DNA of 64,000 bases from assembly GCA_033239005.1 (NCBI GenBank), contig BSQZ01000001.1, forward strand, positions 33,650,688 through 33,714,687, in the 5' to 3' direction. Both the position numbers and the translations under genes were made by a program. This document shows positions 1-64,000 of the stretch, piece by piece (position 1 is the stretch's first letter; each line of letters begins with the position of its first letter). The notes beneath the pieces were generated by a model. It ran no database searches, was not told the origin of the DNA, and was given only the letters and a program-made list of their open reading frames with translations. This stretch comes from Lamellibrachia satsuma (Eukaryota > Annelida > Polychaeta > Sabellida > Siboglinidae).

Positions 1-75
1 TACATATTTGGAAAACAATGAACTGGATTTGCGATAGGCTAAATCAGTTGAGGAAGCAGTTTTAAAGTAATATGG
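1..75. repeat. Dispersed repeat fragment shared with 61975-62040
   Basis: The word GATTTGCGATAGGCTAAATC with its flanks (CAATGAAC... and ...AGTTGAG) occurs both here and near 61985, so this is a copy of an interspersed element of unknown class. Confidence 0.6.
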
Positions 76-99
76 AGGAAGGAGATTATCGTGCCATAG

Positions 100-321
100 A
101 TGAAATTAAAGAAAGAAGATATTTTGAGGGGGATCCCTTCCCGCAATGCGCAAATATCTGAGTACAAATTAAGGTATGAAGTGCACCACTTTATGCACCA
201 CTTTATGCACCACTTTATGCAGTCACGTTTTTGGAAAATGTGGAATTGTTTCAAAAAGATTCAGGGGACAATTACAAAATTGGCAAAAAAAGAAGATGAA
301 GCAGGACACTTGTCACGTCTA
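100..321. other. Low-complexity leader with 12-bp triplicate
   Basis: There is no supported gene. ACCACTTTATGC is present three times at about 186-221. An open frame through this stretch exists only because the adjacent GT tract has no stops. Confidence 0.5.
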
Positions 322-324
322 ACA

Positions 325-647
<323 letters not shown>

Positions 648-681
648 TTCTGAGAACGCCGTCTACTCCGCGTGTTGCAGG

Positions 682-888
682 GACGCCGAGAAGCGCGCCT
701 ACCGGACCCAGTGGCGCCGCCTCAACAGTCGCGGGCGAGTAGGTCGCAACAGCATCTGTTGCCGCAAGGGGCGCTGCTGCAAGAGACGCTTCCGCTGCAC
801 GTTCGTGCCGCGACTCAGGGACTTCTACTGTATACCTTAACTCAGGCTGCATGTGACGTCACCACAGGACTTTTTTAGGAATAAAAAT
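682..888 (+). CDS. Candidate terminal exon of an unrecognised Cys/Arg-rich protein
   Basis: A GC-rich segment stands out from its AT-rich surroundings. After an acceptor-like GTGTTGCAG (ending at 680) one frame reads DAEKRAYRTQWRRLNSRGR and ends NSICCRKGRCCKRRFRC...FYCIP with TAA at 838-840. Third codon positions are strongly G/C, and seven cysteines fall in the last 30 residues. An AATAAA lies at 880-885, 40 bases after the stop, which suits a last exon. I do not recognise the family. A (GT)n tract directly upstream hides the previous exon. The opposite frames are also open here, so this is tentative. Confidence 0.35.
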
Positions 889-2245
889 AACGTAATTTCC
901 TGGATGTCGTCATCGTAACACATCAGGTCAACTGCCTGCCAGTCCAGAAATGTTCGTATTGAACCTAGTGAGAAAAGACCGAACACGTCTAGTGACTTTT
1001 ATTGGAAACTCTTTGTTGTAATATATGTACAGTTATTCCAGAATAGACACTGACACATTCCAACTACCACAAATGGCACAGTTGACTCCACTTAATATAA
1101 TCACTTAATATAATCACTTAGTATAATCACTTCGGGCCAGTAATATAATCACTTAATATAATCACTTCGGCCAGTAAAATGTGATTCTGTTAAGCAGTTG
1201 ATTCAGTTGAGCTGAGTCCGCTGTAATGTACTATTTAAATACGACTTGCTGAATAAACGCAACATGAGATGATAAGTTTATGCCACTTATTAATTATTCT
1301 CCCATTCCATCACTTTGTGTCTCACTTCTTGAGATGTTCCGATGTCACTCGTACAACCGATCGTTGAACGAACAAAAGCGAATAGAACGGTCGATGGCTC
1401 GACACGCGGCCATGGAATGTCATCACTCGTGACATCACCATACCCATGCCGCTAGGCGACCATGGAATGTCATCACTCGTGACATCACCATACCCATGCC
1501 GCTAGGCGACCGTCGCGGCATGCATCGTCGGACGAAGAACCCCACGAACATAACTTGTCTAGATGTTTACCGCCATCAACTTCATTTGTCATCAATGGTA
1601 ATATATGTACATTGGAATTAATCTTAATTGCTCTGTGTCAAAAGGTTGCGGAGTAACATGATGCTTATGTTAACAAAACGGTATTGATACGTGAAATTGT
1701 CGAAAGCGTCGAACGTATGCAATAAAACTGTCACACTATGTTTTCTTCACGTGATCACGTGATCTATCCCACAATCCAATAAACGCACTGATTCAGTCTG
1801 GACGAGTTAACAACGATATTGTGTTAGGATATCCGAGATAATTCGAGTAATAGGCATGATCACTTGTACTGTCCACTCTCCTACAATGAGCACCGTTTAG
1901 TCAGAAGTATATAGCGTCTGACATTTTGTTGACATATACTCGTAACTGACTTGTCAGAATCCCTCAAGGACTGGCATTGTGTATCTTATAGCTAGTCCTG
2001 TCTGAGTTGGCACAAACACTCGCCATACGATGGACATGCAGGTTAAGGAAATGTCAAAGTTAAACGAAGTTTATGTCAGGATGGTGTTTTCCCCTTCTAG
2101 AATACCATTGCTGCGAAAGTGTACACGTACATTATATTAAACATAATAATTCTGCGAGTTGATTAATTCCTTAGGACAAATCAGAACGGCTTTCCGACAC
2201 TGAAGATCTATATCACCTCCCAAATTCTTGAATTAAGACGCACAA
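889..2245. other. No gene seen; contains a 52-bp tandem duplication
   Basis: AT-rich sequence without recognisable coding. At about 1408-1511 a 52-bp block beginning CCATGGAATGTCATCACTCG is present twice in tandem with almost no divergence. Near 1090-1165 a TAATATAATCACT word is repeated. Confidence 0.6.
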
Positions 2246-2249
2246 TCGA

Positions 2250-2490
2250 GGGCTTACTTAACCTGGCTACAACCGAAATTAGAAAATCCAAAAGAACCTT
2301 TGAAAAAAAGTTGGCAGGTAATATAAAAAATGACACCAAAAGTTTCTATGCTTATGTAAGGAGTAAACAGAAAGTTCGAGATACGGTCGGACCACTGGAA
2401 AACAACAGTGAAAACATTATTTCAGACGGGTTTCAAATGGCAGTGGTCCTGAATGAGTATTTCAGCTCAGTTTTTACCACCGAAGATATC
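2250..2490 (+). mobile_element. CR1-like LINE ORF2 fragment (5' part)
   Basis: Translates to [20 protein letters not shown] and [20 protein letters not shown], the linker between endonuclease and reverse transcriptase of the LINE at 40608-45244. It is interrupted at EDI and resumes at 2948. Confidence 0.85.
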
Positions 2491-2749
2491 AGGGTGGGGG
2501 GTACTCCCTATACTGAGGTATACATGTATGTGCCACGCAAATGCCCCTGTTTTTGGCCATTTTTCTCTCTCTGTCCGAAGAAAAAATGTAAATTTTCTCT
2601 CTTTGTGCCCCAATTAAACCTGATAATTTTCTCTTTCATCGAAGAGGAAATTTCCCAATGAAAACGTCCCGCCCGGGCTTACTCTACACTTATAGATATT
2701 AGATAAATTGTCAAATAATTCTCTCTTGGTGACCACAAATTTCTTGATT

Positions 2750-2823
<74 letters not shown>

Positions 2824-2842
2824 CCTCCCTTCCTCCCTCCCT

Positions 2843-2876
<34 letters not shown>

Positions 2877-2947
2877 CATGTGCTCCATGGGTTCTGGCGG
2901 CACACCCCCACCGCTTTGATAAGGCAGTACCCCCCCCCCCCCCGGGA
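2491..2947. repeat. Insertion with (CT)n microsatellite splitting a CR1 fragment
   Basis: The CR1 frame stops at GATATCAG and resumes at GATCAGCTC. Between them lies unique sequence, a (CT)n/CCCT tract at 2748-2875 and a poly-C run at 2930-2944. This is a secondary insertion or expansion. Confidence 0.7.
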
Positions 2948-3519
2948 TCAGCTCACTACCAGTTCCAGTTACTAAATTTGATGGCGATCAATCAGATCAT
3001 TTAGGGCAGTTATTTGTAACTCCTGAATTGATAGCAAAGACAATTAAGAAGATGAAAGATAATAAATTACCTGGAGTTGATGGGATACCACCAAAACTGC
3101 TTAAGGAAATTGTAGAGCAAATTACAACACCATTTGCAATGGTATTTAAATTGTCACTAGGAGAAGGAATAATTCCTTCAGAATGGAAAGACGCAAACAT
3201 TACGCTGCTATTTAAGAAGGGATCGAGGAACAAGCCAAAAAATTACAGACCAGTGAGTTTAACATCAGTGGTATGTAAATTACTCGAAACATTAATTAGA
3301 GACCACATGGTGGAATTCCTTGTAAAACATAAATTAATAAATACATCTCAACATGGGTTCCTAAAAGCAAAGTCATGTCTAACCAATCTCTTATGTTTTT
3401 TGGAAGAAATTACAAAGTGGGTAGATGATGGGTCACCAGTGGATGTTATCTACTTAGATTTTCAAAAAGCTTTCGACAAAGTGCCACAAAAATTGTTACT
3501 TAGGCTAAAAGCCCATGGT
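2948..3519 (+). mobile_element. CR1-like LINE reverse transcriptase fragment
   Basis: Encodes [39 protein letters not shown] and [20 protein letters not shown] motifs matching 43660-44150. It is broken at the Pro-His position by an antisense copy. Confidence 0.9.
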
Positions 3520-3722
3520 AGATTTGACAAGATTTGCCATCCAAGCCAAAGACACAGATGGCAAGTGGACAAGGAAGCCATTGGCTTATCGAGAGTCCAA
3601 CAATGTTCATCTACTTTAACCCGCCCTCCTGAGATATGTGTCAACCTTGTTTTTAAACATATTCACGCTGCTAGCAGTTATACAATCCGTAGACAATTTG
3701 TTCCATTCATTTATTGTTGTGC
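3520..3722 (-). mobile_element. Antisense CR1 3' end nested in the sense CR1 fragment
   Basis: The reverse complement gives the LINE 3' end (INEWNK..., the last codons and the 3' UTR with GTTGGACTCTCGATAAGCC). The sense RT frame is interrupted at ATGGTA and a 40-bp piece of it ([11 protein letters not shown]) reappears at 3777. It is followed by a (GGGCGGGTGC)-type GC tract at 3720-3776. Confidence 0.8.
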
Positions 3723-3776
3723 GGGTGCGGTGCGGGGGCGGGGGCGGGTGCGGGGGCGTGGGCGGGTGCGTGTGCG

Positions 3777-3815
3777 TGATTTGGAAGATGACATATCTAG
3801 CAAAGTTCTGAAAAA
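3777..3815 (+). mobile_element. CR1 sense remnant after the nested insertion
   Basis: GATTTGGAAGATGACATATC corresponds to DLEDDIS in the LINE reverse transcriptase. Confidence 0.6.
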
Positions 3816-4004
3816 TTGCAAATAACAATGGCGAGAGATTCTCCTCCTGCCTTACCCCTTGTTTGCATTCAAAGAAGTCAGATATACAACTATCATTAAT
3901 TTTAATACAAGGCTTGGCCTTAGTATACATGTTTTACATTACATTTAACATTCTACCATTAATATTATGGCTTACGAGTTTACTCCACAAGGCAGGTATA
4001 TTTA

Positions 4005-4355
4005 TAGTATCTACTCAGGCTGAACACTACGGAGCTACTCAGACTGAACACGACATTGCGCTCGAAGCTCTCTTCGAAAGACTTGAAGAAAACGGTCTCA
4101 CACTCAACAAGTCAAAGTGCGAGTTCAACCGAGATAAAGTTGAATTATTCGGAATCGTCTTCAGCGCGGATGGAATCCAGCCAGACGAAAAGAAGGCACA
4201 TGCAATCCACGAAACAAAGCCGTCAGAAAATATATGTGAAGTCCGAAGCCTACAAGGAATGATGAATTACTGCGCTAGATTTATTCCAGACTACGCCTCG
4301 CTGTCCGAACAATTCGTTGACTTACACGGAAGAACACAGCATGTCATGGCAGCAT
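4005..4355 (+). mobile_element. Ty3/Gypsy-type LTR retrotransposon pol fragment
   Basis: Encodes TEHDIALEALFERLEENGLT and LNKSKCEF...LFGIVFSADGI, then SLQGMMNYCARFIPDYASL. This is the end of a Gypsy reverse transcriptase (the L-x-K-C-x-F and G-x-x-x-S block) entering the RNase H linker. No LTRs were seen and the upstream part is lost, so it is a relic. Confidence 0.8.
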
Positions 4356-4359
4356 GAAC

Positions 4360-5640
4360 AGAACGTAATAATGCTTAACAAGGAAGTCTAAAGGTTAATG
4401 GAATCGAGGCCTAGCCTTCAATTAAATCACGTTCAGAATACACCCAACACGCCAATCGAATGACATACAGGTAAATTAAGGTTAATTGAAACCAGAGCAG
4501 CAAATATGTGATCTGATGTGATGGATTACGCAATCAAAAAGCAGGTGCACAAGTGCATTGGCTGTCTGAATGAAGTCTGAATGAAGAAATCACCTCCCAG
4601 GAAAACAACCGATTCAATCAAATTGTTGTGGTACCGCTATTTCAACTGTTAACTGGAGCTGGTTGTCTAGAAGTCTGCGTTCTCTGGTGTGAAGCTTGTG
4701 CATTGATGGTGCAGTGGAGACTCACCTCAGTTCCTAACATGACGTTAGACCAATCACTGCAGGACCTTCTACATCAACTATGTAGAACGGTGTGTCATCC
4801 ATGAAGATCTGTTCTAGCTATATGAAATGTTCACAATACCACGACTCTTGATCGGTGTACTATTGTAAGCTGTTAGTTTCACGTATACAACAGTAATGGC
4901 GATTTCACGAACTGGAAAACCCTCAGACCTAGCTGGTCAGGTTACATTCTTCGGAATGTGCTCCAGTATCTACTTTAAGTCGTAAGTTGTGTATTCCAGG
5001 ACGATTGTGTAGTTTCGCATTCACATGTGCATAGGAGTAACAATAAATGCTTATATGAAAGTTTCAGAGCAGTGCGGTACCTACTGTAGTATATGCAGTG
5101 AACTCAGCTTAACAGAATCAATTCGAGTCAATGTGATTACGTAAAGCGGCTGATTCTCTTAAGCGACGCACTGTAAATACAGCGAGAGAGTACGACATGA
5201 TAACGTCCCAGCCAATATATTTAATTCTACTACACGGCTGACTCTGTTATCGGTGATTATATTAAGCGGAGTTCACTGTATTAGACCATGGGCCAGACCA
5301 GATGTCGGTACCACCGGGGGGGGAAACAAAATTTTTGGCAAATTATTTGTTCCACCACTATAAGTAAAAAATAGGTGATATCCTTTCCAAATGAGTAGCT
5401 TTATCCTTTTGGTGGCGCATAACGTGTTTTTACATAACACGCTAATACGTGTTAGGTAAAACACTTTTTCATTTATTATTAACTTTAGAGAGATGCGGTT
5501 TGCGGCATCCTGTCGGCTATGAAAAATAAGCAGGATTTTGTATCTAAACTGTTTTGTCAGATTGCGAAATCCCCCCTTTTGTTGGAGGTCTATGGAAAAG
5601 CTAATTCCTTTCTTGTTTACCATTGGATTTTAAATTTGAA
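4360..5640. other. No gene seen; small CR1 remnant at 5030-5090
   Basis: AT-rich intergenic sequence. At 5030-5090 GGAGTAACAATAAATGCT...GAAAGTTTCAGAGCAGTG matches the MKVSEQCG block of the CR1 reverse transcriptase. Nothing else is recognisable. Confidence 0.5.
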
Positions 5641-5738
5641 AGGTGTTTTGGATGCCTAATGGATGTACGAAAAAAGGTACGGTAACAACTTTTTTAATTT
5701 GAAAAACCCCAAACTGTCAACGAGGTGCTCAATCACTG

Positions 5739-5839
5739 AACACTGTGCGGTCTTTAGAGTTGACCACTGTGCGGTCTTTAGAGTTGACCACTGTGCGGTC
5801 TTTAGAGTTGACCACTGTGCGGTCTTTAGAGTTGACCAA
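5739..5839. repeat. 24-bp minisatellite, about 4 copies
   Basis: The unit GACCACTGTGCGGTCTTTAG plus AGTT is perfectly repeated. It is open in several frames because 24 is divisible by three. Confidence 0.95.
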
Positions 5840-6319
5840 GATCGTGGGTGTCTTTGACCAGGCACTATATGCAAAGGCTGCTGAGGTCACTTGGAAACAT
5901 CCTGACACGTTTACGACGACCATCATCATCAGGCTTGGAGTAGTCCACGCCATATACACACTGCTGGCAATTGTTGGGAATTGTTGGGAAGGGATTCCAG
6001 GATGCTGGATTGCGGGATATGTGCATTGAGTCAGGTGTGATTTCAGACTGAAGACCATCAGTAACCTCTGCAAAGATGTGTCACAAGCGTCGTTGAAGCA
6101 GGTCCTCCAAAACATGCCATGTTCAAGCATTATGTACCTGTTTGAAGTCTACCTTGAATTCCTGTGAGTTGGAAATGGGAGCCTCTCAACCTTCTAGCTG
6201 TCCTATCTGGACAAGGTCGATATTTTGCTAGGATTCCTTCGAGCATCAAGAAAGGGACCCTGGATGCTACACCTTACGTCTACTCGTGCAATGATCCCCT
6301 GGTGATTCGTATATATGAC

Positions 6320-6482
<163 letters not shown>

Positions 6483-6680
6483 ATACACTTACACACATAC
6501 ACACATACACACATACACACACCTTGCCCTGCAACAAATAAAACTTAAAACTTGCCCATGATAATTCCCTTCCTCAAGAGAGGCTTCCCTCCTATAGACC
6601 ATGGGTGATGTTGTCAAGATCCTAAATATAATCATGCAGAGATCAAGTATGTTGATTCCAGATTGATATAACATTTAACA

Positions 6681-8698
6681 CAGCGGTTCCCCACCTGGGA
6701 TATGGTAACCTGGGACAACACGGCCCCTTGAGGTAAGACAGCCCCCCAGCACGTACGCAAAATCTAAAACTCTGAACGTCCCGAAATTTGGTGCAAGATG
6801 AAGCTAACAGCTATCGGATACTCACCCCGAAAGCTCACCAACACGAGACAGACGTAATTAAAGCAGTGTTTTTTAACTTTTATATGCACTATTATACGCT
6901 CTGATCTAATATGTTCTAATATAATAGTAACATGATGCAACTCACTATGAAACCATATGAATCATGAACTTAATTGGTGACATAATAATTAATCAGTTGA
7001 CATGTCAAACAATACATAATGTGTGTTGTGTTCCATAGAGGGGTCGTCCTGCCCCATGTTACCCTACATGTAACTCCGGGGGGTACGCGGAGGGTTCGCT
7101 GAAGTTAAGGTTACGTGCAATGGTGCACACAATTTGCCATTTGTGTGTGCGGAGAAGAAAATGTTTTTTTGTAATATTCTGTAATACAATACAATTCACA
7201 CAAAATATACTCTTTTCAAGCAAACATTCAACGCTATTACAAAACGCAGTACCCAAGTCTATACATTTATCTATAGTTTTCCCATCTAAAATATTGAAGT
7301 TACGACGATTTCGCATACTTTCAACTGTTAGTGCTTAACTAGTAAGTTTGCGTCATCAAATCCACCGCCCCAATACCAGGCTCTTGCGCCTCTTGTGCCA
7401 AGTGTTCGATACAGACCAAGGCATGTTGCTCTTCCACATCGAGGTTCGTTCGCTCTCACGGGGAACGTCGTGTCTAGATTGAGGCACAGAAAGATGAGAT
7501 CACCAAATTCTTTGACCGCGTCGGCATGGAGCAGTCTCGAAAATTCGTCAAAACATCCCGGACAAAGTTGGCTCTTGAAGCTGGCGTGCTTGAAAAACAT
7601 CGTTTTCCACCTGAACTCCCATAACAAGTCACTCCAAGGCCGGTTCACCGAAGTGACTGCTTTCGTGGACGACGTACAAACATCCATCATGAAGTTACAG
7701 CTGATTGGAAGGCTAAATCAAAGAAGGACACTTCAACATGTTTGAAGTAAGCGATTCACACACCCGTCCTTGTGGCCTGTCTTTTGACAGAATTGTGTTT
7801 AAGTGTAGCAATTTCAGAAATTGTCCCAGAAATCCCCGGGTGATTTTGAACCCCCCTTTCTAAACCCTGAGGACGTACCTGCTTCAGGGTGAAGAAACGG
7901 GACACGGAAACATGGGGCAACTTGTGCAAATTACGTTGAAAATACGTTGTTTTAACGTCAGCTACCACGTTGTAGCAATGTCGGAAACTAGTTGGATTTG
8001 AAAGTTGCAGTGACGTCGGGTTTCCACGTTGTATCGACGTCGGGTATCGACGTCGTAGTAATGTTGAAAACTGGTTGGATTTGAAAGTTGTATCTACGTC
8101 AGGTTTCAACGATGTATCGTCGGGTTTCCTGCCTTCCATGCCGAGGAATTTCATACATACATCCCAGATATGAGTGCGCTGGATTCCAATTTCCATCCAT
8201 TCATTGTGGATGTGCAGGAGGATTCGTTGAACTTCGTGAACGACTCCACCGCACGTGATGCATTTGAGGCTATTCCCCTGCCAAAGTGTTTTGTCTAAAG
8301 TGAGCGAATCGTATCCACACGTAGCTGAAGTGCCCACGAGGGTATTGCTGATATTTCCATCAACCTATCTCTGCGAGCAAGGATTCTTGGCAATGTTCTG
8401 CATGAAAACAAAATTAATTTCGTGCCCGACTGTGCATGAAGGAAGACCTCCGCGTTTCGTTATCCAAAGTTGTTTCCGAATCGAAGCACTGGTTTTGATC
8501 AGGTAAACTCAACCCTCACCTTGAAGTGATTCCTCGAATAACGGTTTCTTACATTACCCTTCGGGGTACAGTTTCGTCGTCAATAAAATGTATCATTGAA
8601 CTCGGTGTTGAATGTTGTTTCGTGTATAGCCCTGTGTCACCCGGTCGATCGCTTCACGGCAACGGCGCACGCGGGGTGAAATATTTTGGGAACCGCTG
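6681..8698 (+). mobile_element. hAT-superfamily DNA transposon with TIRs and 8-bp TSD
   Basis: The left end CAGCGGTTCCCCACC and right end ATTTTGGGAACCGCTG form an inverted terminal repeat. Directly outside, ATTTAACA is found on both sides (6673-6680 and 8699-8706), an exact 8-bp target-site duplication typical of hAT elements. Inside, the decayed frames KNIVFHLNSHNKSLQGR (about 7590) and FPSTYLCEQGFLAMFCMKTK (about 8350) resemble the GTF2IRD2/ZBED5-type hAT transposase, the latter being the C-terminal dimerisation region. Stops and frameshifts make it inactive. Copies of GACGTCGGGTTTCCACG-like motifs at 7975-8125 appear to be a later internal expansion. Confidence 0.88.
7400..8510 (+). pseudogene. 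Decayed hAT transposase (GTF2IRD2/ZBED5-like)
   Basis: Coding remnants in two or more frames: a segment with LSRLRH and LNSHNKSLQGRFTEVTAFVD at 7440-7740 and the CEQGF...KTK block with LSK-like residues at 8230-8500. The family domain order fits (RNase H-like core, then dimerisation). Frame changes, an insertion around 7940-8130 and stops prevent translation as one protein. Confidence 0.7.
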
Positions 8699-8706
8699 AT
8701 TTAACA

Positions 8707-9110
8707 ATACAAGGTTCGCGCTCTTTTAGTTTTCAGTGATCCAGTGTTTCCTATAATTGTAGATGCTTAGTGGAGAATTCCTTAAATGTTCATTTTGCAT
8801 CTTTGAAAGTATGTTGTCGTCTGATATTGTAGTATATATTGTCTATTTCTGGTGGGAATACTTGTCATTTATTAACATAGCATTTCATATCCGTGATACC
8901 TTGAACACATACAGATCAGACTAAGACTTTTGTATTTGCTTAAACATGGTTTACTTGACAACAAGGTTTGCATCAGTCTCAGCAGTGTAAGCGGCTATCG
9001 ACCGGGGCCTTGTGCTATCAAATACAACACCAGGGATTGATGTAGACAGAAGCCACAGGTGACAAACTGTGCTTTATCTGAGAACAGTAGCGTCACATAT
9101 GTGCACTTAG
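8707..9110. other. No gene seen
   Basis: AT-rich spacer between the hAT element and the 57-bp array. No coding or repeat signal recognised. Confidence 0.5.
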
Positions 9111-9662
9111 CTTCATACAATCTGGAGTCACTGTAGCTACTGACGACCAGTTCTAATACTCCAGTAGCTTCATACAATCTGGAAGTACTGCAGCTACTGA
9201 CGACCAGTTCTAATACTCCAGTAGCTTCATACAATCTGGAAGTACTGCAGCTACTGACGACCAGTTCTAATACTCCAGTAGCTTCATACAATATGGAGGT
9301 ACTGCAGCTACTGACAACCAGTTCTAATACTCCAGTAGCTTCATATAATCTGGAAGTACTGCAGCTACTGACGACCAGTTCTAATACTCCAGTAGCTTCA
9401 TAAAATATGGAGGTACTGCAGCTACTGACGACCAGTTCTAATACTCCAGTAGCTTCATACAATCTGGAAGTACTGCAGCTACTGACGACCAGTTCTAATA
9501 CTCCAGTAGCTTCATACAATCTGGAAGTACTGCAGCTACTGACGACCAGTTCTAATACTCCAGTAGCTTCATACAATCTGGAAGTACTGCAGCTACTGAC
9601 GACCAGTTCTAATACTCCAGTAGCTTCATACAATCTGGAGGTAATGCAGCTACTGACGACCA
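9110..9662. repeat. 57-bp minisatellite array A, about 10 copies
   Basis: The unit contains CTACTGACGACCAGTTCTAA followed by TACTCCAGTAGCTTCATACA. The length is 19 codons, so both strands stay open (minus-strand ELVVSSCSTSRLYEATGVL). The translation is not supported as a gene because it is purely repeat-derived. Confidence 0.97.
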
Positions 9663-10565
9663 GAACTGGAACTGGAAAAATCCGACGTTTATGTAAAATG
9701 CATGATGCGTGCTGTGGAGAATCGGTTTTTTTTCTGGCCACATGTCGACGACATGTGTTGGTATATTGCTGACGATGTCCTCTTTCTATTACCAGAGCCA
9801 GAAAAAGCATGTCCAAATCCGACGTGATCTCTTGGAAATAATTGTGCAATGTGCTTAAGGCATGTCCAAATCCGACATGATCTCTGGGACATAATTGTGC
9901 AATGTGCTTAAGGCTGAGCGGAACCAAGAGACTGGAAACATTTAACATTGTTTTAAAACACAATCATTATGATTATTGTGATCTCTATGATGCAGTGTTA
10001 TGATTCACTCTGGTTGAGGGTCAGTTCTGTTACCAATTATCAAAGAATCAACTCTTACCATCTAAAATTACAATAATTATCCTGAATCTGATAAGTTTTC
10101 GAACTTGTGACTGGCTTAGATCATATGCATTACTTTGTTTATTGCACCAGAGGAGTTGTTAATGTGTTCATGTGGCAATGACATAGCTAATTAGTAACAC
10201 AAAGTATATTGTCGTGAGACGAAAGTAACAGGAACAAGGTGGAAAAGCCAGGTAATTAAAAAACTAAGCTGCATGATAATTACTTATTATGATTAAATGA
10301 TCAGGGACACAGGTACAAGTCACATATAATGTCATAATTCGTCTATGATTAAGTATCATTGTTCTACTGTGTATGGGAATGTCTGTAACAGAGTTGAAAA
10401 AAAATATATAAAATGAATGTTTTAAACTATTTTTATTGTATGCCGATTTGTTTGTAAGTTTGCATATTTCTATGTCTACTCAAGCATGATAGATTGAAAT
10501 AAAAATTTGAAAGAAGTATGCTGATTAAAAAAAAAATATTTTTGGACTTATACCGAATTAGTAGA
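9663..10565. other. Unique spacer between two related 57-bp arrays; 60-bp duplication inside
   Basis: At about 9797-9912 a block GCATGTCCAAATCCGAC...GTGCTTAAGGC occurs twice in tandem. The rest is AT-rich with no gene. Confidence 0.6.
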
Positions 10566-10569
10566 ATGA

Positions 10570-10965
10570 CCCATAATCTGGAGGTACCACAGCTACTGAC
10601 GACCAGTTCTAATACTCCAGTAGCTTCATATAATCTGGAGGTATTGCAGTTACTGACGACCAGTTCTAATACTCCAGTAGCTTCATATAATCTGGAGGTA
10701 CCGCAGCTACTGACGACCAGTTCTAATACTCCAGTAGCTTCATATAATCTGGAGGTACCGCAGCTACTGACGACCAGTCCTAATACTCCAGTAGCTTCAT
10801 ATAATCTGGAGGCACTGCTGCTACTGACGACCAGTTCTAATACTCCCTAACTTCATATAATCTGGAGGCACTGCAGCTACTGATGACCAGTTCTAATACT
10901 CCCTAACTTCATATAATCTGGAGGCACTGCAGCTACTGACGACCAGCTCTAATACTCCAGCTACA
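10570..10965. repeat. 57-bp minisatellite array B, about 7 copies
   Basis: The same family as array A at 9110-9662, with units that differ by GGTACC or GCACTG before CAGCTACTGACGACCAG. Either one array was split by an insertion or the unit was duplicated. Confidence 0.95.
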
Positions 10966-10969
10966 CCAG

Positions 10970-11747
10970 TAAAAAAACAGTATAAATGATGCACTTTAGC
11001 AGCACTACTTGTCACATACAGCAGTGAGTGGTTCACAAAGCTCCAGCAGTCATAATATAAACATTGACAGATGTTGTGCAGGGATCTGTCCTCATAAACA
11101 TGTTGTATCCTGTTTCTTTGCACATAATAGCATTACATTATATTGCCACATCCTGACTAGCTGTGCTGCCCCTCATGGATGGCACGAGGTAACAGAACTT
11201 GTCTTGTCTTGTCTTGTTAACATCACAGATACATTGAAGCTGGAACTGGTCTGTACAAAAGTGTCCAACACTGTTGAATATTTGGGTGAAGCAAAGTTGG
11301 TTTCTGCTAGCATATTAGGGGGGTCAACATATATTTAACATATAACAACCAACCCCCCCACCCAGTTCAGACATCTATACTGTTTTTTCATATTTACAGG
11401 GGCTATGTATTCACACAACTACTGCCGAACAAACGTAACAGAAGTCACCATGACTTTACACTGGGAGACTAACGTAACATCCAGTTCTTATAGACACATA
11501 GACTATAAAAAAATTTACACAACCTAGGTGAGTATATTATGTTAATCTTTTTCTCGTATTTCATGGTCAATTTTACTGCCTAAATGTAAAAAGGAAAACG
11601 GTAAAACTGACAGTGAAATATGAGAGAAAGATTAATACATTGAAACCACCAATCTGGTGAATCTCTTCACAGTTAGCCTAGCTGAGTGTTAAATAATGTT
11701 TGTTTGATGAATAGAATGACAACCATCATATTAGAGTGTCAATCCCA
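10970..11747. other. TBCK 3' flank / probable 3' UTR; no gene seen
   Basis: Lies directly downstream of the TBCK stop. No canonical AATAAA on the minus strand was noticed, so the transcript end is undefined. Confidence 0.4.
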
Positions 11748-11858
11748 TCATAGGTTTGCAGGGGGCACTGTCAAGATGCCAGTTGGTCTCAGTGCGTCTA
11801 TGCCCTTGTGCAGCACACAGACTTTCTGGTAGCCGAGCTGCACCAACGCATTGGCAAA
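11748..11858 (-). CDS. TBCK: TBCK exon 25, C-terminus and stop
   Basis: Encodes [20 protein letters not shown] then [16 protein letters not shown] and a TGA stop at 11750-11748. It matches the human C-terminus (GGINKIKPTGLLTIPSPQI, recalled). The acceptor is TGGTTTCAG. I saw no clear AATAAA in the following few hundred bases. Confidence 0.92.
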   Translation of the reverse strand, partial: FANALVQLGYQKVCVLHKGIDALRPTGILTVPPANL

Positions 11859-14800
11859 CTGAAACCAGACATATTGTAATCACAAAGAAATATTTAATGG
11901 TTAAACAGAAATATATGTAATATAATCCTGTTAATAGCACATAACTCAATGAATGTAATAATTTATTCTCATATTGCAATTATGCAAATATAATGTTTTT
12001 TAATATATACAAAATACACAAAATATAAACAAACAAAATTAGCTGCATCAAAGTAATGTCTAAACAACAACATTTGCTGTTACAACCACTGCCATGCACA
12101 CGCATGCACGCACGCATGCACACAGGGAGAGAGACATACAGACAGACAAAGATACATCTTCCAGTATATTGTGTTGAATTTTGAGGCCACCGTTTTTATT
12201 ATATGATGCCACCCCCATTCAACCCCCGACTGACCTGCATGGTGCACTTGCCTCGACTGCCCACCACAGCCTTCACCTGCACTTTGTGGGAGTTGAGAAT
12301 GTGGACGGAGGGCGAGGGCTGCAACTGTCCGTCAGGGCTGAAGGCATTCTCAAAGGGGATGTTGATGCTGCTCGGAACTGTGCCGCGCATGAAGCTGGGA
12401 GTGGGTTAAGGACAGTGAGATCATAAGTCAAACACAACACAAATGTCAGCATTGGTGAAGGATGTGTAGGTGGAATATGAGAAAGTTCTCATTCTCACAG
12501 AGGACGTTAGGTAAATGAAACAATGGAACAAATTATCTACTGATAATAGCTATCTACTGTAAATAGTCACAGTGTGAACATAATGAGAATAAAATTGAGA
12601 GATATCTGATAAGGGCGAGCTATACATAGATGAACAATTATTGGACTCTTGATAAGCAAATGGCTTCCTTGTCCACTTGCCAGCTTTCTAATAAAAGTAA
12701 CTTCTTAGATAGCTCATTGTCCAGTCCTTAGGACTGTTCAAAGCACTACACACTTCACATCTGTTCACTCTAATGCCAAGTAGACTTCTCTTGGAAGCAT
12801 TCAGCCATGCTGTGTAACTGTGTCCCTCAATGCAATGTGCTGGACAGGGAAATTAGAAAATGAGTGCGCTCAGAGAGGGAGAGAAAGAGGGGGAGGGGGC
12901 GGGAGGGAGGACGATGGAGGGGGAGGGCGAGGGAGGGAGGAAGGGAGAGAACAATTTTATTGTTGACTAGTATCAAACAAAATCCATACACATATAGAAT
13001 GATGTAAGTGTATATAGTATATAGTCAATGGAGACTCTCACTAAGTGTTGTGATGTTACCTTGCCTTGGGAATGAAGCCACGCAAATGTATACAAGATAT
13101 TAGATAAAGAATTAAACTCAGTAACTCAGTGTTGTTTGGTGTTACAGTTGTGTGTTGCTTGATGTTACAGCTGTGTGTTGTTTGGTGTTAGAGCTGTGTG
13201 TTGTTTGGTAGTGGAGCTGTGTTACATGTTCACAACATAACATACTGAATTAAACATTTAGACATATTTTACTGAACATTTAATCTAATTCAAGGTAAGA
13301 ATACAGATAACACAGTAATTTACAACAATCAGCATCCACTGAATCACCATCACATCACCATGGCAACCGGCAGTGTCTCCAAGGATACTCATCATAACTG
13401 CGCACATCGACCACAAGTATGCGTGGCTTTGTGCACCGGGTGCGTTTACTTGGGTTCTGACCATTGGTTGCCCCTAGCAACCCACAGAGGTCAAGCAAGT
13501 CCTCGGCCGAGATGTGCGGACAGACTTCGCTCTTGAGCTCCTCCAGAGGGACGGCGTCCATCGACTGCAACATTTACACATAAAATGCGTGATTATTTTA
13601 TTGTCGTAGCAACACTCTTTGACATAATAGCACAACTTTTATTAACATATCCAACTGTTTAAATGTAGAGACTTTCATCGTCTTTCCAAGAAGGCTTCTT
13701 CAGTACATTTGACTTCCTGGTAGGATGACGTCATCCTACCAGTCTTGGAAAGACGATGAAAGTCTCTACATCTAAACTGTAGGATATGTTAATAAAAATA
13801 AAAACTGTTATTATGAAAATTAACTGAATGAAAAAACACTCTTTGGCATTGAGCAATTTGTGAATGCAGAATCTGATGCTTTTTTTGTAAATTTGTAACT
13901 GTGTAGGGTGAAATTTTTAATTATAAACATATAATGTTCATGTTTATTTTCTCACCAGTTCCGCCTCGCCCAGGTTACTGAGCTGTCTGAGGAAGAGGGT
14001 ATGTTTTCTCACCAGTTCCGCCTCGCCCAGGTTACTGAGCTGTCTGAGGAAGAGGGTATGTTTTCTCACCAGTTCCGCCTCGCCCAGGTTACTGAGCTGT
14101 CGGAGGAAGAGGGTATGTTTTCTCACCAGTTCCGCCTCGCCCAGGTTACTGAGCTGTCTGAGGAAGAGGGTATGTTTTCTCACCAGTTCCGCCTCGCCCA
14201 GGTTACTGAGCTGTCGGAGGAAGAGGGTATGTTTTCTCACCAGTTCCGCCTCGCCCAGGTTACTGAGCTGTCTGAGGAAGAGGGTATGTTTTCTCACCAG
14301 TTCCGCCTCGCCCAGGTTACTGAGCTGTCGGAGGAAGAGGGTATGTTTTCTCACCAGTTCCGCCTCGCCCAGGTTACTGAGCTGTCTGAGGAAGAGGGTA
14401 TGTTTTCTCACCAGTTCCACCTCGCCCAGGTTACTGAGCTGTCTGAGGAAGAGGGTATGTTTTCTCACCAGTTCCGCCTCACCCAGGTTACTGAGCTGTC
14501 TGAGGAAGAGGGTATGTTTTCTCACCAGTTCCGCCTCGCCCAGGTTACTGAGCTGTCGGAGGAAGAGGGTATGTTTTCTCACCAGTTCCGCCTCGCCCAG
14601 GTTACTGAGCTGTCGGAGGAAGAGGGTATGTTTTCTCACCAGTTCCGCCTCGCCCAGGTTACTGAGCTGTCGGAGGAAGAGGGTATGTTTTCTCACCAGT
14701 TCCGCCTCGCCCAGGTTACTGAGCTGTCTGAGGAAGAGGGTATGTTTTCTCACCAGTTCCACCTCGCCCAGGTTACTGAGCTGTCTGAGGAAGAGGGTAT

Positions 14801-17800
14801 GTTTTCTCACCAGTTCCGCCTCACCCAGGTTACTGAGCTGTCTGAGGAAGAGGGTATGTTTTCTCACCAGTTCCGCCTCGCCCAGGTTACTGAGCTGTCG
14901 GAGGAAGAGGGTATGTTCAATGTTGATGTTGCTATCCTTTGTCGTCTTCCTCCTAAGTGTTGGTTTTGCATGCTGTCGATAGGTGGCACTCTTTGGAGTA
15001 CCACAGAAAATTCGGACCGAATCAGAAACACATCGATCGATGGCTATTTCTGCAAAAACAAAAATGTAGACTGTGTGAGTTGTTGGTACAAGGAGGTCTT
15101 ACAAACATAGCAATGTAGAGTGTGAGTTGTTAGGCAAGGAGGTCTTACAAACATAGTAATGTAGAGTATGAGTTGTTGGTGCAAGGAGGTCTTACAAACA
15201 TAGCAATGTAGAGTGTGAGTTGTTGATGCAAGGTCTTACAAACATAGCAATGTAGAGTGTGAGTTGTTGGTACAAGGAGGTCTTACAAACATAGCAATGT
15301 AGAGTGTGAGTTGTTAGGCAAGGAGGTCTTACAAACATAACAATGTAGAGTGTGAGTTGTTGGTGCAAGGAGGTCTTACAAACACATCAATGTAGAGTGT
15401 GAGTTGGTAGTGCAAGGAGTTCTTACAAACACATCAATGTAGACTGTGTAGTTGTTGGTGCAAGGAGTTCTTACAAACATAGCAATGTAGAGTGTGAGTT
15501 GTTGGTACAAGGAGGTCTTACAAACACATCAATGTAGAGTGTGAGTTGGTAGTGCAAGGAGTTCTTACAAACACATCAATGTAGACCGTGTAGTTGTTGG
15601 TGCAAGGAGTTCTTACAAACACAGCAATGTAGACTGTGTAGTTGTTGGTGCAAGGAGTTCTTACAAACATAGCAATGTAGAGTGTGAGTTGTTGGTGCAA
15701 GGATGTCTTACAAACACATCAATGTAGAGTGTGAGTTGTCGGTGCAAGGAGGTCTTACAAACACATTAATGTAGAGTGTGAGTTGCCGGTGCAAGGAGGT
15801 CTTACAAACACATCAATGTATACCATGTAGTTGTTGGTGCAAACTGTTGGAAGTGATACATTATACTATAAACTAGAGAAACCAGTGTCTTTGGGATTGA
15901 ATGTGGAGTGATGCGTTACATTTGGTGCTCTTCCACCTGCCCTGTCACAGTAAAATCAACAACATTTACCGATTTCCAAATAGTTTTATGAAAAATTATT
16001 CAAAAGTGCAGTATTTTTCAGTCAGAAACAGATGGCTGTTCATTTACAAATATTACAGTAATAATAAAGTTTTTTTTTCTAAAAATATTACAGTAATAAT
16101 AAGGTAATAAATCACAAAAAGAAATTCCAGAACACATAATAAAAAAACTGCCTTACCTGGCATATCTGAGAAGAGTAATATGCACTCATTGAACCCGTAT
16201 GAGAGAAGTTGGTCCCGCAGTTGCTGCAGGATGGCGACACCGATGCAGAGTGGGAATGAACTGCCACCAAGTAACAATGTGTCCCAGAGGTGGAAGATCT
16301 TGTGTAGAGGGAAGACGTCTGGGAAACAACAAAGTGTAGAGTGAGTGGGAACATGTCTGGGAGACAACAAGGTACGGAGTGAGTGGGAACACGTCTGGGA
16401 GACAACAAGGTATGGAATGAGTGGAAACATGTCTGGGAGACAAGGTACGGAATGAGAGGGAACACATCTGGGAGACAACAAGGTACAGAATGAGTGGGAA
16501 CACGTCTGGGAGACAAGGTACGGAGTGAGTGGGAACACATCTGGGAGATGACAGGGTACAGAGTGAGTGGGAACATGTCTGGGTGACAACAAAGTACGGG
16601 GTGAGTGGGAACATGTCTGTGAGGCAACAAGGTACAGAGTGAGTTGAAAGTCTTTTATGTTTATTATTTTCTTGCTGCGGCTTTTGTCTTAATGCTTTAG
16701 TATAGCTAAATAGTTTTAATTTATCTGTCGTACATTTTTATGTTTGTGATGTGTTGTCATAACATAAGATCTAACAAATAACATTGACCAGACAAATGTA
16801 CACAATGACTCAATGGGGTAGATTATAGCTAACTTAAATGTGTTAAGTTATAGCTAAGTTACACAAGTACATCGTGTGTGAAGTCATAGATAGCTTACAT
16901 AAGTTACACAAGTACATAGTGTGTTAAGTCACAGCTAACTTACACAAGTACACTGTGTGTTAAGTCACAGCTAACTAACACAAGTACATTGTGTGTTAAG
17001 TCATAGATAGCTTACATAAGTACATAGTGTGTTAAGTCATACCTAACTTACGCAAGTAAATAGTGTGTTAAGTCAGAGCTAACTTACATCAGTACATAGT
17101 GTGTTCAGTCATAGCTAACTTACATAAGTACATAACTGGTCATGTCATAACTAGTTTACATGAGTACATAGTGTGTTAAGTCATAGCTAACTTACACAAG
17201 TACATTGTGTGTTAAGTCATATATAGCTTACATAAGTACATAGTGTGCTAAGTCATAGTTAACTTAAACAAGTACATTGTGTATTAAGTCATAGCTAACT
17301 TACATAAGTATATAGTGTGTTAAGTAAAATATAGCTTACATAAGTACATAGTGTATTAAGTCATAGCTAGCTTACGTAAGTACATAATTGGTCATGTCAT
17401 AACTAGCATACATAAATACATAGTGTATTAAGTCAAAGATAGCTTAAACAAGTACACAGAGTGTTAAGTCATAGCTAACTTACATCAGTACATTGTGTGT
17501 TGTCATAGCTAACTTACATAAGTACATAACTGGTCATGTCATAACTAGCTTACATAAGTACATAGTGTGTTATGTCACAGATAGCTTACACGAGTACATA
17601 ATGTGCTTATGTAGCTGGCTGTTCCTATCTATGCTTGTTTTGAATTGAGTAGTTTCAATAAAAGTTTTTAAAATAAACCAACCATTTCTTCACAAATTGT
17701 AGTTGAAATACTAAATAATACTCTAGATTAATAATTTCATGATTTAAATTTTTTTTTGTAATATAAAAAATACCCACAAAATGCCATATAATTTGGAGAA

Positions 17801-20800
17801 AACACCCAAACAAATAAATGACATACATGTAAGAATGACAGGGTCCCTGATGATCCCACAAGTCACCTTGGTTAACATGAACGAATTACAGCTGTTACAG
17901 GGCCAGGACGATTTTAGCAGAAATTTGAATGACAGCCCAAACTCACACTCACACAAAGCCTTCATTAATCCTAGTGCATGGAAAGTTGCATACATGTAAG
18001 ACACATTAAATTCACACCCCAAATTGTAGCTTTGTAAGACTTGTAGTTTTTATAAAATGTTTAATTAGGTAATGTTTCCTGGTTGTTAGTAATAACAAAA
18101 ATGTCGTTAGATATGTGTATCATGCTTGAAATGTGACGTTTTTCACTGACGTTTTACGAATTGTTGACAAAACATAAAGGCTATTTCAAATATTGACATG
18201 TCCACTTTAATTTTACTGCCACAAAAACTCTGGAACTTGCATTTGTAACATATTGTTGTCTATCAAGAGCCCAGTATTGGGGCACATGGTCAGTTGTTTA
18301 CACATGCATAAGATCGTTTGATTTACCTGTTATCAGACAAGAGTGACCAGTTCACAGCAACTGGTGGGTTCTGTTCGGCATCAATGACAATTAACTTGAT
18401 ATGATGATATGGTCCTAGTGAATAAATTTGTGCTGGTTCGAAGTGTGCCCTGACTCGAAACACGTGGTTGTTATTATGGAAACATTGTCAGCATTTCCAA
18501 GAAGTCAGGGGGATTTCCAAAAGGACTATTTTTTAAAGGATGGATTGGCGAAATATGACGTTACTGCCGGGTGATTATTTGTGGTGTCAATGTTCAGTTC
18601 CATTATATAACTTCCATATTTCCTAGCATGCTATGAGGAAAAAATTAAACAAACAACAGACATGTTAGCCGCCCCAGCTGCCTTAAGTCATAGCTAGCTT
18701 ACATAAATGCATAACGTGTTAAGTCAGAGTAAACTTAAATGAATAGATAATGAGTCATGTGACAGTAAACTTACGGGCGTACATTGTGAGAAACCAGGGA
18801 ATGGCATAAAGCTGAAAACAAGAAACGAGAAATAATCACGTCACCAACAAAACATATCAGGACATGCGAACATTCCTGAACACATTTTCATCAAATTTGC
18901 TAGAAAGGTTTTATCATACTGACAAATCCATAATCTGATTTTAATGTATATATGAACAACTATGTTCTTACCTTCGGTGACAGACTACACTGCCATCTAG
19001 TTATCAGTTGTGAAGGCATCTTCGGTTTAATGATGGACAGTCATTTAACCATGGACACATACAATGGAAATCTCTACTTTTAATTCAGGATAGCTTCCTT
19101 ACTCAACACATGCTAGAATCAACCAGGGGAGATAATGTGTTAGATATAGTTTTGTCTTCACAAAATAAATTACTGGACAATGTCAAAATATATGAACCAT
19201 TGGGTAACAGTGATCATAATCAAATACATTTTGACATCAAAAAAAGATCACAAAGTAAAAATAAAAAAATACAGGAGAAACTTCCACAAAGGTAAATATA
19301 AAGATTTGAGAAAATACTTAGCAAAGCTGCATTGGAATAACATGCTGAGGAATAAGACAGCTACTGAATGATGGAACATTCTAAAATATGAAATTCAGAG
19401 TATCATTGAAAGATGCCTTCCCTTGAAAAAAGGGAAAAGGGTCTAAAAAGAAACAATTGTCAAAAGGAGCTATTAGAAAAGGATGAAAACTACACAAATT
19501 ACAAAGAGGCTCTTAATGCAGCTACAACTGAAATTAGACAAGCGAAAAGAAGGTATGAGCAAAAATGAGCACATGACATAAAAAAGACAGCAAGAGTTTT
19601 TATGCATATGTCAAGAATAAACAAAGCCTACGAGACAAGGTTGGACCACTAAAAGACATTGCGGGAAATATAATATCACAAGGTTATTAATTCATTACCA
19701 GTTCCAGAACTTGGATGTAAACTATACAATGGGAGATACTATTCTAGGTACTTCTCTAACAGAAAAGGACACAGGAGTAACAATAAGTGCTGATATGAAA
19801 GTTTCAGAACAGTTTGGTATTGTAGCTTCAAAGGTAATAAAATTCTTGGGTTGATTAGGAGAAATATAACATACAAGGAAAAAGAGCTAAATATACCTGT
19901 GTATAAAGTTCGGCCTCATTTAGAATACTGTATACAAGCTTGGAGACCATATCGTAAGAAGGATATAGATACACTTGAAAGAATACAGAGGAGAGCAGCT
20001 AAAATTATTCCAGAACTGAGAGACCATAGTTATGAAGAACATCTAAAAGAATATGGTTTAACAACCCTGACAAGGAGGTTAAGAGGAGATCAAATTGAAG
20101 TTTTTAAGATATTGGATGGGTATGAAAATATTGATAGAAATATTTTTTTCTCACACAAGAAAGATAGTAGAACGAGAGGATATGAGGTAACATTAGTAAA
20201 GGATCAGTGTGGATTGGATATCAGGAAGTACTCGTTCTCAGAGGACAATAAATGAATGGAACAAATTATCTACAGATTGTGTAATTGCTAGCAGTGTGAA
20301 TATGTTTAAAAACAAGGATGACACATCTCTATACACATAGATGAAAACATTGTGGACTCTAGATAAGCCATCTAGGCCTTTGCCTTGGATAGCATTTTTT
20401 TAACAAGATTTAACAAGATTGCCATCCCAAACAACAAGTTCCAGATGGCAAGTGGCCAAAGAAGCCATTGGCTTATCGAGAGTCCAACAATTTTATCATC
20501 TATGTGTAGCCCGCCCTTATCAGATATCTGTCAATTCTATTTTTGAACATATTCACACTACTAGCATTAACACAATCATTTGGCAGTTTGTTCCATTCAT
20601 TTATCACCCTCTGTGAGAAAGAGTACTTTCTCATGTCCAACCTACACTGCTCCTTAACTAATGCTGCTTTGTGTCCTCTGGTTCTACTGCCTTCTTTAAG
20701 TTTGAAGAACATATTCCTATCAACATCCTCATAACCGTTCACTATTTTAAACACTTCTATTTGGTCTCTTCTTAGTCTCCTGGTCTCTAGTGTTGTCAAA

Positions 20801-23800
20801 CCAGGTTGTAATAAGCGGGTTTCGTAACTAAGGTCTCTCAATTCTGGAATCATTTTACTTGCTCTTCATTATATTCTTTCTAGCTTGTCTATGTCCTTTT
20901 TACGATACGGCTTCCATGCTTGAATACAATATTCCAAATGTGGTCTAACTATTGTTTTGTACAGGGGTGCAATTAGCTGTTTCTCCTTATACATGATAGT
21001 TATCCTAATTAGCCCTAGAATTTGATTTCCTTTCCAAGCAGCAATCCCACATTGCTCTGAAACTTTCATGTCAGCACTAAATGTTAAAAGTCCTTTTCTT
21101 GAGTGGTTCTACCTAGTACAGCATCCTCCATTTTATATTCTTCGTCCATGTTTCCATGTCCTATGTGTATGCATTTACACTTCCCAAAATTGTATAACAT
21201 TTGCCATTTTTCCGACCATTTAACTAATTTATCTACATCATCCTGTAAACTTTGTTTATCTGTATCATTAGTAACCCTTCTGAATACTTTTGTGTCATCT
21301 GCAAATTTCAGTACTTTGCTGGATATGTCATCTTCCAAATCATTTATATACATTAAAAACAGTATAGGGCCTAATACTGATCCCTGTGGTACCCTGCTCA
21401 AAACAGATTTCCATTTTGAAATCTCACCATCTACTATTACTCTCTGTCTTCTGTGTGTAAGCCACTTTTCTATACAGTTGATTACATCATTACCTATACC
21501 ATGGGCTTTTAGTTTGTTTAAGTAAAAATTTTTGATGTGGTACTTTATCGAAAGCTTTCTGAAAATCTAAGTAGACAACATCCACTGGTGACCCATCATC
21601 TACCCACTTTGTAATTTCTTCAAAAAAACAAGAGATTGGTTAGACATGACCTACTTTTAGGAACCCATGTTGAGATGTATTTATTAATTTATGTTTTACA
21701 AGGAAATCCACCATGTGGTCTCTAATTAATGTTTCGAGTAATTTACATACAACTGATGTTAAACTCACTGGTCTGTAATTTTCTGGTGGTACCCTTCTGT
21801 TTGTGAGCAAGTTTTCTAATAGCCTCTTTAGACAGGTGTTTCTTCCTGGACATGCCCCCAATTTCATATTTTAAACAAGTCCAGCATTCTGTTGCTGTCT
21901 TGTTCTTCAGCATGTTATTCCAATCTGTATTTGCTAGATATGTTCTCATCTCTTTATATTTACTTTTGTTTAAGTTCCTCCTCCATTGTTTTTTATATGC
22001 AGTCCCTGTTTTTACTTTTATATTAAAATGGATCTGATTATTGTCACTTGAACCTAAAGGTTCGTGAACTTTAACATTGTCAACTAATTCAGTTTTAGAA
22101 GACAAAATTCAATCTAACAAATTCCCACCTCTGGTTGGTTCCAAGACATGTTGAGTAAGGAAACAATCCTGTGTTAGAAGTAGAAACTGATGGTCGTCAC
22201 CTCCAGCACACTCTAATGATTCCCATTGTATATGGCCATGGTTAAAATCACCCATTATAACACATTCCCCTTGCTCACCTCCCTTATAGCCTTTTGTAAT
22301 TTTACATCTTCCTCTTGTCCTATGTTAGGACTGCGATAAACTACTCCTATTGTTAATGTCGAGTTCCTAGTAACTATGTTACACCAAATTGCTTCTTCAC
22401 AATCTGCTCCACTTTTCAGTGTTATTTCAAATGCTTGGATAGATTCTTTAATATATAAATTTACTCCACCTCCCCTTCTTTCTCGTCTATCCTTCCTAAA
22501 CATTACATAGCCTATCAGTGCTAACTCAGCATCTCCTATATCTTTATTTGCCCATGATTCTGTGATACCTATTACATGAGGGTCAATATCTGGTACCATA
22601 ATGTCTAATAATGTCTTAATATTTGAATATAATATTTTTAACAGACACAAATTTTTAAAAACATGTGTTTCTATAATCCTAAAAGTTAAACAATACTACA
22701 AATAATACTGCTGATTTTTGCAACCATTACTGAGAAACATTTAGAAAATCGTGGCCATTCATCAAATACATCCAGTCTCATAAACCTGGTCAACTCTGTA
22801 CAAAGTACATAATATAATAAGTATTTCAATCCAGAATACTTGTGTATATAAGTATATAGGTAATTTGAATTAATGTGTACACCTACTTCAAATTAAAAAT
22901 CTGTGGGAGCATTTAATCATTAAACTTCTTGCTAGAAATTACCTGTGCATATTTAAGAGTTACTCACATCAGGAATGAATCCGATCTCGTTCATGTGAAC
23001 ACTCAACTCCGGGTCGTGAAAAGCGATCAAATGTGAAAATACTGATAAATACTCTGAAACAAATTACCTTTTTTTAACTTTTTTATTTTAAATGCTTGTC
23101 TGGAAATAATAACTAAAGATTTATGTAAAGAATAGGGCGGGTTTGGGGGAGGGGTGGAGAAGAAGAGCGAGGGATGAGGGAGTGGAGATCAGTGACAGGA
23201 GAGTGGAGATCAGTGATGGGAGAGTGGAGATCATTGATGAGGGAGTGGAGATCAGTGAACGGAGGGTGGAGATCAGTGATGGGAGAGTGGAGATCATTGA
23301 TGGGAGAGTGGAGATCAGTGATGGGAGAGTGGAGATCTGTGATGGGAGAGTGGAGATCAGTGATGGGAGAGTGGAGATCAGTGATGGGAGAGTGGAGATC
23401 AGTGATGGGAGAGTGGAGATAAGTGATGAGAGAGTGGATATCAGTGATGGGAGAGTGGAGATCAGTGATGGGAGAGTGGAGATCAGTGATGGGAGAGTGG
23501 AGATCAGTGATGAGAGTGGAGATCAGTGATGGGAGAGTGGAGATCAGTGATGGTAGAGTGGAGATCAGTGATGGGAGAGTGGAGATCAGTGATGGTAGAG
23601 TGGAGATCAGTGATGGGAGAGTGTAGATCAGTGATGGGAGATTGGAGATCAGTGATGGAAGAGTGGAGATCAGTGATGGGAGAGTGGAGATCAGTGATGG
23701 GAGAGTGGAGATCAGTGATGGGAGAGTGGAGATCAGTGATGGGAGAGTGGAGATAAGTGATGGGAGAGTGGAGATCAGTGATGGGAGAGTGGAGATCAGT

Positions 23801-26800
23801 GATGGGAGAGTGGAGATCAGTGATGGGAGTGGAGATCAGTGATGGAGAGTGGAGATCAGTGATGGGAGAGTGGAGATCAGTGATGGGAGAGTGGAGAACA
23901 GTGATGGGAGAGTGGAGATCAGTGATGGGAGTGGAGATCAGTGATGAGAGAGTGGAGATAAGTGATGGGAGAGTGGAGATCAGTGATGGGAGAGTGGAGA
24001 ACAGTGATGGGAGAGTGGAGATCAGTGATGGGAGTGGAGATCAGTGATGGGAGAGTGGAGATCAGTGATGGGAGAGTGGAGATCAGTGATGGGAGAGTGG
24101 AGATCAGTGATGGGAGAGTGGAGATCAGTGATGGGAGAGTGGAGATCAGTGATGGGAGAGTGGAGATCAGTGATGGGAGAGTGGAGATCAGTGATGGGAG
24201 AGTGGAGATCAGTGATGGTAGAGTGGAGATCAGTGATGGGAGAGTGGAGATCAGTGATGGGAGATTGGAGATCAGTGATGGAAGAGTGGAGATCAGTGAT
24301 GGGAGAGTGGAGATCAGTGATGGGAGAGTGGAGATCAGTGATGGGAGAGCGGAGATCAGTGATGGGAGAGTAGAGATTAGTGATGGGAGAGTGGAGATCA
24401 GTGATGGGAGAGTGGAGATCAGTGATGGGAGAGCGGAGATCAGTGATGGGAGAATGGAGATCAGTGATGAGAGAGTGGAGATCAGTGATGGGAGAGTGGA
24501 GATCAGTGATGGGAGAGTGGAGAACAGTGATGGAAGAGTGGAGATCAGTGATGGGAGAGTGGAGATAAGTGATGAGAGAGTGGAGATAAGTGATGGGAGA
24601 GTGGAGATCAGTGATGGGAGAGTGGAGAACAGTGATGGGAGAGTGGAGATCAGTGATGGGAGTGGAGATCAGTGATGGTAGAGTGGAGATCAGTGACGGG
24701 AGAGTGGAGATCAGTGACGGGAGAGTGGAGATCAGTGATGGGACAGTGGAGATCAGTGATGGGACAGTGGAGACCCGTGATGGGAGAGTGGAGATCAGTG
24801 ATGGGAGAGTGGAGATCAGTGATGGGAGAGTGGAGATCAGTGACGGGAGAGTGGAGATCAGTGACGGGAGAGTGGAGATCAGTGAAGGGAGAGTGGAGAT
24901 CAGTGATGGGAGAGTGGAGATCAGTGATGGGAGAGTGGAGATCAGTGATGGGAGAGTGGAGATCAGTGATGGGACAGTGGAGACCCGTGATGGGAGAGTG
25001 GAGATCAGTGATGGGAGAGTGGAGATCAGTGATGGGAGAGTGGAGATCAGTGATGGGAGAGTGGAGATCAGTGATGGGAGAGTGGAGATCAGTGATGGGA
25101 GAGTGGAGATCAGTGATGGGAGAGTGGAGATCAGTGATGGGAGAGTGGAGATCAGTGATGGGAGATTGGAGATCAGTGAAGGGAGAGTGGAGATCAGTGA
25201 TGGGAGAGTGGAGATCAGTGATGGAAGAGTGGAGATCAGTGATGGGAGAAGGAAAGCAAAAGGATCAGTGTCGCTGCCAGCCTCATTTCAGACTTCGTCG
25301 ACAAAGAGGATAAGGCAACAACAACAACAATTTATTTAAAGCATATGAATTCTGTTTCCCTGACAACCATCACATACTTTCATAACTGTATGTATATTAA
25401 TATTATTAAAAGATGCTGCTACATACAAGAAACCCTGAAACAAAGTTCCCCAAAACATGTCTCTGCTAATTCTACTGATGCTGTTAATATTTATAAGCAC
25501 TATTCCTCAGTGATAATGCGTGATGGTAGGAACGATCATTGGCAATAACGAGATGCTCCGCACTGACCTTGAATCACAGCGGAGTTGTCTTTGAGGAAGA
25601 ACTTGTGAAGATACTTTGGGATGAAGGCCACGAGGCACGCAAACGCCACAGCTGAAGTGTCACACAAACATACTCTCAAGCTGTCATATGGATGTGGAAA
25701 GACTCTACATTATGACATGACTATATGCATGACAACATGTCATTCTCTCTTGCAACGTTTCCACATGCCTGTACTTAACTACCTGTACTTTACTATACTC
25801 TCCTTAAATCTTTTATGAAAATCTTACCACAGAAGTTAATATGTGCAATATGTGAGTCTGCATAGACTACACAAGCATGTGCACTATGTGAGTCTGCATA
25901 GACTACACAAGCATGTGCACTATGTGAGTCTGCAGACTGCACAAGCATGTGCACTATGTGAGTCTGCATAGACTACACAAGCATGTGCACTATGTGAGTC
26001 TGCATAGACTGCACAAGCATGTGCACTATGTGAGTCTGCATAGACTGCACAAGCATGTGCACTATGTGAGTCTGCATAGACTGCACAAGCATGTGCACTA
26101 TGAGAGTCTGCATAGACTGCACAAGCATGTGCACTATGTGAGTCTGCATAGACTGCACAAGCATGTGCACTATGTGAGTCTGCATAGACTGCACAAGCAT
26201 GTGCACTATGTGAGTCTGCATAGACTACACAAGCATGTGCACTATGAGAGTCTGCATAGACTGCACAAGCATGTGCACTATGTGAGTCTGCATAGACTGC
26301 ACAAGCATGTGCACTATGTGAGTCTGCATAGACTACACAAGCATGTGCACTATGTGAGTCTGCATAGACTACACAAGCATGTGCACTATGTGAGTCTGCA
26401 TAGACTGCACAAGCATGTGCACTATGTGAGTCTGCATAGACTGCACAAGCATGTGCACTATGTGAGTCTGCATAGACTACACAAGCATGTGCACTATGAG
26501 AGTCTGCATAGACTGCACAAGCATGTCTCTGATAGAGCAACTCACCTGAAAATATTCAAAATGTGACCTAGAGAATGTGACTAGTTCAGACTGACGCTGA
26601 TGAAGGAACCAAGAAGTCTTAAAAGCTCTGTCGAGCTAATACTTGAGACTTCAAATTGATAACGGTGTTGATAACTATAAAGTATTGATCAGAAGCATGA
26701 GCCTGTTACCTTCATCATTGAAGTTGAGATAGAGAAAGGGGGCACACAGAGAGTCGAGGCCCTGCCAGTAGACGTACTGGGGGTGACTTGCCACCCACGC

Positions 26801-29800
26801 CTTGAGAAGACGCTTCAACTTTGTGTGACCCATCGGGGATGACAGCAACTCACAGTACTGGTGACAGCGCGGCACGTCAACTTCTATCTGGCACACACAA
26901 GGTCACATAAGGTCATACAAAGTCACACAATGTCACACTTGTTGCCGATCAACAGGATGTTCCAAGTTGTTGGAATCATAGAGGGGCACTATGATTACCA
27001 TGGGTAGAAATAACTTCAAACTCTACCTAGGTAGTTAGCCACACTACAAGGAGACAGGGAAATAATCCTTTACATGTCACAGGTTACACTGCTGAATCAA
27101 AACCACCCAGTAAGTTGTAATGATAGTCCTGCTGCCAGTGAGAGGTCTAGCTACAACATCAGGTTACACTACTGAATCAAAACCACCCAGTAAGTTGTAA
27201 TAATAGTCCTGTTGCCAGTGAGAGGTCTAGCTACAACATCAGGTTACACTATTGAATCAAAACCACCCAGTAAGTTGTAATGATAGTTCTGTTGCCAGTG
27301 AGAGGTCTAGCTACAACATCAGGTTACACTACTGAATCAAAACCACCCAGTAAGTTGTAATGATAGTTCTGTTGCCAGTGAGGTTACACTACTTGAGTCT
27401 TGATAAGACAGCAGCTGCACTGACTATTGTTTGTTGCTGTTGTTTGTTGAGTCTGTTTCTCCCAATCACAACAGCTTCACTATCATCATGATTTCTTCTA
27501 TTATTATTGTTGCTGTAACTTATTTAGTTTTCTTTCTCTGGAGTTGGTGAGTCAATGACAGGTTACATATCTTCCCCCTGTGTGGGATCTTTTACTTCCC
27601 CTGGCATAGACACCAAACAGAAGGGACCAACGACTTTTACTGTCTCTTCCAAAAGACACAGGCAACGTGGGGTGAACAAAATTACCCAAGTCTCGAAACA
27701 GCAGCAGATACTGCGCCACACTAATCATGAACAATGACGTGTGTAGCAGAAGGACTCACGTGTCTGTCTGAATGGAACTCACCTGTCTGTCTGAATGGAA
27801 CTCACCTGTCTGTCTGAATGGAACTCACCTGTCTGTCTAAACGGAACTCACCTGTCTGTCTGAATGGAACTCACCTGTCTGTCTGAATGGAACTCACCTG
27901 TCTGTCTGTGGGTGTGGGTGTCTCTTTATCCACAGCATTATATTGGCCATACACATCACCCTGTAAACATTAATACACATCTGACACTTTCAATGCCTTC
28001 TGTGACATCATAAAACACTTTCATCACTTATACGTCATGTGCATCAAGCACTTCTATCATCAAGTACTTCTATCATCAAGTACTTCTATCATCAAGCACT
28101 TCTATCATCAAGTATTTCCATCTAAAGCAAAAACAAAACTTTCCATTATTTACTGCACATAAAATGTTGGTGTTGTTAAACTTGTTTCCTAAACACTACT
28201 GTTTTCAATATTGACATACTATAATACTTGAGCAAATACCCTCTGCAATGCTCTGTATTACTTAGCTATATACCGGGTACTCTTAACTTCCAGTTTCTGG
28301 GATGTAGTCATTATCAGAAATTGTATAAGTTTTGTATAACATAATACTTGGCACAACTTATACATTTCGTGGTTGTTTTCATAATCAGAAATATTATAAG
28401 TTTTTTATTATATGTAATGTCCAACATCCAAAAAATAGTTCGTTTAGTGAGAGTCCACTGTGACCTTCATTATGACCTTCAGTCATACCTCCACTTCCAG
28501 CAGGGCTGCCCAGACCTTTGCCCTGACCAGGGGTGGGATGTCTACCCTGGCCTCCTTCCAGATGTGGGCGCGCTTGTAGGGGTACGCCGTGATCAGACGG
28601 GCATAGAGGATAAGGCGGTGGAACTGGGCCAGGTCAACAGGTCAATGGTCAATCCAGCACTCAATAAGTAAATTTTCGTTAAAAAGTTAACATTGATGTC
28701 ACATAGCAAGTCACATAACATTGGTGTCACATAACAAGTCACATAACATTTGTGTCACATAACATTGGTGTCACAAAACAAGTCACATAACATTGGTATC
28801 ACATAACAAGTCACATAACATTGGTGTCACATAACAAGTCACATAACATTGGTGTCACATAACAAGTCACATAACATTGGTGTCACATAACAAGTCACAT
28901 AACATTGGTGTCACATAACAAGTCACATAACATTGGTGTCACATAACAAGTCACATAACATTAGTGTTACATAACAAGTCACATAATATTGGTGTCACAT
29001 AACAAGTCACATAACATTAGTGTTACATAACAAGTCACATAACATTGGTGTCACATAACAAGTCACATAACATTGGTGTCACATAACAAGTCACATAACA
29101 TTGGTGTCACATAACAAGTCACATAACATAACAAGTCACATAACATAACAAGTCACATAACATTGGTGTCACATAACAAGTCACATAACATTGGTGTCAT
29201 CCGTTCCATATGATTTTGGTAAAGTAACATTTGGAGCAACCAAAGTAATTTTTTATGTGTATAAACTTATAGGCAAAAACCAAGTTCATTTCACTAACTT
29301 AGATTACCAGGTAACTGCCGTTCAAGCAAAGGTGCAGGTCAAGTAACTATGTCTAAAGCATTGGATCCATATGGGGTCAAGGATCCCTATGGGGTCAAGG
29401 ATCCCTATGGGGTCAAGGATCCCTATGGGGTCAAGGATCCATATGAGGTCAACGTTCAACGTCACGATGTGTTAACCTCCCCAAAATGTTATTAACAGGT
29501 AGAAATGAGAAAAACTGTTGGACTCTCGATAAGCCAGTGGCTTCCACTGCCTTGGATGGTAATCTTGCTCAATCTTGCTAAACTATTCCTGGTAGGCCAA
29601 CTTTCTACTTCACACACATTTTTTATTAATTGTTATACACTGTTCAATATACATGTCTATGGTAATTCACCTGTTTATAATGTTACCACCTGACCTTAGT
29701 TGCCTTAACAGAAAATATACAAATTGCCTTAACAAGATCTGCTATGACAGGCATAAAGCATCAATAATGATACATCACTAAAACAAATTCTCTGATCCAT

Positions 29801-32800
29801 TGGTAACCATCCATACCTGATATTCAACGTCTTTCTCCCTGATTACCAAGGGTAGCTTTGTGGTATCTGACAGGTCAACACTGCTAGGTGAGGTGGGTAA
29901 TTCCTTGTTTCCATGGTTACAGTGTCTGGGTAAACAAAAGACATTGTATCACTAAGCAGACTAGACAGTATCAGGGATACACAAACAATGTACGTAACAT
30001 TTCTATAATATAATAAACACCTCAGCTTGCAAAGTACAGTCAAACCTCGCTTTAAGGTCACCTTAGTAATACAACCACCTCACCATTATAGTCACTGGCC
30101 CCATTCCGAGGGTGGCCTGAATAGTGAGGTTCCACAGCATACTGTGTGTCATTCCAAATGTCAGAATAAAATAAATAGTTATCTTTATAGAATATTACAA
30201 CTCAAATAAAGTCCATCTTTGTTTGTGAAAACATTTTATTGACATGTGTACTTGGAGAGTTATGAAAGTTTACATAAGAAGGCAATGTTAGTAGACAGAG
30301 AAGGCAATGTTAGTAGACAGAGAAGGCAATGTTAGTAGACGGAGAAGGCAACGTTAGTAGACAGAGAAGGCAATGTTAGTAGACGGAGAAGGCAACGTTA
30401 GTAGATGGAGAAGGCAATGTTAGTAGACGGAGAAGGCAATGTTAGTAGATGGAGAAGGCAATGTTAGTAGATGGAGAAGGCAATGTTAGTAGATGGAGAA
30501 GGCAAAGTTAGTAGACGGAGAAGGCAATGTTAGTAGATGGAGAAGGCAATGTTAGTAGATGGAGAAGGCAATGTTAGTAGACGGAGAAGGCAACGTTAGT
30601 AGACGGAGAAGGCAATGTTAGTAGACGGAGAAGGCAATGTTAGTAGACGGAGAAGGCAATGTTAGTAGATGGAGAAGGCAATGTTAGTAGATGGAGAAGG
30701 CAATTTTAGTAGATGGAAAAGCCACTGTTAGTAATATGATAATGATTTTATTGTCTTCACACATGATATGTAGCATATATCAATGAAGACAATGGAAAGG
30801 AAGCAATATAGCTTATAATTCCTTGTTTAAATAATTCATTAATACACAGTGCACTGTGCAGTAGTGCATAACTGTTAGAACAAGTGCAGTGTAACAACAT
30901 TGAAGTACACTAGGACATCTCCATATGTATAACATTTGATGATATACATCATTCACAAGTTGACAGTTATACTACTACTAAATAGAGAAGCCACTGTTAG
31001 TAGACAGAGAAGGCAACGTTAGTAGATGGAGAAGGCAATGTTAGTAGATGGAGAAAGAAGGCAATGTTAGTAGATGGAGAAGGCTATGTTAATAGATGGA
31101 GATAGAAGTGGACATACTCATCCTCAAGGAGAATGTAATAGGCTGTCTCATCCAAGTTCTGTAGTCTCTGGAAAGAACATGAGTAACATTAGAACATACA
31201 CTCTAAGTACTAATGTATCCAGTCAGCAGGGATGGGTTGACGCTTTATCACCAGAAGCAGTGTCACCATTTAGTGCAAGTGTGAAACCTAAAGCTAACTC
31301 TGTGCCACATAAGCGAGTCTGCAGAATGTGGAGAGTAGAAAAGAAAGAGAACGTAAGTAATTTACAACCAGAGAGTCTTCTATGTAGATCATCATCATAT
31401 TCTGGTTAAAAATCCATAGTGTAAAAACAATATCCACATTTTGGTAATTTCCGCAGAAACATGCCAAATGTATGGAGGTTACAGACAATTACTCTGACCC
31501 AGGAGATCTAAGTCTTATTGAAATGAATCCCAATTCTGTAACAACCTCCTCCCCCTCCCCTCCTTCCTCCTCCCCCTTCCTCTCCCCCTCCCTCCTTCCT
31601 CCCTCCTTCCTCATAGACCTACCTGTCTGAGACAATCGAGGGACAACGTGACAGTGACGTCATCAAGCAGGACAGATCTGTCTCGCTTCTCTCCAAACAT
31701 CTCTCCTTCTTGGAGTACATAACTAAAACACAAGAACACTTCTCTCCAAACATCTCTCCCTCTTGGAGCACATAACTAAAACACAAGAACACTTCTCTCC
31801 ATACATATCTCCCTCTTGGAGCACATAACTAAAACACAAGAACACTTCTCTCTAAACATCTCTTCCTCTTGGAGCACATAACTAAAACACAAGAACACTT
31901 CTCTCCAAACATCTCTCCCTCTTGAAGCACATAACTAAAACACAAGAACACTTCTCTCCAAACATCTCTCCCTCTTAGAGCACATAACTAAAACACAAGA
32001 ACACTTCTCTCCAAACATCTCTCTCTCTTGGAGCACATCATTAAAACACAAGAACACTTCTCTCCAAACATATCTCCCTCTTGGAGCACATAACTGAAAC
32101 ACAAGAACAGTTCTCCCCATACGCCTCTCCATCTTGGAGCACATAACTGAAACACGAAAACACTTCTCTCCAAACATATCTCCCTTTTGGAGCACGTAAT
32201 TAAAACACAAGAACATTTCTCGACGAACATCTCTCCCTCTTGGAGCACATAATTAAAACACAAGAACACTTCAGTGGAAGCTGAACAGGAATAATACAAT
32301 AGTCATCTTCCTAAATGATTTTGTAAACTGTAACAACATCCAATACAGCAGTTAAACAATCTGCAAAATGAAATGTTGACTTTTATTAATGCATTCGGAA
32401 AATGGCCCTACTGGACAATGGACATACCGAACCCAGACATTAAAAATATTCTTCATGAATCACGAATTAGCAAGATTGATTTAAAACGAATGTCACCCAA
32501 ACCAAAACACCCAGATGGCAAGTGGACAAGGAAAGCACTGGCTAATTAAGAGTCCAACAATTCTTTATTGACGTGTAACCCACCCCTCTGAGACATTTGT
32601 CAATTTTTTTTTAACATATTCACATTGCTAGCATTTACACAATCAGTGGATAACTTGTTCCAATAAGAGGATAGCTTTGAACAACCATGTACTATGATAG
32701 ACAAGTGAGGTTGATGATGGGAAGCTTGGAGGGGATGAGAAATGGGTCTTCACTTTGTGAGGTTGGTGACGGGATGGTGGGGATGAGCAATGGGTCTTTA

Positions 32801-35800
32801 CTTTGTGAGGTTGATGATGGGATGGTAGGGATGAACAATGGGTCCTCACTTGGTAAAGTTGATGATAGGATGGTGGGGATGAGCAATGGGTCTCACCTGG
32901 TGAGGCTAAGGATGGGATAGTGGGGATGAGCAATGGGTCTCACCTGGTCAGGTTAATGATGGGATGGTGGGGATGCACAATGGGTCTGACCTAGTGAGGT
33001 TAATGATGTGATGATAAGCAATGGGTCTGACCTGGTGAGGTTGATGAGGGGATGGTGGGGATGAGCAATGGGTTTCACTGGGTGAGGTTGATGATGGGAT
33101 GGTGAACAATGGGTCTGACCTGGTTAGGTTGATGATGGGATGGTGGGGATGAGCAATGGGTTTCACTGGGTGAGGTTGATTGTGGGATGGTAGGGATTAG
33201 CAATCTGGGTAAGGTTGAGATTGTGGGGATGAGCAAAGGGTCTCACCTGGTGAGGTTGATGATGGGATGGTAGGGATGAGCAATGGTTATCACCTGATGA
33301 GGTTGATGATGGGAGGTTTGGTGGGGATGAGCAATGGGTCTCACCTGGTGAGGTTGATGATGGGATGGTGGGGATGAGCAATGGGTTTCACTGGGTGAGG
33401 TTGATGATAGGATGGTGAGCAATGGGTCTCACCTGATGAGGTTGATGATGGGATGGTGGGGATGAGCAATGGGTTTCACTGGGTGAGGTTGATGACAGGA
33501 TGGTGAGCAATGGGTCTCACCTGGTGAGGTTGATGATGGGATGATGGGGATGAGCAATGGGTTTCACCTGGTGAGGTTGATTATGGGATGGTGGGGATGA
33601 GCAATGGGTCTCACCTGGTGAGGTTGATGATGGGAGGTTTGGTGGGGATGAGCAATGGGACTCACCTGGTAAGGTTGATGATGGGAGGTTTCGTGGGGAT
33701 GAGTCCCTCCCTCCTGAGGGTTGTCTCCAGGTCTCCTCCGGTCAGCTGCCACAGGTAGTACACCTCATTGATTCCTCTCTCTCCCAACAGATCCACAGGC
33801 ATTTCTTCTGGGCAGAAACATAAAAACACCATTTTATGGTATCATAAATACAATATATATTTCCTAAATCCTCAACCTCAGAAGTGCATCACAGAAAACA
33901 CTGGGGGCAATCTCAATAGATGATAATAAAAATAATTATATTTTAGCACTGTTGTATTTTAAGCGCCTTTATATTCCCGAGACATAGCTGAGCCACGTCA
34001 TCGACGTCTCTGTTGCGACTCATGTGGTTGAGAGATGGAGACCACAGTAGGTTACACATTTACGCACATGTGGGATTTTTTACTTCCCCTGGCATAGACA
34101 CCAGGTAGAAGGGCCCTCAAATAAGTCATGCACTCCTACAACTAAGTTAATGAGGCCCGACTAAAGCTGCTAATGACTATGGTTATTATCTTGGTGTGAT
34201 ACCCCTGCTGTGCCAACTGTGAATGTTTTTGAAAAAAGAACAACTTAGTTAATTAGACTGACAACTGGCATAAATGCTTAGCATTGTGATGCAGCCCCTT
34301 CCCAGAATACCTCTGTCATCCCTCACACTCGCCAGTTCAAGGTCAGCACATCTCAGCCTCACAGAGAACATGTCGTAGCCAATGGACGGCGGAATCTGTC
34401 AAAAGAACAAAAACAGACGTCATCTCCATATTGGAGAAAAAACATTCTAAAAACCTTGTAATAATTTTGTAATAAAATGATAATAAATGATAACTTCACA
34501 TACTTAATGTTGCACTTTATACACAGTCAGGTGTATAATTAATAAATCTTTGAAAAGTTGTGCTGCAGAGATAGGTTTTAAACATTTACCTTGCACCTCT
34601 TGAAATCCCTGAATAATGAAGAACTCAATAGTTCTGTTGGGTTCTTTCTAAAAAAGAAGACATGTTTTGCTGAAAAAATAATCTGCCTTAATTGAGTATT
34701 TACTCTGGTTAGACATGATCCCACAACACTAGAGTTATAAAATGAGTGGTATAAACTCTGCACTGGGAAAAACTATTTATGCACTTTTTCCTTTTACATG
34801 GCACACTGTTACAATGTATATGTCTATTAGCTATTAGTTTATAAAATATTAATGATGTTACATTCATTTTAATGGAAGTTCTCTTGGTCCCCTCCTCTGT
34901 GTTAGTGTGAGCTGTTCTCTGGAGTCACACAATCACCGAGGAAGGGACCGAGAGGGTTCGAAAAGATCCGTTGAGCACTTACTGGACACTCTACGGTGTC
35001 ACACTATCACTGAGGAAGGGACCGAGAGGGTTCGAAAAGATCCGTTGAGCACTTACTGGACACTCTACGGTGTCACACTATCACTGAGGAAGGGACCGAG
35101 AGGGTTCGAAAAGATCCGTTGAGCACTTACTGGACACTCTACGGTGTCACACTATCACTGAGGAAGGGACCGAGAGGGTTCGAAAAGATCCATTGAGCAC
35201 TTACTGGACACTCTACGGTGTTACACTATCACTGAGGAAGGGACCGAGAGGGTTCCAAAAGATCCATTGAGCACTTACTGGACACTCTACGGTGTCACAC
35301 TATCACTGAGGAAGGGACCGAGAGGGTTCCAAAAGATCCATTGAGCACTTACTGGACACTCTACGGTGTCACACTATCACTGAGGAAGGGACCAAGAGGG
35401 TTCGAAAAGATCCATTGAGCACTTACTGGACACTCTACGGTGTCACATTATCACTGAGGAAGGGACCGAGAGGGTTCCAAAAGATCCGTTGAGCACTTAC
35501 TGGACACTCTACGGTGTCACACTATCACTGATGAAGGGACCGAGAGGGTTCCAAAAGATCCTTTGAGCACTTACTGGACACTCTACGGTGTCACACTTAC
35601 ACTGAGGAAGGGACCGAGAGGGTTCCAAAAGATCCGTTGGGCACTTACTGGACACTCTACGGTGTCACACTTACACTGAGGAAGGGGCCGAGAGTTCCAA
35701 AAGATCCGTTGAGCACTTACTGGACACTCTACGGTGTCACACTATCACTGAGGAAGGGACCGAGAGGGTTCCAAAAGATCCGTTGGGCACTTACTGGACA

Positions 35801-38800
35801 CTCTACGGTGTCACACTTACACTGAGGAAGGGACCAAGAGTTCCAAAAGATCCATTGAGCACTTACTGGACACTCTACGGTGTCACACTATCACTGAGGA
35901 AGGGACCGAGAGGGTTCCAAAAGATCCGTTGAGCACTTACTGGACACTCTACGGTGTCACACTATCACTGAGGAAGGGACCGAGAGGGTTCCAAAAGATC
36001 CATTGAGCACTTACTGGACACTCTACAGTGTCACACTTACACTGAGGAAGGGACCGAGAGTTCCAAAAGATCCGTTGAGCACTTACTGGACACTCTACGG
36101 TGTCACACTTACACTGAGGAAGGGACCGAGAGGGTTCCAAAAGATCCGTTGAGCACTTACTGGACACTCTACGGTGTCACACTATCACTGAGGAAGGGAC
36201 CGAGAGGGTTCCAAAAGATCCGTTGAGCACTTACTGGACACTCTACGTTGTCACACTATCACTGAGGAAGGGACCGAGAGGGTTCGAAAAGATCCGTTGA
36301 GCACTTACTGGACACTCTACGTTGTCACACTATCACTGAGGAAGGGACCGAGAGGGTTCGAAAAGATCCGTTGAGCACTTACTGGACACTCTACGGTGTC
36401 ACACTATCACTGAGGAAGGGACCGAGAGGGTTTGAAAAGATCCGTTGAGCACTTACTGGACACTCTACGGTGTCACACTATCACTGAGGAAGGGACCGAG
36501 AGGGTTCGAAAAGATCCGTTGAGCACTTACTGGACACTCTACGTTGTCACACTATCACTGAGGAAGGGACCGAGAGGGTTCGAAAAGATCCGCTGAGCAC
36601 TTACTGGACACTCTACGTTGTCACACTATCACTGAGGAAGGGACCGAGAGGGTTCGAAAAGATCCATTGAGCACTTACTGGACACTCTACGTTGTCACAC
36701 TATCACTGAGGAAGGGACCGAGAGGGTTCCAAAAGATCCGTTGAGCACTTACTGGACACTCTACGTTGTCACACTATCACTGAGGAAGGGACCGAGAGGG
36801 TTCGAAAAGATCCGTTGAGCACTTACTGGACACTCTACGTTGTCACACTATCACTGAGGAAGGGACCGAGAGGGTTCGAAAAGATCCGTTGAGCACTTAC
36901 TGGACACTCTACGGTGTCACACTATCACTGAGGAAGGGACCGAGAGGGTTCGAAAAGATCCATTGAGCACTTACTGGACACTCTACGTTGTCACACTATC
37001 ACTTAGGAAGGGACCGAGAGGGTTCCAAAAGATCCGTTGAGCACTTACTGGACACTCTACGGTGTCACACTATCACTGAGGAACGGATCAAGAGGGCTCC
37101 AAAAGATCCGTTGAGCACTTACTGGACACTCTGTTGGTAGCAACATTTCCCTTAAAATGAATGTAACATCATAAATATTGATTTATATATTTTTATAACA
37201 CAACTAATAAACCAGATACATTGTAACAGTATGCCTTATATAATGAAGATAAACCCTCTGTAGAGAAAATCACTAACAAAGTTTGTAAACCTCCACGAAT
37301 AATTTGTTGCCAAGAACAGCTGTTCTCTCTAAAACTCACCTTTTTTTTGGAGACAGCAAGAGACATTGGCGAAGAAAACTGACAAATTCTGGAGTGATTT
37401 CCTGTAAAAAATTTTAATAGGCATTCACACAAAGTGTACTTTATTGATTCAGCATATTTGTTTTTGGTACACATATTTATATGTTTTGTATGATTATATA
37501 TAAGTTGCAGGCATTTTTATTGTTGGTAACAACGTGTCATTAAATTGAAACAATGTAACAAGTAATCAAAGGGATTACCTGAAGCAAATAATGAGCTTGA
37601 AATTACTTGTATTGTTGTAACTGAATAAAAAACCTTATTACTACTATTATCATTATCAAGTAAATCTGGCTGTTTACCTTCATTCTTGCCTCTAAGTTGT
37701 GCTCTTTTATAATCAAATCCAGAGGATGTGCATCTACAAAGCAATAGCATTTTAATAACAAGATTTAACAAGATTGCCATCCGAGATAAAGGTCCAGCTG
37801 GCAAGTGGACACGGGTGGCATTGGATTATTGAGTCCAACAATAGAGTTCAAAAATTTTTTACTATATAAAATAATTTCCCCTCCCCTTTATCTTATTCGA
37901 TCTCTCCTAAAGAATACATATCCAGTCAGTACTAACTCAGCACCTGCTATGTCTCTGTTGGCCCATGATTTGGCTATACCTATTACGTGGGGGTCAATAT
38001 ATCTTATTTACTATGAGTTCATTTAAACACACACATTAAAAACCAGCTTCGGAAATGTTTTCCAGACATTTTGTTGCTGGTTTGAGTGTACTAGTGGCCT
38101 CTTGTAACTGAAATAGCATTAATAAACCAGTTAGGTCAATGAAACTGCAGGTATATTATAAACTCATTTACATCTGAAAATGACAGTTGTTTGGGAGTTA
38201 GACTCAAGACAGCAAGACGAATGGCTGAGGAGGATTACTTCATTATGGCTGCACATGTCATGGGAGTTACTAGTGAGGACATTTGACAGTAGAAGATTGA
38301 CAACATAAACACACAGGCCTCAAGAGAGATCTCTCCAAAATCTATGTAGAAATGTTGCCAAGCACCTACTAAGGGTCAAAGGTCGACACTGAATGTGAAA
38401 GCATCACTTAGCCACTACGGAACACTACGTGCTACTTAAAGTGTATCCATTCAAGGATAAAGTGTACCTGTTTGAATGAAGTTCAATATCCGTCCAATCT
38501 GTTGTTGCAGTGGCAGTGTGGCCCACAATGGTCTCCCCTGCAAAAAGAGAAACATCTGCCAGTGAGCTCATATGGATGAAATCATCTGCCAGTGAGTTCA
38601 CATGGATGAAATCATCTGCCAGTGAGTTCACATGGATGAAATCATCTGCCAGTGAGTTCACATGGATGAAATCATCTGCCAGTGAGTTCACATCGATGAA
38701 ATCATCTGCCAGTGAGCTCACATGGATCAAATCATCTTCACAAATGACATGTTAGCTCTAGTATCTACTATGACATGCGAGCTCTAGTATCTGCTATGAC

Positions 38801-41800
38801 ATGCTAGCTCTAGTATCCACTATGACATGCTAGCTCTAGTATCCACTATGACATGCTAGCTCTAGTATCTACTATGACATGCGAGCTCTAGTATCTGCTA
38901 TGACATGCTAGCTCTAGTATCCACAGTGACGTGCTAGCTTATTTGTGCAAATGTGTTATTTAGTTTTAATGAAATAATCGAACAAACTATTAAATGTTTT
39001 TTAGAGGACTTGGTCAAAATTTGACAAAAAGGGCAACAGTGGTCCAATTCACGTTTTTTACCGGATGCTATGATGATTACCATCATAGCCCCCATAATTA
39101 AAAATAAGACTGGTGACCTGTCTGATAACAACAACTATCGACCCATTGCTCTCGCCACATTTGCTAGTAAATTATTTGAACCTTTGATATTATCCAGGGT
39201 TTCCATTTTTTTTAACTACATGTGTTAACCAATTTGGATTTAAAAAGCACCACTCAACTGAAATGCTCATATTTTAATTAAATGAACTCTTTTGACACTA
39301 TATAGCGAATAGCTCATCTATATACAGTATGTCACTATGCCTCTAAGGCCTTTGACAAAGTCAATCGTAGTAAACTGTTCACTAAACTAATTGACCGGGG
39401 TTGTCCTTGTAAATACCTTAGTCATATTATCAACAATAACCTCACTGTCAATGATGACATGTAAATACCTTGGTCATATTATCATCAATAACCTCACTGT
39501 CAATGATGACATGTAAATACCTTGGTCATATTATTAACAATAACCTCACTGTCAATGACATGTAAATACCTTGGTCATATTATCAACAATAACGTCACTG
39601 TCAATGATGACATGTAAATACCTTGGTCATATTATCAACAATAACCTCACTGTCAATGATGATTATTGCCAGGCAAAACAGATGTATTTATGCTCAGGCA
39701 AATGTTTTAGCCAGAAAATTTCACTTATGCAGCAGTGCCACTAAAACAACTTTTATTTAATTCAAACTGTGGTACTATATACACCTCAAGTGTTTGGTGT
39801 AATTTTTAACAACAGATTCTGAAAGGCATTGTTCTTGCATATAACAACAGTTTTAGAATTGTACACAACTTGTGACCCCGTTGTAGTGCAAATCATATGT
39901 TCACTACAAATTATGCTTGTCAATATTTAGCCTTTCATGCCATTTAGAAAGGTCCGATAATCTACTTTTTGTGAATTATTTTCATACTTTTATTAATTAC
40001 AGAAGTCCAATGATTAAATACTGGATTGGTCAATTGTATGCTTTTAATATATGACAACATATGTGTATATTTATATATATTTTGACTTGTATGTATATAT
40101 GCACTTTTGTCTGAAAAAAAAAACATTATTATTATAAACTGACTGTGTATGGTATTTACGCTGTTCACACACAATGCTTGTCGATGGCCTCAATGAGTAG
40201 ACAAAAGTAGAGTAAACACAACATAAACACTATCCACACATGACACTTGGAGAGTAAACACAACATAGACACTATCCACACCTGACACTTGGAGAGTAAA
40301 CACAACATAGACACTATCCACACCTGACACTTGGAGAGTAAACACAACATAGACACTATCCACACCTGACACTTGGAGAGTAAACACAACATAAACACTA
40401 TCCACACATGACACTTGGAGAGTAAACACAACATAGACACTATCCACACCTGACACTTGGAGAGTAGACACAACATAGACACTATCCACACCTGACACTT
40501 GGAGAGTAAACACAACATAAACACTATCCACACATGACACTTGGAGAGTAAACACAACATAGACACTATCCACACCTGACACTTGGAGAGTAAACACACC
40601 ATAAACAATTGCATCTTGGGAAATCTTGAGGAGTACACGGGATTGAATTTTGGTGGATTTTATATTTGTCTAAAGCGTGGAATATTGATCGGATAAGTAT
40701 TATTATTGCGTGTATATTAAACATAAACTTACAAGAGTCCTTGTTTAGTCAATAGTTGCTGTTAAAATTTAGCTATAGAAGTAATTTAGGGTAGTTTATA
40801 TCGTAGGTCTCCGAGGACTCGGTAGCGCGAGCGATAATTAAGGGTTGTTGTTTTCAGTTGATTGGGTACATAAAACGAGACATAATATTATTGTAAATAA
40901 TTTAGTACATATTAAATATTGAAAACCTTAATATTTTGTTTTAGCAACATTTATTGTTAAAAGTTAGCCGTAGGTAGTAATTCAGTGTTATTTAAATAAG
41001 GTCACTGAAATTTCGTTAGCACGAGCGATATTACGTTTTGTTAGTCAGCTGTTACATAGAAAGTAAGTTGCAAGGCAGTAGCTGTAAATTTAATTAAGAC
41101 ATAAGTAACATACTATAAAGTGTGTATTACAACACAAAAACAGTCTTTGTGAAGACTACCTAGTATAAATTGATTATAAACGGATTATAAACAAATACAA
41201 ATTTAATTTCTAACATGGCGCCGTGCAAACGCCAGGTAAAGGCAAAACGTAATTTGGTATGTTCTAGCTGCGATAGCTGGATAGACTTTGCAAAGTCCGG
41301 GTGTGTAAATTGCGTGAGGCGGAGGTGCAGGCGGATGATTTCCATTTCGTGTGTAGGGGGTGTACTACAGTGAGATATCTGCAGGAGCAGGTGATTGAGC
41401 TAAGGCGTATGATTTTGATGATGACAGGGCAGGGTGAGACAGAAGTGAACAGAGGTGGTGAGAATGGTGAGAGCAGAGGTGGTGAGACCGAGGAGAGCAG
41501 AGGTGGTGAGACCGAGGTGAGCAGAGGTGGTGAGACCGAGGAGAGCAGAGGTGGTGAGACCGAGGAGAACAAGGAGAGCAGTGGCAATGTGAGGGAGAAA
41601 GCTGGTAAGAAGAAGAAAGATGACAGAAGGCAAAGAATGCAACAAAAGAGAGGTAAGCGGGTGAGTGGAGAGGGAATGCCAGGTGGTAAGACGGTAAAGG
41701 TTGATGATAGGAGAGAAAGGGGGCATACTAGTAGTGTGCAACAGGAAAGGAGCTTTGCCGATGTAGTATCACAGGGGAAAGCGAGGAAAGCTCGGGTATT

Positions 41801-44800
41801 TATGGGGGATTCCATCATTAGGAAAGTGGATAAAATTGTAAATAGAGGAGATGACATAACAGTATGCCTACCAGGGGCAAAAGTAGAGGATATAGCAGAG
41901 AAGGCAGGACAGGTCATGGGTGGTGGCACGGGAGGTGCTGTTCTCGTGCATGTGGGAACGAACAATGCAGATAAGGAGGGAACGTCAGCCATCATTGGTA
42001 AGTACAGGAGGTTGATCAAGACACTCAAAGAGGCACGAGTTGGGCAGATCGTATTGTCGGGGATATTACCAATAATGGGAGGCAGGGGTGAGGAATATAG
42101 GAACTGTAGAAGGATGGCGATCAACACACAGGTACAGAAGGTATGTATGAAGGAGGGAGTAGGCTTCGTAGACATGTGGTTAAACTTTGTGGGAAGAGGT
42201 GACTTTTTCATGAGAGATGGACTTCATCTGACAGGGAAGGGCGCTGCAGTTCTTGCGTGTGAGTTTGTTAGAGTTGTCGACGAGGGCACAGGTACCATAG
42301 ATTATTTAAACTAGATGCGCAGGGGAACTGACAGAGAAAACTCAAAGGAGTACTACTACAAATACACATCCAAAGAAATGTTCACCAATAATTTCAGACA
42401 ATGAACTTAAATGTGTATGCTTAAATGCCAGGAGCATAGTAAATAAAAAAGTGAGTTAGACATTATGGTAGCAGATATTGATCCTCATGTAATAGGCATC
42501 ACAGAATCATGGGCAAATGAAGATATAGTAGATGCTGAGTTAGCACTGACAGGCTATGTAATGTTTAGGAAGGATAGACGAGAAAGAAGGGAGGTGGAGT
42601 CATTTTGTATATTAAAGAATCTATCCAAGCATATGAAATTACTCTGAAAAGTGAAGCAGATAGTGTGGAAGCAATTTGGTGTAACATAGTTACCAGGAAC
42701 TCAACATTAACAATAGGAGTAGTTTATCGTAGTCCTAACATAGGAGAAGAGGAAGATGTAAAATTACAAAAGGCAATAAGGGAGGTGAGCAAGGGAGAAT
42801 GTGTTATAATGGGTGATTTTAACCATGGCCATATACAATGGGAATCATTAGAGAGTGCTGGAGGGGACGACCATCAGTTTCTACTTCTAACACAGGATTG
42901 TTTCCTTACTCAACATGTCTTGGAACCAACCAGAGGTGGAAATGTGTTAGATTTAATTTTGTCTTCTCAAAATGAATTAGTTGACAATGTTAAAGTACAC
43001 GAACCTTTGGGTTCAAGTGACCATAACCAAATCCATTTTAATATAAAAGTAAAAACAGGGAATACATATAAAAAACAATGGAGGAGGAACTTCAACAAAG
43101 GCAGATATAAAGTGATGAGAACATATCTAGCAAATATAGATTGGAATAATTTGCTGAAGAACAAGACAGCAACAGAATGCTGGACTTGTTTAAAATATGA
43201 GATTGAGGGCATTATTGAGAAATTTATTCCATTAAGAAAACAAGGGAAAAGATCCAGGAAAAAACACCTGTCAAAAGAAGCTATTAGAAAAATTGCTCAC
43301 AAACAGATGCTGTGGAAGGTCTATAAACACACTGGAAATGTAGAAGACTACACCAACTACAAAGAGGCACTTAACGTAGCTACTACTGAAATTAGAAAAT
43401 CTAAAAGAACCTTTGAACAAAAATTGGCAGGTAATATAAAAAATGACAGCAAGAGTTTCTATGCTTATGTAAGGAGTAAACAGAAAGTTCGAGATAAGGT
43501 CGGACCACTGGAAAGCAACAGTGAAAACATAATTTCAGATGGGTTCCAAATGGCAGAGGTCCTGAATGAGTATTTCAGCTCAGTTTTTACCACAGAAGAT
43601 ATCAGCTCACTTCCAGTTCCATTAACTAAATTTGAGGGCAATACATCAGAATATTTAGGGCAGTTATTTGTAACTCCTGAAATGATAGCAAAGAAAATTA
43701 AGAAGATGAAAGATAATAAATCACCTGGAGTTGATGGGATACCACCAAAACTGCTAAAGGAAATTGTTGATCAAATTAGTACACCACTTGCAAACTTATT
43801 TAACTTGTCACTAGAAGAAGGAATAGTTCCTTCAGAATGGAAAGAAGCAAACATTACGCCGCTGTTTAAGAAGGGATCAAGGAAGAAGCCAGAAAATTAC
43901 AGACCAGTGAGTTTAACATCAGTTGTATGTAAATTACTTGCAACATTAATTAGAGACCACATGGTGGAATTCCTCATAAAACATAAATTAATAAATACAT
44001 CTCAACATGGATTCCTAAAAGCAAGGTCATGTCTAACCAATCTCTTATGTTTTTTAGAAGAAATTACAAAGTGGGTAGATCACGGGTCACCAGTGGATGT
44101 TGTCTACTTAGATTTTCAGAAAGCTTTCGATAAAGTGCCACATCAAAGATTGTTACTTAAACTAAAAGCCCATGGTATAGGCAATGATGTAATCAACTGG
44201 ATAGAAAAGTGGCTTACACACAGAAGACAGAGAGTAATAGTAGATGGTAAGATTTCAAACTGGAAATCTGTTTTGAGTGGGGTACCACAGGGATCAGTGT
44301 TAGGCCCTATACTGTTTTTAATATATATAAATGATTTGGAGGATGACATATCTAGCAAAGTACTCAAATTTGCAGATGACACAAAGGTATTCAGAAAGGT
44401 TACTAATGATACAGATAAACAAAGTTTACAGGATGATCTAGAAAAATTAGTTAAATGGTCAGAAAAATGGCAAATGTTATTCAATTTTGGGAAGTGTAAA
44501 TGTATACACATAGGACATGGAAATATGGATGAGGAATATAAAATGGGGGATGCTGTACTAGGTAGAACCACACAAGAAAAGGATTTAGGAGTAATATTTA
44601 ATGCTGACATGAAAGTTTCAGAGCAATGTGGGATTGCTGCTTCGACAGGAAATCAAATTCTAGGCCTAATTAAACATCTAATTGTACCCCTGTACAAAGC
44701 AATAGTTAGACCACATTTGGAATATTGTATTCAAGCATGGAGGCCATATCGTAAAAAAGACATAGATAAGCTAGAAAGAATACAACGAAGAGCAACTAAG

Positions 44801-47800
44801 ATGATTCCAGAATTAAGAGACCTTAGTTACGAAAGTCGCTTATTACAATGTGGTTTGACAACACTAGAGACCAGGAGACTAAGAGGAGACCAAATAGAAG
44901 TGTTTAAAATAGTGAACGGTTATGAGGATGTTGATAGGAATATGTTCTTCAAACTTAAAGAAGGCAGTAGAACCAGAGGACACAAAGCAGCATTAGTTAA
45001 GGAGCAGTGTAGGTTGGACATGAGAAAGTACTCATTCTCACAGAGGGTGATAAATGAATGGAACAAACTGCCAAACGATTGTGTTAATGCTAGTAGTGTG
45101 AATATGTTTAAAAATAGAATTGACAGATATCTGATAAGGGCGGGCTACACATAGATGTGAAAATTGTTGGACTCTCGATAAGCCAATGGCTTCCTTGTCC
45201 ACTTGCCATCTGGAACTTGTTCGAGATGGCAATCTTGTTAAATCTTGTTAAATCTAAACACTATCCACACCTGACACTTGGAGAGTAAACACACCATAAA
45301 CACTATCCACACCTGACACTTGGAGAGTAAACACACCATAAACACTATCCACACCTGACACTTGGAGAGTAAACACAACATAGATACTATCCACACCTGA
45401 CACTTGGAGAGTAAACACAACATAGACACTATCCACACCTGACATGAGGGGCAGCCGTGGCCTGATGGTTACGGTGTTGGACTCTAAATTTGAGGGTTGT
45501 GAGTTCAAGACCCACACTGGGCATGGTTCGTTTTCGAAGCTTAGGCAATTTCGTTTACCCTACTTTGCCTCAGTCTACTCAGCTGCAAATGAGTACAAAC
45601 ACTGTTTGGAAGGTACCTGCGATGGACTAGTGTCCCGTCCAGGAGAGTCAGTATAACTGCACTCTAAGTTGCTTCGCACTACAGAAACCAGGTTTAAGCA
45701 CTGGCCATATAAGCCTTCATGGCTTCCTAAGGCATAATGCCTGGGGGATGACTTTACCTACCTACCTACCAAACACTATCCACACCTGACACTTGGAGAG
45801 TAAACACAACATAGACACTATCCACACATGACACTTGGAGAGTAAACACAACATAGACACTATCCACACCTGACACTTGGAGAGTAAACACAACATAGAC
45901 ACTATCCACACCTGACACTTGGAGAGTAAACACACCATAAACACTATCCACACCTGACACTTGGAGAGTAAACACAACATAGATACTATCCACACCTGAC
46001 ACTTGGAGAGTAAACACAACATAGACACTATCCACACCTGACACTTAGAGAGCAAACACAACATAGACACTATCCACTCCTGACACTTGGAGAGTAAACA
46101 CGACATAGACACTATCCACACCTGACACTTACCAAGATGGCTTCCACCAGAATGATTCCAAGTGACCAAACATCAACCTTGGGCCCACAAGGGGGCAGCA
46201 CCTGTTGGTCTGTCGCTGCATTGATGTTCGCTGCATGCCCAGGTGCAAGTGCAAGTACTTCAGGAGCCATGTAGCGGGGGGAACTACAAACATTACACAG
46301 CACACTTGGGGGGGGGCAACTCATAAATTCTTAATGTTCTCTGTTGTCAGCCCTCACACAAGTTTTAATTACTTTGTAAAATCTCTTCAGGGTCATCTTG
46401 CAGCATTTGCAAAATAGGAAATAATTACATTCTTTCTAGAGCTTCTGCCTTCTGCGTTTATGTGAAACATTATTAAATTTGTGGTTACATTTATAATAAT
46501 AGTTATAAATGATAAATTTTATTGATAAAGCACTTTATATCAGTAATAACAATTCTGTTCAGAGGCGCATCAATTCAGGGCTGATAAATGTAACAACAAT
46601 GAACATAATAAAAAACATCTTTAGACTATTGTCATAACAAGTCTAGTAAAACATAGGAGACAAATACAAGTGGCGTCTAGCACCACCGAGACACACAGCA
46701 CAGAGAGCGGGGGGAATAGATTTTTTCTAAATCTTCAAAAATCTTAGAAGACATGTGCCTTCTATTGCCTAATGGTAGTTATGGTACTATACACATATAA
46801 AATATATATGTATACATAATAAGTATATATCTATGAGCCCACCCACTTACCCGACTGGGAACGCGACTGTCGTGCCGTGGTCAGTCATGTGATACATGCC
46901 ATACTTGGCCAACTTCACGCTCCCCTGGAGGCAAAACGACACATTAGTTGTTGGTCTTGTGGGGGCACTGAAGGGATTAGTCTTGTTGTTTGTTTCACAA
47001 AGCCAGGTGGGGACACTGCAGGGATTAGTCTTGTTGTATGTTTCACAAAGCCAGGTGGGGACACTGCATGGATTAGTCTTGTTGTATGTTTCACAAAGCC
47101 AGGTGGGGACACTGCATGGATTAGTCTTGTTGTATGTTTCACAAAGCCAGGTGGAACACTGCAGGGATTAGTCTTGTTGTATGTTTCACAAAGCCAGGTG
47201 GGGACACTGCATGGATTAGTCTTGTTGTATGTTTCACAAAGCCAGGTGGAACACTGCAGGGATTAGTCTTGTTGTATGTTTCACAAAGCCAGGTGGGGAC
47301 ACTGCAGGGATTAGTCTTGTTGTATGTTTCACAAAGCCAGGTGGGGACACTGCAGGGATTAGTCTTGTTGTATGTTTCACAAAGCCAGGTGGAACACTGC
47401 AGGGATTAGTCTTGTTGTATGTTTAACAAAGCCAGGTGGAACACTGCAGAGATTAGTCTTGTTGTATGTTTCACAAAGCCAGGTGAGAACACTGCAGGGA
47501 TTAGTCTTGTTGTATGTTTAACAAAGCCAGGTGGAACACTGCAGGGATTAGTCTTGTTGTATGTTTCACAAAGCCAGGTGGGGACACTGCATGGATTAGT
47601 CTTGTTGTATGTTTCACAAAGCCAGGTGGAACACTGCAGGGATTAGTCTTGTTGTATGTTTCACAAAGCCAGGTGGGGACACTGCAGGGATTAATCTTGT
47701 TGTATGTTTCACAAAGCCAGGTGGAACACTGCAGAGATTAGTCTTGTTGTATGTTTCACAAAGCCAGGTGAGAACACTGCAGGGATTAGTCTTGTTGTAT

Positions 47801-50800
47801 GTTTAACAAAGCCAGGTGGAACACTGCAGAGATTAGTCTTGTTGTATGTTTCACAAAGCCAGGTGGAACACTGCAGAGATTAGTCTTGTTGTATGTTTCA
47901 CAAAGCCAGGTGGAACACTGCAGAGATTAGTCTTGTTGTATGTTTCACAAAGCCAGGTGGGGACACTGCAGGGATATTAGTCTTGTTGTATGTTTAACAA
48001 AGCCAGGTGGAAACACTGCATGGATTAGTCTTGTTGTATGTTTCACAAAGCCAGGTAGGAACACTGCAGGGATTAGTCTTGTTGTATGTTTCACAAAGCC
48101 AGGTGAGAACACTGCAGGGATTAGTCTTGTTGTATGTTTCACAAAGCCAGGTGGGGACACTGCAGGGATTAGTCTTGTTGTATGTTTAACAAAGCCAGGT
48201 GGGAACACTGCAGGGATTAGTCTTGTTGTATGTTTCACAAAGCCAGGTGGAACACTGCAGGGATTAGTCTTGTTGTATGTTTCACAAAGCCAGGTGAGAA
48301 CACTGCAGGGATTAGTCTTGTTGTATGTTTCACAAAGCCAGGTGGGAACACTGCAGGGATTAGTCTTGTTGTATGTTTAACAAAGCCAGGTGGGAACACT
48401 GCAGGGATTAGTCTTGTTGTATGTTTCACAAAGCCAGGTGGAACACTGCAGAGATTAGTCTTGTTGTATGTTTCACAAAGCCAGGTGAGAACACTGCAGG
48501 GATTAGTCTTGTTGTATGTTTAACAAAGCCAGGTGGAACACTGCAGAGATTAGTCTTGTTGTATGTTTCACAAAGCCAGGTGGAACACTGCAGAGATTAG
48601 TCTTGTTGTATGTTTCACAAAGCCAGGTGGAACACTGCAGAGATTAGTCTTGTTGTATGTTTCACAAAGCCAGGTGGGGACACTGCAGGGATATTAGTCT
48701 TGTTGTATGTTTCACAAAGCCAGGTGGAACACTGCAGGGATTAGTCTTGTTGTATGTTTCACAAAGCCAGGTGAGAACACTGCAGGGATTAGTCTTGTTG
48801 TTTGTTTCACAAAGCCAGGTGGGGACACTGCAGGGATTAGTCTTGTTGTATGTTTAACAAAGCCAGGTGGGAACACTGCAGGGATTAGTCTTGTTGTATG
48901 TTTCACAAAGCCAGGTGGAACACTGCAGGGATTAGTCTTGTTGTATGTTTCACAAAGCCAGGTGGGGACACTGCAGGGATTAGTCTTGTTGTATGTTTAA
49001 CAAAGCCAGGTGGGAACACTGCAGGGATTAGTCTTGTTGTATGTTTCACAAAGCCAGGTGAGAACACTGCAGGGATTAGTCTTGTTGTATGTTTCACAAA
49101 GCCAGGTGGAACACTGCAGGGATTAGTCTTGTTGTATGTTTCACAAAGCCAGGTGGGGACACTGCAGGGATTAGTCTTGTTGTATGTTTCACAAAGCCAG
49201 GTGGAACACTGCAGGGATTAGTCTTGTTGTATGTTTCACAAAGCCAGGTGGAACACTGCAGGGATTAGTCTTGTTGTATGTTTCACAAAGCCAGGTGGAA
49301 CACTGCAGGGATTAGTCTTGCTGTATGTTTCACAAAGCCAGGTGGGAACACTGCAGGGATTAGTCTTGTTGTATGTTTCACAAAGCCAAGTGGAACACTG
49401 CAGGGATTAGTCTTGTTGTATGTTTCACAAAGCCAGGTGGAACACTGCAGGGATTAGTCTTGTTGTATGTTTCACAAAGCCAGGTTAGAGACTGCAGGGA
49501 TTAGTCTTGTATGTTTCACAAAGCCAGGTGAATGTCAAAAAACAATCATTTTTTTACATTTCCTTGAAGTAAAGCGTTGATATTTAAACAAGTGTTGGTA
49601 ATGATAGACTTATTGGAGAGTAGCAATAGCGAACCACTTAATAGCAGCATTGTTTGACATGTCGCAGTTCCTTGTGTTCACAGACATTCTGTATGTCCTA
49701 CTGCCGCTTAAAAGCAACCAGTGTGAATATGTTTAAAAATAAAAATGACAGACATCTGATAAGGTGAGCTACACATAAACTGTAACACAAGCATCCTAGG
49801 CGTGGGTCATGGGTGACTTGGGTGTCTTCACTGTCGAGTTGTTGGCATGATAACCAAGGATCTAAGATGGTGACACGTTGGCATCTCGAACACATAATGC
49901 GAGGCATACATTACTAAACTTTTGCTGCAAGTTGCTCGTTTGTGGGACTGGGTCAGTGCATACTACACTACATTTGTTGCAGTGACTCAGTTTTCTAGTT
50001 GGTTCAGCAAGTGTTGTGCCGGCCAAATCATCACGCGACCCAGGTTTTGTTGAGTTGCAGACATAGCACAACTGATCAAATAAACAAACAACTAGCAACA
50101 CAAGTGTAGCAATGTACATCTGGAAATATGTGGACAGTAATTGTTGCTGACAAGTTAATGTCTGCACTTAAAACAAGTGACACCTACAGAAAGACTCTGT
50201 GGTGACTGCCAGGTAGTGGTGAACTCACGGCTGTGTCCAGGAGCACATTATGTGCTGACAGGTTGTGGTGGATGATTCCCTCTTGGTGGAGGTGATCCAG
50301 ACCTTCAAGGACACCATACGCCAGCCGCCTCAACAGGCTGCCATCACTACAAACAAATCAACATTACTATAAATACAGCATTAATGCTTCTTTGTCGATA
50401 TCTTACATGTCCTTGTAATGGTTCTTACAACTAGCATCAACAAATCCCCAAAACAAAAATTAATAAGGTTCAAAATAATGAATATGTAAATTCTGCTAAC
50501 ACAAGCAGTTATCCAATCACAATGCCTCATAGTCCACTAATTTGGTGAATAAAAAACTAAAACCATATACAACAAATTCCTAATGTAGAGGAGTGTATGT
50601 CATAAACGTTTAATTACTTAGCAATTACAAGCTAAATTATAATGCCAATCGGTAGTCAAGAGGTAATCAACATCTTAGTAAACCAATTTCAAAATCACTC
50701 ACTCGTCTCTGTATTGGCCCACCTTGATTGCTGCCCCCACGTTGCCATGGTGATGCTCAGACACAACAATCACTCGTTCTGAAACACAGAACAAACATAC

Positions 50801-51415
50801 TGTCAGCACAAAGTAATGTTGTTATGAAATGTGCTGTATAAAATTAACTCATAATTTGTGTAGCCATGAAATTGATTAGCTTGAGAATCTTGCAAATACA
50901 GTGTGTGCTAGTCTCTAATGTGACAAATAGAACTGAAGATATAGTGTAAATTGTGACAAAATAAGTATGTACACACAGAGCTACATTAGCAAAAGAAACA
51001 AAGTTCCCTTTAAAATAGTTGTTTTGAAATATTTATTATTAATGTTTTAAAATAAACCATCATTTTGGTAGCCAAAAAAGATTTTCTCACAAGCCAATCA
51101 AACATAAATAATGTCATCATTAGTCTCTAATGTTACAACTGGAATACAAATGGAGGACTATGACAGACACTGACACCGACAGGCACTGACAATGACAGAC
51201 ACTGACATGGACAGACACTGACCATGCTGACATCTGACTAGATCCAGGTACTGACAGAGCCTCGCATGGACAATCTTCTTGAGCTTCTGGAAGTTGCCCA
51301 AGATCTTGATGGAGTTTGGGGTGAGGGGTAGGCCATTTGCCCCACACCCGTCATTTGGGTGCTGTGATGCGCAGAATGTGAATGCACCCAGCTGAGCTTT
51401 CCCAAGTGGCTTCAT
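11748..51415 (-). CDS. TBCK: TBCK: TBC1 domain-containing (pseudo)kinase, complete gene, 25 coding exons
   Basis: Coding exons (minus strand, 5' to 3'): 51415-51223, 50778-50703, 50346-50229, 46924-46851, 46283-46133, 38537-38468, 37733-37678, 37401-37340, 34647-34590, 34395-34311, 33807-33666, 31722-31623, 31167-31118, 29925-29817, 28623-28489, 27960-27898, 26887-26710, 25651-25568, 23053-22968, 18811-18775, 16318-16157, 15049-13956 (or to 14868), 13564-13389, 12394-12235, 11858-11748. All junctions are GT-AG and phase-consistent; the protein is 905 aa with one exon-22 repeat copy and 1209 aa with all 17. Human TBCK is about 893 aa. Layout: pseudokinase about 1-285, TBC about 470-700, rhodanese-like about 800-900. 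The kinase lacks catalytic motifs (HHN at 116-118, KYG at 136-138) but keeps APE at 160-162. The TBC arginine finger (IEVDVPR, R521) and glutamine finger (YWQG, Q556) are present, so Rab-GAP activity is plausible. Known family role: mTOR signalling, endolysosomal trafficking and the FERRY mRNA-transport complex. Confidence 0.95.
12235..12394 (-). CDS. TBCK: TBCK exon 24, rhodanese-like domain
   Basis: Encodes [19 protein letters not shown] and [14 protein letters not shown]. The rhodanese active-site loop has no cysteine at its usual first position (VGSRGKC), so sulfurtransferase activity is unlikely, as in human TBCK. The acceptor is CACTCCCAG and the donor GTCAGT. Confidence 0.92.
12470..12705 (+). 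mobile_element. CR1 LINE 3'-end fragment in TBCK intron 24 side region
   Basis: Degraded copy of the LINE 3' end: TCTCATTCTCACAGAGG, ATGGAACAAATTATCTACTG, GATATCTGATAAGGGCGAGC and GGCTTCCTTGTCCACTTGCC occur in the same order as at 45030-45210. It lies in the intron between TBCK exons 23 and 24. Confidence 0.85.
12717..12815 (-). mobile_element. Interspersed repeat with L2-like 3' tail (antisense)
   Basis: The reverse complement shares CAGCATGGCTGAATGCTTCC and AACAGTCCTAAGGACTGGA with 59685-59790, including the TTTGA...GTCC...CTAT end that is usual for SINE/L2 tails. Confidence 0.65.
12860..12955. repeat. Purine-rich (GGGA)n-like tract
   Basis: Nearly pure purine G/A run containing GGGAGGGGGCGGGAGGGAGG-like sequence, a potential G-quadruplex on the plus strand. 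Confidence 0.8.
13389..13564 (-). CDS. TBCK: TBCK exon 23, start of rhodanese-like domain
   Basis: Encodes [20 protein letters not shown], a short lysine/arginine-rich linker and [10 protein letters not shown]. The LKSEV..ISAEDL block and VVDVR are shared with human TBCK. The acceptor is GTTGCAG. The donor GTATCC is weak but is needed by the phase of exon 24. Confidence 0.9.
13612..13845. mobile_element. Foldback/MITE palindrome with 10-bp TSD in TBCK intron 22
   Basis: The arms at about 13625-13690 and 13743-13818 are reverse complements; the best core is TGTAGAGACTTTCATCGTCT. They flank a short loop containing GGTAGGATGACGTCATCCTACC, itself a palindrome. ACACTCTTTG occurs immediately outside both arms (13612-13621, 13836-13845), consistent with a target-site duplication. 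There is no coding capacity. Confidence 0.8.
13944..14912 (-). repeat. TBCK: 57-bp coding minisatellite of TBCK exon 22, 17 copies
   Basis: On the minus strand each unit contains TACCCTCTTCCTC(A/C)GACAG, exon sequence encoding LSNLGEAEL, and the donor GTGAGAAAA. Only three sites vary among copies: CGA/AGA (synonymous Arg), GGC/GGT (synonymous Gly) and GCG/GTG (Ala to Val). The order of variants shows a higher-order duplication: copies 8-11 and 14-17 (plus-strand numbering) have the same pattern. Confidence 0.95.
13956..15049 (-). CDS. TBCK: TBCK exon 22 with in-frame 17-copy 19-codon repeat (short form ends at 14868)
   Basis: After the acceptor TTTTTGCAG the exon encodes [20 protein letters not shown] and SATYRQHAK, which match human TBCK, and then runs into a 57-bp repeat without a stop. 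Each repeat encodes [19 protein letters not shown], and each contains the donor-like CTG|GTGAGAAAA in the same phase. Using the first donor gives a 182-nt exon and a 905-aa protein; using the last gives 1094 nt and 1209 aa. Both join exon 23 in phase 0, where AEL-SMDAVPL aligns with human TDL-SRESIPL. Which donor is used cannot be seen from DNA. Predicted inter-copy introns would be about 26-30 nt, too short to splice individually. Confidence 0.85.
15062..15850. repeat. 47-bp minisatellite, about 16-17 copies, upstream of TBCK exon 22
   Basis: The unit contains GCAATGTAGAGTGTGAGTTG and TTGGTGCAAGGAGGTCTTAC. The array begins within about 15 bases of the exon 22 acceptor in intron 21. Confidence 0.95.
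16157..16318 (-). CDS. TBCK: TBCK exon 21, end of TBC domain
   Basis: Encodes residues 643-697 with [20 protein letters not shown] and [20 protein letters not shown], nearly identical to human. The acceptor is TTTCCCAG and the donor GTAAGG. A 35-38 bp array directly upstream repeats the acceptor and first exon bases. Confidence 0.95.
16319..16645 (-). repeat. 35-38 bp minisatellite derived from the exon 21 acceptor
   Basis: The minus-strand unit reads GTCTCCCAGACRTGTTCCCA. The exon 21 junction reads GTTTCCCAG|ACGTCTTCCCT, so each of about 9 copies carries a polypyrimidine-CAG acceptor and the first exon bases. Confidence 0.9.
16800..17612 (-). repeat. 36-bp minisatellite, about 22 copies, related to the exon 20 donor
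   Basis: The minus-strand unit contains CACTATGTACTTGTGTAAGT followed by TAGCTATGACTTA. The exon 20 junction is CACAATGTACGCCC|GTAAGT then TTACTGTCACATGACT. Further degenerate units at 18685-18774 reach the junction itself. Confidence 0.85.
17613..18684. other. Non-repetitive intron 20 segment, no gene seen
   Basis: Separates two parts of the same 36-bp repeat family, so it may be an insertion. No coding, TIR or tail was recognised. Confidence 0.4.
18775..18811 (-). CDS. TBCK: TBCK exon 20 (37-nt micro-exon), residues 631-643
   Basis: Encodes [12 protein letters not shown]. The exon is too short for ORF callers and is identified by identity to human [12 protein letters not shown] and by phases 0 and 1. 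The acceptor is GTTTTCAG and the donor GTAAGT. Its 3' end and donor resemble the 36-bp unit of the array at 16800-17612. Confidence 0.93.
19029..20412 (+). mobile_element. CR1 LINE fragment, sense, in TBCK intron 19
   Basis: Pieces in order: HGHIQW, LVDN-like and [13 protein letters not shown] endonuclease end, KSFYAYV linker remnant, then RT end with [20 protein letters not shown], and the LINE tail at 20400-20412. The RT core is deleted and frames are broken. Confidence 0.85.
20405..22690 (-). mobile_element. CR1 LINE, antisense, internally deleted, in TBCK intron 19
   Basis: The minus strand reads endonuclease ([20 protein letters not shown], about 22550) to FNHGH, then jumps from [15 protein letters not shown] to [20 protein letters not shown] (about 21760). 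It continues through FADDTKVF (about 21300) to [13 protein letters not shown] and the 3' tail at 20405-20430. The deletion removes the linker and the first RT motifs. It is tail-to-tail with the previous element. Confidence 0.9.
22968..23053 (-). CDS. TBCK: TBCK exon 19, residues 602-630
   Basis: Encodes [20 protein letters not shown] then MNEIGFIPD, a highly conserved TBC helix region. The acceptor is TTGTTTCAG and the donor GTGAGT. The intron upstream contains the 2.1-kb 21-bp satellite. Confidence 0.93.
23165..25255. repeat. 21-bp satellite, about 99 copies, TBCK intron 18
   Basis: The unit GTGGAGATCAGTGATGGGAG plus A is a purine-rich heptacodon repeat without stops in two frames. Sporadic 3-bp deletions shift phase. 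The ORFs here are repeat artefacts. Confidence 0.98.
25568..25651 (-). CDS. TBCK: TBCK exon 18, residues 574-602
   Basis: Encodes [19 protein letters not shown] then LKDNSAVIQ, matching the human [20 protein letters not shown] segment. The acceptor is CACTTCAG and the donor GTCAGT. Confidence 0.93.
25845..26530. repeat. 36-bp satellite, about 19 copies, TBCK intron 17
   Basis: The unit contains ACTGCACAAGCATGTGCACT and ATGTGAGTCTGCATAG. GCATGTGCAC is nearly palindromic. It is open on both strands because the period is 12 codons. Confidence 0.97.
26710..26887 (-). CDS. TBCK: TBCK exon 17, TBC catalytic-finger exon
   Basis: Encodes residues 515-574 with [11 protein letters not shown] (IxxDxxR arginine-finger motif, R521) and [19 protein letters not shown] (YxQG glutamine-finger motif, Q556). 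Both GAP fingers are intact. The acceptor is GTGCCAG and the donor GTAACA. Confidence 0.95.
27080..27390. repeat. 80-bp tandem repeat, about 3.8 copies, TBCK intron 16
   Basis: The unit starts AGGTTACACTACTGAATCAA and ends GGTCTAGCTACAACATC. Copies are more than 95% alike by eye. Confidence 0.95.
27545..27735. mobile_element. Interspersed repeat copy, also at 33946-34120
   Basis: The block GTGGGATCTTTTACTTCCCC followed by TGGCATAGACACCA is shared with 34070-34105. This identifies a dispersed element of unknown class in introns 16 and 10. Confidence 0.6.
27770..27897 (-). repeat. 23-bp minisatellite derived from the exon 16 donor
   Basis: The minus-strand unit is GACAGACAGGTGAGTTCCAT plus TCA. 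The first copy is the exon 16 end with its donor, and five to six more donors follow at 23-nt spacing. Confidence 0.93.
27898..27960 (-). CDS. TBCK: TBCK exon 16, residues 494-514
   Basis: Encodes [19 protein letters not shown] plus RQ. The 3' end and donor (ACAGACAG|GTGAGTTCC) are repeated five or six more times downstream in a 23-bp unit (27770-27897). Those extra donors would shift the frame. Confidence 0.9.
28045..28120. repeat. 18-bp repeat, about 4 copies
   Basis: The unit is CTTCTATCATCAAGTA or close variants. Confidence 0.9.
28489..28623 (-). CDS. TBCK: TBCK exon 15, start of TBC domain
   Basis: Encodes residues 449-493 with [19 protein letters not shown] and [13 protein letters not shown], the TBC motif A region (R-x3-W). 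It is GC-rich and strongly conserved. The acceptor is CCTGGCCCAG and the donor GTATGA. Confidence 0.94.
28690..29200. repeat. 28-bp minisatellite, about 18 copies, TBCK intron 14
   Basis: The unit is ACATAACATTGGTGTCACAT plus AACAAGTC. The array starts about 65 bases from the exon 15 acceptor. Confidence 0.96.
29360..29450. repeat. 18-bp repeat, about 5 copies
   Basis: The unit is CCCTATGGGGTCAAGGAT. Confidence 0.95.
29497..29585 (+). mobile_element. CR1 LINE 3' tail fragment
   Basis: GTTGGACTCTCGATAAGCCA and a TAATCTTGCTCAATCTTGCT tail, as at the end of the LINE at 45170-45244. Confidence 0.75.
29817..29925 (-). CDS. TBCK: TBCK exon 14, residues 412-448
   Basis: A variable serine/threonine-rich linker followed by [13 protein letters not shown], which leads into the TBC domain and matches LPLIIREKDTEYQ in human. 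The acceptor is TTTACCCAG and the donor GTATGG. Confidence 0.9.
30034..30145. mobile_element. pogo/Tigger-like MITE fragment
   Basis: TACAGTCAAACCTCGCTTTA at one side and AGTGAGGTTCCAC at the other are the typical inverted ends of Tigger/pogo-type non-autonomous elements. It is only about 110 bp, in TBCK intron 13. Confidence 0.55.
30283..30725. repeat. 22-bp minisatellite, about 20 copies, TBCK intron 13
   Basis: The unit is AGAAGGCAATGTTAGTAGAC plus GG. A second block of the same unit is at 30985-31100 and ends within about 15 bases of the exon 13 donor. Confidence 0.96.
30985..31103. repeat. 22-bp minisatellite continuation next to the exon 13 donor
   Basis: Same unit as 30283-30725, separated from it by about 260 bp of AT-rich sequence. 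Confidence 0.85.
31118..31167 (-). CDS. TBCK: TBCK exon 13, residues 396-412
   Basis: Encodes [16 protein letters not shown]. The LLEDD motif of human TBCK is recognisable. The acceptor is TTTCCAG and the donor GTATGT. A 22-bp array begins within about 15 bases of the donor. Confidence 0.85.
31545..31612. repeat. Pyrimidine-rich CCCTCC/TTCC tract
   Basis: Nearly pure C/T run just downstream of the exon 12 donor on the minus strand. Confidence 0.85.
31623..31722 (-). CDS. TBCK: TBCK exon 12, residues 362-395
   Basis: Encodes [20 protein letters not shown] followed by [14 protein letters not shown], nearly identical to the human SFGQGRDRSSLLDD region. The acceptor is TGTTTTAG and the donor GTAGGT. 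The acceptor and first 36 exon bases recur about ten times upstream as a 53-bp array (31735-32270). Confidence 0.94.
31735..32270 (-). repeat. 53-bp minisatellite derived from the exon 12 acceptor and exon start
   Basis: The minus-strand unit includes TTGTGTTTTAG then TTATGTGCTCCAAGAGGGAG and AGATGTTTGGAGAGAAG, i.e. the intron end and the first 36 bases of exon 12 ([12 protein letters not shown]). About ten copies. The period is not divisible by three. Confidence 0.95.
32464..32662 (-). mobile_element. CR1 LINE 3' end fragment, antisense
   Basis: The reverse complement contains GGAACAAGTT, the ACACAATCG-like VNASSVN codons and GTTGGACTCTTAATTAGCC, as in the CR1 end. It lies in TBCK intron 11. 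Confidence 0.75.
32700..33665 (-). repeat. 47-bp minisatellite derived from the exon 11 3' end and donor
   Basis: The minus-strand unit contains GCTCATCCCCACCATCCCAT and CATCAACCTCACCAGGTGAG. The parent is exon 11 ([14 protein letters not shown]) with its donor ACCAG|GTGAG. About 20 copies with variable internal deletions. Several copies keep the exact AGGTGAG donor. Confidence 0.95.
33666..33807 (-). CDS. TBCK: TBCK exon 11, residues 315-362
   Basis: Contains [16 protein letters not shown] and [12 protein letters not shown], very close to the human interdomain region. The acceptor is TCTGCCCAG and the donor ACCAG|GTGAG. The last roughly 33 bases of this exon and its donor are the parent of the 47-bp satellite just downstream (32700-33665). 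Confidence 0.93.
33946..34120. mobile_element. Interspersed repeat copy related to 27545-27735
   Basis: Shares TTTACTTCCCCTGGCATAGA with the copy in intron 16. The leading TTTTAAGCGCCTTTATATTC resembles a SINE/LINE 3' tail in reverse. Confidence 0.55.
34311..34395 (-). CDS. TBCK: TBCK exon 10, residues 287-315
   Basis: Encodes [20 protein letters not shown] and following residues. The LRCADL core matches human TBCK. The acceptor is TTGACAG and the donor GTATTC. Confidence 0.88.
34590..34647 (-). CDS. TBCK: TBCK exon 9, residues 267-286
   Basis: Encodes [20 protein letters not shown], which completes the kinase-like C-lobe (human KRPTPDQLMKDKVF, recalled). The acceptor is CTTTTTTAG and the donor GTAAAT. 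Confidence 0.85.
34798..37232. mobile_element. Foldback DNA element with roughly 80-bp TIRs and a 74-bp satellite core
   Basis: The left end GGCACACTGTTACAATGTAT...GATGTTACATTCATTTTAA (34799-34873) reappears in reverse complement at 37151-37230 with similar spacing. Between the arms are about 30 tandem copies of a 74-bp unit. The boundaries, TIRs and lack of coding fit a non-autonomous satellite-bearing transposon. Both flanks have TA next to the termini but no longer TSD is clear. Confidence 0.75.
34920..37135. repeat. 74-bp satellite, about 30 copies, TBCK intron 8
   Basis: The unit includes CACTGAGGAAGGGACCGAGA and TTGAGCACTTACTGGACACT. A few copies have 3-4 bp deletions after GACCGAGAG. 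It is the core of the foldback element. Confidence 0.97.
37340..37401 (-). CDS. TBCK: TBCK exon 8, residues 247-267
   Basis: Encodes [20 protein letters not shown], the C-lobe segment of the kinase fold that includes the conserved CL..xPxKR stretch. The acceptor is TTTTTTACAG and the donor GTGAGT. Confidence 0.88.
37678..37733 (-). CDS. TBCK: TBCK exon 7, residues 228-246
   Basis: Encodes [19 protein letters not shown]. Phase 1 in and phase 0 out fit exons 6 and 8. The acceptor is CTTTGTAG and the donor GTAAAC. Confidence 0.82.
37754..38015 (-). mobile_element. CR1 LINE fragment, antisense, tail joined to endonuclease
   Basis: The LINE 3' tail (AACAAGATTTAACAAGATTG) is fused by a large internal deletion to the endonuclease stretch that encodes HVIGI and SWAN-like residues (about 37960-38000). 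It lies in TBCK intron 6. Confidence 0.75.
38468..38537 (-). CDS. TBCK: TBCK exon 6, residues 205-228
   Basis: Encodes [18 protein letters not shown] and following residues, aligned with GRKLFQSLDISERLKFLL of human TBCK (recalled). The acceptor is TTTTTGCAG and the donor GTACAC. The preceding intron is 7.6 kb and holds the CR1 LINE. Confidence 0.85.
38541..38735. repeat. 30-bp minisatellite, about 6 copies, at the exon 6 acceptor
   Basis: The unit is ATCTGCCAGTGAGTTCACAT plus GGATGAAATC, starting about 15 bases from the acceptor. Confidence 0.95.
38755..38940. repeat. 26-bp minisatellite, about 7 copies, from a transposon end
   Basis: The unit is GCTCTAGTATCCACTATGAC plus ATGCTA. It matches the sequence leading into the repeat at 61630-61740 (CTAGTATCCACTGCAACATG), so it looks like amplification of an element terminus. 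Confidence 0.85.
38930..39040. mobile_element. Dispersed repeat copy, also at 61630-61740
   Basis: GTGCTAGCTTATTTGTGCAA, GAAATAATCGAACAAACTAT and TAAATG are shared with 61645-61720 in the same order. Confidence 0.6.
39055..39960 (+). mobile_element. Second LINE family, RT relic, sense
   Basis: Encodes [20 protein letters not shown], a [20 protein letters not shown] block and an [16 protein letters not shown] C-terminal block. The sequence differs from the CR1 family and has many stops. A 52-bp part ([16 protein letters not shown]) is tandemly repeated at 39400-39660. It lies in TBCK intron 5. Confidence 0.8.
39400..39662 (+). repeat. 52-bp tandem repeat of a reverse-transcriptase segment, about 5 copies
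   Basis: The unit contains AAATACCTTGGTCATATTAT and CAACAATAACCTCACTGTCA. It corresponds to the K-Y-L-G-H RT motif of the second LINE. Confidence 0.9.
40203..40607. repeat. 42-bp satellite, segment 1, TBCK intron 5
   Basis: The unit is ACTATCCACACCTGACACTT plus GGAGAGTAAACACAACATAG and AC. About 9.5 copies. It ends with TAAACA, where the LINE is inserted. Confidence 0.97.
41214..42314 (+). pseudogene. CR1 ORF1: PHD-like finger and SGNH hydrolase, frameshifted
   Basis: ATG at 41214 opens [20 protein letters not shown] and SWIDFAKSG, a PHD/RING-like CxxC start. Near 41295-41303 the frame shifts to VCKLREAEV...[10 protein letters not shown], which supplies the remaining cysteines. A charged ETEESRGG repeat (about 41440-41575) follows, then an SGNH esterase domain with [10 protein letters not shown] (GDS block), [10 protein letters not shown] (third block) and DGLHLTGKG (catalytic DxxH). 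Known for CR1 ORF1p: nucleic-acid binding and esterase. The stop is at 42314. Confidence 0.85.
42405..45154 (+). pseudogene. CR1 ORF2: APE endonuclease and reverse transcriptase, with frameshifts
   Basis: The endonuclease starts [10 protein letters not shown] (42425), shifts frame at about 42448 and again at about 42590 (RRERR to GGGV), then stays open from 42605 to 45154. Endonuclease blocks: [29 protein letters not shown] and [12 protein letters not shown] blocks: [56 protein letters not shown] and FADDTKVF (catalytic DD present). The C-terminus ends [13 protein letters not shown]. Compared with the sense copy at 19850, about 30 nt are lost near 44675. Confidence 0.9.
45245..45443. repeat. 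42-bp satellite, segment 2
   Basis: Continuation of the satellite after the LINE, in register with the target duplication. About 4.7 copies. Confidence 0.95.
45444..45768 (+). mobile_element. tRNA-derived SINE inserted in the 42-bp satellite
   Basis: GGCAGCCGTGGCCTGATGGT is a box A-like promoter and GAGTTCAAGACCC a box B-like one, 50 bases apart. A core CTCAGCTGCAAATGAGTACA and CTAGTGTCCCGTCCAGG follows, and the tail is (TACC)n. The satellite resumes immediately afterwards, and CACTATCCACACCTGACA stands on both sides. Confidence 0.8.
45769..46131. repeat. 42-bp satellite, segment 3, abutting the exon 5 donor
   Basis: About 8.6 copies. On the minus strand the first unit starts only a few bases after the donor GT of TBCK exon 5, since the donor GTAAGTGTCAGGTGTGG overlaps unit sequence AAGTGTCAGGTGTGG. 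Confidence 0.95.
46133..46283 (-). CDS. TBCK: TBCK exon 5, APE-motif exon
   Basis: Encodes residues 154-204 with [10 protein letters not shown] and [18 protein letters not shown], the activation-segment end and the F-helix of a kinase fold. The donor GTAAGTGTCAGGTG lies directly against a 42-bp minisatellite. Confidence 0.93.
46500..46700. other. Intron 4 sequence with SINE/LINE-tail-like start
   Basis: TTTTATTGATAAAGCACTTT resembles an inverted SINE/L2 tail. Otherwise nothing is seen. Confidence 0.35.
46851..46924 (-). CDS. TBCK: TBCK exon 4, pseudokinase DFG-region exon
   Basis: Encodes residues 130-154 with [15 protein letters not shown]. The DFG position is KYG, so the magnesium-binding aspartate is absent. 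The acceptor is CCTCCAG and the donor GTAAGT. A 47-48 bp satellite fills the intron upstream of this acceptor. Confidence 0.92.
46965..49530. repeat. 47-48 bp satellite, about 54 copies, TBCK intron 3
   Basis: The unit is TGTTTCACAAAGCCAGGTGG, then (G)GACACTGCAGGGATTAGTC and TTGTTGTA. Length variants (GGTGGAACACTG versus GGTGGGGACACTG) and point variants (TTCACA/TTAACA) are arranged in larger blocks. The first copies are within about 45 bases of the exon 4 acceptor. Confidence 0.98.
49531..50228. other. Intron 3 unique sequence with a CR1 remnant
   Basis: 49706-49778 reads like the CR1 3' end (AGTGTGAATATGTTTAAAAA, GACATCTGATAAGG). The rest holds no recognised gene. Confidence 0.55.
50229..50346 (-). 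CDS. TBCK: TBCK exon 3, pseudokinase catalytic-loop exon
   Basis: Encodes residues 90-129 including [15 protein letters not shown]. The position of the kinase HRD motif reads HHN, so the catalytic aspartate is missing, as in human TBCK (HRA there, from memory). The acceptor is TTTGTAG and the donor GTGAGT. Confidence 0.92.
50347..50702. other. TBCK intron 2, nothing recognised
   Basis: AT-rich intron without repeats or coding signals. Confidence 0.6.
50703..50778 (-). CDS. TBCK: TBCK exon 2, residues 65-90
   Basis: Encodes [20 protein letters not shown], the kinase-like beta-strand and hinge region of TBCK. The acceptor is TTTCAG and the donor GTGAGT. Entry phase 1 and exit phase 2 fit both neighbours. 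Confidence 0.9.
51140..51222 (-). repeat. 18-bp short array derived from the exon 1 donor
   Basis: On the minus strand the exon 1 junction CATG|GTCAGTGTCTGTC is followed by three to four copies of the same word (CATGTCAGTGTCTGTC, CATTGTCAGTGCCTGTC, GTGTCAGTGTCTGTC). Confidence 0.85.
51223..51415 (-). CDS. TBCK: TBCK exon 1 (coding), residues 1-64
   Basis: Starts with ATG at 51415 and contains GAFTFCAS and [14 protein letters not shown], which match the TBCK N-terminus. The donor is CATG|GTCAGT. An acceptor (TTCCTACAG) ends at 51485, so 51416-51484 is 5' UTR and at least one non-coding exon lies further upstream. Short upstream ATGs in this UTR are out of frame with the start. The ATP-binding region has no recognisable glycine-rich loop. 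Confidence 0.93.
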
Positions 51416-51484
51416 TCTCTGAGGACCTTTGACTCTTACTCATGAATATGCAAATACTTCATACACCATTTTGGCTGCTATAAC
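51416..51484 (-). other. TBCK: TBCK 5' UTR part of the first coding exon
   Basis: The segment lies between a good acceptor (TTCCTACAG ending at 51485) and the TBCK ATG. It contains at least two short upstream ATGs, one followed by an in-frame TGA after ten codons. The first non-coding exon was not found. Confidence 0.5.
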
Positions 51485-51489
51485 CTGTA

Positions 51490-52620
51490 GGAACAAAACA
51501 ATGAAATAAAAATTACAAAGTTGAATTGTCTGATCATGAATAATAGCAAACAAACACTTATAACAGAGTACTAGAACTCTTAACTATACATTTATATTCT
51601 TTTATGTTTTTTATACTACATTTTATTTTTGCAATCCTATTTGTATATAATAATATATATTTTACATAGATACCTTTTATGATTAGATTTTTACTTAAAC
51701 TAATACGTTATTCCGGTGTGGTGATTTGGTGGTAAAGATGGAATGACATACAAAAGCCATAAGACAAATGATATGGGATGACTTGGCGGCAAGACTTGGG
51801 TCTGGGAAAAGTTGCATGATGACTTGAAGTTGATGTGGGATGACATAAATGTTATGTAATATTCATATGGCAGTGGCAGCGCGACAAGATGGTTTGGAAG
51901 ACTTGGCACTGGCAGCGAGATCAGACATTAGTTGACCAAGATGAAATGACCTGGCTAGAAAAGACCCTGGTGGACAGCGTGGACGGTTGGAGGAACAAGG
52001 CATCTGCACTGCACCGGTTACAGTGCCAGAGCCGTGGCAATGCTCATTCGGTGGTTCCTGACTCCTGAGTGCTGAGCTGTCAAAACGTGATTTTATATGA
52101 GCACCTGTTTAAGAACTGTCTCAATGTCAAGTAAGAAACGGGTATACGGCTACGTGCAACTGTATGGATACCTTAAGATAAAATTGGGTGATCATCATAA
52201 TAGCACCAAAAATGTTATAATTTCAAACAATATTCTTCACACAAAACCAGCGATTTTCACGCCTTCTTTGTGTTTGAGCTCTTCTGAGGAGGAAGTAATG
52301 CGATACTTCCGTTTTCATCTGTCACGTGTCGGCTAACCGACATCTCCAAATTGTGTATGTACCTGATCTTTTGATAAGTATGACGTTGACTTGTAGCTGG
52401 GGCTAGGACTCATGGCAATATATAAGGCTTCGACATACGCGGTTAATATAAACATTACTTGTAGGAGGATACGGTATATATAACTAGTTCATCATCCGTA
52501 ATGGGCGATAATAGAGTATTAGTCGGGCAATGCAAGCCTAACTTGATGCAATGTCAAAGTTAGTTAAGGTTTAAGCAAATGAATAACTCACCTGCATTTC
52601 TCAGATATAGTCCAATTCAA
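51490..52620. promoter_or_regulatory. TBCK upstream region; likely contains part of the divergent promoter, not resolved
   Basis: No coding seen. The gene pair is head-to-head, so the TBCK first exon and promoter should lie between here and 55.9 kb. I did not find a clear CpG-rich core or TATA element. Confidence 0.3.
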
Positions 52621-52639
52621 TATCTTTATTGCAGACTCA

Positions 52640-53470
52640 ACTGTGCAGCATGTACAGATGTCCATATAAAAAACACATACAAATAAAGTAAATAAAATAT
52701 AAGTATTGCCACAATGCCAATGCCAATGCAGTGGGGCCTACCAGTACCAAATGAAATGTAGACTCAATCAAAACTATTATGTATGTACAACATCTTTATC
52801 CAATGACAATGTTGTCATATTCTCGAAAACCACTTTAAATCGCTGTTCACTATTGCAATCACCAGCTTATTATAATAGGCATCAAGTCTCAGCATGAGAC
52901 ACACAATAGTTCTAATCACAGCTTTACTATTGGGTACACTGTTCTCTACAAACATGGCACTGCAATATTTAGACTGCCTTAGTAACAATTGAAAAACATT
53001 ATTGTATGCAACATGGAGCTTTTGTATACTTGCTGCTGTGTAATTCCACCACAGTTGAGCAGTACACATTGGTGAGCAGACAGTTTTAAGTAAAGTCAGC
53101 TTCACTTCTGTAGAACACATCTAAAATTTTTTCAATAGCATATTACCCCTAGCATATCGTTGTTGGTATTGCCGCAACATATCCTTGTCATCTCATAACG
53201 TATTAGATATAAAGTTTCCCAGATATTTTACATGGTCAACTTCTTTGATTGTTTCACAGTTGATCTTAAATGATGGCTCATAAAATTTTTTCATGTATTT
53301 GCTTTTGCACACTAACACAGCGCTTTTCTTAGAGTTATATTTAATATCATGATTCATCCCATAAGATCCACAGACCTGCATCAGTTCAGATAGCCCTGAT
53401 AGAGATGGGGAAAGAATTATGAAGTTGTCAGCATACATAAGATGATTAATGTTTGCATTATCTATAATAC
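52640..53470 (-). mobile_element. Second LINE family, 3' part, antisense
   Basis: The minus strand encodes YADNFIILSPSLSGLSELMQ (the YADD-type RT motif reads YADN), CETIKEVDHVKYLGNFISNT, then VKLTLLKTVCSPMCTAQLWW and KLHVAYNNVFQLLLR, a typical RT C-terminal block, and a 3' UTR. Stops and frameshifts are present. It lies in the TBCK-AIMP1 intergenic region. Confidence 0.82.
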
Positions 53471-53634
53471 ACCCTGTATCACAGCATGTCTATTTTGCAG
53501 TGAATAATAACCCCCAGCCCAGAGGCAGCACATTCATATGTCCGTCATTTCAGCGTATGACCAGTTTTGACCCTGGGCATGTGCCAAAGACAAAGAGAAA
53601 GTGAACCGTTTTTGCTTGCATGGGCTGAACCAAG

Positions 53635-53730
53635 TGATCGCTGTACTTTTTGCCTCCACAGTGAACTGTGTCAGTGATCGCTGTATTTCTTGCCTCCACG
53701 GTGAATGTTGTCGGTGATCATTGTACCATT
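53635..53730. repeat. 40-bp repeat, 2 degenerate copies (same family as 54515-54825)
   Basis: GTGATCGCTGTA..TTGCCTCCACGGTGAA is repeated; the array is interrupted at 53730. Confidence 0.8.
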
Positions 53731-54512
53731 GAAAAAAATCATGATTTTATAAAAAAAATCACATTTTTTATTTAAATCGGATTTATTTTATTTTTTTGAA
53801 ATCTGGTATATAGATATTTATATAGATGTTTAAATTTGTAAACTCTTTCAAACATGTTATATTCAAATCGATTTGGGTTCTTGTCTTAACAGAGGGTACA
53901 TGATTTTTGCTTATATAAAGACATTAGACAATGTCCACAAGGCCTCACCCCCTGTAATTGCATAATCTGTCTTGGAAAGGAAAGCATGCTGTGTGTCTGT
54001 GGCTGTAGCAGTGATAATTATTGTTTGCCTGTAGGATGGATTAGCACCTATCCAGGGCTCTGTGTACTCTAAGGGTCTCTAACCAGAATACAAACTGGTA
54101 CAGTATTAAACAAATGAGTCAACATACTGAATTTGTAACAACTAGCACAAGCTAAGTGGACTTAACTCAGGGCTTCTGTGTTGGAAAGATACTTCCTCTG
54201 GAAGACAAGTTTGTGTGGCTTCACTGCATCCAGAAAGGGAATAGCTGAAACATGCACAATGTCATAAAATATTTGACTATCAGGCTATCTGGTGACAATA
54301 CAGCTACACAAGTGTGTGCACTTTGTGTTTTTTATTAGAAACATACAAAACGTTGTTGATCTCGATGCTTGTAAACAATTATTTGTGTTAAATTCATATA
54401 AATCAGCGATTAAAAAAACCGGAAGTAAAAAAAATCATAAATCAATGATTTTTTTTGAGCGATTTAAATCATGATTTAAATCAAATGATTTAAATCAAAC
54501 AACCCTGCTCTT
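53730..54512. mobile_element. Probable non-autonomous DNA element with ATTTAAATC palindromic ends
   Basis: It splits the 40-bp array. The right end reads GATTTAAATCATGATTTAAA then TCAAACAACCCTG; the reverse complement CAGGGTTGTTTGATTTAAAT has a hAT-like start. The left end has ATCATGATTTTAT and ATTTAAATCGG. Similar words occur at 61448-61470 and 62030-62050. Confidence 0.5.
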
Positions 54513-54514
54513 GC

Positions 54515-54830
54515 CTCCACGGTGAATGGTGTTGGTGATCTCTGTACCTCTTGTCACCATGGTGAATGGTGTCAGTGATCTCTGTACCTCTTGTCACCAT
54601 GGTGAATGGTGTCAGTGATCTCTGTACCTCTTGCCTCCATGGTGAATGGTGTCAGTGATCGCTGTACCTCTTGACACCATGGTGAATGGTGTCAGTGATC
54701 GCTGTACCTCTTGTCACCATGGTGAATGGTGTCAGTGATCACTGTACCTCTTGTCACCATGGTGAATGGTGTCAGTGATCGCTGTACCTCTTGTCACCAT
54801 GGTGAATGGTGTCAGTGATCCCTCTGCTAT
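54515..54830. repeat. 40-bp minisatellite, about 8 copies, TBCK-AIMP1 intergenic
   Basis: The unit is TGTACCTCTTGTCACCATGG plus TGAATGGTGTCAGTGATCGC. Confidence 0.95.
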
Positions 54831-54934
54831 ATATGATCTGTGGAAACAACATTTTCAGTCATTAACGAATTTTGTAACCTCTGAAACTAATAACTAAATA
54901 AGCATGTTGTAAACAATGCTCTCTTGTCTGAGTA

Positions 54935-55420
54935 GGACTGTTGCTGATCCTCATTGAAACTAAGGTCAACATCACCCCACACAATGACATTAATAAACTG
55001 AAGGTCGGCAAAGCGTGTGGTAATGATGGTCTTAGTGCTGAACATTTTAAACATGCCGACCCACGTATAGCTGTTCTACTGTCAATCTTTTATAATAGTG
55101 TGCTTACACATGGCCATCTACCTGGTGACTTGAAAATGGTTATTATACCCTTGGTAAAAAATAACTTGTGATGCTAGCGATGTTAACAACTACAAACTGA
55201 TTGCACTGGTTATAGTAGATCTTTGAAATTATATTGCTTGACCTAATGTAATTTTACCTGGCTATAAGTGACACTCAATTTGGATTCACGAAGTGTCATC
55301 CAGCTGATCATTGTATATACGCATTAAAAAATACTATTTGCTACTATCGAAGCTATAATAGCCCTGTATATACATGGTGTTTAGATGCATCGAAAGCATT
55401 CGTTAATCATTGGACACTTT
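54935..55420 (+). mobile_element. Second LINE family, RT N-terminal part, sense
   Basis: Encodes DINKLKVGKACGNDGLSAEH and FYNSVLTHGHLPGDLKMVII, followed by decayed YK(P)IAL and DASKAF-like blocks with stops. Same family as 39055-39960. Confidence 0.8.
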
Positions 55421-55977
55421 TCATTGGACACTTTTTTCTCTTGGTGATTGACATCTATACTTTCTGACAGTTTTCCACATAGCAGATAATGTTGCTGCTG
55501 GAAATGTTTGAGAATCAGATGCTGCTGGCAAAGCCGCAGCATATCTCGTTTTGAGAACAACATTGTCACCAGATGCTGCTGCGTGCATGCTGATGGTGTC
55601 AGATAAAACATTGACCACCATAGCAAATGAACCCATTGGTACATATTTGATTATAGAATTTGGACCCACTATAGAATGTTGACCCCAACTGAAAAAAGTA
55701 ACTTGAATGTCATAACCATCATTTCTATGAATTTTTTAATATGAAATATAAAATGGCTGCACAAGGCATCCACAGGGTGAAACAAGCAGTCTCAGGCTGC
55801 CAGGAAAATCGAGACCTGATAATATTATAATATTATATTATGTTAAAAACAGACATATTTCAATAATTTGACTGACTTTCGACTTGCATATTCTAACAAT
55901 TCTTAGGAATCTGTTGACTTAAGAAATCAGAACATCCTGTGTGTGTAAATAAGGGGAAAATGTGCATGTTTTTGTAG
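55421..55977. other. Upstream of AIMP1, nothing recognised
   Basis: No coding. Ends at an acceptor-like TTTTTGTAG, suggesting that AIMP1 has a non-coding first exon further upstream. Confidence 0.4.
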
Positions 55978-56009
55978 AGCCAAGTAGACTGACAGACCAT
56001 CAGGGGACC

Positions 56010-56112
56010 ATGGCTTCAGTGGTCCTTCAGCGCATCCAACAACGAGCTACACAGGCGGACCAGGTCCTCAAACAACTCAAGGCTCAACTTTGGACCCTCA
56101 AACAAAATGCCA
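56010..56112 (+). CDS. AIMP1: AIMP1 exon 1 (coding), residues 1-34
   Basis: Encodes [20 protein letters not shown] and following residues, a heptad-repeat start comparable to human AIMP1 (QKGAEADQIIEYLKQQV). ATG sits in ACCATGG. The donor is GTATGT. Probable 5' UTR covers 55978-56009. Confidence 0.85.
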
Positions 56113-59100
56113 GTATGTAAACAGTTATTTTGTAATTTAGTTGTTGTTATTGATAATAAAATTTAAATACGCTTTGTTTATTTTTGTTGTAAGGCCTTTT
56201 ATTGTTTTATTAGTTGGTTGACGCTGACCCAATATTTCAGGGAGTTTTTTGAGAAAAAATAAAACTTTTTCTCCCGGGCATTTTCTCAGATACGATTGTA
56301 TGTGTCACCTTCATAATGTATTCTCAAAACTAAGGATTAAACGAATGTATTGGCATAGGAAAAACAAGGTTATTAATGCAACAAAGAAGGGTAATTTAAT
56401 TTATGGGACACAACACCAGGAATCGTTCACATGCATAAAAAGCTTCTCGTGAGCTACACGTGTTACGCAAGTAGTGATTTTAATGGTCAAACAGGTGCAA
56501 TCACCTGTTCACGTGACTATTCCTGACCTAGATTTGCAAGGTGAATCTTCAGGGCCACTAACTGAGAAAATTGCGGATTGGTGACGTTTACTTCAGGTAG
56601 AGACATTAGCAGCTATGGCGACCAACTACATTGGGACACAAACATGCAAGAGCATTTTAGCAAATTTATATACTTTGAATAAAGCAGTGTGTATTCCCAT
56701 ATACGTACGTTGTTACATATTGATTTGTGACTATGTTGAGCTTATCCTAATAAAACAATTATGAAAAATAAACTTTGTCACGTGTAAACATTTGAGTAAT
56801 TATGGTGATGACTGCGGACTGTAGCGATACATAGTAACCATGTCAGTATTATACATAATGATAAATAATCCAATAGAATGTTGTTGTTCATCATCTAGTC
56901 ATTATGAGGACAGGTCACGTAAAAAATTTTCATCATCTAGTCATCATCATGAGGACGGGTCCCGTAGAAGTTGTTCATCATCTAGTCATCATGAGAACGG
57001 GTCACATAAAAAATTTTCATCATCTAGTCATCACGAGGATGGGTCCCGTAGACGTTGTTCATCATCTAGTCATCATGAGGATGGGTCCTGTAGACGTTGT
57101 TCATCATCTAGTCATCATGAGGATGGGTCCCGTAGACGTTGTTCATCATCTAGTCATCACGAGGATGGGTCCTGTAGACGTTGTTCATCATCTAGTCATC
57201 ACGAGGATGGGTCCCGTAGACGTTGTTCATCATCTAGTCATCATGAGGATGGGTCCCGTAGACGTTGTTCATCATCTGATCGTCATGAGGACGGGTCCCG
57301 TAGACGTTGTTCATCATCTAGGCATCATGAAGACAGGTCCAGTAGAAGCCTTCTCCACTAGTGTCAGTCCTGCATAACTTTTTCAAGTTCAGTAACTGTT
57401 GTCCTGAATTCAGACGCAATTGTTCAGAACATTTATTTTCTTATAAATATGTAAATATTGACTTAAAGGAAAGGTTTCCTTCCCTCCAGTTGTCAGCCAG
57501 TGCCGGGCAGAAGAGGAGAAACTCACAGCTGAAAATACAAACTTACGGAGAGATGTGAATCAACTGAAAGAGAGGCTGATTCAAGCCGAGATTCAAAACG
57601 GAAGTAAGTTAAGTTTTTAACTGTTGACTGTTGTGTAGAAGAAAGGGAAATGGTGGGTATGTTCTCAGTTTATGTAACTTTTCTTATTGATGAATACCAC
57701 AATTACTAATATAGGGAAAATACAAATACTAATATACGGAAAGTACAAATACTAATATAGGAAAGTACAAATACTAATATAGGGAAAGTACAAATGCTAA
57801 TATAGGAAAGTACAAATTAAATCCTTAGCTTTCTTATTTTATAACACTTCCAATTTGTGACTCCACAAATTCCTAGACTAAAATCTGGAGTGTTTTGTTG
57901 TTTTTATTGTTTTCTTTCTCAATACCTTTGAGAAATGTGCCTTGTTACAGAGAGACAGGTGCCATTGCCTACAGCGGTGGCTGCTACGGCAGCTGCGCCA
58001 AAACAGTCGAGCCAGCCAGACAAACCTGCAGCAAAGTCTGCAGATGAAAATAATCAAACAGCCAAAAAGGCAAAAAAAGGTATTTTTTAAATGTTAATAA
58101 CAATTGATTTTTTTAACCACATCTATTGAGATTACTTTCAACATTTCAGCTGCCTTCATCGGGAATTCTGGGAAGGCTAGTTCTTCTTCTGCTCACCAGT
58201 TGCTTGGCAAGCAGACCGTCCCATACATGGTTAAGTCGGTATCCCCCCTCATCTCGATTTGTGATTGGAGTTGTCTTTCTCATCCATATGGCCTCTTTAA
58301 TCCATCTCATGTTTCTGTTGCTTTCTCTGTTTATCACCTTTGCTTCCTCCCAGTCAAATTACACCAGAGAGAAGGCACTAGGTAGATATGGGTACCTGAG
58401 TTGGACCATAAATGAAAGAACAGCAAAGTCAGAAGGGAAAGACCAAGGAAAGGAAGGATAAGAATGCAGAGAAATCCAAAAGTATTGTCTCTCTCCCAAA
58501 ACAGAACCTGTACAGCATATATTAAAACATCTTGAGATCACTACAGCTGTGAGACCACATAAACATCAGGAGAATACCAGTGCATCCAAAGGACAACAAA
58601 GTTGAAGACAGTAGAAAGACAGACTGTGTCTACAAGATCCCGTGTAAGAGCTGTAGTTGAGTGCAAGTAATCTCAATAATTGTGTATACAAGATCCCGTG
58701 TAAGAGCTGTAGTTGAGAGCAACAGATCCCATATAAGAGCTGTAGTTGAGAGCAAGAGATGTAGTTGAGAGCAAGAGGTCCCATGTAAGAGATGTAGTTG
58801 AGAGCAAGAGGTCCCATGTAAGAGATGTAGTTGAGAGCAAGAGGTCCCATGTAAGAGATGTAGTTGAGAGCAAGAGGTCCCATGTAAGAGATGTAGTTGA
58901 GAGCAAGAGGTCCCATGTAAGAGATGTAGTTAAGAGCAAGAGATCCCGTGTAAGAGCTGCAGTTGAGAGCAAGAGATCCCATGTAAGAGATGTAGTTGAA
59001 AGCAAGAGATCCCGTGTAAGAGCTGCAATTGAGAGCAAGAGATCCCATGTAAGAGATGTAGTTGAAAGCAAGAGATCCCGTGTAAGAGCTGCAGTTGAGA

Positions 59101-62100
59101 GCAAGAGATCCCGTGTAAGAGCTGCAGTTGAGAGCAAGAGATCCCGTGTAAAAGATGTAGTTGAGAGCAAGAAGTCCCATGTAAGAGCTGCAGTTGAGAG
59201 CAAGAGATCCCATGTAAGAGCTGCAGTTGAGAGCAAGAGATCCCGTGTAAGAGCTGCAGTTGAGAGCAAGAGATCCCGTGTAAAAGATGTAGTTGAGAGC
59301 AAGAGATCCCATGTAAGAGCTGCAGTTGAGAGCAAGAGGTCCCATGTAAGAGATGTAGTTGAATGCAAGAGATCCCGTGGAACAGCTGTAGTTGAGTAAT
59401 CTCAATAATTGTCGTTACAAGAAAATCGTTATTAAAATATTTTTACCAACTTGATGAACATCAATGTTTCTCTGTTTAAGTAACACACAGAGCACGTAAA
59501 ATATAATGCATGATGGGTGTACCTGAAAGTACATGATGGGTGTACCTGAAAGTACATGACTAACGACAGCAAAATTATGATGTAATTCAAATCCATGTTG
59601 CTACAGTTCACTCAACTGTATAAATGAGAACCTGGTTATAGTCATTGGTGGATATGTAAACGAATAGTCTTTGCACAGTAATTTCAGCATGGCTGAATGC
59701 TTCCCAGAGAAGCCAAGTTGGCATTGGAATGTACAGGGGGTGAAGTGTAAAGTGTTTTGAGCAGTCCCAAGGACTGGATACCGCGCAATATAAGAACATA
59801 CCTTTACCTCATCAACTGTATCCGGGCTATGTAAAATGCCTCATGTGTTTGCTCAATGAGTTGTAGTTACCTACATTTTGTTTACACAGAAATCAGAGCT
59901 TTGTACTTACCTATTTCAGAGGCCAAGCCCAAGAAGGAGCCCCAGAAGCCGGCTGTTGAGGGTGTAATAGACGTGTCGCGACTCGACATGCGAGTTGGGT
60001 GCATCATCAATGCGAAGAAGCACCCTGATGCCGACAGTCTCTACGTCGAAGACGTGGACCTGGGAGAGGGAAAGATCCGCACTGTTATCAGTGGGCTTGT
60101 GAAGCATGTCCCACTGGATGGGGTGAGGCTGGGACTTAGTGTACAATGATCAGAGCAAATTTTACTTATTCTTGAATAGCCTAATGGTGTCCTAACGTGT
60201 TATTTGAAAGAGGAAATACTGAAGAACCCTGCTGGAAACATGACATGCACCCCTGTTTAAGAGGCCATGTTTATAATAAAAACATTCCAATAATCCAACA
60301 AATTGGACCCTACCAACCAATCCACCTAGGCAAAAACTAAAACTAGAGGAACTGTTGCCAGTGGAGTCAATGGAAATCTGATTTTTGTAAGATTTCAACT
60401 GGGAATAAAATACCATTTTTATGATAATCCAAGTGGACCCACCCACATCAAAATATTTTTTTATTATTTTTTATATTTACAAAGCCACTAACCCCGGTAT
60501 GCATTATGTGATTGTTGTGCAGATGGTGAACAGGCGTGCTGTCTTCCTGTGTAACCTGAAGCCAGCCAAGATGCGTGGCATTCTGTCCGAGGGCATGATC
60601 ATGTGTGCCAGTACGCCAGACAAGGTCGAGATCATCGCTCCACCAGAGGGCAGTGCCATCGGTGACAGGATCATCGTTGATGGCTATGCAGGTAAACAGA
60701 ACATCTGATGTGATTTAACAACATTTATTTAACATGGTTGTTATCCGAGGCAACAAAGAAGCTATTGGTTTATTGAGAGTCCAACAATTCTTCATCTATG
60801 TATAACCCTCCCTTCTGAGATATTTGTAAATTTGGTCTTTAGACATATTCATACTACTAGCATTTACACAATCTCTTATCTGTAGATAATTTGTTCCATT
60901 CATTTATTGTGCTCTGAGAATTAGTACTTTCTGATATCTAGTCTACACTGTTCCTTAACTAACGTGGCTTTGTGTCCTCTAGTTCTACTATGTTTCTTAA
61001 GTGAGAACAAAATATTTGTATCAATATTTTCTTACCCATTCAATATCTTAAAAACTTGTTGATCTCAATTTGATGTCCTCTTAACCTCCTTGTCTCTAGG
61101 GTTGTTAAACCACATTCTTTTAGTCGCCTTTCAGTGGAAGAGACTTCAATAAAAACAGCAACAAAATGTCATGGTTTCTGTAGTAGCATTGATATAACAA
61201 GTGTATGCTTTTAATGATTTGTGATTTAGAAAACAGGAAATTGCTGCCCTCGATTTCAAGATAGTGAAATAGATCTATCATAACACATAGACGATATTTA
61301 CTGAAAGGATTCTTTCCTGCATACAGTTTCCCCTTAAGGGGTCCTTGCTGCACCCTACCCTACATAACTTTGTTGAGACACAAGTAAAGAACTTTTCTTG
61401 GTGATGTATTCGTCTAAGCTAGACATTAAACAAATAAAAATATGTTTTTTGAGTGATTTAAATCCTGATTTAAAGGTTCCTCCTTAATTCTCTTAATGGT
61501 TCCTCTTTAATTCTCTTAGATTCCTTCTCAATTATCTTAAAGGTTCTTTCGCAATTCTCTTAAAGGTTCCATCCTCAATTCGATTTTTTGGTAGTCTCAT
61601 TTGAAATTCATTTTGTGAAAAATTAAACCTACCTAGTATCCACTGCAACATGCTAGCTCGTTTGTGCAACTTTTATATGTAGTTTTTGTGAAATCACCAG
61701 AAAAACTATTAAATTACTTAATGTTTGGTGAGTGAAAATAGAAAATAGACTTTCACCTGTGGTGACATTTTTTCACTGTCATGTGATCAGCAAGAGGACG
61801 CAAATCATGCCCATGATCGGCATTGACCCTCACAGTGTTTACCATTTTGGATATCCAATATTTTGAGCATTGCCAGTAAACTCTTTCAATGATTTGAAAA
61901 AAATAGGCATATTTTTATCGAATCGACTGTGGATGTTACATAAACTATTAACATGCTATATAATTATTTGGACACCAATGAACCAGATTTGCGATAGGCT
62001 AAATCAGTTGAGAATGGAGTTTTATATCAAATAATTTATATCAAACAACTCTGCTAATGACAACAACTGGGACATGTTTTGAGAGAAATATCTGAGTTCT

Positions 62101-62841
62101 TCACAATATATAGAACATTAAATCATTGGGGGTTTGCCCATAACGGATGGATTTTACCCAGCTATTTACTCAGATGTTTACTGAACTGACCTATATAACA
62201 TGAGATTAATTGTCAATAAAACATTGTCAGTTTCTCAGATAAAATTTACTTGGACTCTCTCAGTTATGGAACCAACTCTATAGAATTCACTAACAAGGAG
62301 TTAGTTTTAGGCTAGTAGAAAACTACAATTTCACCATCACCATCCAGCTAGAGTAGGTGTGTTGTCTTACTCCTTTCAGGGTTTCACCTATGACCCCAAA
62401 AAACTACTATTTTTTTCAAAATTCTCCCCACTTACCAGGTACCTTTCAACAATCGAATTACCCGTTGTACTTATTATGTAGTTGTTCGTATCGCCTTACG
62501 AATGCAAAATGGTTTGCATTGTTTTTTCTTCGATTGTTCAAATTTACGTAATACAAGGGCAAGACTAGACGGGTATTTTTGTTAGTCTTTGTAACTGTGG
62601 GGGTGCAAAACGTTGCGATCATTTCAACCAGTTCAGTGAGTGAAAAATGTATATTGTATATCTGTCCACAGGTACACCCGATCCCCAGCTGAATCCCAAG
62701 AAGAAAATCTGGGAGGCAATTAAGCCCGGGCTGCAGATAAATGGAGCAGGAGAGGCGACGTACAAGGGTGCCGTCTGGAGGGTGGAAGGGAAGGACGAGC
62801 CATGTAAAGCACCCTCTATGACCAACTCACCTATCAGCTAG
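56010..62841 (+). CDS. AIMP1: AIMP1 (p43 / EMAP-II precursor), complete gene, 6 coding exons
   Basis: Coding exons: 56010-56112, 57490-57603, 57951-58079, 59920-60122, 60523-60691, 62672-62841. They join in phase with GT-AG introns to a 295-aa protein (human 312). Residues 1-72 form a leucine-rich heptad coiled coil, which in the family binds arginyl-tRNA synthetase within the multisynthetase complex. Residues 73-130 are an Ala/Lys-rich linker, and 131-295 are the EMAP-II tRNA-binding OB-fold with its C-terminal extension. Recognised blocks include [41 protein letters not shown] and [10 protein letters not shown]. The start is chosen because ACCATGG is a strong context and the first heptads match. 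An acceptor-like TTTTTGTAG ends at 55977, so the 5' UTR is probably split. It lies head-to-head with TBCK. Confidence 0.95.
56113..56880. other. AIMP1 intron 1, unique part
   Basis: No gene or repeat recognised before the 42-bp array. Confidence 0.5.
56886..57347. repeat. 42-bp minisatellite, about 11 copies, AIMP1 intron 1
   Basis: The unit is CATCATCTAGTCATCATGAG, then GATGGGTCCCGTAGACGTTG and TT. A 14-codon period keeps frames open ([14 protein letters not shown]). Not a gene. Confidence 0.96.
57490..57603 (+). CDS. AIMP1: AIMP1 exon 2, coiled-coil exon, residues 35-72
   Basis: Encodes [19 protein letters not shown] and LIQAEIQNG; the last block is identical to human AIMP1. It forms the leucine-zipper-like helix. 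The acceptor is CCCTCCAG and the donor GTAAGT. Confidence 0.93.
57706..57820. repeat. 21-23 bp repeat, about 5 copies, AIMP1 intron 2
   Basis: The unit is ACTAATATAGGGAAAGTACA or close variants. Confidence 0.9.
57951..58079 (+). CDS. AIMP1: AIMP1 exon 3, Ala/Lys-rich linker, residues 73-115
   Basis: Encodes [20 protein letters not shown] and a lysine-rich end (TAKKAKK). Low complexity is normal for the AIMP1 linker, where lysines contribute to tRNA binding. The acceptor is TTGTTACAG and the donor GTATTT. Confidence 0.85.
58620..59397. repeat. 33-bp minisatellite, about 23 copies, AIMP1 intron 3
   Basis: The unit is GAGAGCAAGAGATCCCATGT plus AAGAGCTGCAGTT. An 11-codon period leaves open frames on both strands. 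GT/AT and AGCTGC/GATGTA variants alternate. Not a gene. Confidence 0.97.
59600..59805 (+). mobile_element. SINE-like interspersed repeat with L2-type tail
   Basis: CTCAACTGTATAAATGAGAA resembles a SINE core, and AAGTGTTTTGAGCAGTCCCA followed by CGCAATATAAGAACAT is an L2-like 3' tail. The segment 59685-59790 also occurs antisense at 12717-12815. Confidence 0.65.
59920..60122 (+). CDS. AIMP1: AIMP1 exon 4, EMAP-II OB-fold start, residues 116-183
   Basis: Encodes a KPKKEPQKP linker and then [20 protein letters not shown] and [20 protein letters not shown], followed by [14 protein letters not shown]. It is unmistakably the tRNA-binding OB-fold. The acceptor is TATTTCAG and the donor GTGAGG. Confidence 0.96.
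60123..60522. other. AIMP1 intron 4, nothing recognised
   Basis: AT-rich intron of 400 bp with no repeat or gene. Confidence 0.6.
60523..60691 (+). CDS. AIMP1: AIMP1 exon 5, OB-fold continuation, residues 184-240
   Basis: Encodes [20 protein letters not shown] and [18 protein letters not shown], conserved in EMAP-II and in TyrRS and MetRS C-terminal domains. The acceptor is TTGTGCAG and the donor GTAAAC. Confidence 0.96.
60745..61137 (-). mobile_element. CR1 LINE 3'-end fragment, antisense, AIMP1 intron 5
   Basis: Antisense of GTTGGACTCTCAATAAACCA, of the INEWNK..VNASS region and of FKILNGY. It ends at the RRLKE(Y/C)GL codons near 61130. Confidence 0.85.
61440..62055. mobile_element. Mixed dispersed repeats in AIMP1 intron 5
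   Basis: Contains a TTCTCTTAAAGGTTCCTC repeat (61475-61580, about 4 copies), the block shared with 38930-39040 (61630-61740), the block shared with 1-75 (61975-62040) and ATTTAAATC-type ends. It may be one composite element. Confidence 0.5.
62056..62671. other. AIMP1 intron 5, 3' part, nothing recognised
   Basis: No repeat or gene seen. Confidence 0.5.
62672..62841 (+). CDS. AIMP1: AIMP1 exon 6, C-terminus and stop
   Basis: Encodes [20 protein letters not shown] and the C-terminal MTNSPIS, then TAG at 62839-62841. It matches human [14 protein letters not shown] and MSNSGIK. The acceptor is CTGTCCACAG. A possible polyadenylation signal ATTAAA is at 62914-62919. Confidence 0.95.
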
Positions 62842-62985
62842 CTATGGAACTACTTGTGTCTTCAACGAGTGTCTTGAGAAAATGGCGCATTTAAAAAGTT
62901 GTTGTGTATGAACATTAAAGTGGATCATGTTGTAGAAATGTACACTTGGTGTAGTATATTTGAAAAGAATATCAAACAGAGAACT
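62842..62985 (+). other. AIMP1: AIMP1 3' UTR candidate
   Basis: Follows the TAG stop. ATTAAA at 62914-62919 may serve as the polyadenylation signal. The satellite begins about 65 bases further on. Confidence 0.5.
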
Positions 62986-64000
62986 CTCACAATATCAAAC
63001 ACAGAGGACTATCGCAATATCAAACACAGAGGACTCTTACAATATCAAACACAGAGGACTCGCACAATATCAGAAACAGAGGACTATCGCAATATCAAAC
63101 ACAGAGGACTCGCACAATATCAAACACAGAGGACTCTCACAATATCAAACACAGAGGACTCTCACAATATCAAACACAGAGGACTTGTACAATATAAAAA
63201 ACAGAGGACTATCACAATATCAAATACAGAGGACTCTCACAATATCAAACACAGAGGACTCACAATATCAAACACAGAGGACTCGCACAATATCAAACAC
63301 AGAGGACTCGCACAATATCAAAAACAGAGGACTATCGCAATATCAAACACAGAGGACTCGCACAATATCAAACACAGTGGACTCTCACAATATCAAACAC
63401 AGAGGACTCTCACAATATCAAACACAGAGGACTCTCACAATATCAAACACAGATGACTCTCACAATATCAAACACAGAGGACTCTCACAATATCAAACAC
63501 AGAGGACTCTCACAATATCAAACACAGACGACTCTCACAATATCAAACACAGACGACTCACAATATTAAACACGGAGGACTCTCACAATATCAAACACAG
63601 AGGACTCTCACAATACCAAACAAAGACGACTCTCACAATATCAAACACAGAGGACTCTCACAATATCAAACACAGAGGACTCTCGCAATATCAAACACAG
63701 ACGACTCTCGCAATATCAAACACAGACGACTCTCACAATATCAAACACAGAGGACTCGCAATATCAAACACAGAGGACTCACAATATCAAACACAGAGGC
63801 TCTCACAATATCAAACACAGAGGACTCGCAATATCAAACAGGACTCTCGCAATATCAAACACAGGACTCTCGCAATATCAAACAGAGGCTCTCACAATAT
63901 CAAACACAGAGGACTCTCGCAATATCAAACAGAGGACTCTCGCAATATCAAACACAGGACTCTCGCAATATCAAATACAGAGGCTCTCACAATATCAAAC
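62980..64000. repeat. 25-bp satellite, more than 40 copies, runs off the window end
   Basis: The unit is CAATATCAAACACAGAGGAC plus TCTCA. Units of 20-25 bp occur, and deletions become more common toward 64000. Confidence 0.98.

Follow-up and report, generated by a model that had tools for sequence, protein, structure and literature searches.

Minisatellites lying across exon/intron boundaries have been named "mirages" in amphioxus, where they are described in Adh3, globin, and other genes, with Adh3 units of 10-72 bp and with RT-PCR results that suggested regular splicing (PMC3087553). In lancelet PGBD5, repeats of 60 and 108 bp coincide with splice sites, and an annotation turned the repeat-encoded residues into an additional exon (PMC3902484). 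Internal tandem repeats at exon-intron boundaries, averaging 30 bp x 4, are also described for human segmental-duplication genes (PMC2812944). The window analysed here, a stretch of 64,000 nucleotides, contains a TBCK gene with comparable arrays at several splice sites. Most likely, this gene shows the choice of one correct splice site among look-alikes, not a built-in dial for protein length. The gene, the exon, and its array are as follows:

11751..51415, minus strand: TBCK gene, coding span (spliced alignment, CDS check, Pfam)
14868..15049, minus strand: TBCK exon 22 with the first donor used, 182 nt (spliced alignment, CDS check)
13947..14917, minus strand: 57-bp minisatellite of 17 copies with 17 identical donors, straddling the exon 22 donor (Tandem Repeats Finder, donor scoring)

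Spliced alignment and the CDS check gave a TBCK model of 25 exons and 24 introns (GT-AG in 24 of 24) with a 905-codon CDS free of internal stops, and Pfam matches to RabGAP-TBC, Rhodanese, and Pkinase were obtained with an exon assembly made by eye. Median lengths were 100 nt for exons and 1034 nt for introns. Exon 22, which is the largest internal exon of the gene when the first donor is used, was located at 15049-14868 in all three spliced alignments (against the TBCK proteins of Capitella, Sinanodonta, and Lineus). Two of the alignments make it the 22nd of 25 exons; in the remaining one, a small additional exon follows exon 13. The gene name and the exon number assigned in the preliminary description were supported.

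Among the best 120 of 1056 matches in one protein search, TBCK identity was 61% for Solemya, 60% for Capitella, and 57% for Branchiostoma floridae, and the best values, up to 65%, covered roughly three quarters of the query. Among the best 120 of 182 matches in another, the best full-query match was P0122 (62%), matches of higher identity (up to 89%) spanning no more than between one fifth and two fifths of it. By TBCK similarity the host looks like a lophotrochozoan. No same-species transcript or protein was seen in these two sets or in a further search that returned one match, and a scan of viral contigs found no relative.

Tandem Repeats Finder returned an array at 13947-14917 with a period of 57, 17.0 copies, and 98% matches, and CTGGTGAGAAAA was found 17 times at exact 57-bp spacing, the GT being first at 14867 and last at 13955. 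The array is 971 nt long, of which 50 nt lie within exon 22, and it includes the donor; it is not the longest of the donor arrays (971 vs. 998 nt). Its unit consists of 48 nt of exon 22 and 9 nt of intron 22 (GTGAGAAAA), and each of the 17 units bears the identical donor CTG/GTGAGAAAA. The minus-strand TBCK frame was open from before 15049 down to 13947, and every one of the 17 donors gave an open CDS joined in frame to exon 23, with lengths of 905, 924, and so on up to 1209 codons. Accordingly, the 17 copies, the frame open through the whole array, the 17 in-frame donors giving 905 to 1209 residues, and the derivation of the repeat from the exon's own 3' end plus donor, all of which had been proposed in the preliminary description, were reproduced, the protein lengths exactly. 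Its statement that each copy encodes a 19-residue unit needs slight correction: the full unit is repeated 16 times, because the first of the 17 units is exon 22's own end, and copies 3 and 9 differ in having GEVEL instead of GEAEL. Three variable sites occur in an ordered pattern, and the variants of copies 2-4 are seen again at copies 8-10, which hints at unequal exchange. The final copy leads into GTGAGAAAATAAACATG, and this was counted in favor of the explanation as a boundary-spanning minisatellite given below.

The open frame was rejected as a sign of coding. Openness is weak evidence in itself, since 3 of the 6 frames of the exon 22 array are open; moreover, 22 arrays were checked, and of the 12 others whose period is divisible by three, 8 have at least one open frame. 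An excess of synonymous change was likewise rejected, since the two synonymous sites among the three variable ones did not differ significantly from chance (P = 0.14).

Where rows of the Tandem Repeats Finder output overlapped, they were combined by hand, first into 34 entries and then into 31 arrays. Minisatellites straddled 6 of the 48 TBCK splice sites (5 of 48 on a stricter repeat call, without the 32-bp row at exon 1). The further straddling arrays were these:

16309..16649, minus strand: 38/35-bp minisatellite straddling the exon 21 acceptor, with 9 scored acceptors CAG/A preceded by a pyrimidine tract
27754..27908, minus strand: 23-bp minisatellite straddling the exon 16 donor, with 6 identical CAG/GTGAGT and one CAC/GTGAGT
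31686..32272, minus strand: 53-bp minisatellite straddling the exon 12 acceptor, with 8 scored acceptors
32705..33702, minus strand: 47-bp minisatellite straddling the exon 11 donor, with 13 scored donor-like sites
51156..51238, minus strand: short array at the exon 1 donor, with GTCAGTGTCTG present 3 times

Six further sites were abutted by arrays within 15 nt:

15063..15842, minus strand: 47-bp minisatellite abutting the exon 22 polypyrimidine tract and acceptor, gap 13 nt (Tandem Repeats Finder)
26894..26938, minus strand: 10-bp array at a distance of 6 nt from the exon 17 acceptor
30985..31108, minus strand: 22-bp array at a distance of 9 nt from the exon 13 donor
31545..31612, minus strand: short pyrimidine/purine-rich array at a distance of 10 nt from the exon 12 donor
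38549..38737, minus strand: 30-bp array at a distance of 11 nt from the exon 6 acceptor
45773..46130, minus strand: 42-bp array that begins 2 nt into intron 5, right after the exon 5 donor, its copies lacking the GT of that donor

The limits at exon 1 are those of the longer 32-bp row, which extends 16 nt into the exon, and a 16-bp row (51162-51222) begins at the first intron base; the limit 33702 at exon 11 comes from a smaller overlapping row. Straddling units other than that of 57 bp were 16, 23, 38, 47, and 53 bp, and the exon 22 array alone (one of six) has a unit divisible by three. With this unit and a frame open across 17 copies, it has the sequence feature required of a coding VNTR. 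It also has the structural features of a mirage: it covers an exon/intron boundary, as do the arrays at four or five further TBCK sites; the units carry the splice signal (17 of 17 at exon 22, six plus one changed at exon 16, nine acceptors at exon 21); and both boundary types are affected, namely the donors of exons 11, 16, and 22 (with exon 1 on the 32-bp row) and the acceptors of exons 12 and 21.

When arrays were placed randomly inside introns (3000 trials), the mean number of sites hit was 1.1 and the maximum 7, against the 6 straddled and 6 abutted sites observed. With exon entry of up to 50 nt allowed and 30 arrays used (that at 11712-11752 was left out), the mean was 4.1 (P = 0.0005, 4000 trials), whereas under this permissive null the six straddled sites alone were no significant excess (mean 3.1, P = 0.07). 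Placement without exon protection gave more sites than observed (mean 19.3 vs. 12), which speaks against a simple claim of enrichment; this null was judged unsuitable because random arrays swallow whole exons.

Alternative sites were then translated in the arrays at exons 11, 12, 16, 21, and 22, the exon 1 array and a weak exon 11 donor at 32849 being left out. Units of the arrays at exons 11, 12, 16, and 21 are not divisible by three, and 30 of the 32 alternative sites tested in these four led to a premature stop; at exon 11, all 11 alternative donors tested ran into a stop at codon 363. If TBCK is functional, therefore, the splicing machinery must in practice take the exon-proximal copy. The intact reading frame obtained with exon-proximal sites gives indirect support for regular splicing having been kept, and the finding that carries more weight than the possible longer isoforms is that a single intact gene seems to depend on picking reliably from as many as 17 identical donors and from nine acceptors of similar sequence.

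The exon 22 array is probably best explained as a boundary-spanning, mirage-like minisatellite that is spliced out with the intron via the first donor, the protein being a TBCK of 905 residues. It would have been born by tandem duplication across the exon 22/intron 22 boundary; the extra copies would lie in the intron, free to expand, and a duplication across a splice site may be tolerated because the outermost copy splices as before. The spliceosome would use the exon-proximal copy, that is, the first donor (14868/14867), by exon definition, in which the short exon would allow this donor to pair with the acceptor close by. Under the same rule, the last acceptor would be used in the arrays of exons 12 and 21, and the product would be the ordinary 905-residue TBCK. 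Short exons and long introns, as in the TBCK medians, are the layout in which exon definition is usual.

Several observations were counted against this explanation, among them the two placement results given above (straddled sites alone under the permissive null, and the higher mean without exon protection). Uniformity among the large donor arrays is highest at exon 22 (98% matches, compared with 96% for exon 16 and 74-80% for exon 11), and two of the three variable sites there are synonymous, although this is no more than chance could give (P = 0.14). Two of the eight alternative acceptors at exon 21 keep an open frame. In the neighboring AIMP1-like gene, none of the six exon pieces identified by eye is closer than 82 nt to a listed array, so the splice-site pattern is not universal.

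The linker between TBC and rhodanese domains was compared among homologues. From SATYR to ISAEDL, the first-donor protein has 53 residues, inside the 30-56 of other TBCK proteins (n = 108), and one extra unit would give 72, above all 108 homologues measured; these were 108 of 241 fetched proteins, the 133 without one of the two motifs being left unmeasured. In the relative P0001, the matching exon ends ...NEVKL-VRK with no repeat (66% identity over exon 22), and it seems to carry a single copy of the unit.

At exon 22, mis-splicing would keep the frame because 57 is divisible by three and the nine intron bases contain no stop, and low-level longer isoforms are therefore possible. Leaky splicing, with the first donor dominant and a small share of transcripts from later donors, is compatible with the first-donor explanation; we regard it as possible, though less likely than not. 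In its favor, the 17 donors are identical and a wrong choice stays in frame. In human segmental-duplication genes, 66% of boundary-repeat intron changes also had repeat-in-exon transcripts (PMC2812944), whereas RT-PCR in amphioxus suggested that splicing is not disturbed by boundary repeats (PMC3087553).

The coding VNTR of the preliminary description, in which the use of several donors sets the repeat number and yields TBCK isoforms whose linker is lengthened by between one and 16 units of 19 residues, appears improbable. The 17 identical, in-frame donors speak for it, and the unit was predicted, with very low confidence, to be mostly helix. However, the four sister arrays demand the exon-proximal site, and no extended linker occurred among the 108 homologues measured. 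An in-frame, open array is also not rare, given one third for the period and a stop within about the first 9 nt after only 5 of the 24 TBCK donors. Folding of the fully read-through exon 22 (364 residues), meant to reveal a repeat solenoid, gave a single-sequence model of very low confidence (mean pLDDT 42.7, pTM 0.19), leaving a folded repeat domain unsupported. Because exon 22 is not alone in having a boundary array, the interpretation in the preliminary description was, taken as a whole, only partly upheld, and its coding VNTR was not supported. It is similarly improbable that a single allele produces a TBCK ladder in 19-residue steps via several donors while decay of wrong products keeps the other arrays to one site.

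Misassembly as the source of the array or of its copy number is very improbable: long uniform arrays are difficult to assemble, but the three variable sites follow a structured order with the recurrence noted above, similar arrays with different units lie at other TBCK splice sites, the CDS is intact, and all 24 introns of the model are GT-AG.

If this anatomy holds in reads, TBCK would set identical or similar splice sites, donors as well as acceptors, in natural competition at several places in one gene, with just one option yielding protein in almost every case; it would therefore be directly testable whether the copy is chosen by across-exon pairing, by transcription order, or through decay of wrong products. 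The array may also show a route of stepwise exon growth when a unit happens to be divisible by three, and it gives a warning that gene predictors can make false repeat domains from such sequences. Boundary arrays, for which our literature search turned up no hosts other than lancelets and, as a less close parallel, duplicated genes of humans, would be extended to an apparent lophotrochozoan.

The human genes resemble TBCK in having minisatellites at exon-intron boundaries, the repeat there being sometimes kept in the exon; alternative retention is backed by transcripts in that case (PMC2812944), whereas the TBCK arrays are known from genomic sequence. Lancelet PGBD5 shares with TBCK the coincidence of tandem repeats with splice sites, but it has two to seven imperfect copies, dependent on the assembly, in a lancelet host (PMC3902484). 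Compared with the amphioxus mirages, TBCK differs in its lophotrochozoan-like host, in having five or six straddled sites in one gene, and in one array with a unit divisible by three that is open throughout. Like the mirages, however, the TBCK arrays consist of exon end plus splice site, affect both donors and acceptors, keep the signal in many units, and have unit sizes overlapping the 10-72 bp range of amphioxus Adh3 (PMC3087553).

Alignments to the minus strand that scored splice sites were made with the TBCK proteins of Capitella teleta (P0003), Sinanodonta woodiana (P0004), and Lineus longissimus (P0021). P0003 and P0004 led to one and the same model, with 25 exons between 51415 and 11751; the P0021 model differed in the start, the last residue, the exon 3 acceptor, and the exon 10 donor, and contained an additional small exon following exon 13. 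The coding sequence of the 25-exon model was 2715 nt (905 codons) and stop-free, with a median exon of 100 nt and a median intron of 1034 nt. A cruder set of exons, joined by eye, had matches to RabGAP-TBC, Rhodanese, and Pkinase in Pfam. Solemya velum and Capitella teleta were among the best TBCK matches listed, at about 60% identity, on which basis the host is called lophotrochozoan-like.

Exon 22 was placed at 15049-14868 in all three spliced-alignment runs, and its donor lies in the following array.

13947-14917, minus strand: exon 22 donor array, period 57, 17.0 copies, 98% matches (Tandem Repeats Finder)

Within it, CTGGTGAGAAAA occurred 17 times at 57-bp spacing, the GT of the first being at 14867 and that of the last at 13955. 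The frame continuing TBCK had no stop down to 13947; the final copy passes from GTGAGAAAA into TAAACATGAAC, and a stop codon therefore directly follows the last VRK. Each of the 17 donors yielded an open coding sequence, of 905 to 1209 codons. The array observation is confirmed, and the figures given in the preliminary description are exact. Three sites varied within the array, two of them synonymously (chance P = 0.14). The variants of copies 2-4 recurred in unchanged order in copies 8-10, and the copy within the exon was identical to copies 5, 6, 7, 11, 13, and 15, which points to repeated exchange that included the exonic copy.

The same description had proposed that donor choice sets the protein length. 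All 16 alternative donors do keep the frame open, and this unit is the only one among six straddling units that is a multiple of three, for which the chance is one in three. Its nine intronic bases contain no stop, as is also the case over about the first 9 nt at 19 of the 24 TBCK donors. A comparison with TBCK of the closest sequenced relatives had also been suggested. The linker from SATYR to ISAEDL, between the TBC and rhodanese domains, was measured in the 108 of 241 fetched proteins with both flanking motifs, among the matches listed, clustered at 90% identity, and with several isoforms for some species. It spanned 30-56 residues in these proteins, and would be 53 residues in the window's TBCK with the first donor and 72 with the second. 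P0001, a predicted protein of 68 residues (JGI source), contained the same exon at 66% identity and ended in NEVKLVRK; we read this as a single copy with the donor GTGAGAAAA followed by a stop, although its end may be a contig edge.

We then consider the other arrays of the gene. Tandem arrays occurred throughout the window (93 overlapping Tandem Repeats Finder rows) and covered 15,917 of 39,665 nt of the TBCK gene span versus 163 of 2,715 exonic nt. Arrays straddled six of the gene's 48 splice sites, namely the donors of exons 1, 11, 16, and 22 and the acceptors of exons 12 and 21; for exon 1 this depends on a 32-bp row, a 16-bp row beginning at the first intron base. At six more, the edge of an array lay no more than 15 nt away (exon 5, 12, and 13 donors; exon 6, 17, and 22 acceptors). 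The straddling units carry copies of the splice site itself, and each site was swapped for the other copies within its array and the resulting coding sequence was read.

Table Splice-site copies in straddling arrays and coding outcome of alternative sites.
Exon 11 donor: 13 scored donor-like sites; 11/11 alternatives stop at codon 363
Exon 12 acceptor: eight scored acceptors (six TTTTAG/TT, two TTTCAG/TT); 7/7 alternatives stop
Exon 16 donor: six identical CAG/GTGAGT; 6/6 alternatives stop at codon 523
Exon 21 acceptor: nine CAG/A acceptors; 6/8 alternatives stop, two open (943 and 979 codons)
Exon 22 donor: 16/16 alternatives open

For 30 of the 32 alternatives outside exon 22, full-length TBCK thus came from the exon-proximal copy alone. 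The intact coding sequence suggests that the gene is functional; if so, the splicing machinery must take the donor farthest upstream and the acceptor farthest downstream. A simple first-come rule would explain the former choice but not the latter, whereas pairing across short exons would explain both; from established splicing knowledge, such pairing is the proposed basis of site choice. With 30 of 32 alternatives in the sister arrays ending in a stop, and a linker of 72 residues from the second donor, protein length set by donor choice at exon 22 is unproven and less likely than removal of the array as intron.

Removal as intron would fit the following course. After a duplication across the exon 22 boundary, one copy would stay at the original place, and splicing there would leave the mRNA unchanged, so that new copies would be intronic and free to expand. 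Further exchange would then enlarge the array to 17 copies, the first donor still giving the normal 905-residue TBCK. A small share of longer isoforms would be possible, since a wrong donor choice at exon 22 preserves the frame.

Whether array edges gather at splice sites was judged against three random placements. With arrays barred from exons, a mean of 1.1 and a maximum of 7 sites had an array edge 15 nt or less away, versus 12 observed (3000 trials); with entry of up to 50 nt into an exon and no swallowing, the mean was 4.1 (P = 0.0005 for 12 or more; 4000 trials); and with no exon protection it was 19.3, above the observed number. Array edges thus gather at splice sites, granted that selection protects exons. 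For straddled sites alone, under the null with entry of up to 50 nt, the mean was 3.1 versus 6 observed (P = 0.07; 4000 trials), and an excess of straddled sites is in itself unproven.

Further elements in and beside the gene were as follows.

9108-9663 and 10573-10960: two arrays downstream of TBCK with a common unit of 57 bp, which is not related to the exon 22 unit
13660-13780: intron 22, inverted repeat with arms of some 40 nt flanking a short palindrome (by eye)
20503-22695, minus strand: intron 19, broken non-LTR retrotransposon-like pieces (by eye)
40209-40607, 45255-45444, and 45773-46130: intron 5, three separate arrays of one 42-bp unit
42578-45154, plus strand: intron 5, non-LTR retrotransposon-like frame of 858 aa (by eye)
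55950-62840, plus strand: AIMP1-like gene, head to head with TBCK, with coiled-coil and EMAP-II/tRNA-binding pieces (by eye)

The inverted repeat may be a small inverted-repeat element. The 42-bp arrays flank the long retrotransposon-like frame on both sides, a layout that may be due to an insertion into a single array or to dispersal of the unit. Six AIMP1-like exon pieces, located by eye, were at least 82 nt from any listed array. TBCK and AIMP1 are adjacent in vertebrates too, and their linkage may thus be old.

The gene-wide pattern of arrays at TBCK splice sites is the more interesting result. No report of boundary-spanning arrays in lophotrochozoans was found by title or abstract, a weak negative in that few queries were aimed at lophotrochozoans or annelids and most subscription papers fell outside the scope. 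Intronic minisatellites are described in earthworm metallothionein, with none at splice sites in the text covered (PMC12783039). A boundary-spanning array at a splice site is of an already known kind. Amphioxus genes such as Adh3 and globin carry minisatellites, called mirages, that cross exon/intron boundaries (PMC3087553). In PGBD5 of lancelets, repeats coincide with splice sites, and an annotation made them into an extra exon (PMC3902484); in humans, duplicated genes have tandem repeats at their exon-intron boundaries, for which transcripts retaining the repeat exist (PMC2812944).
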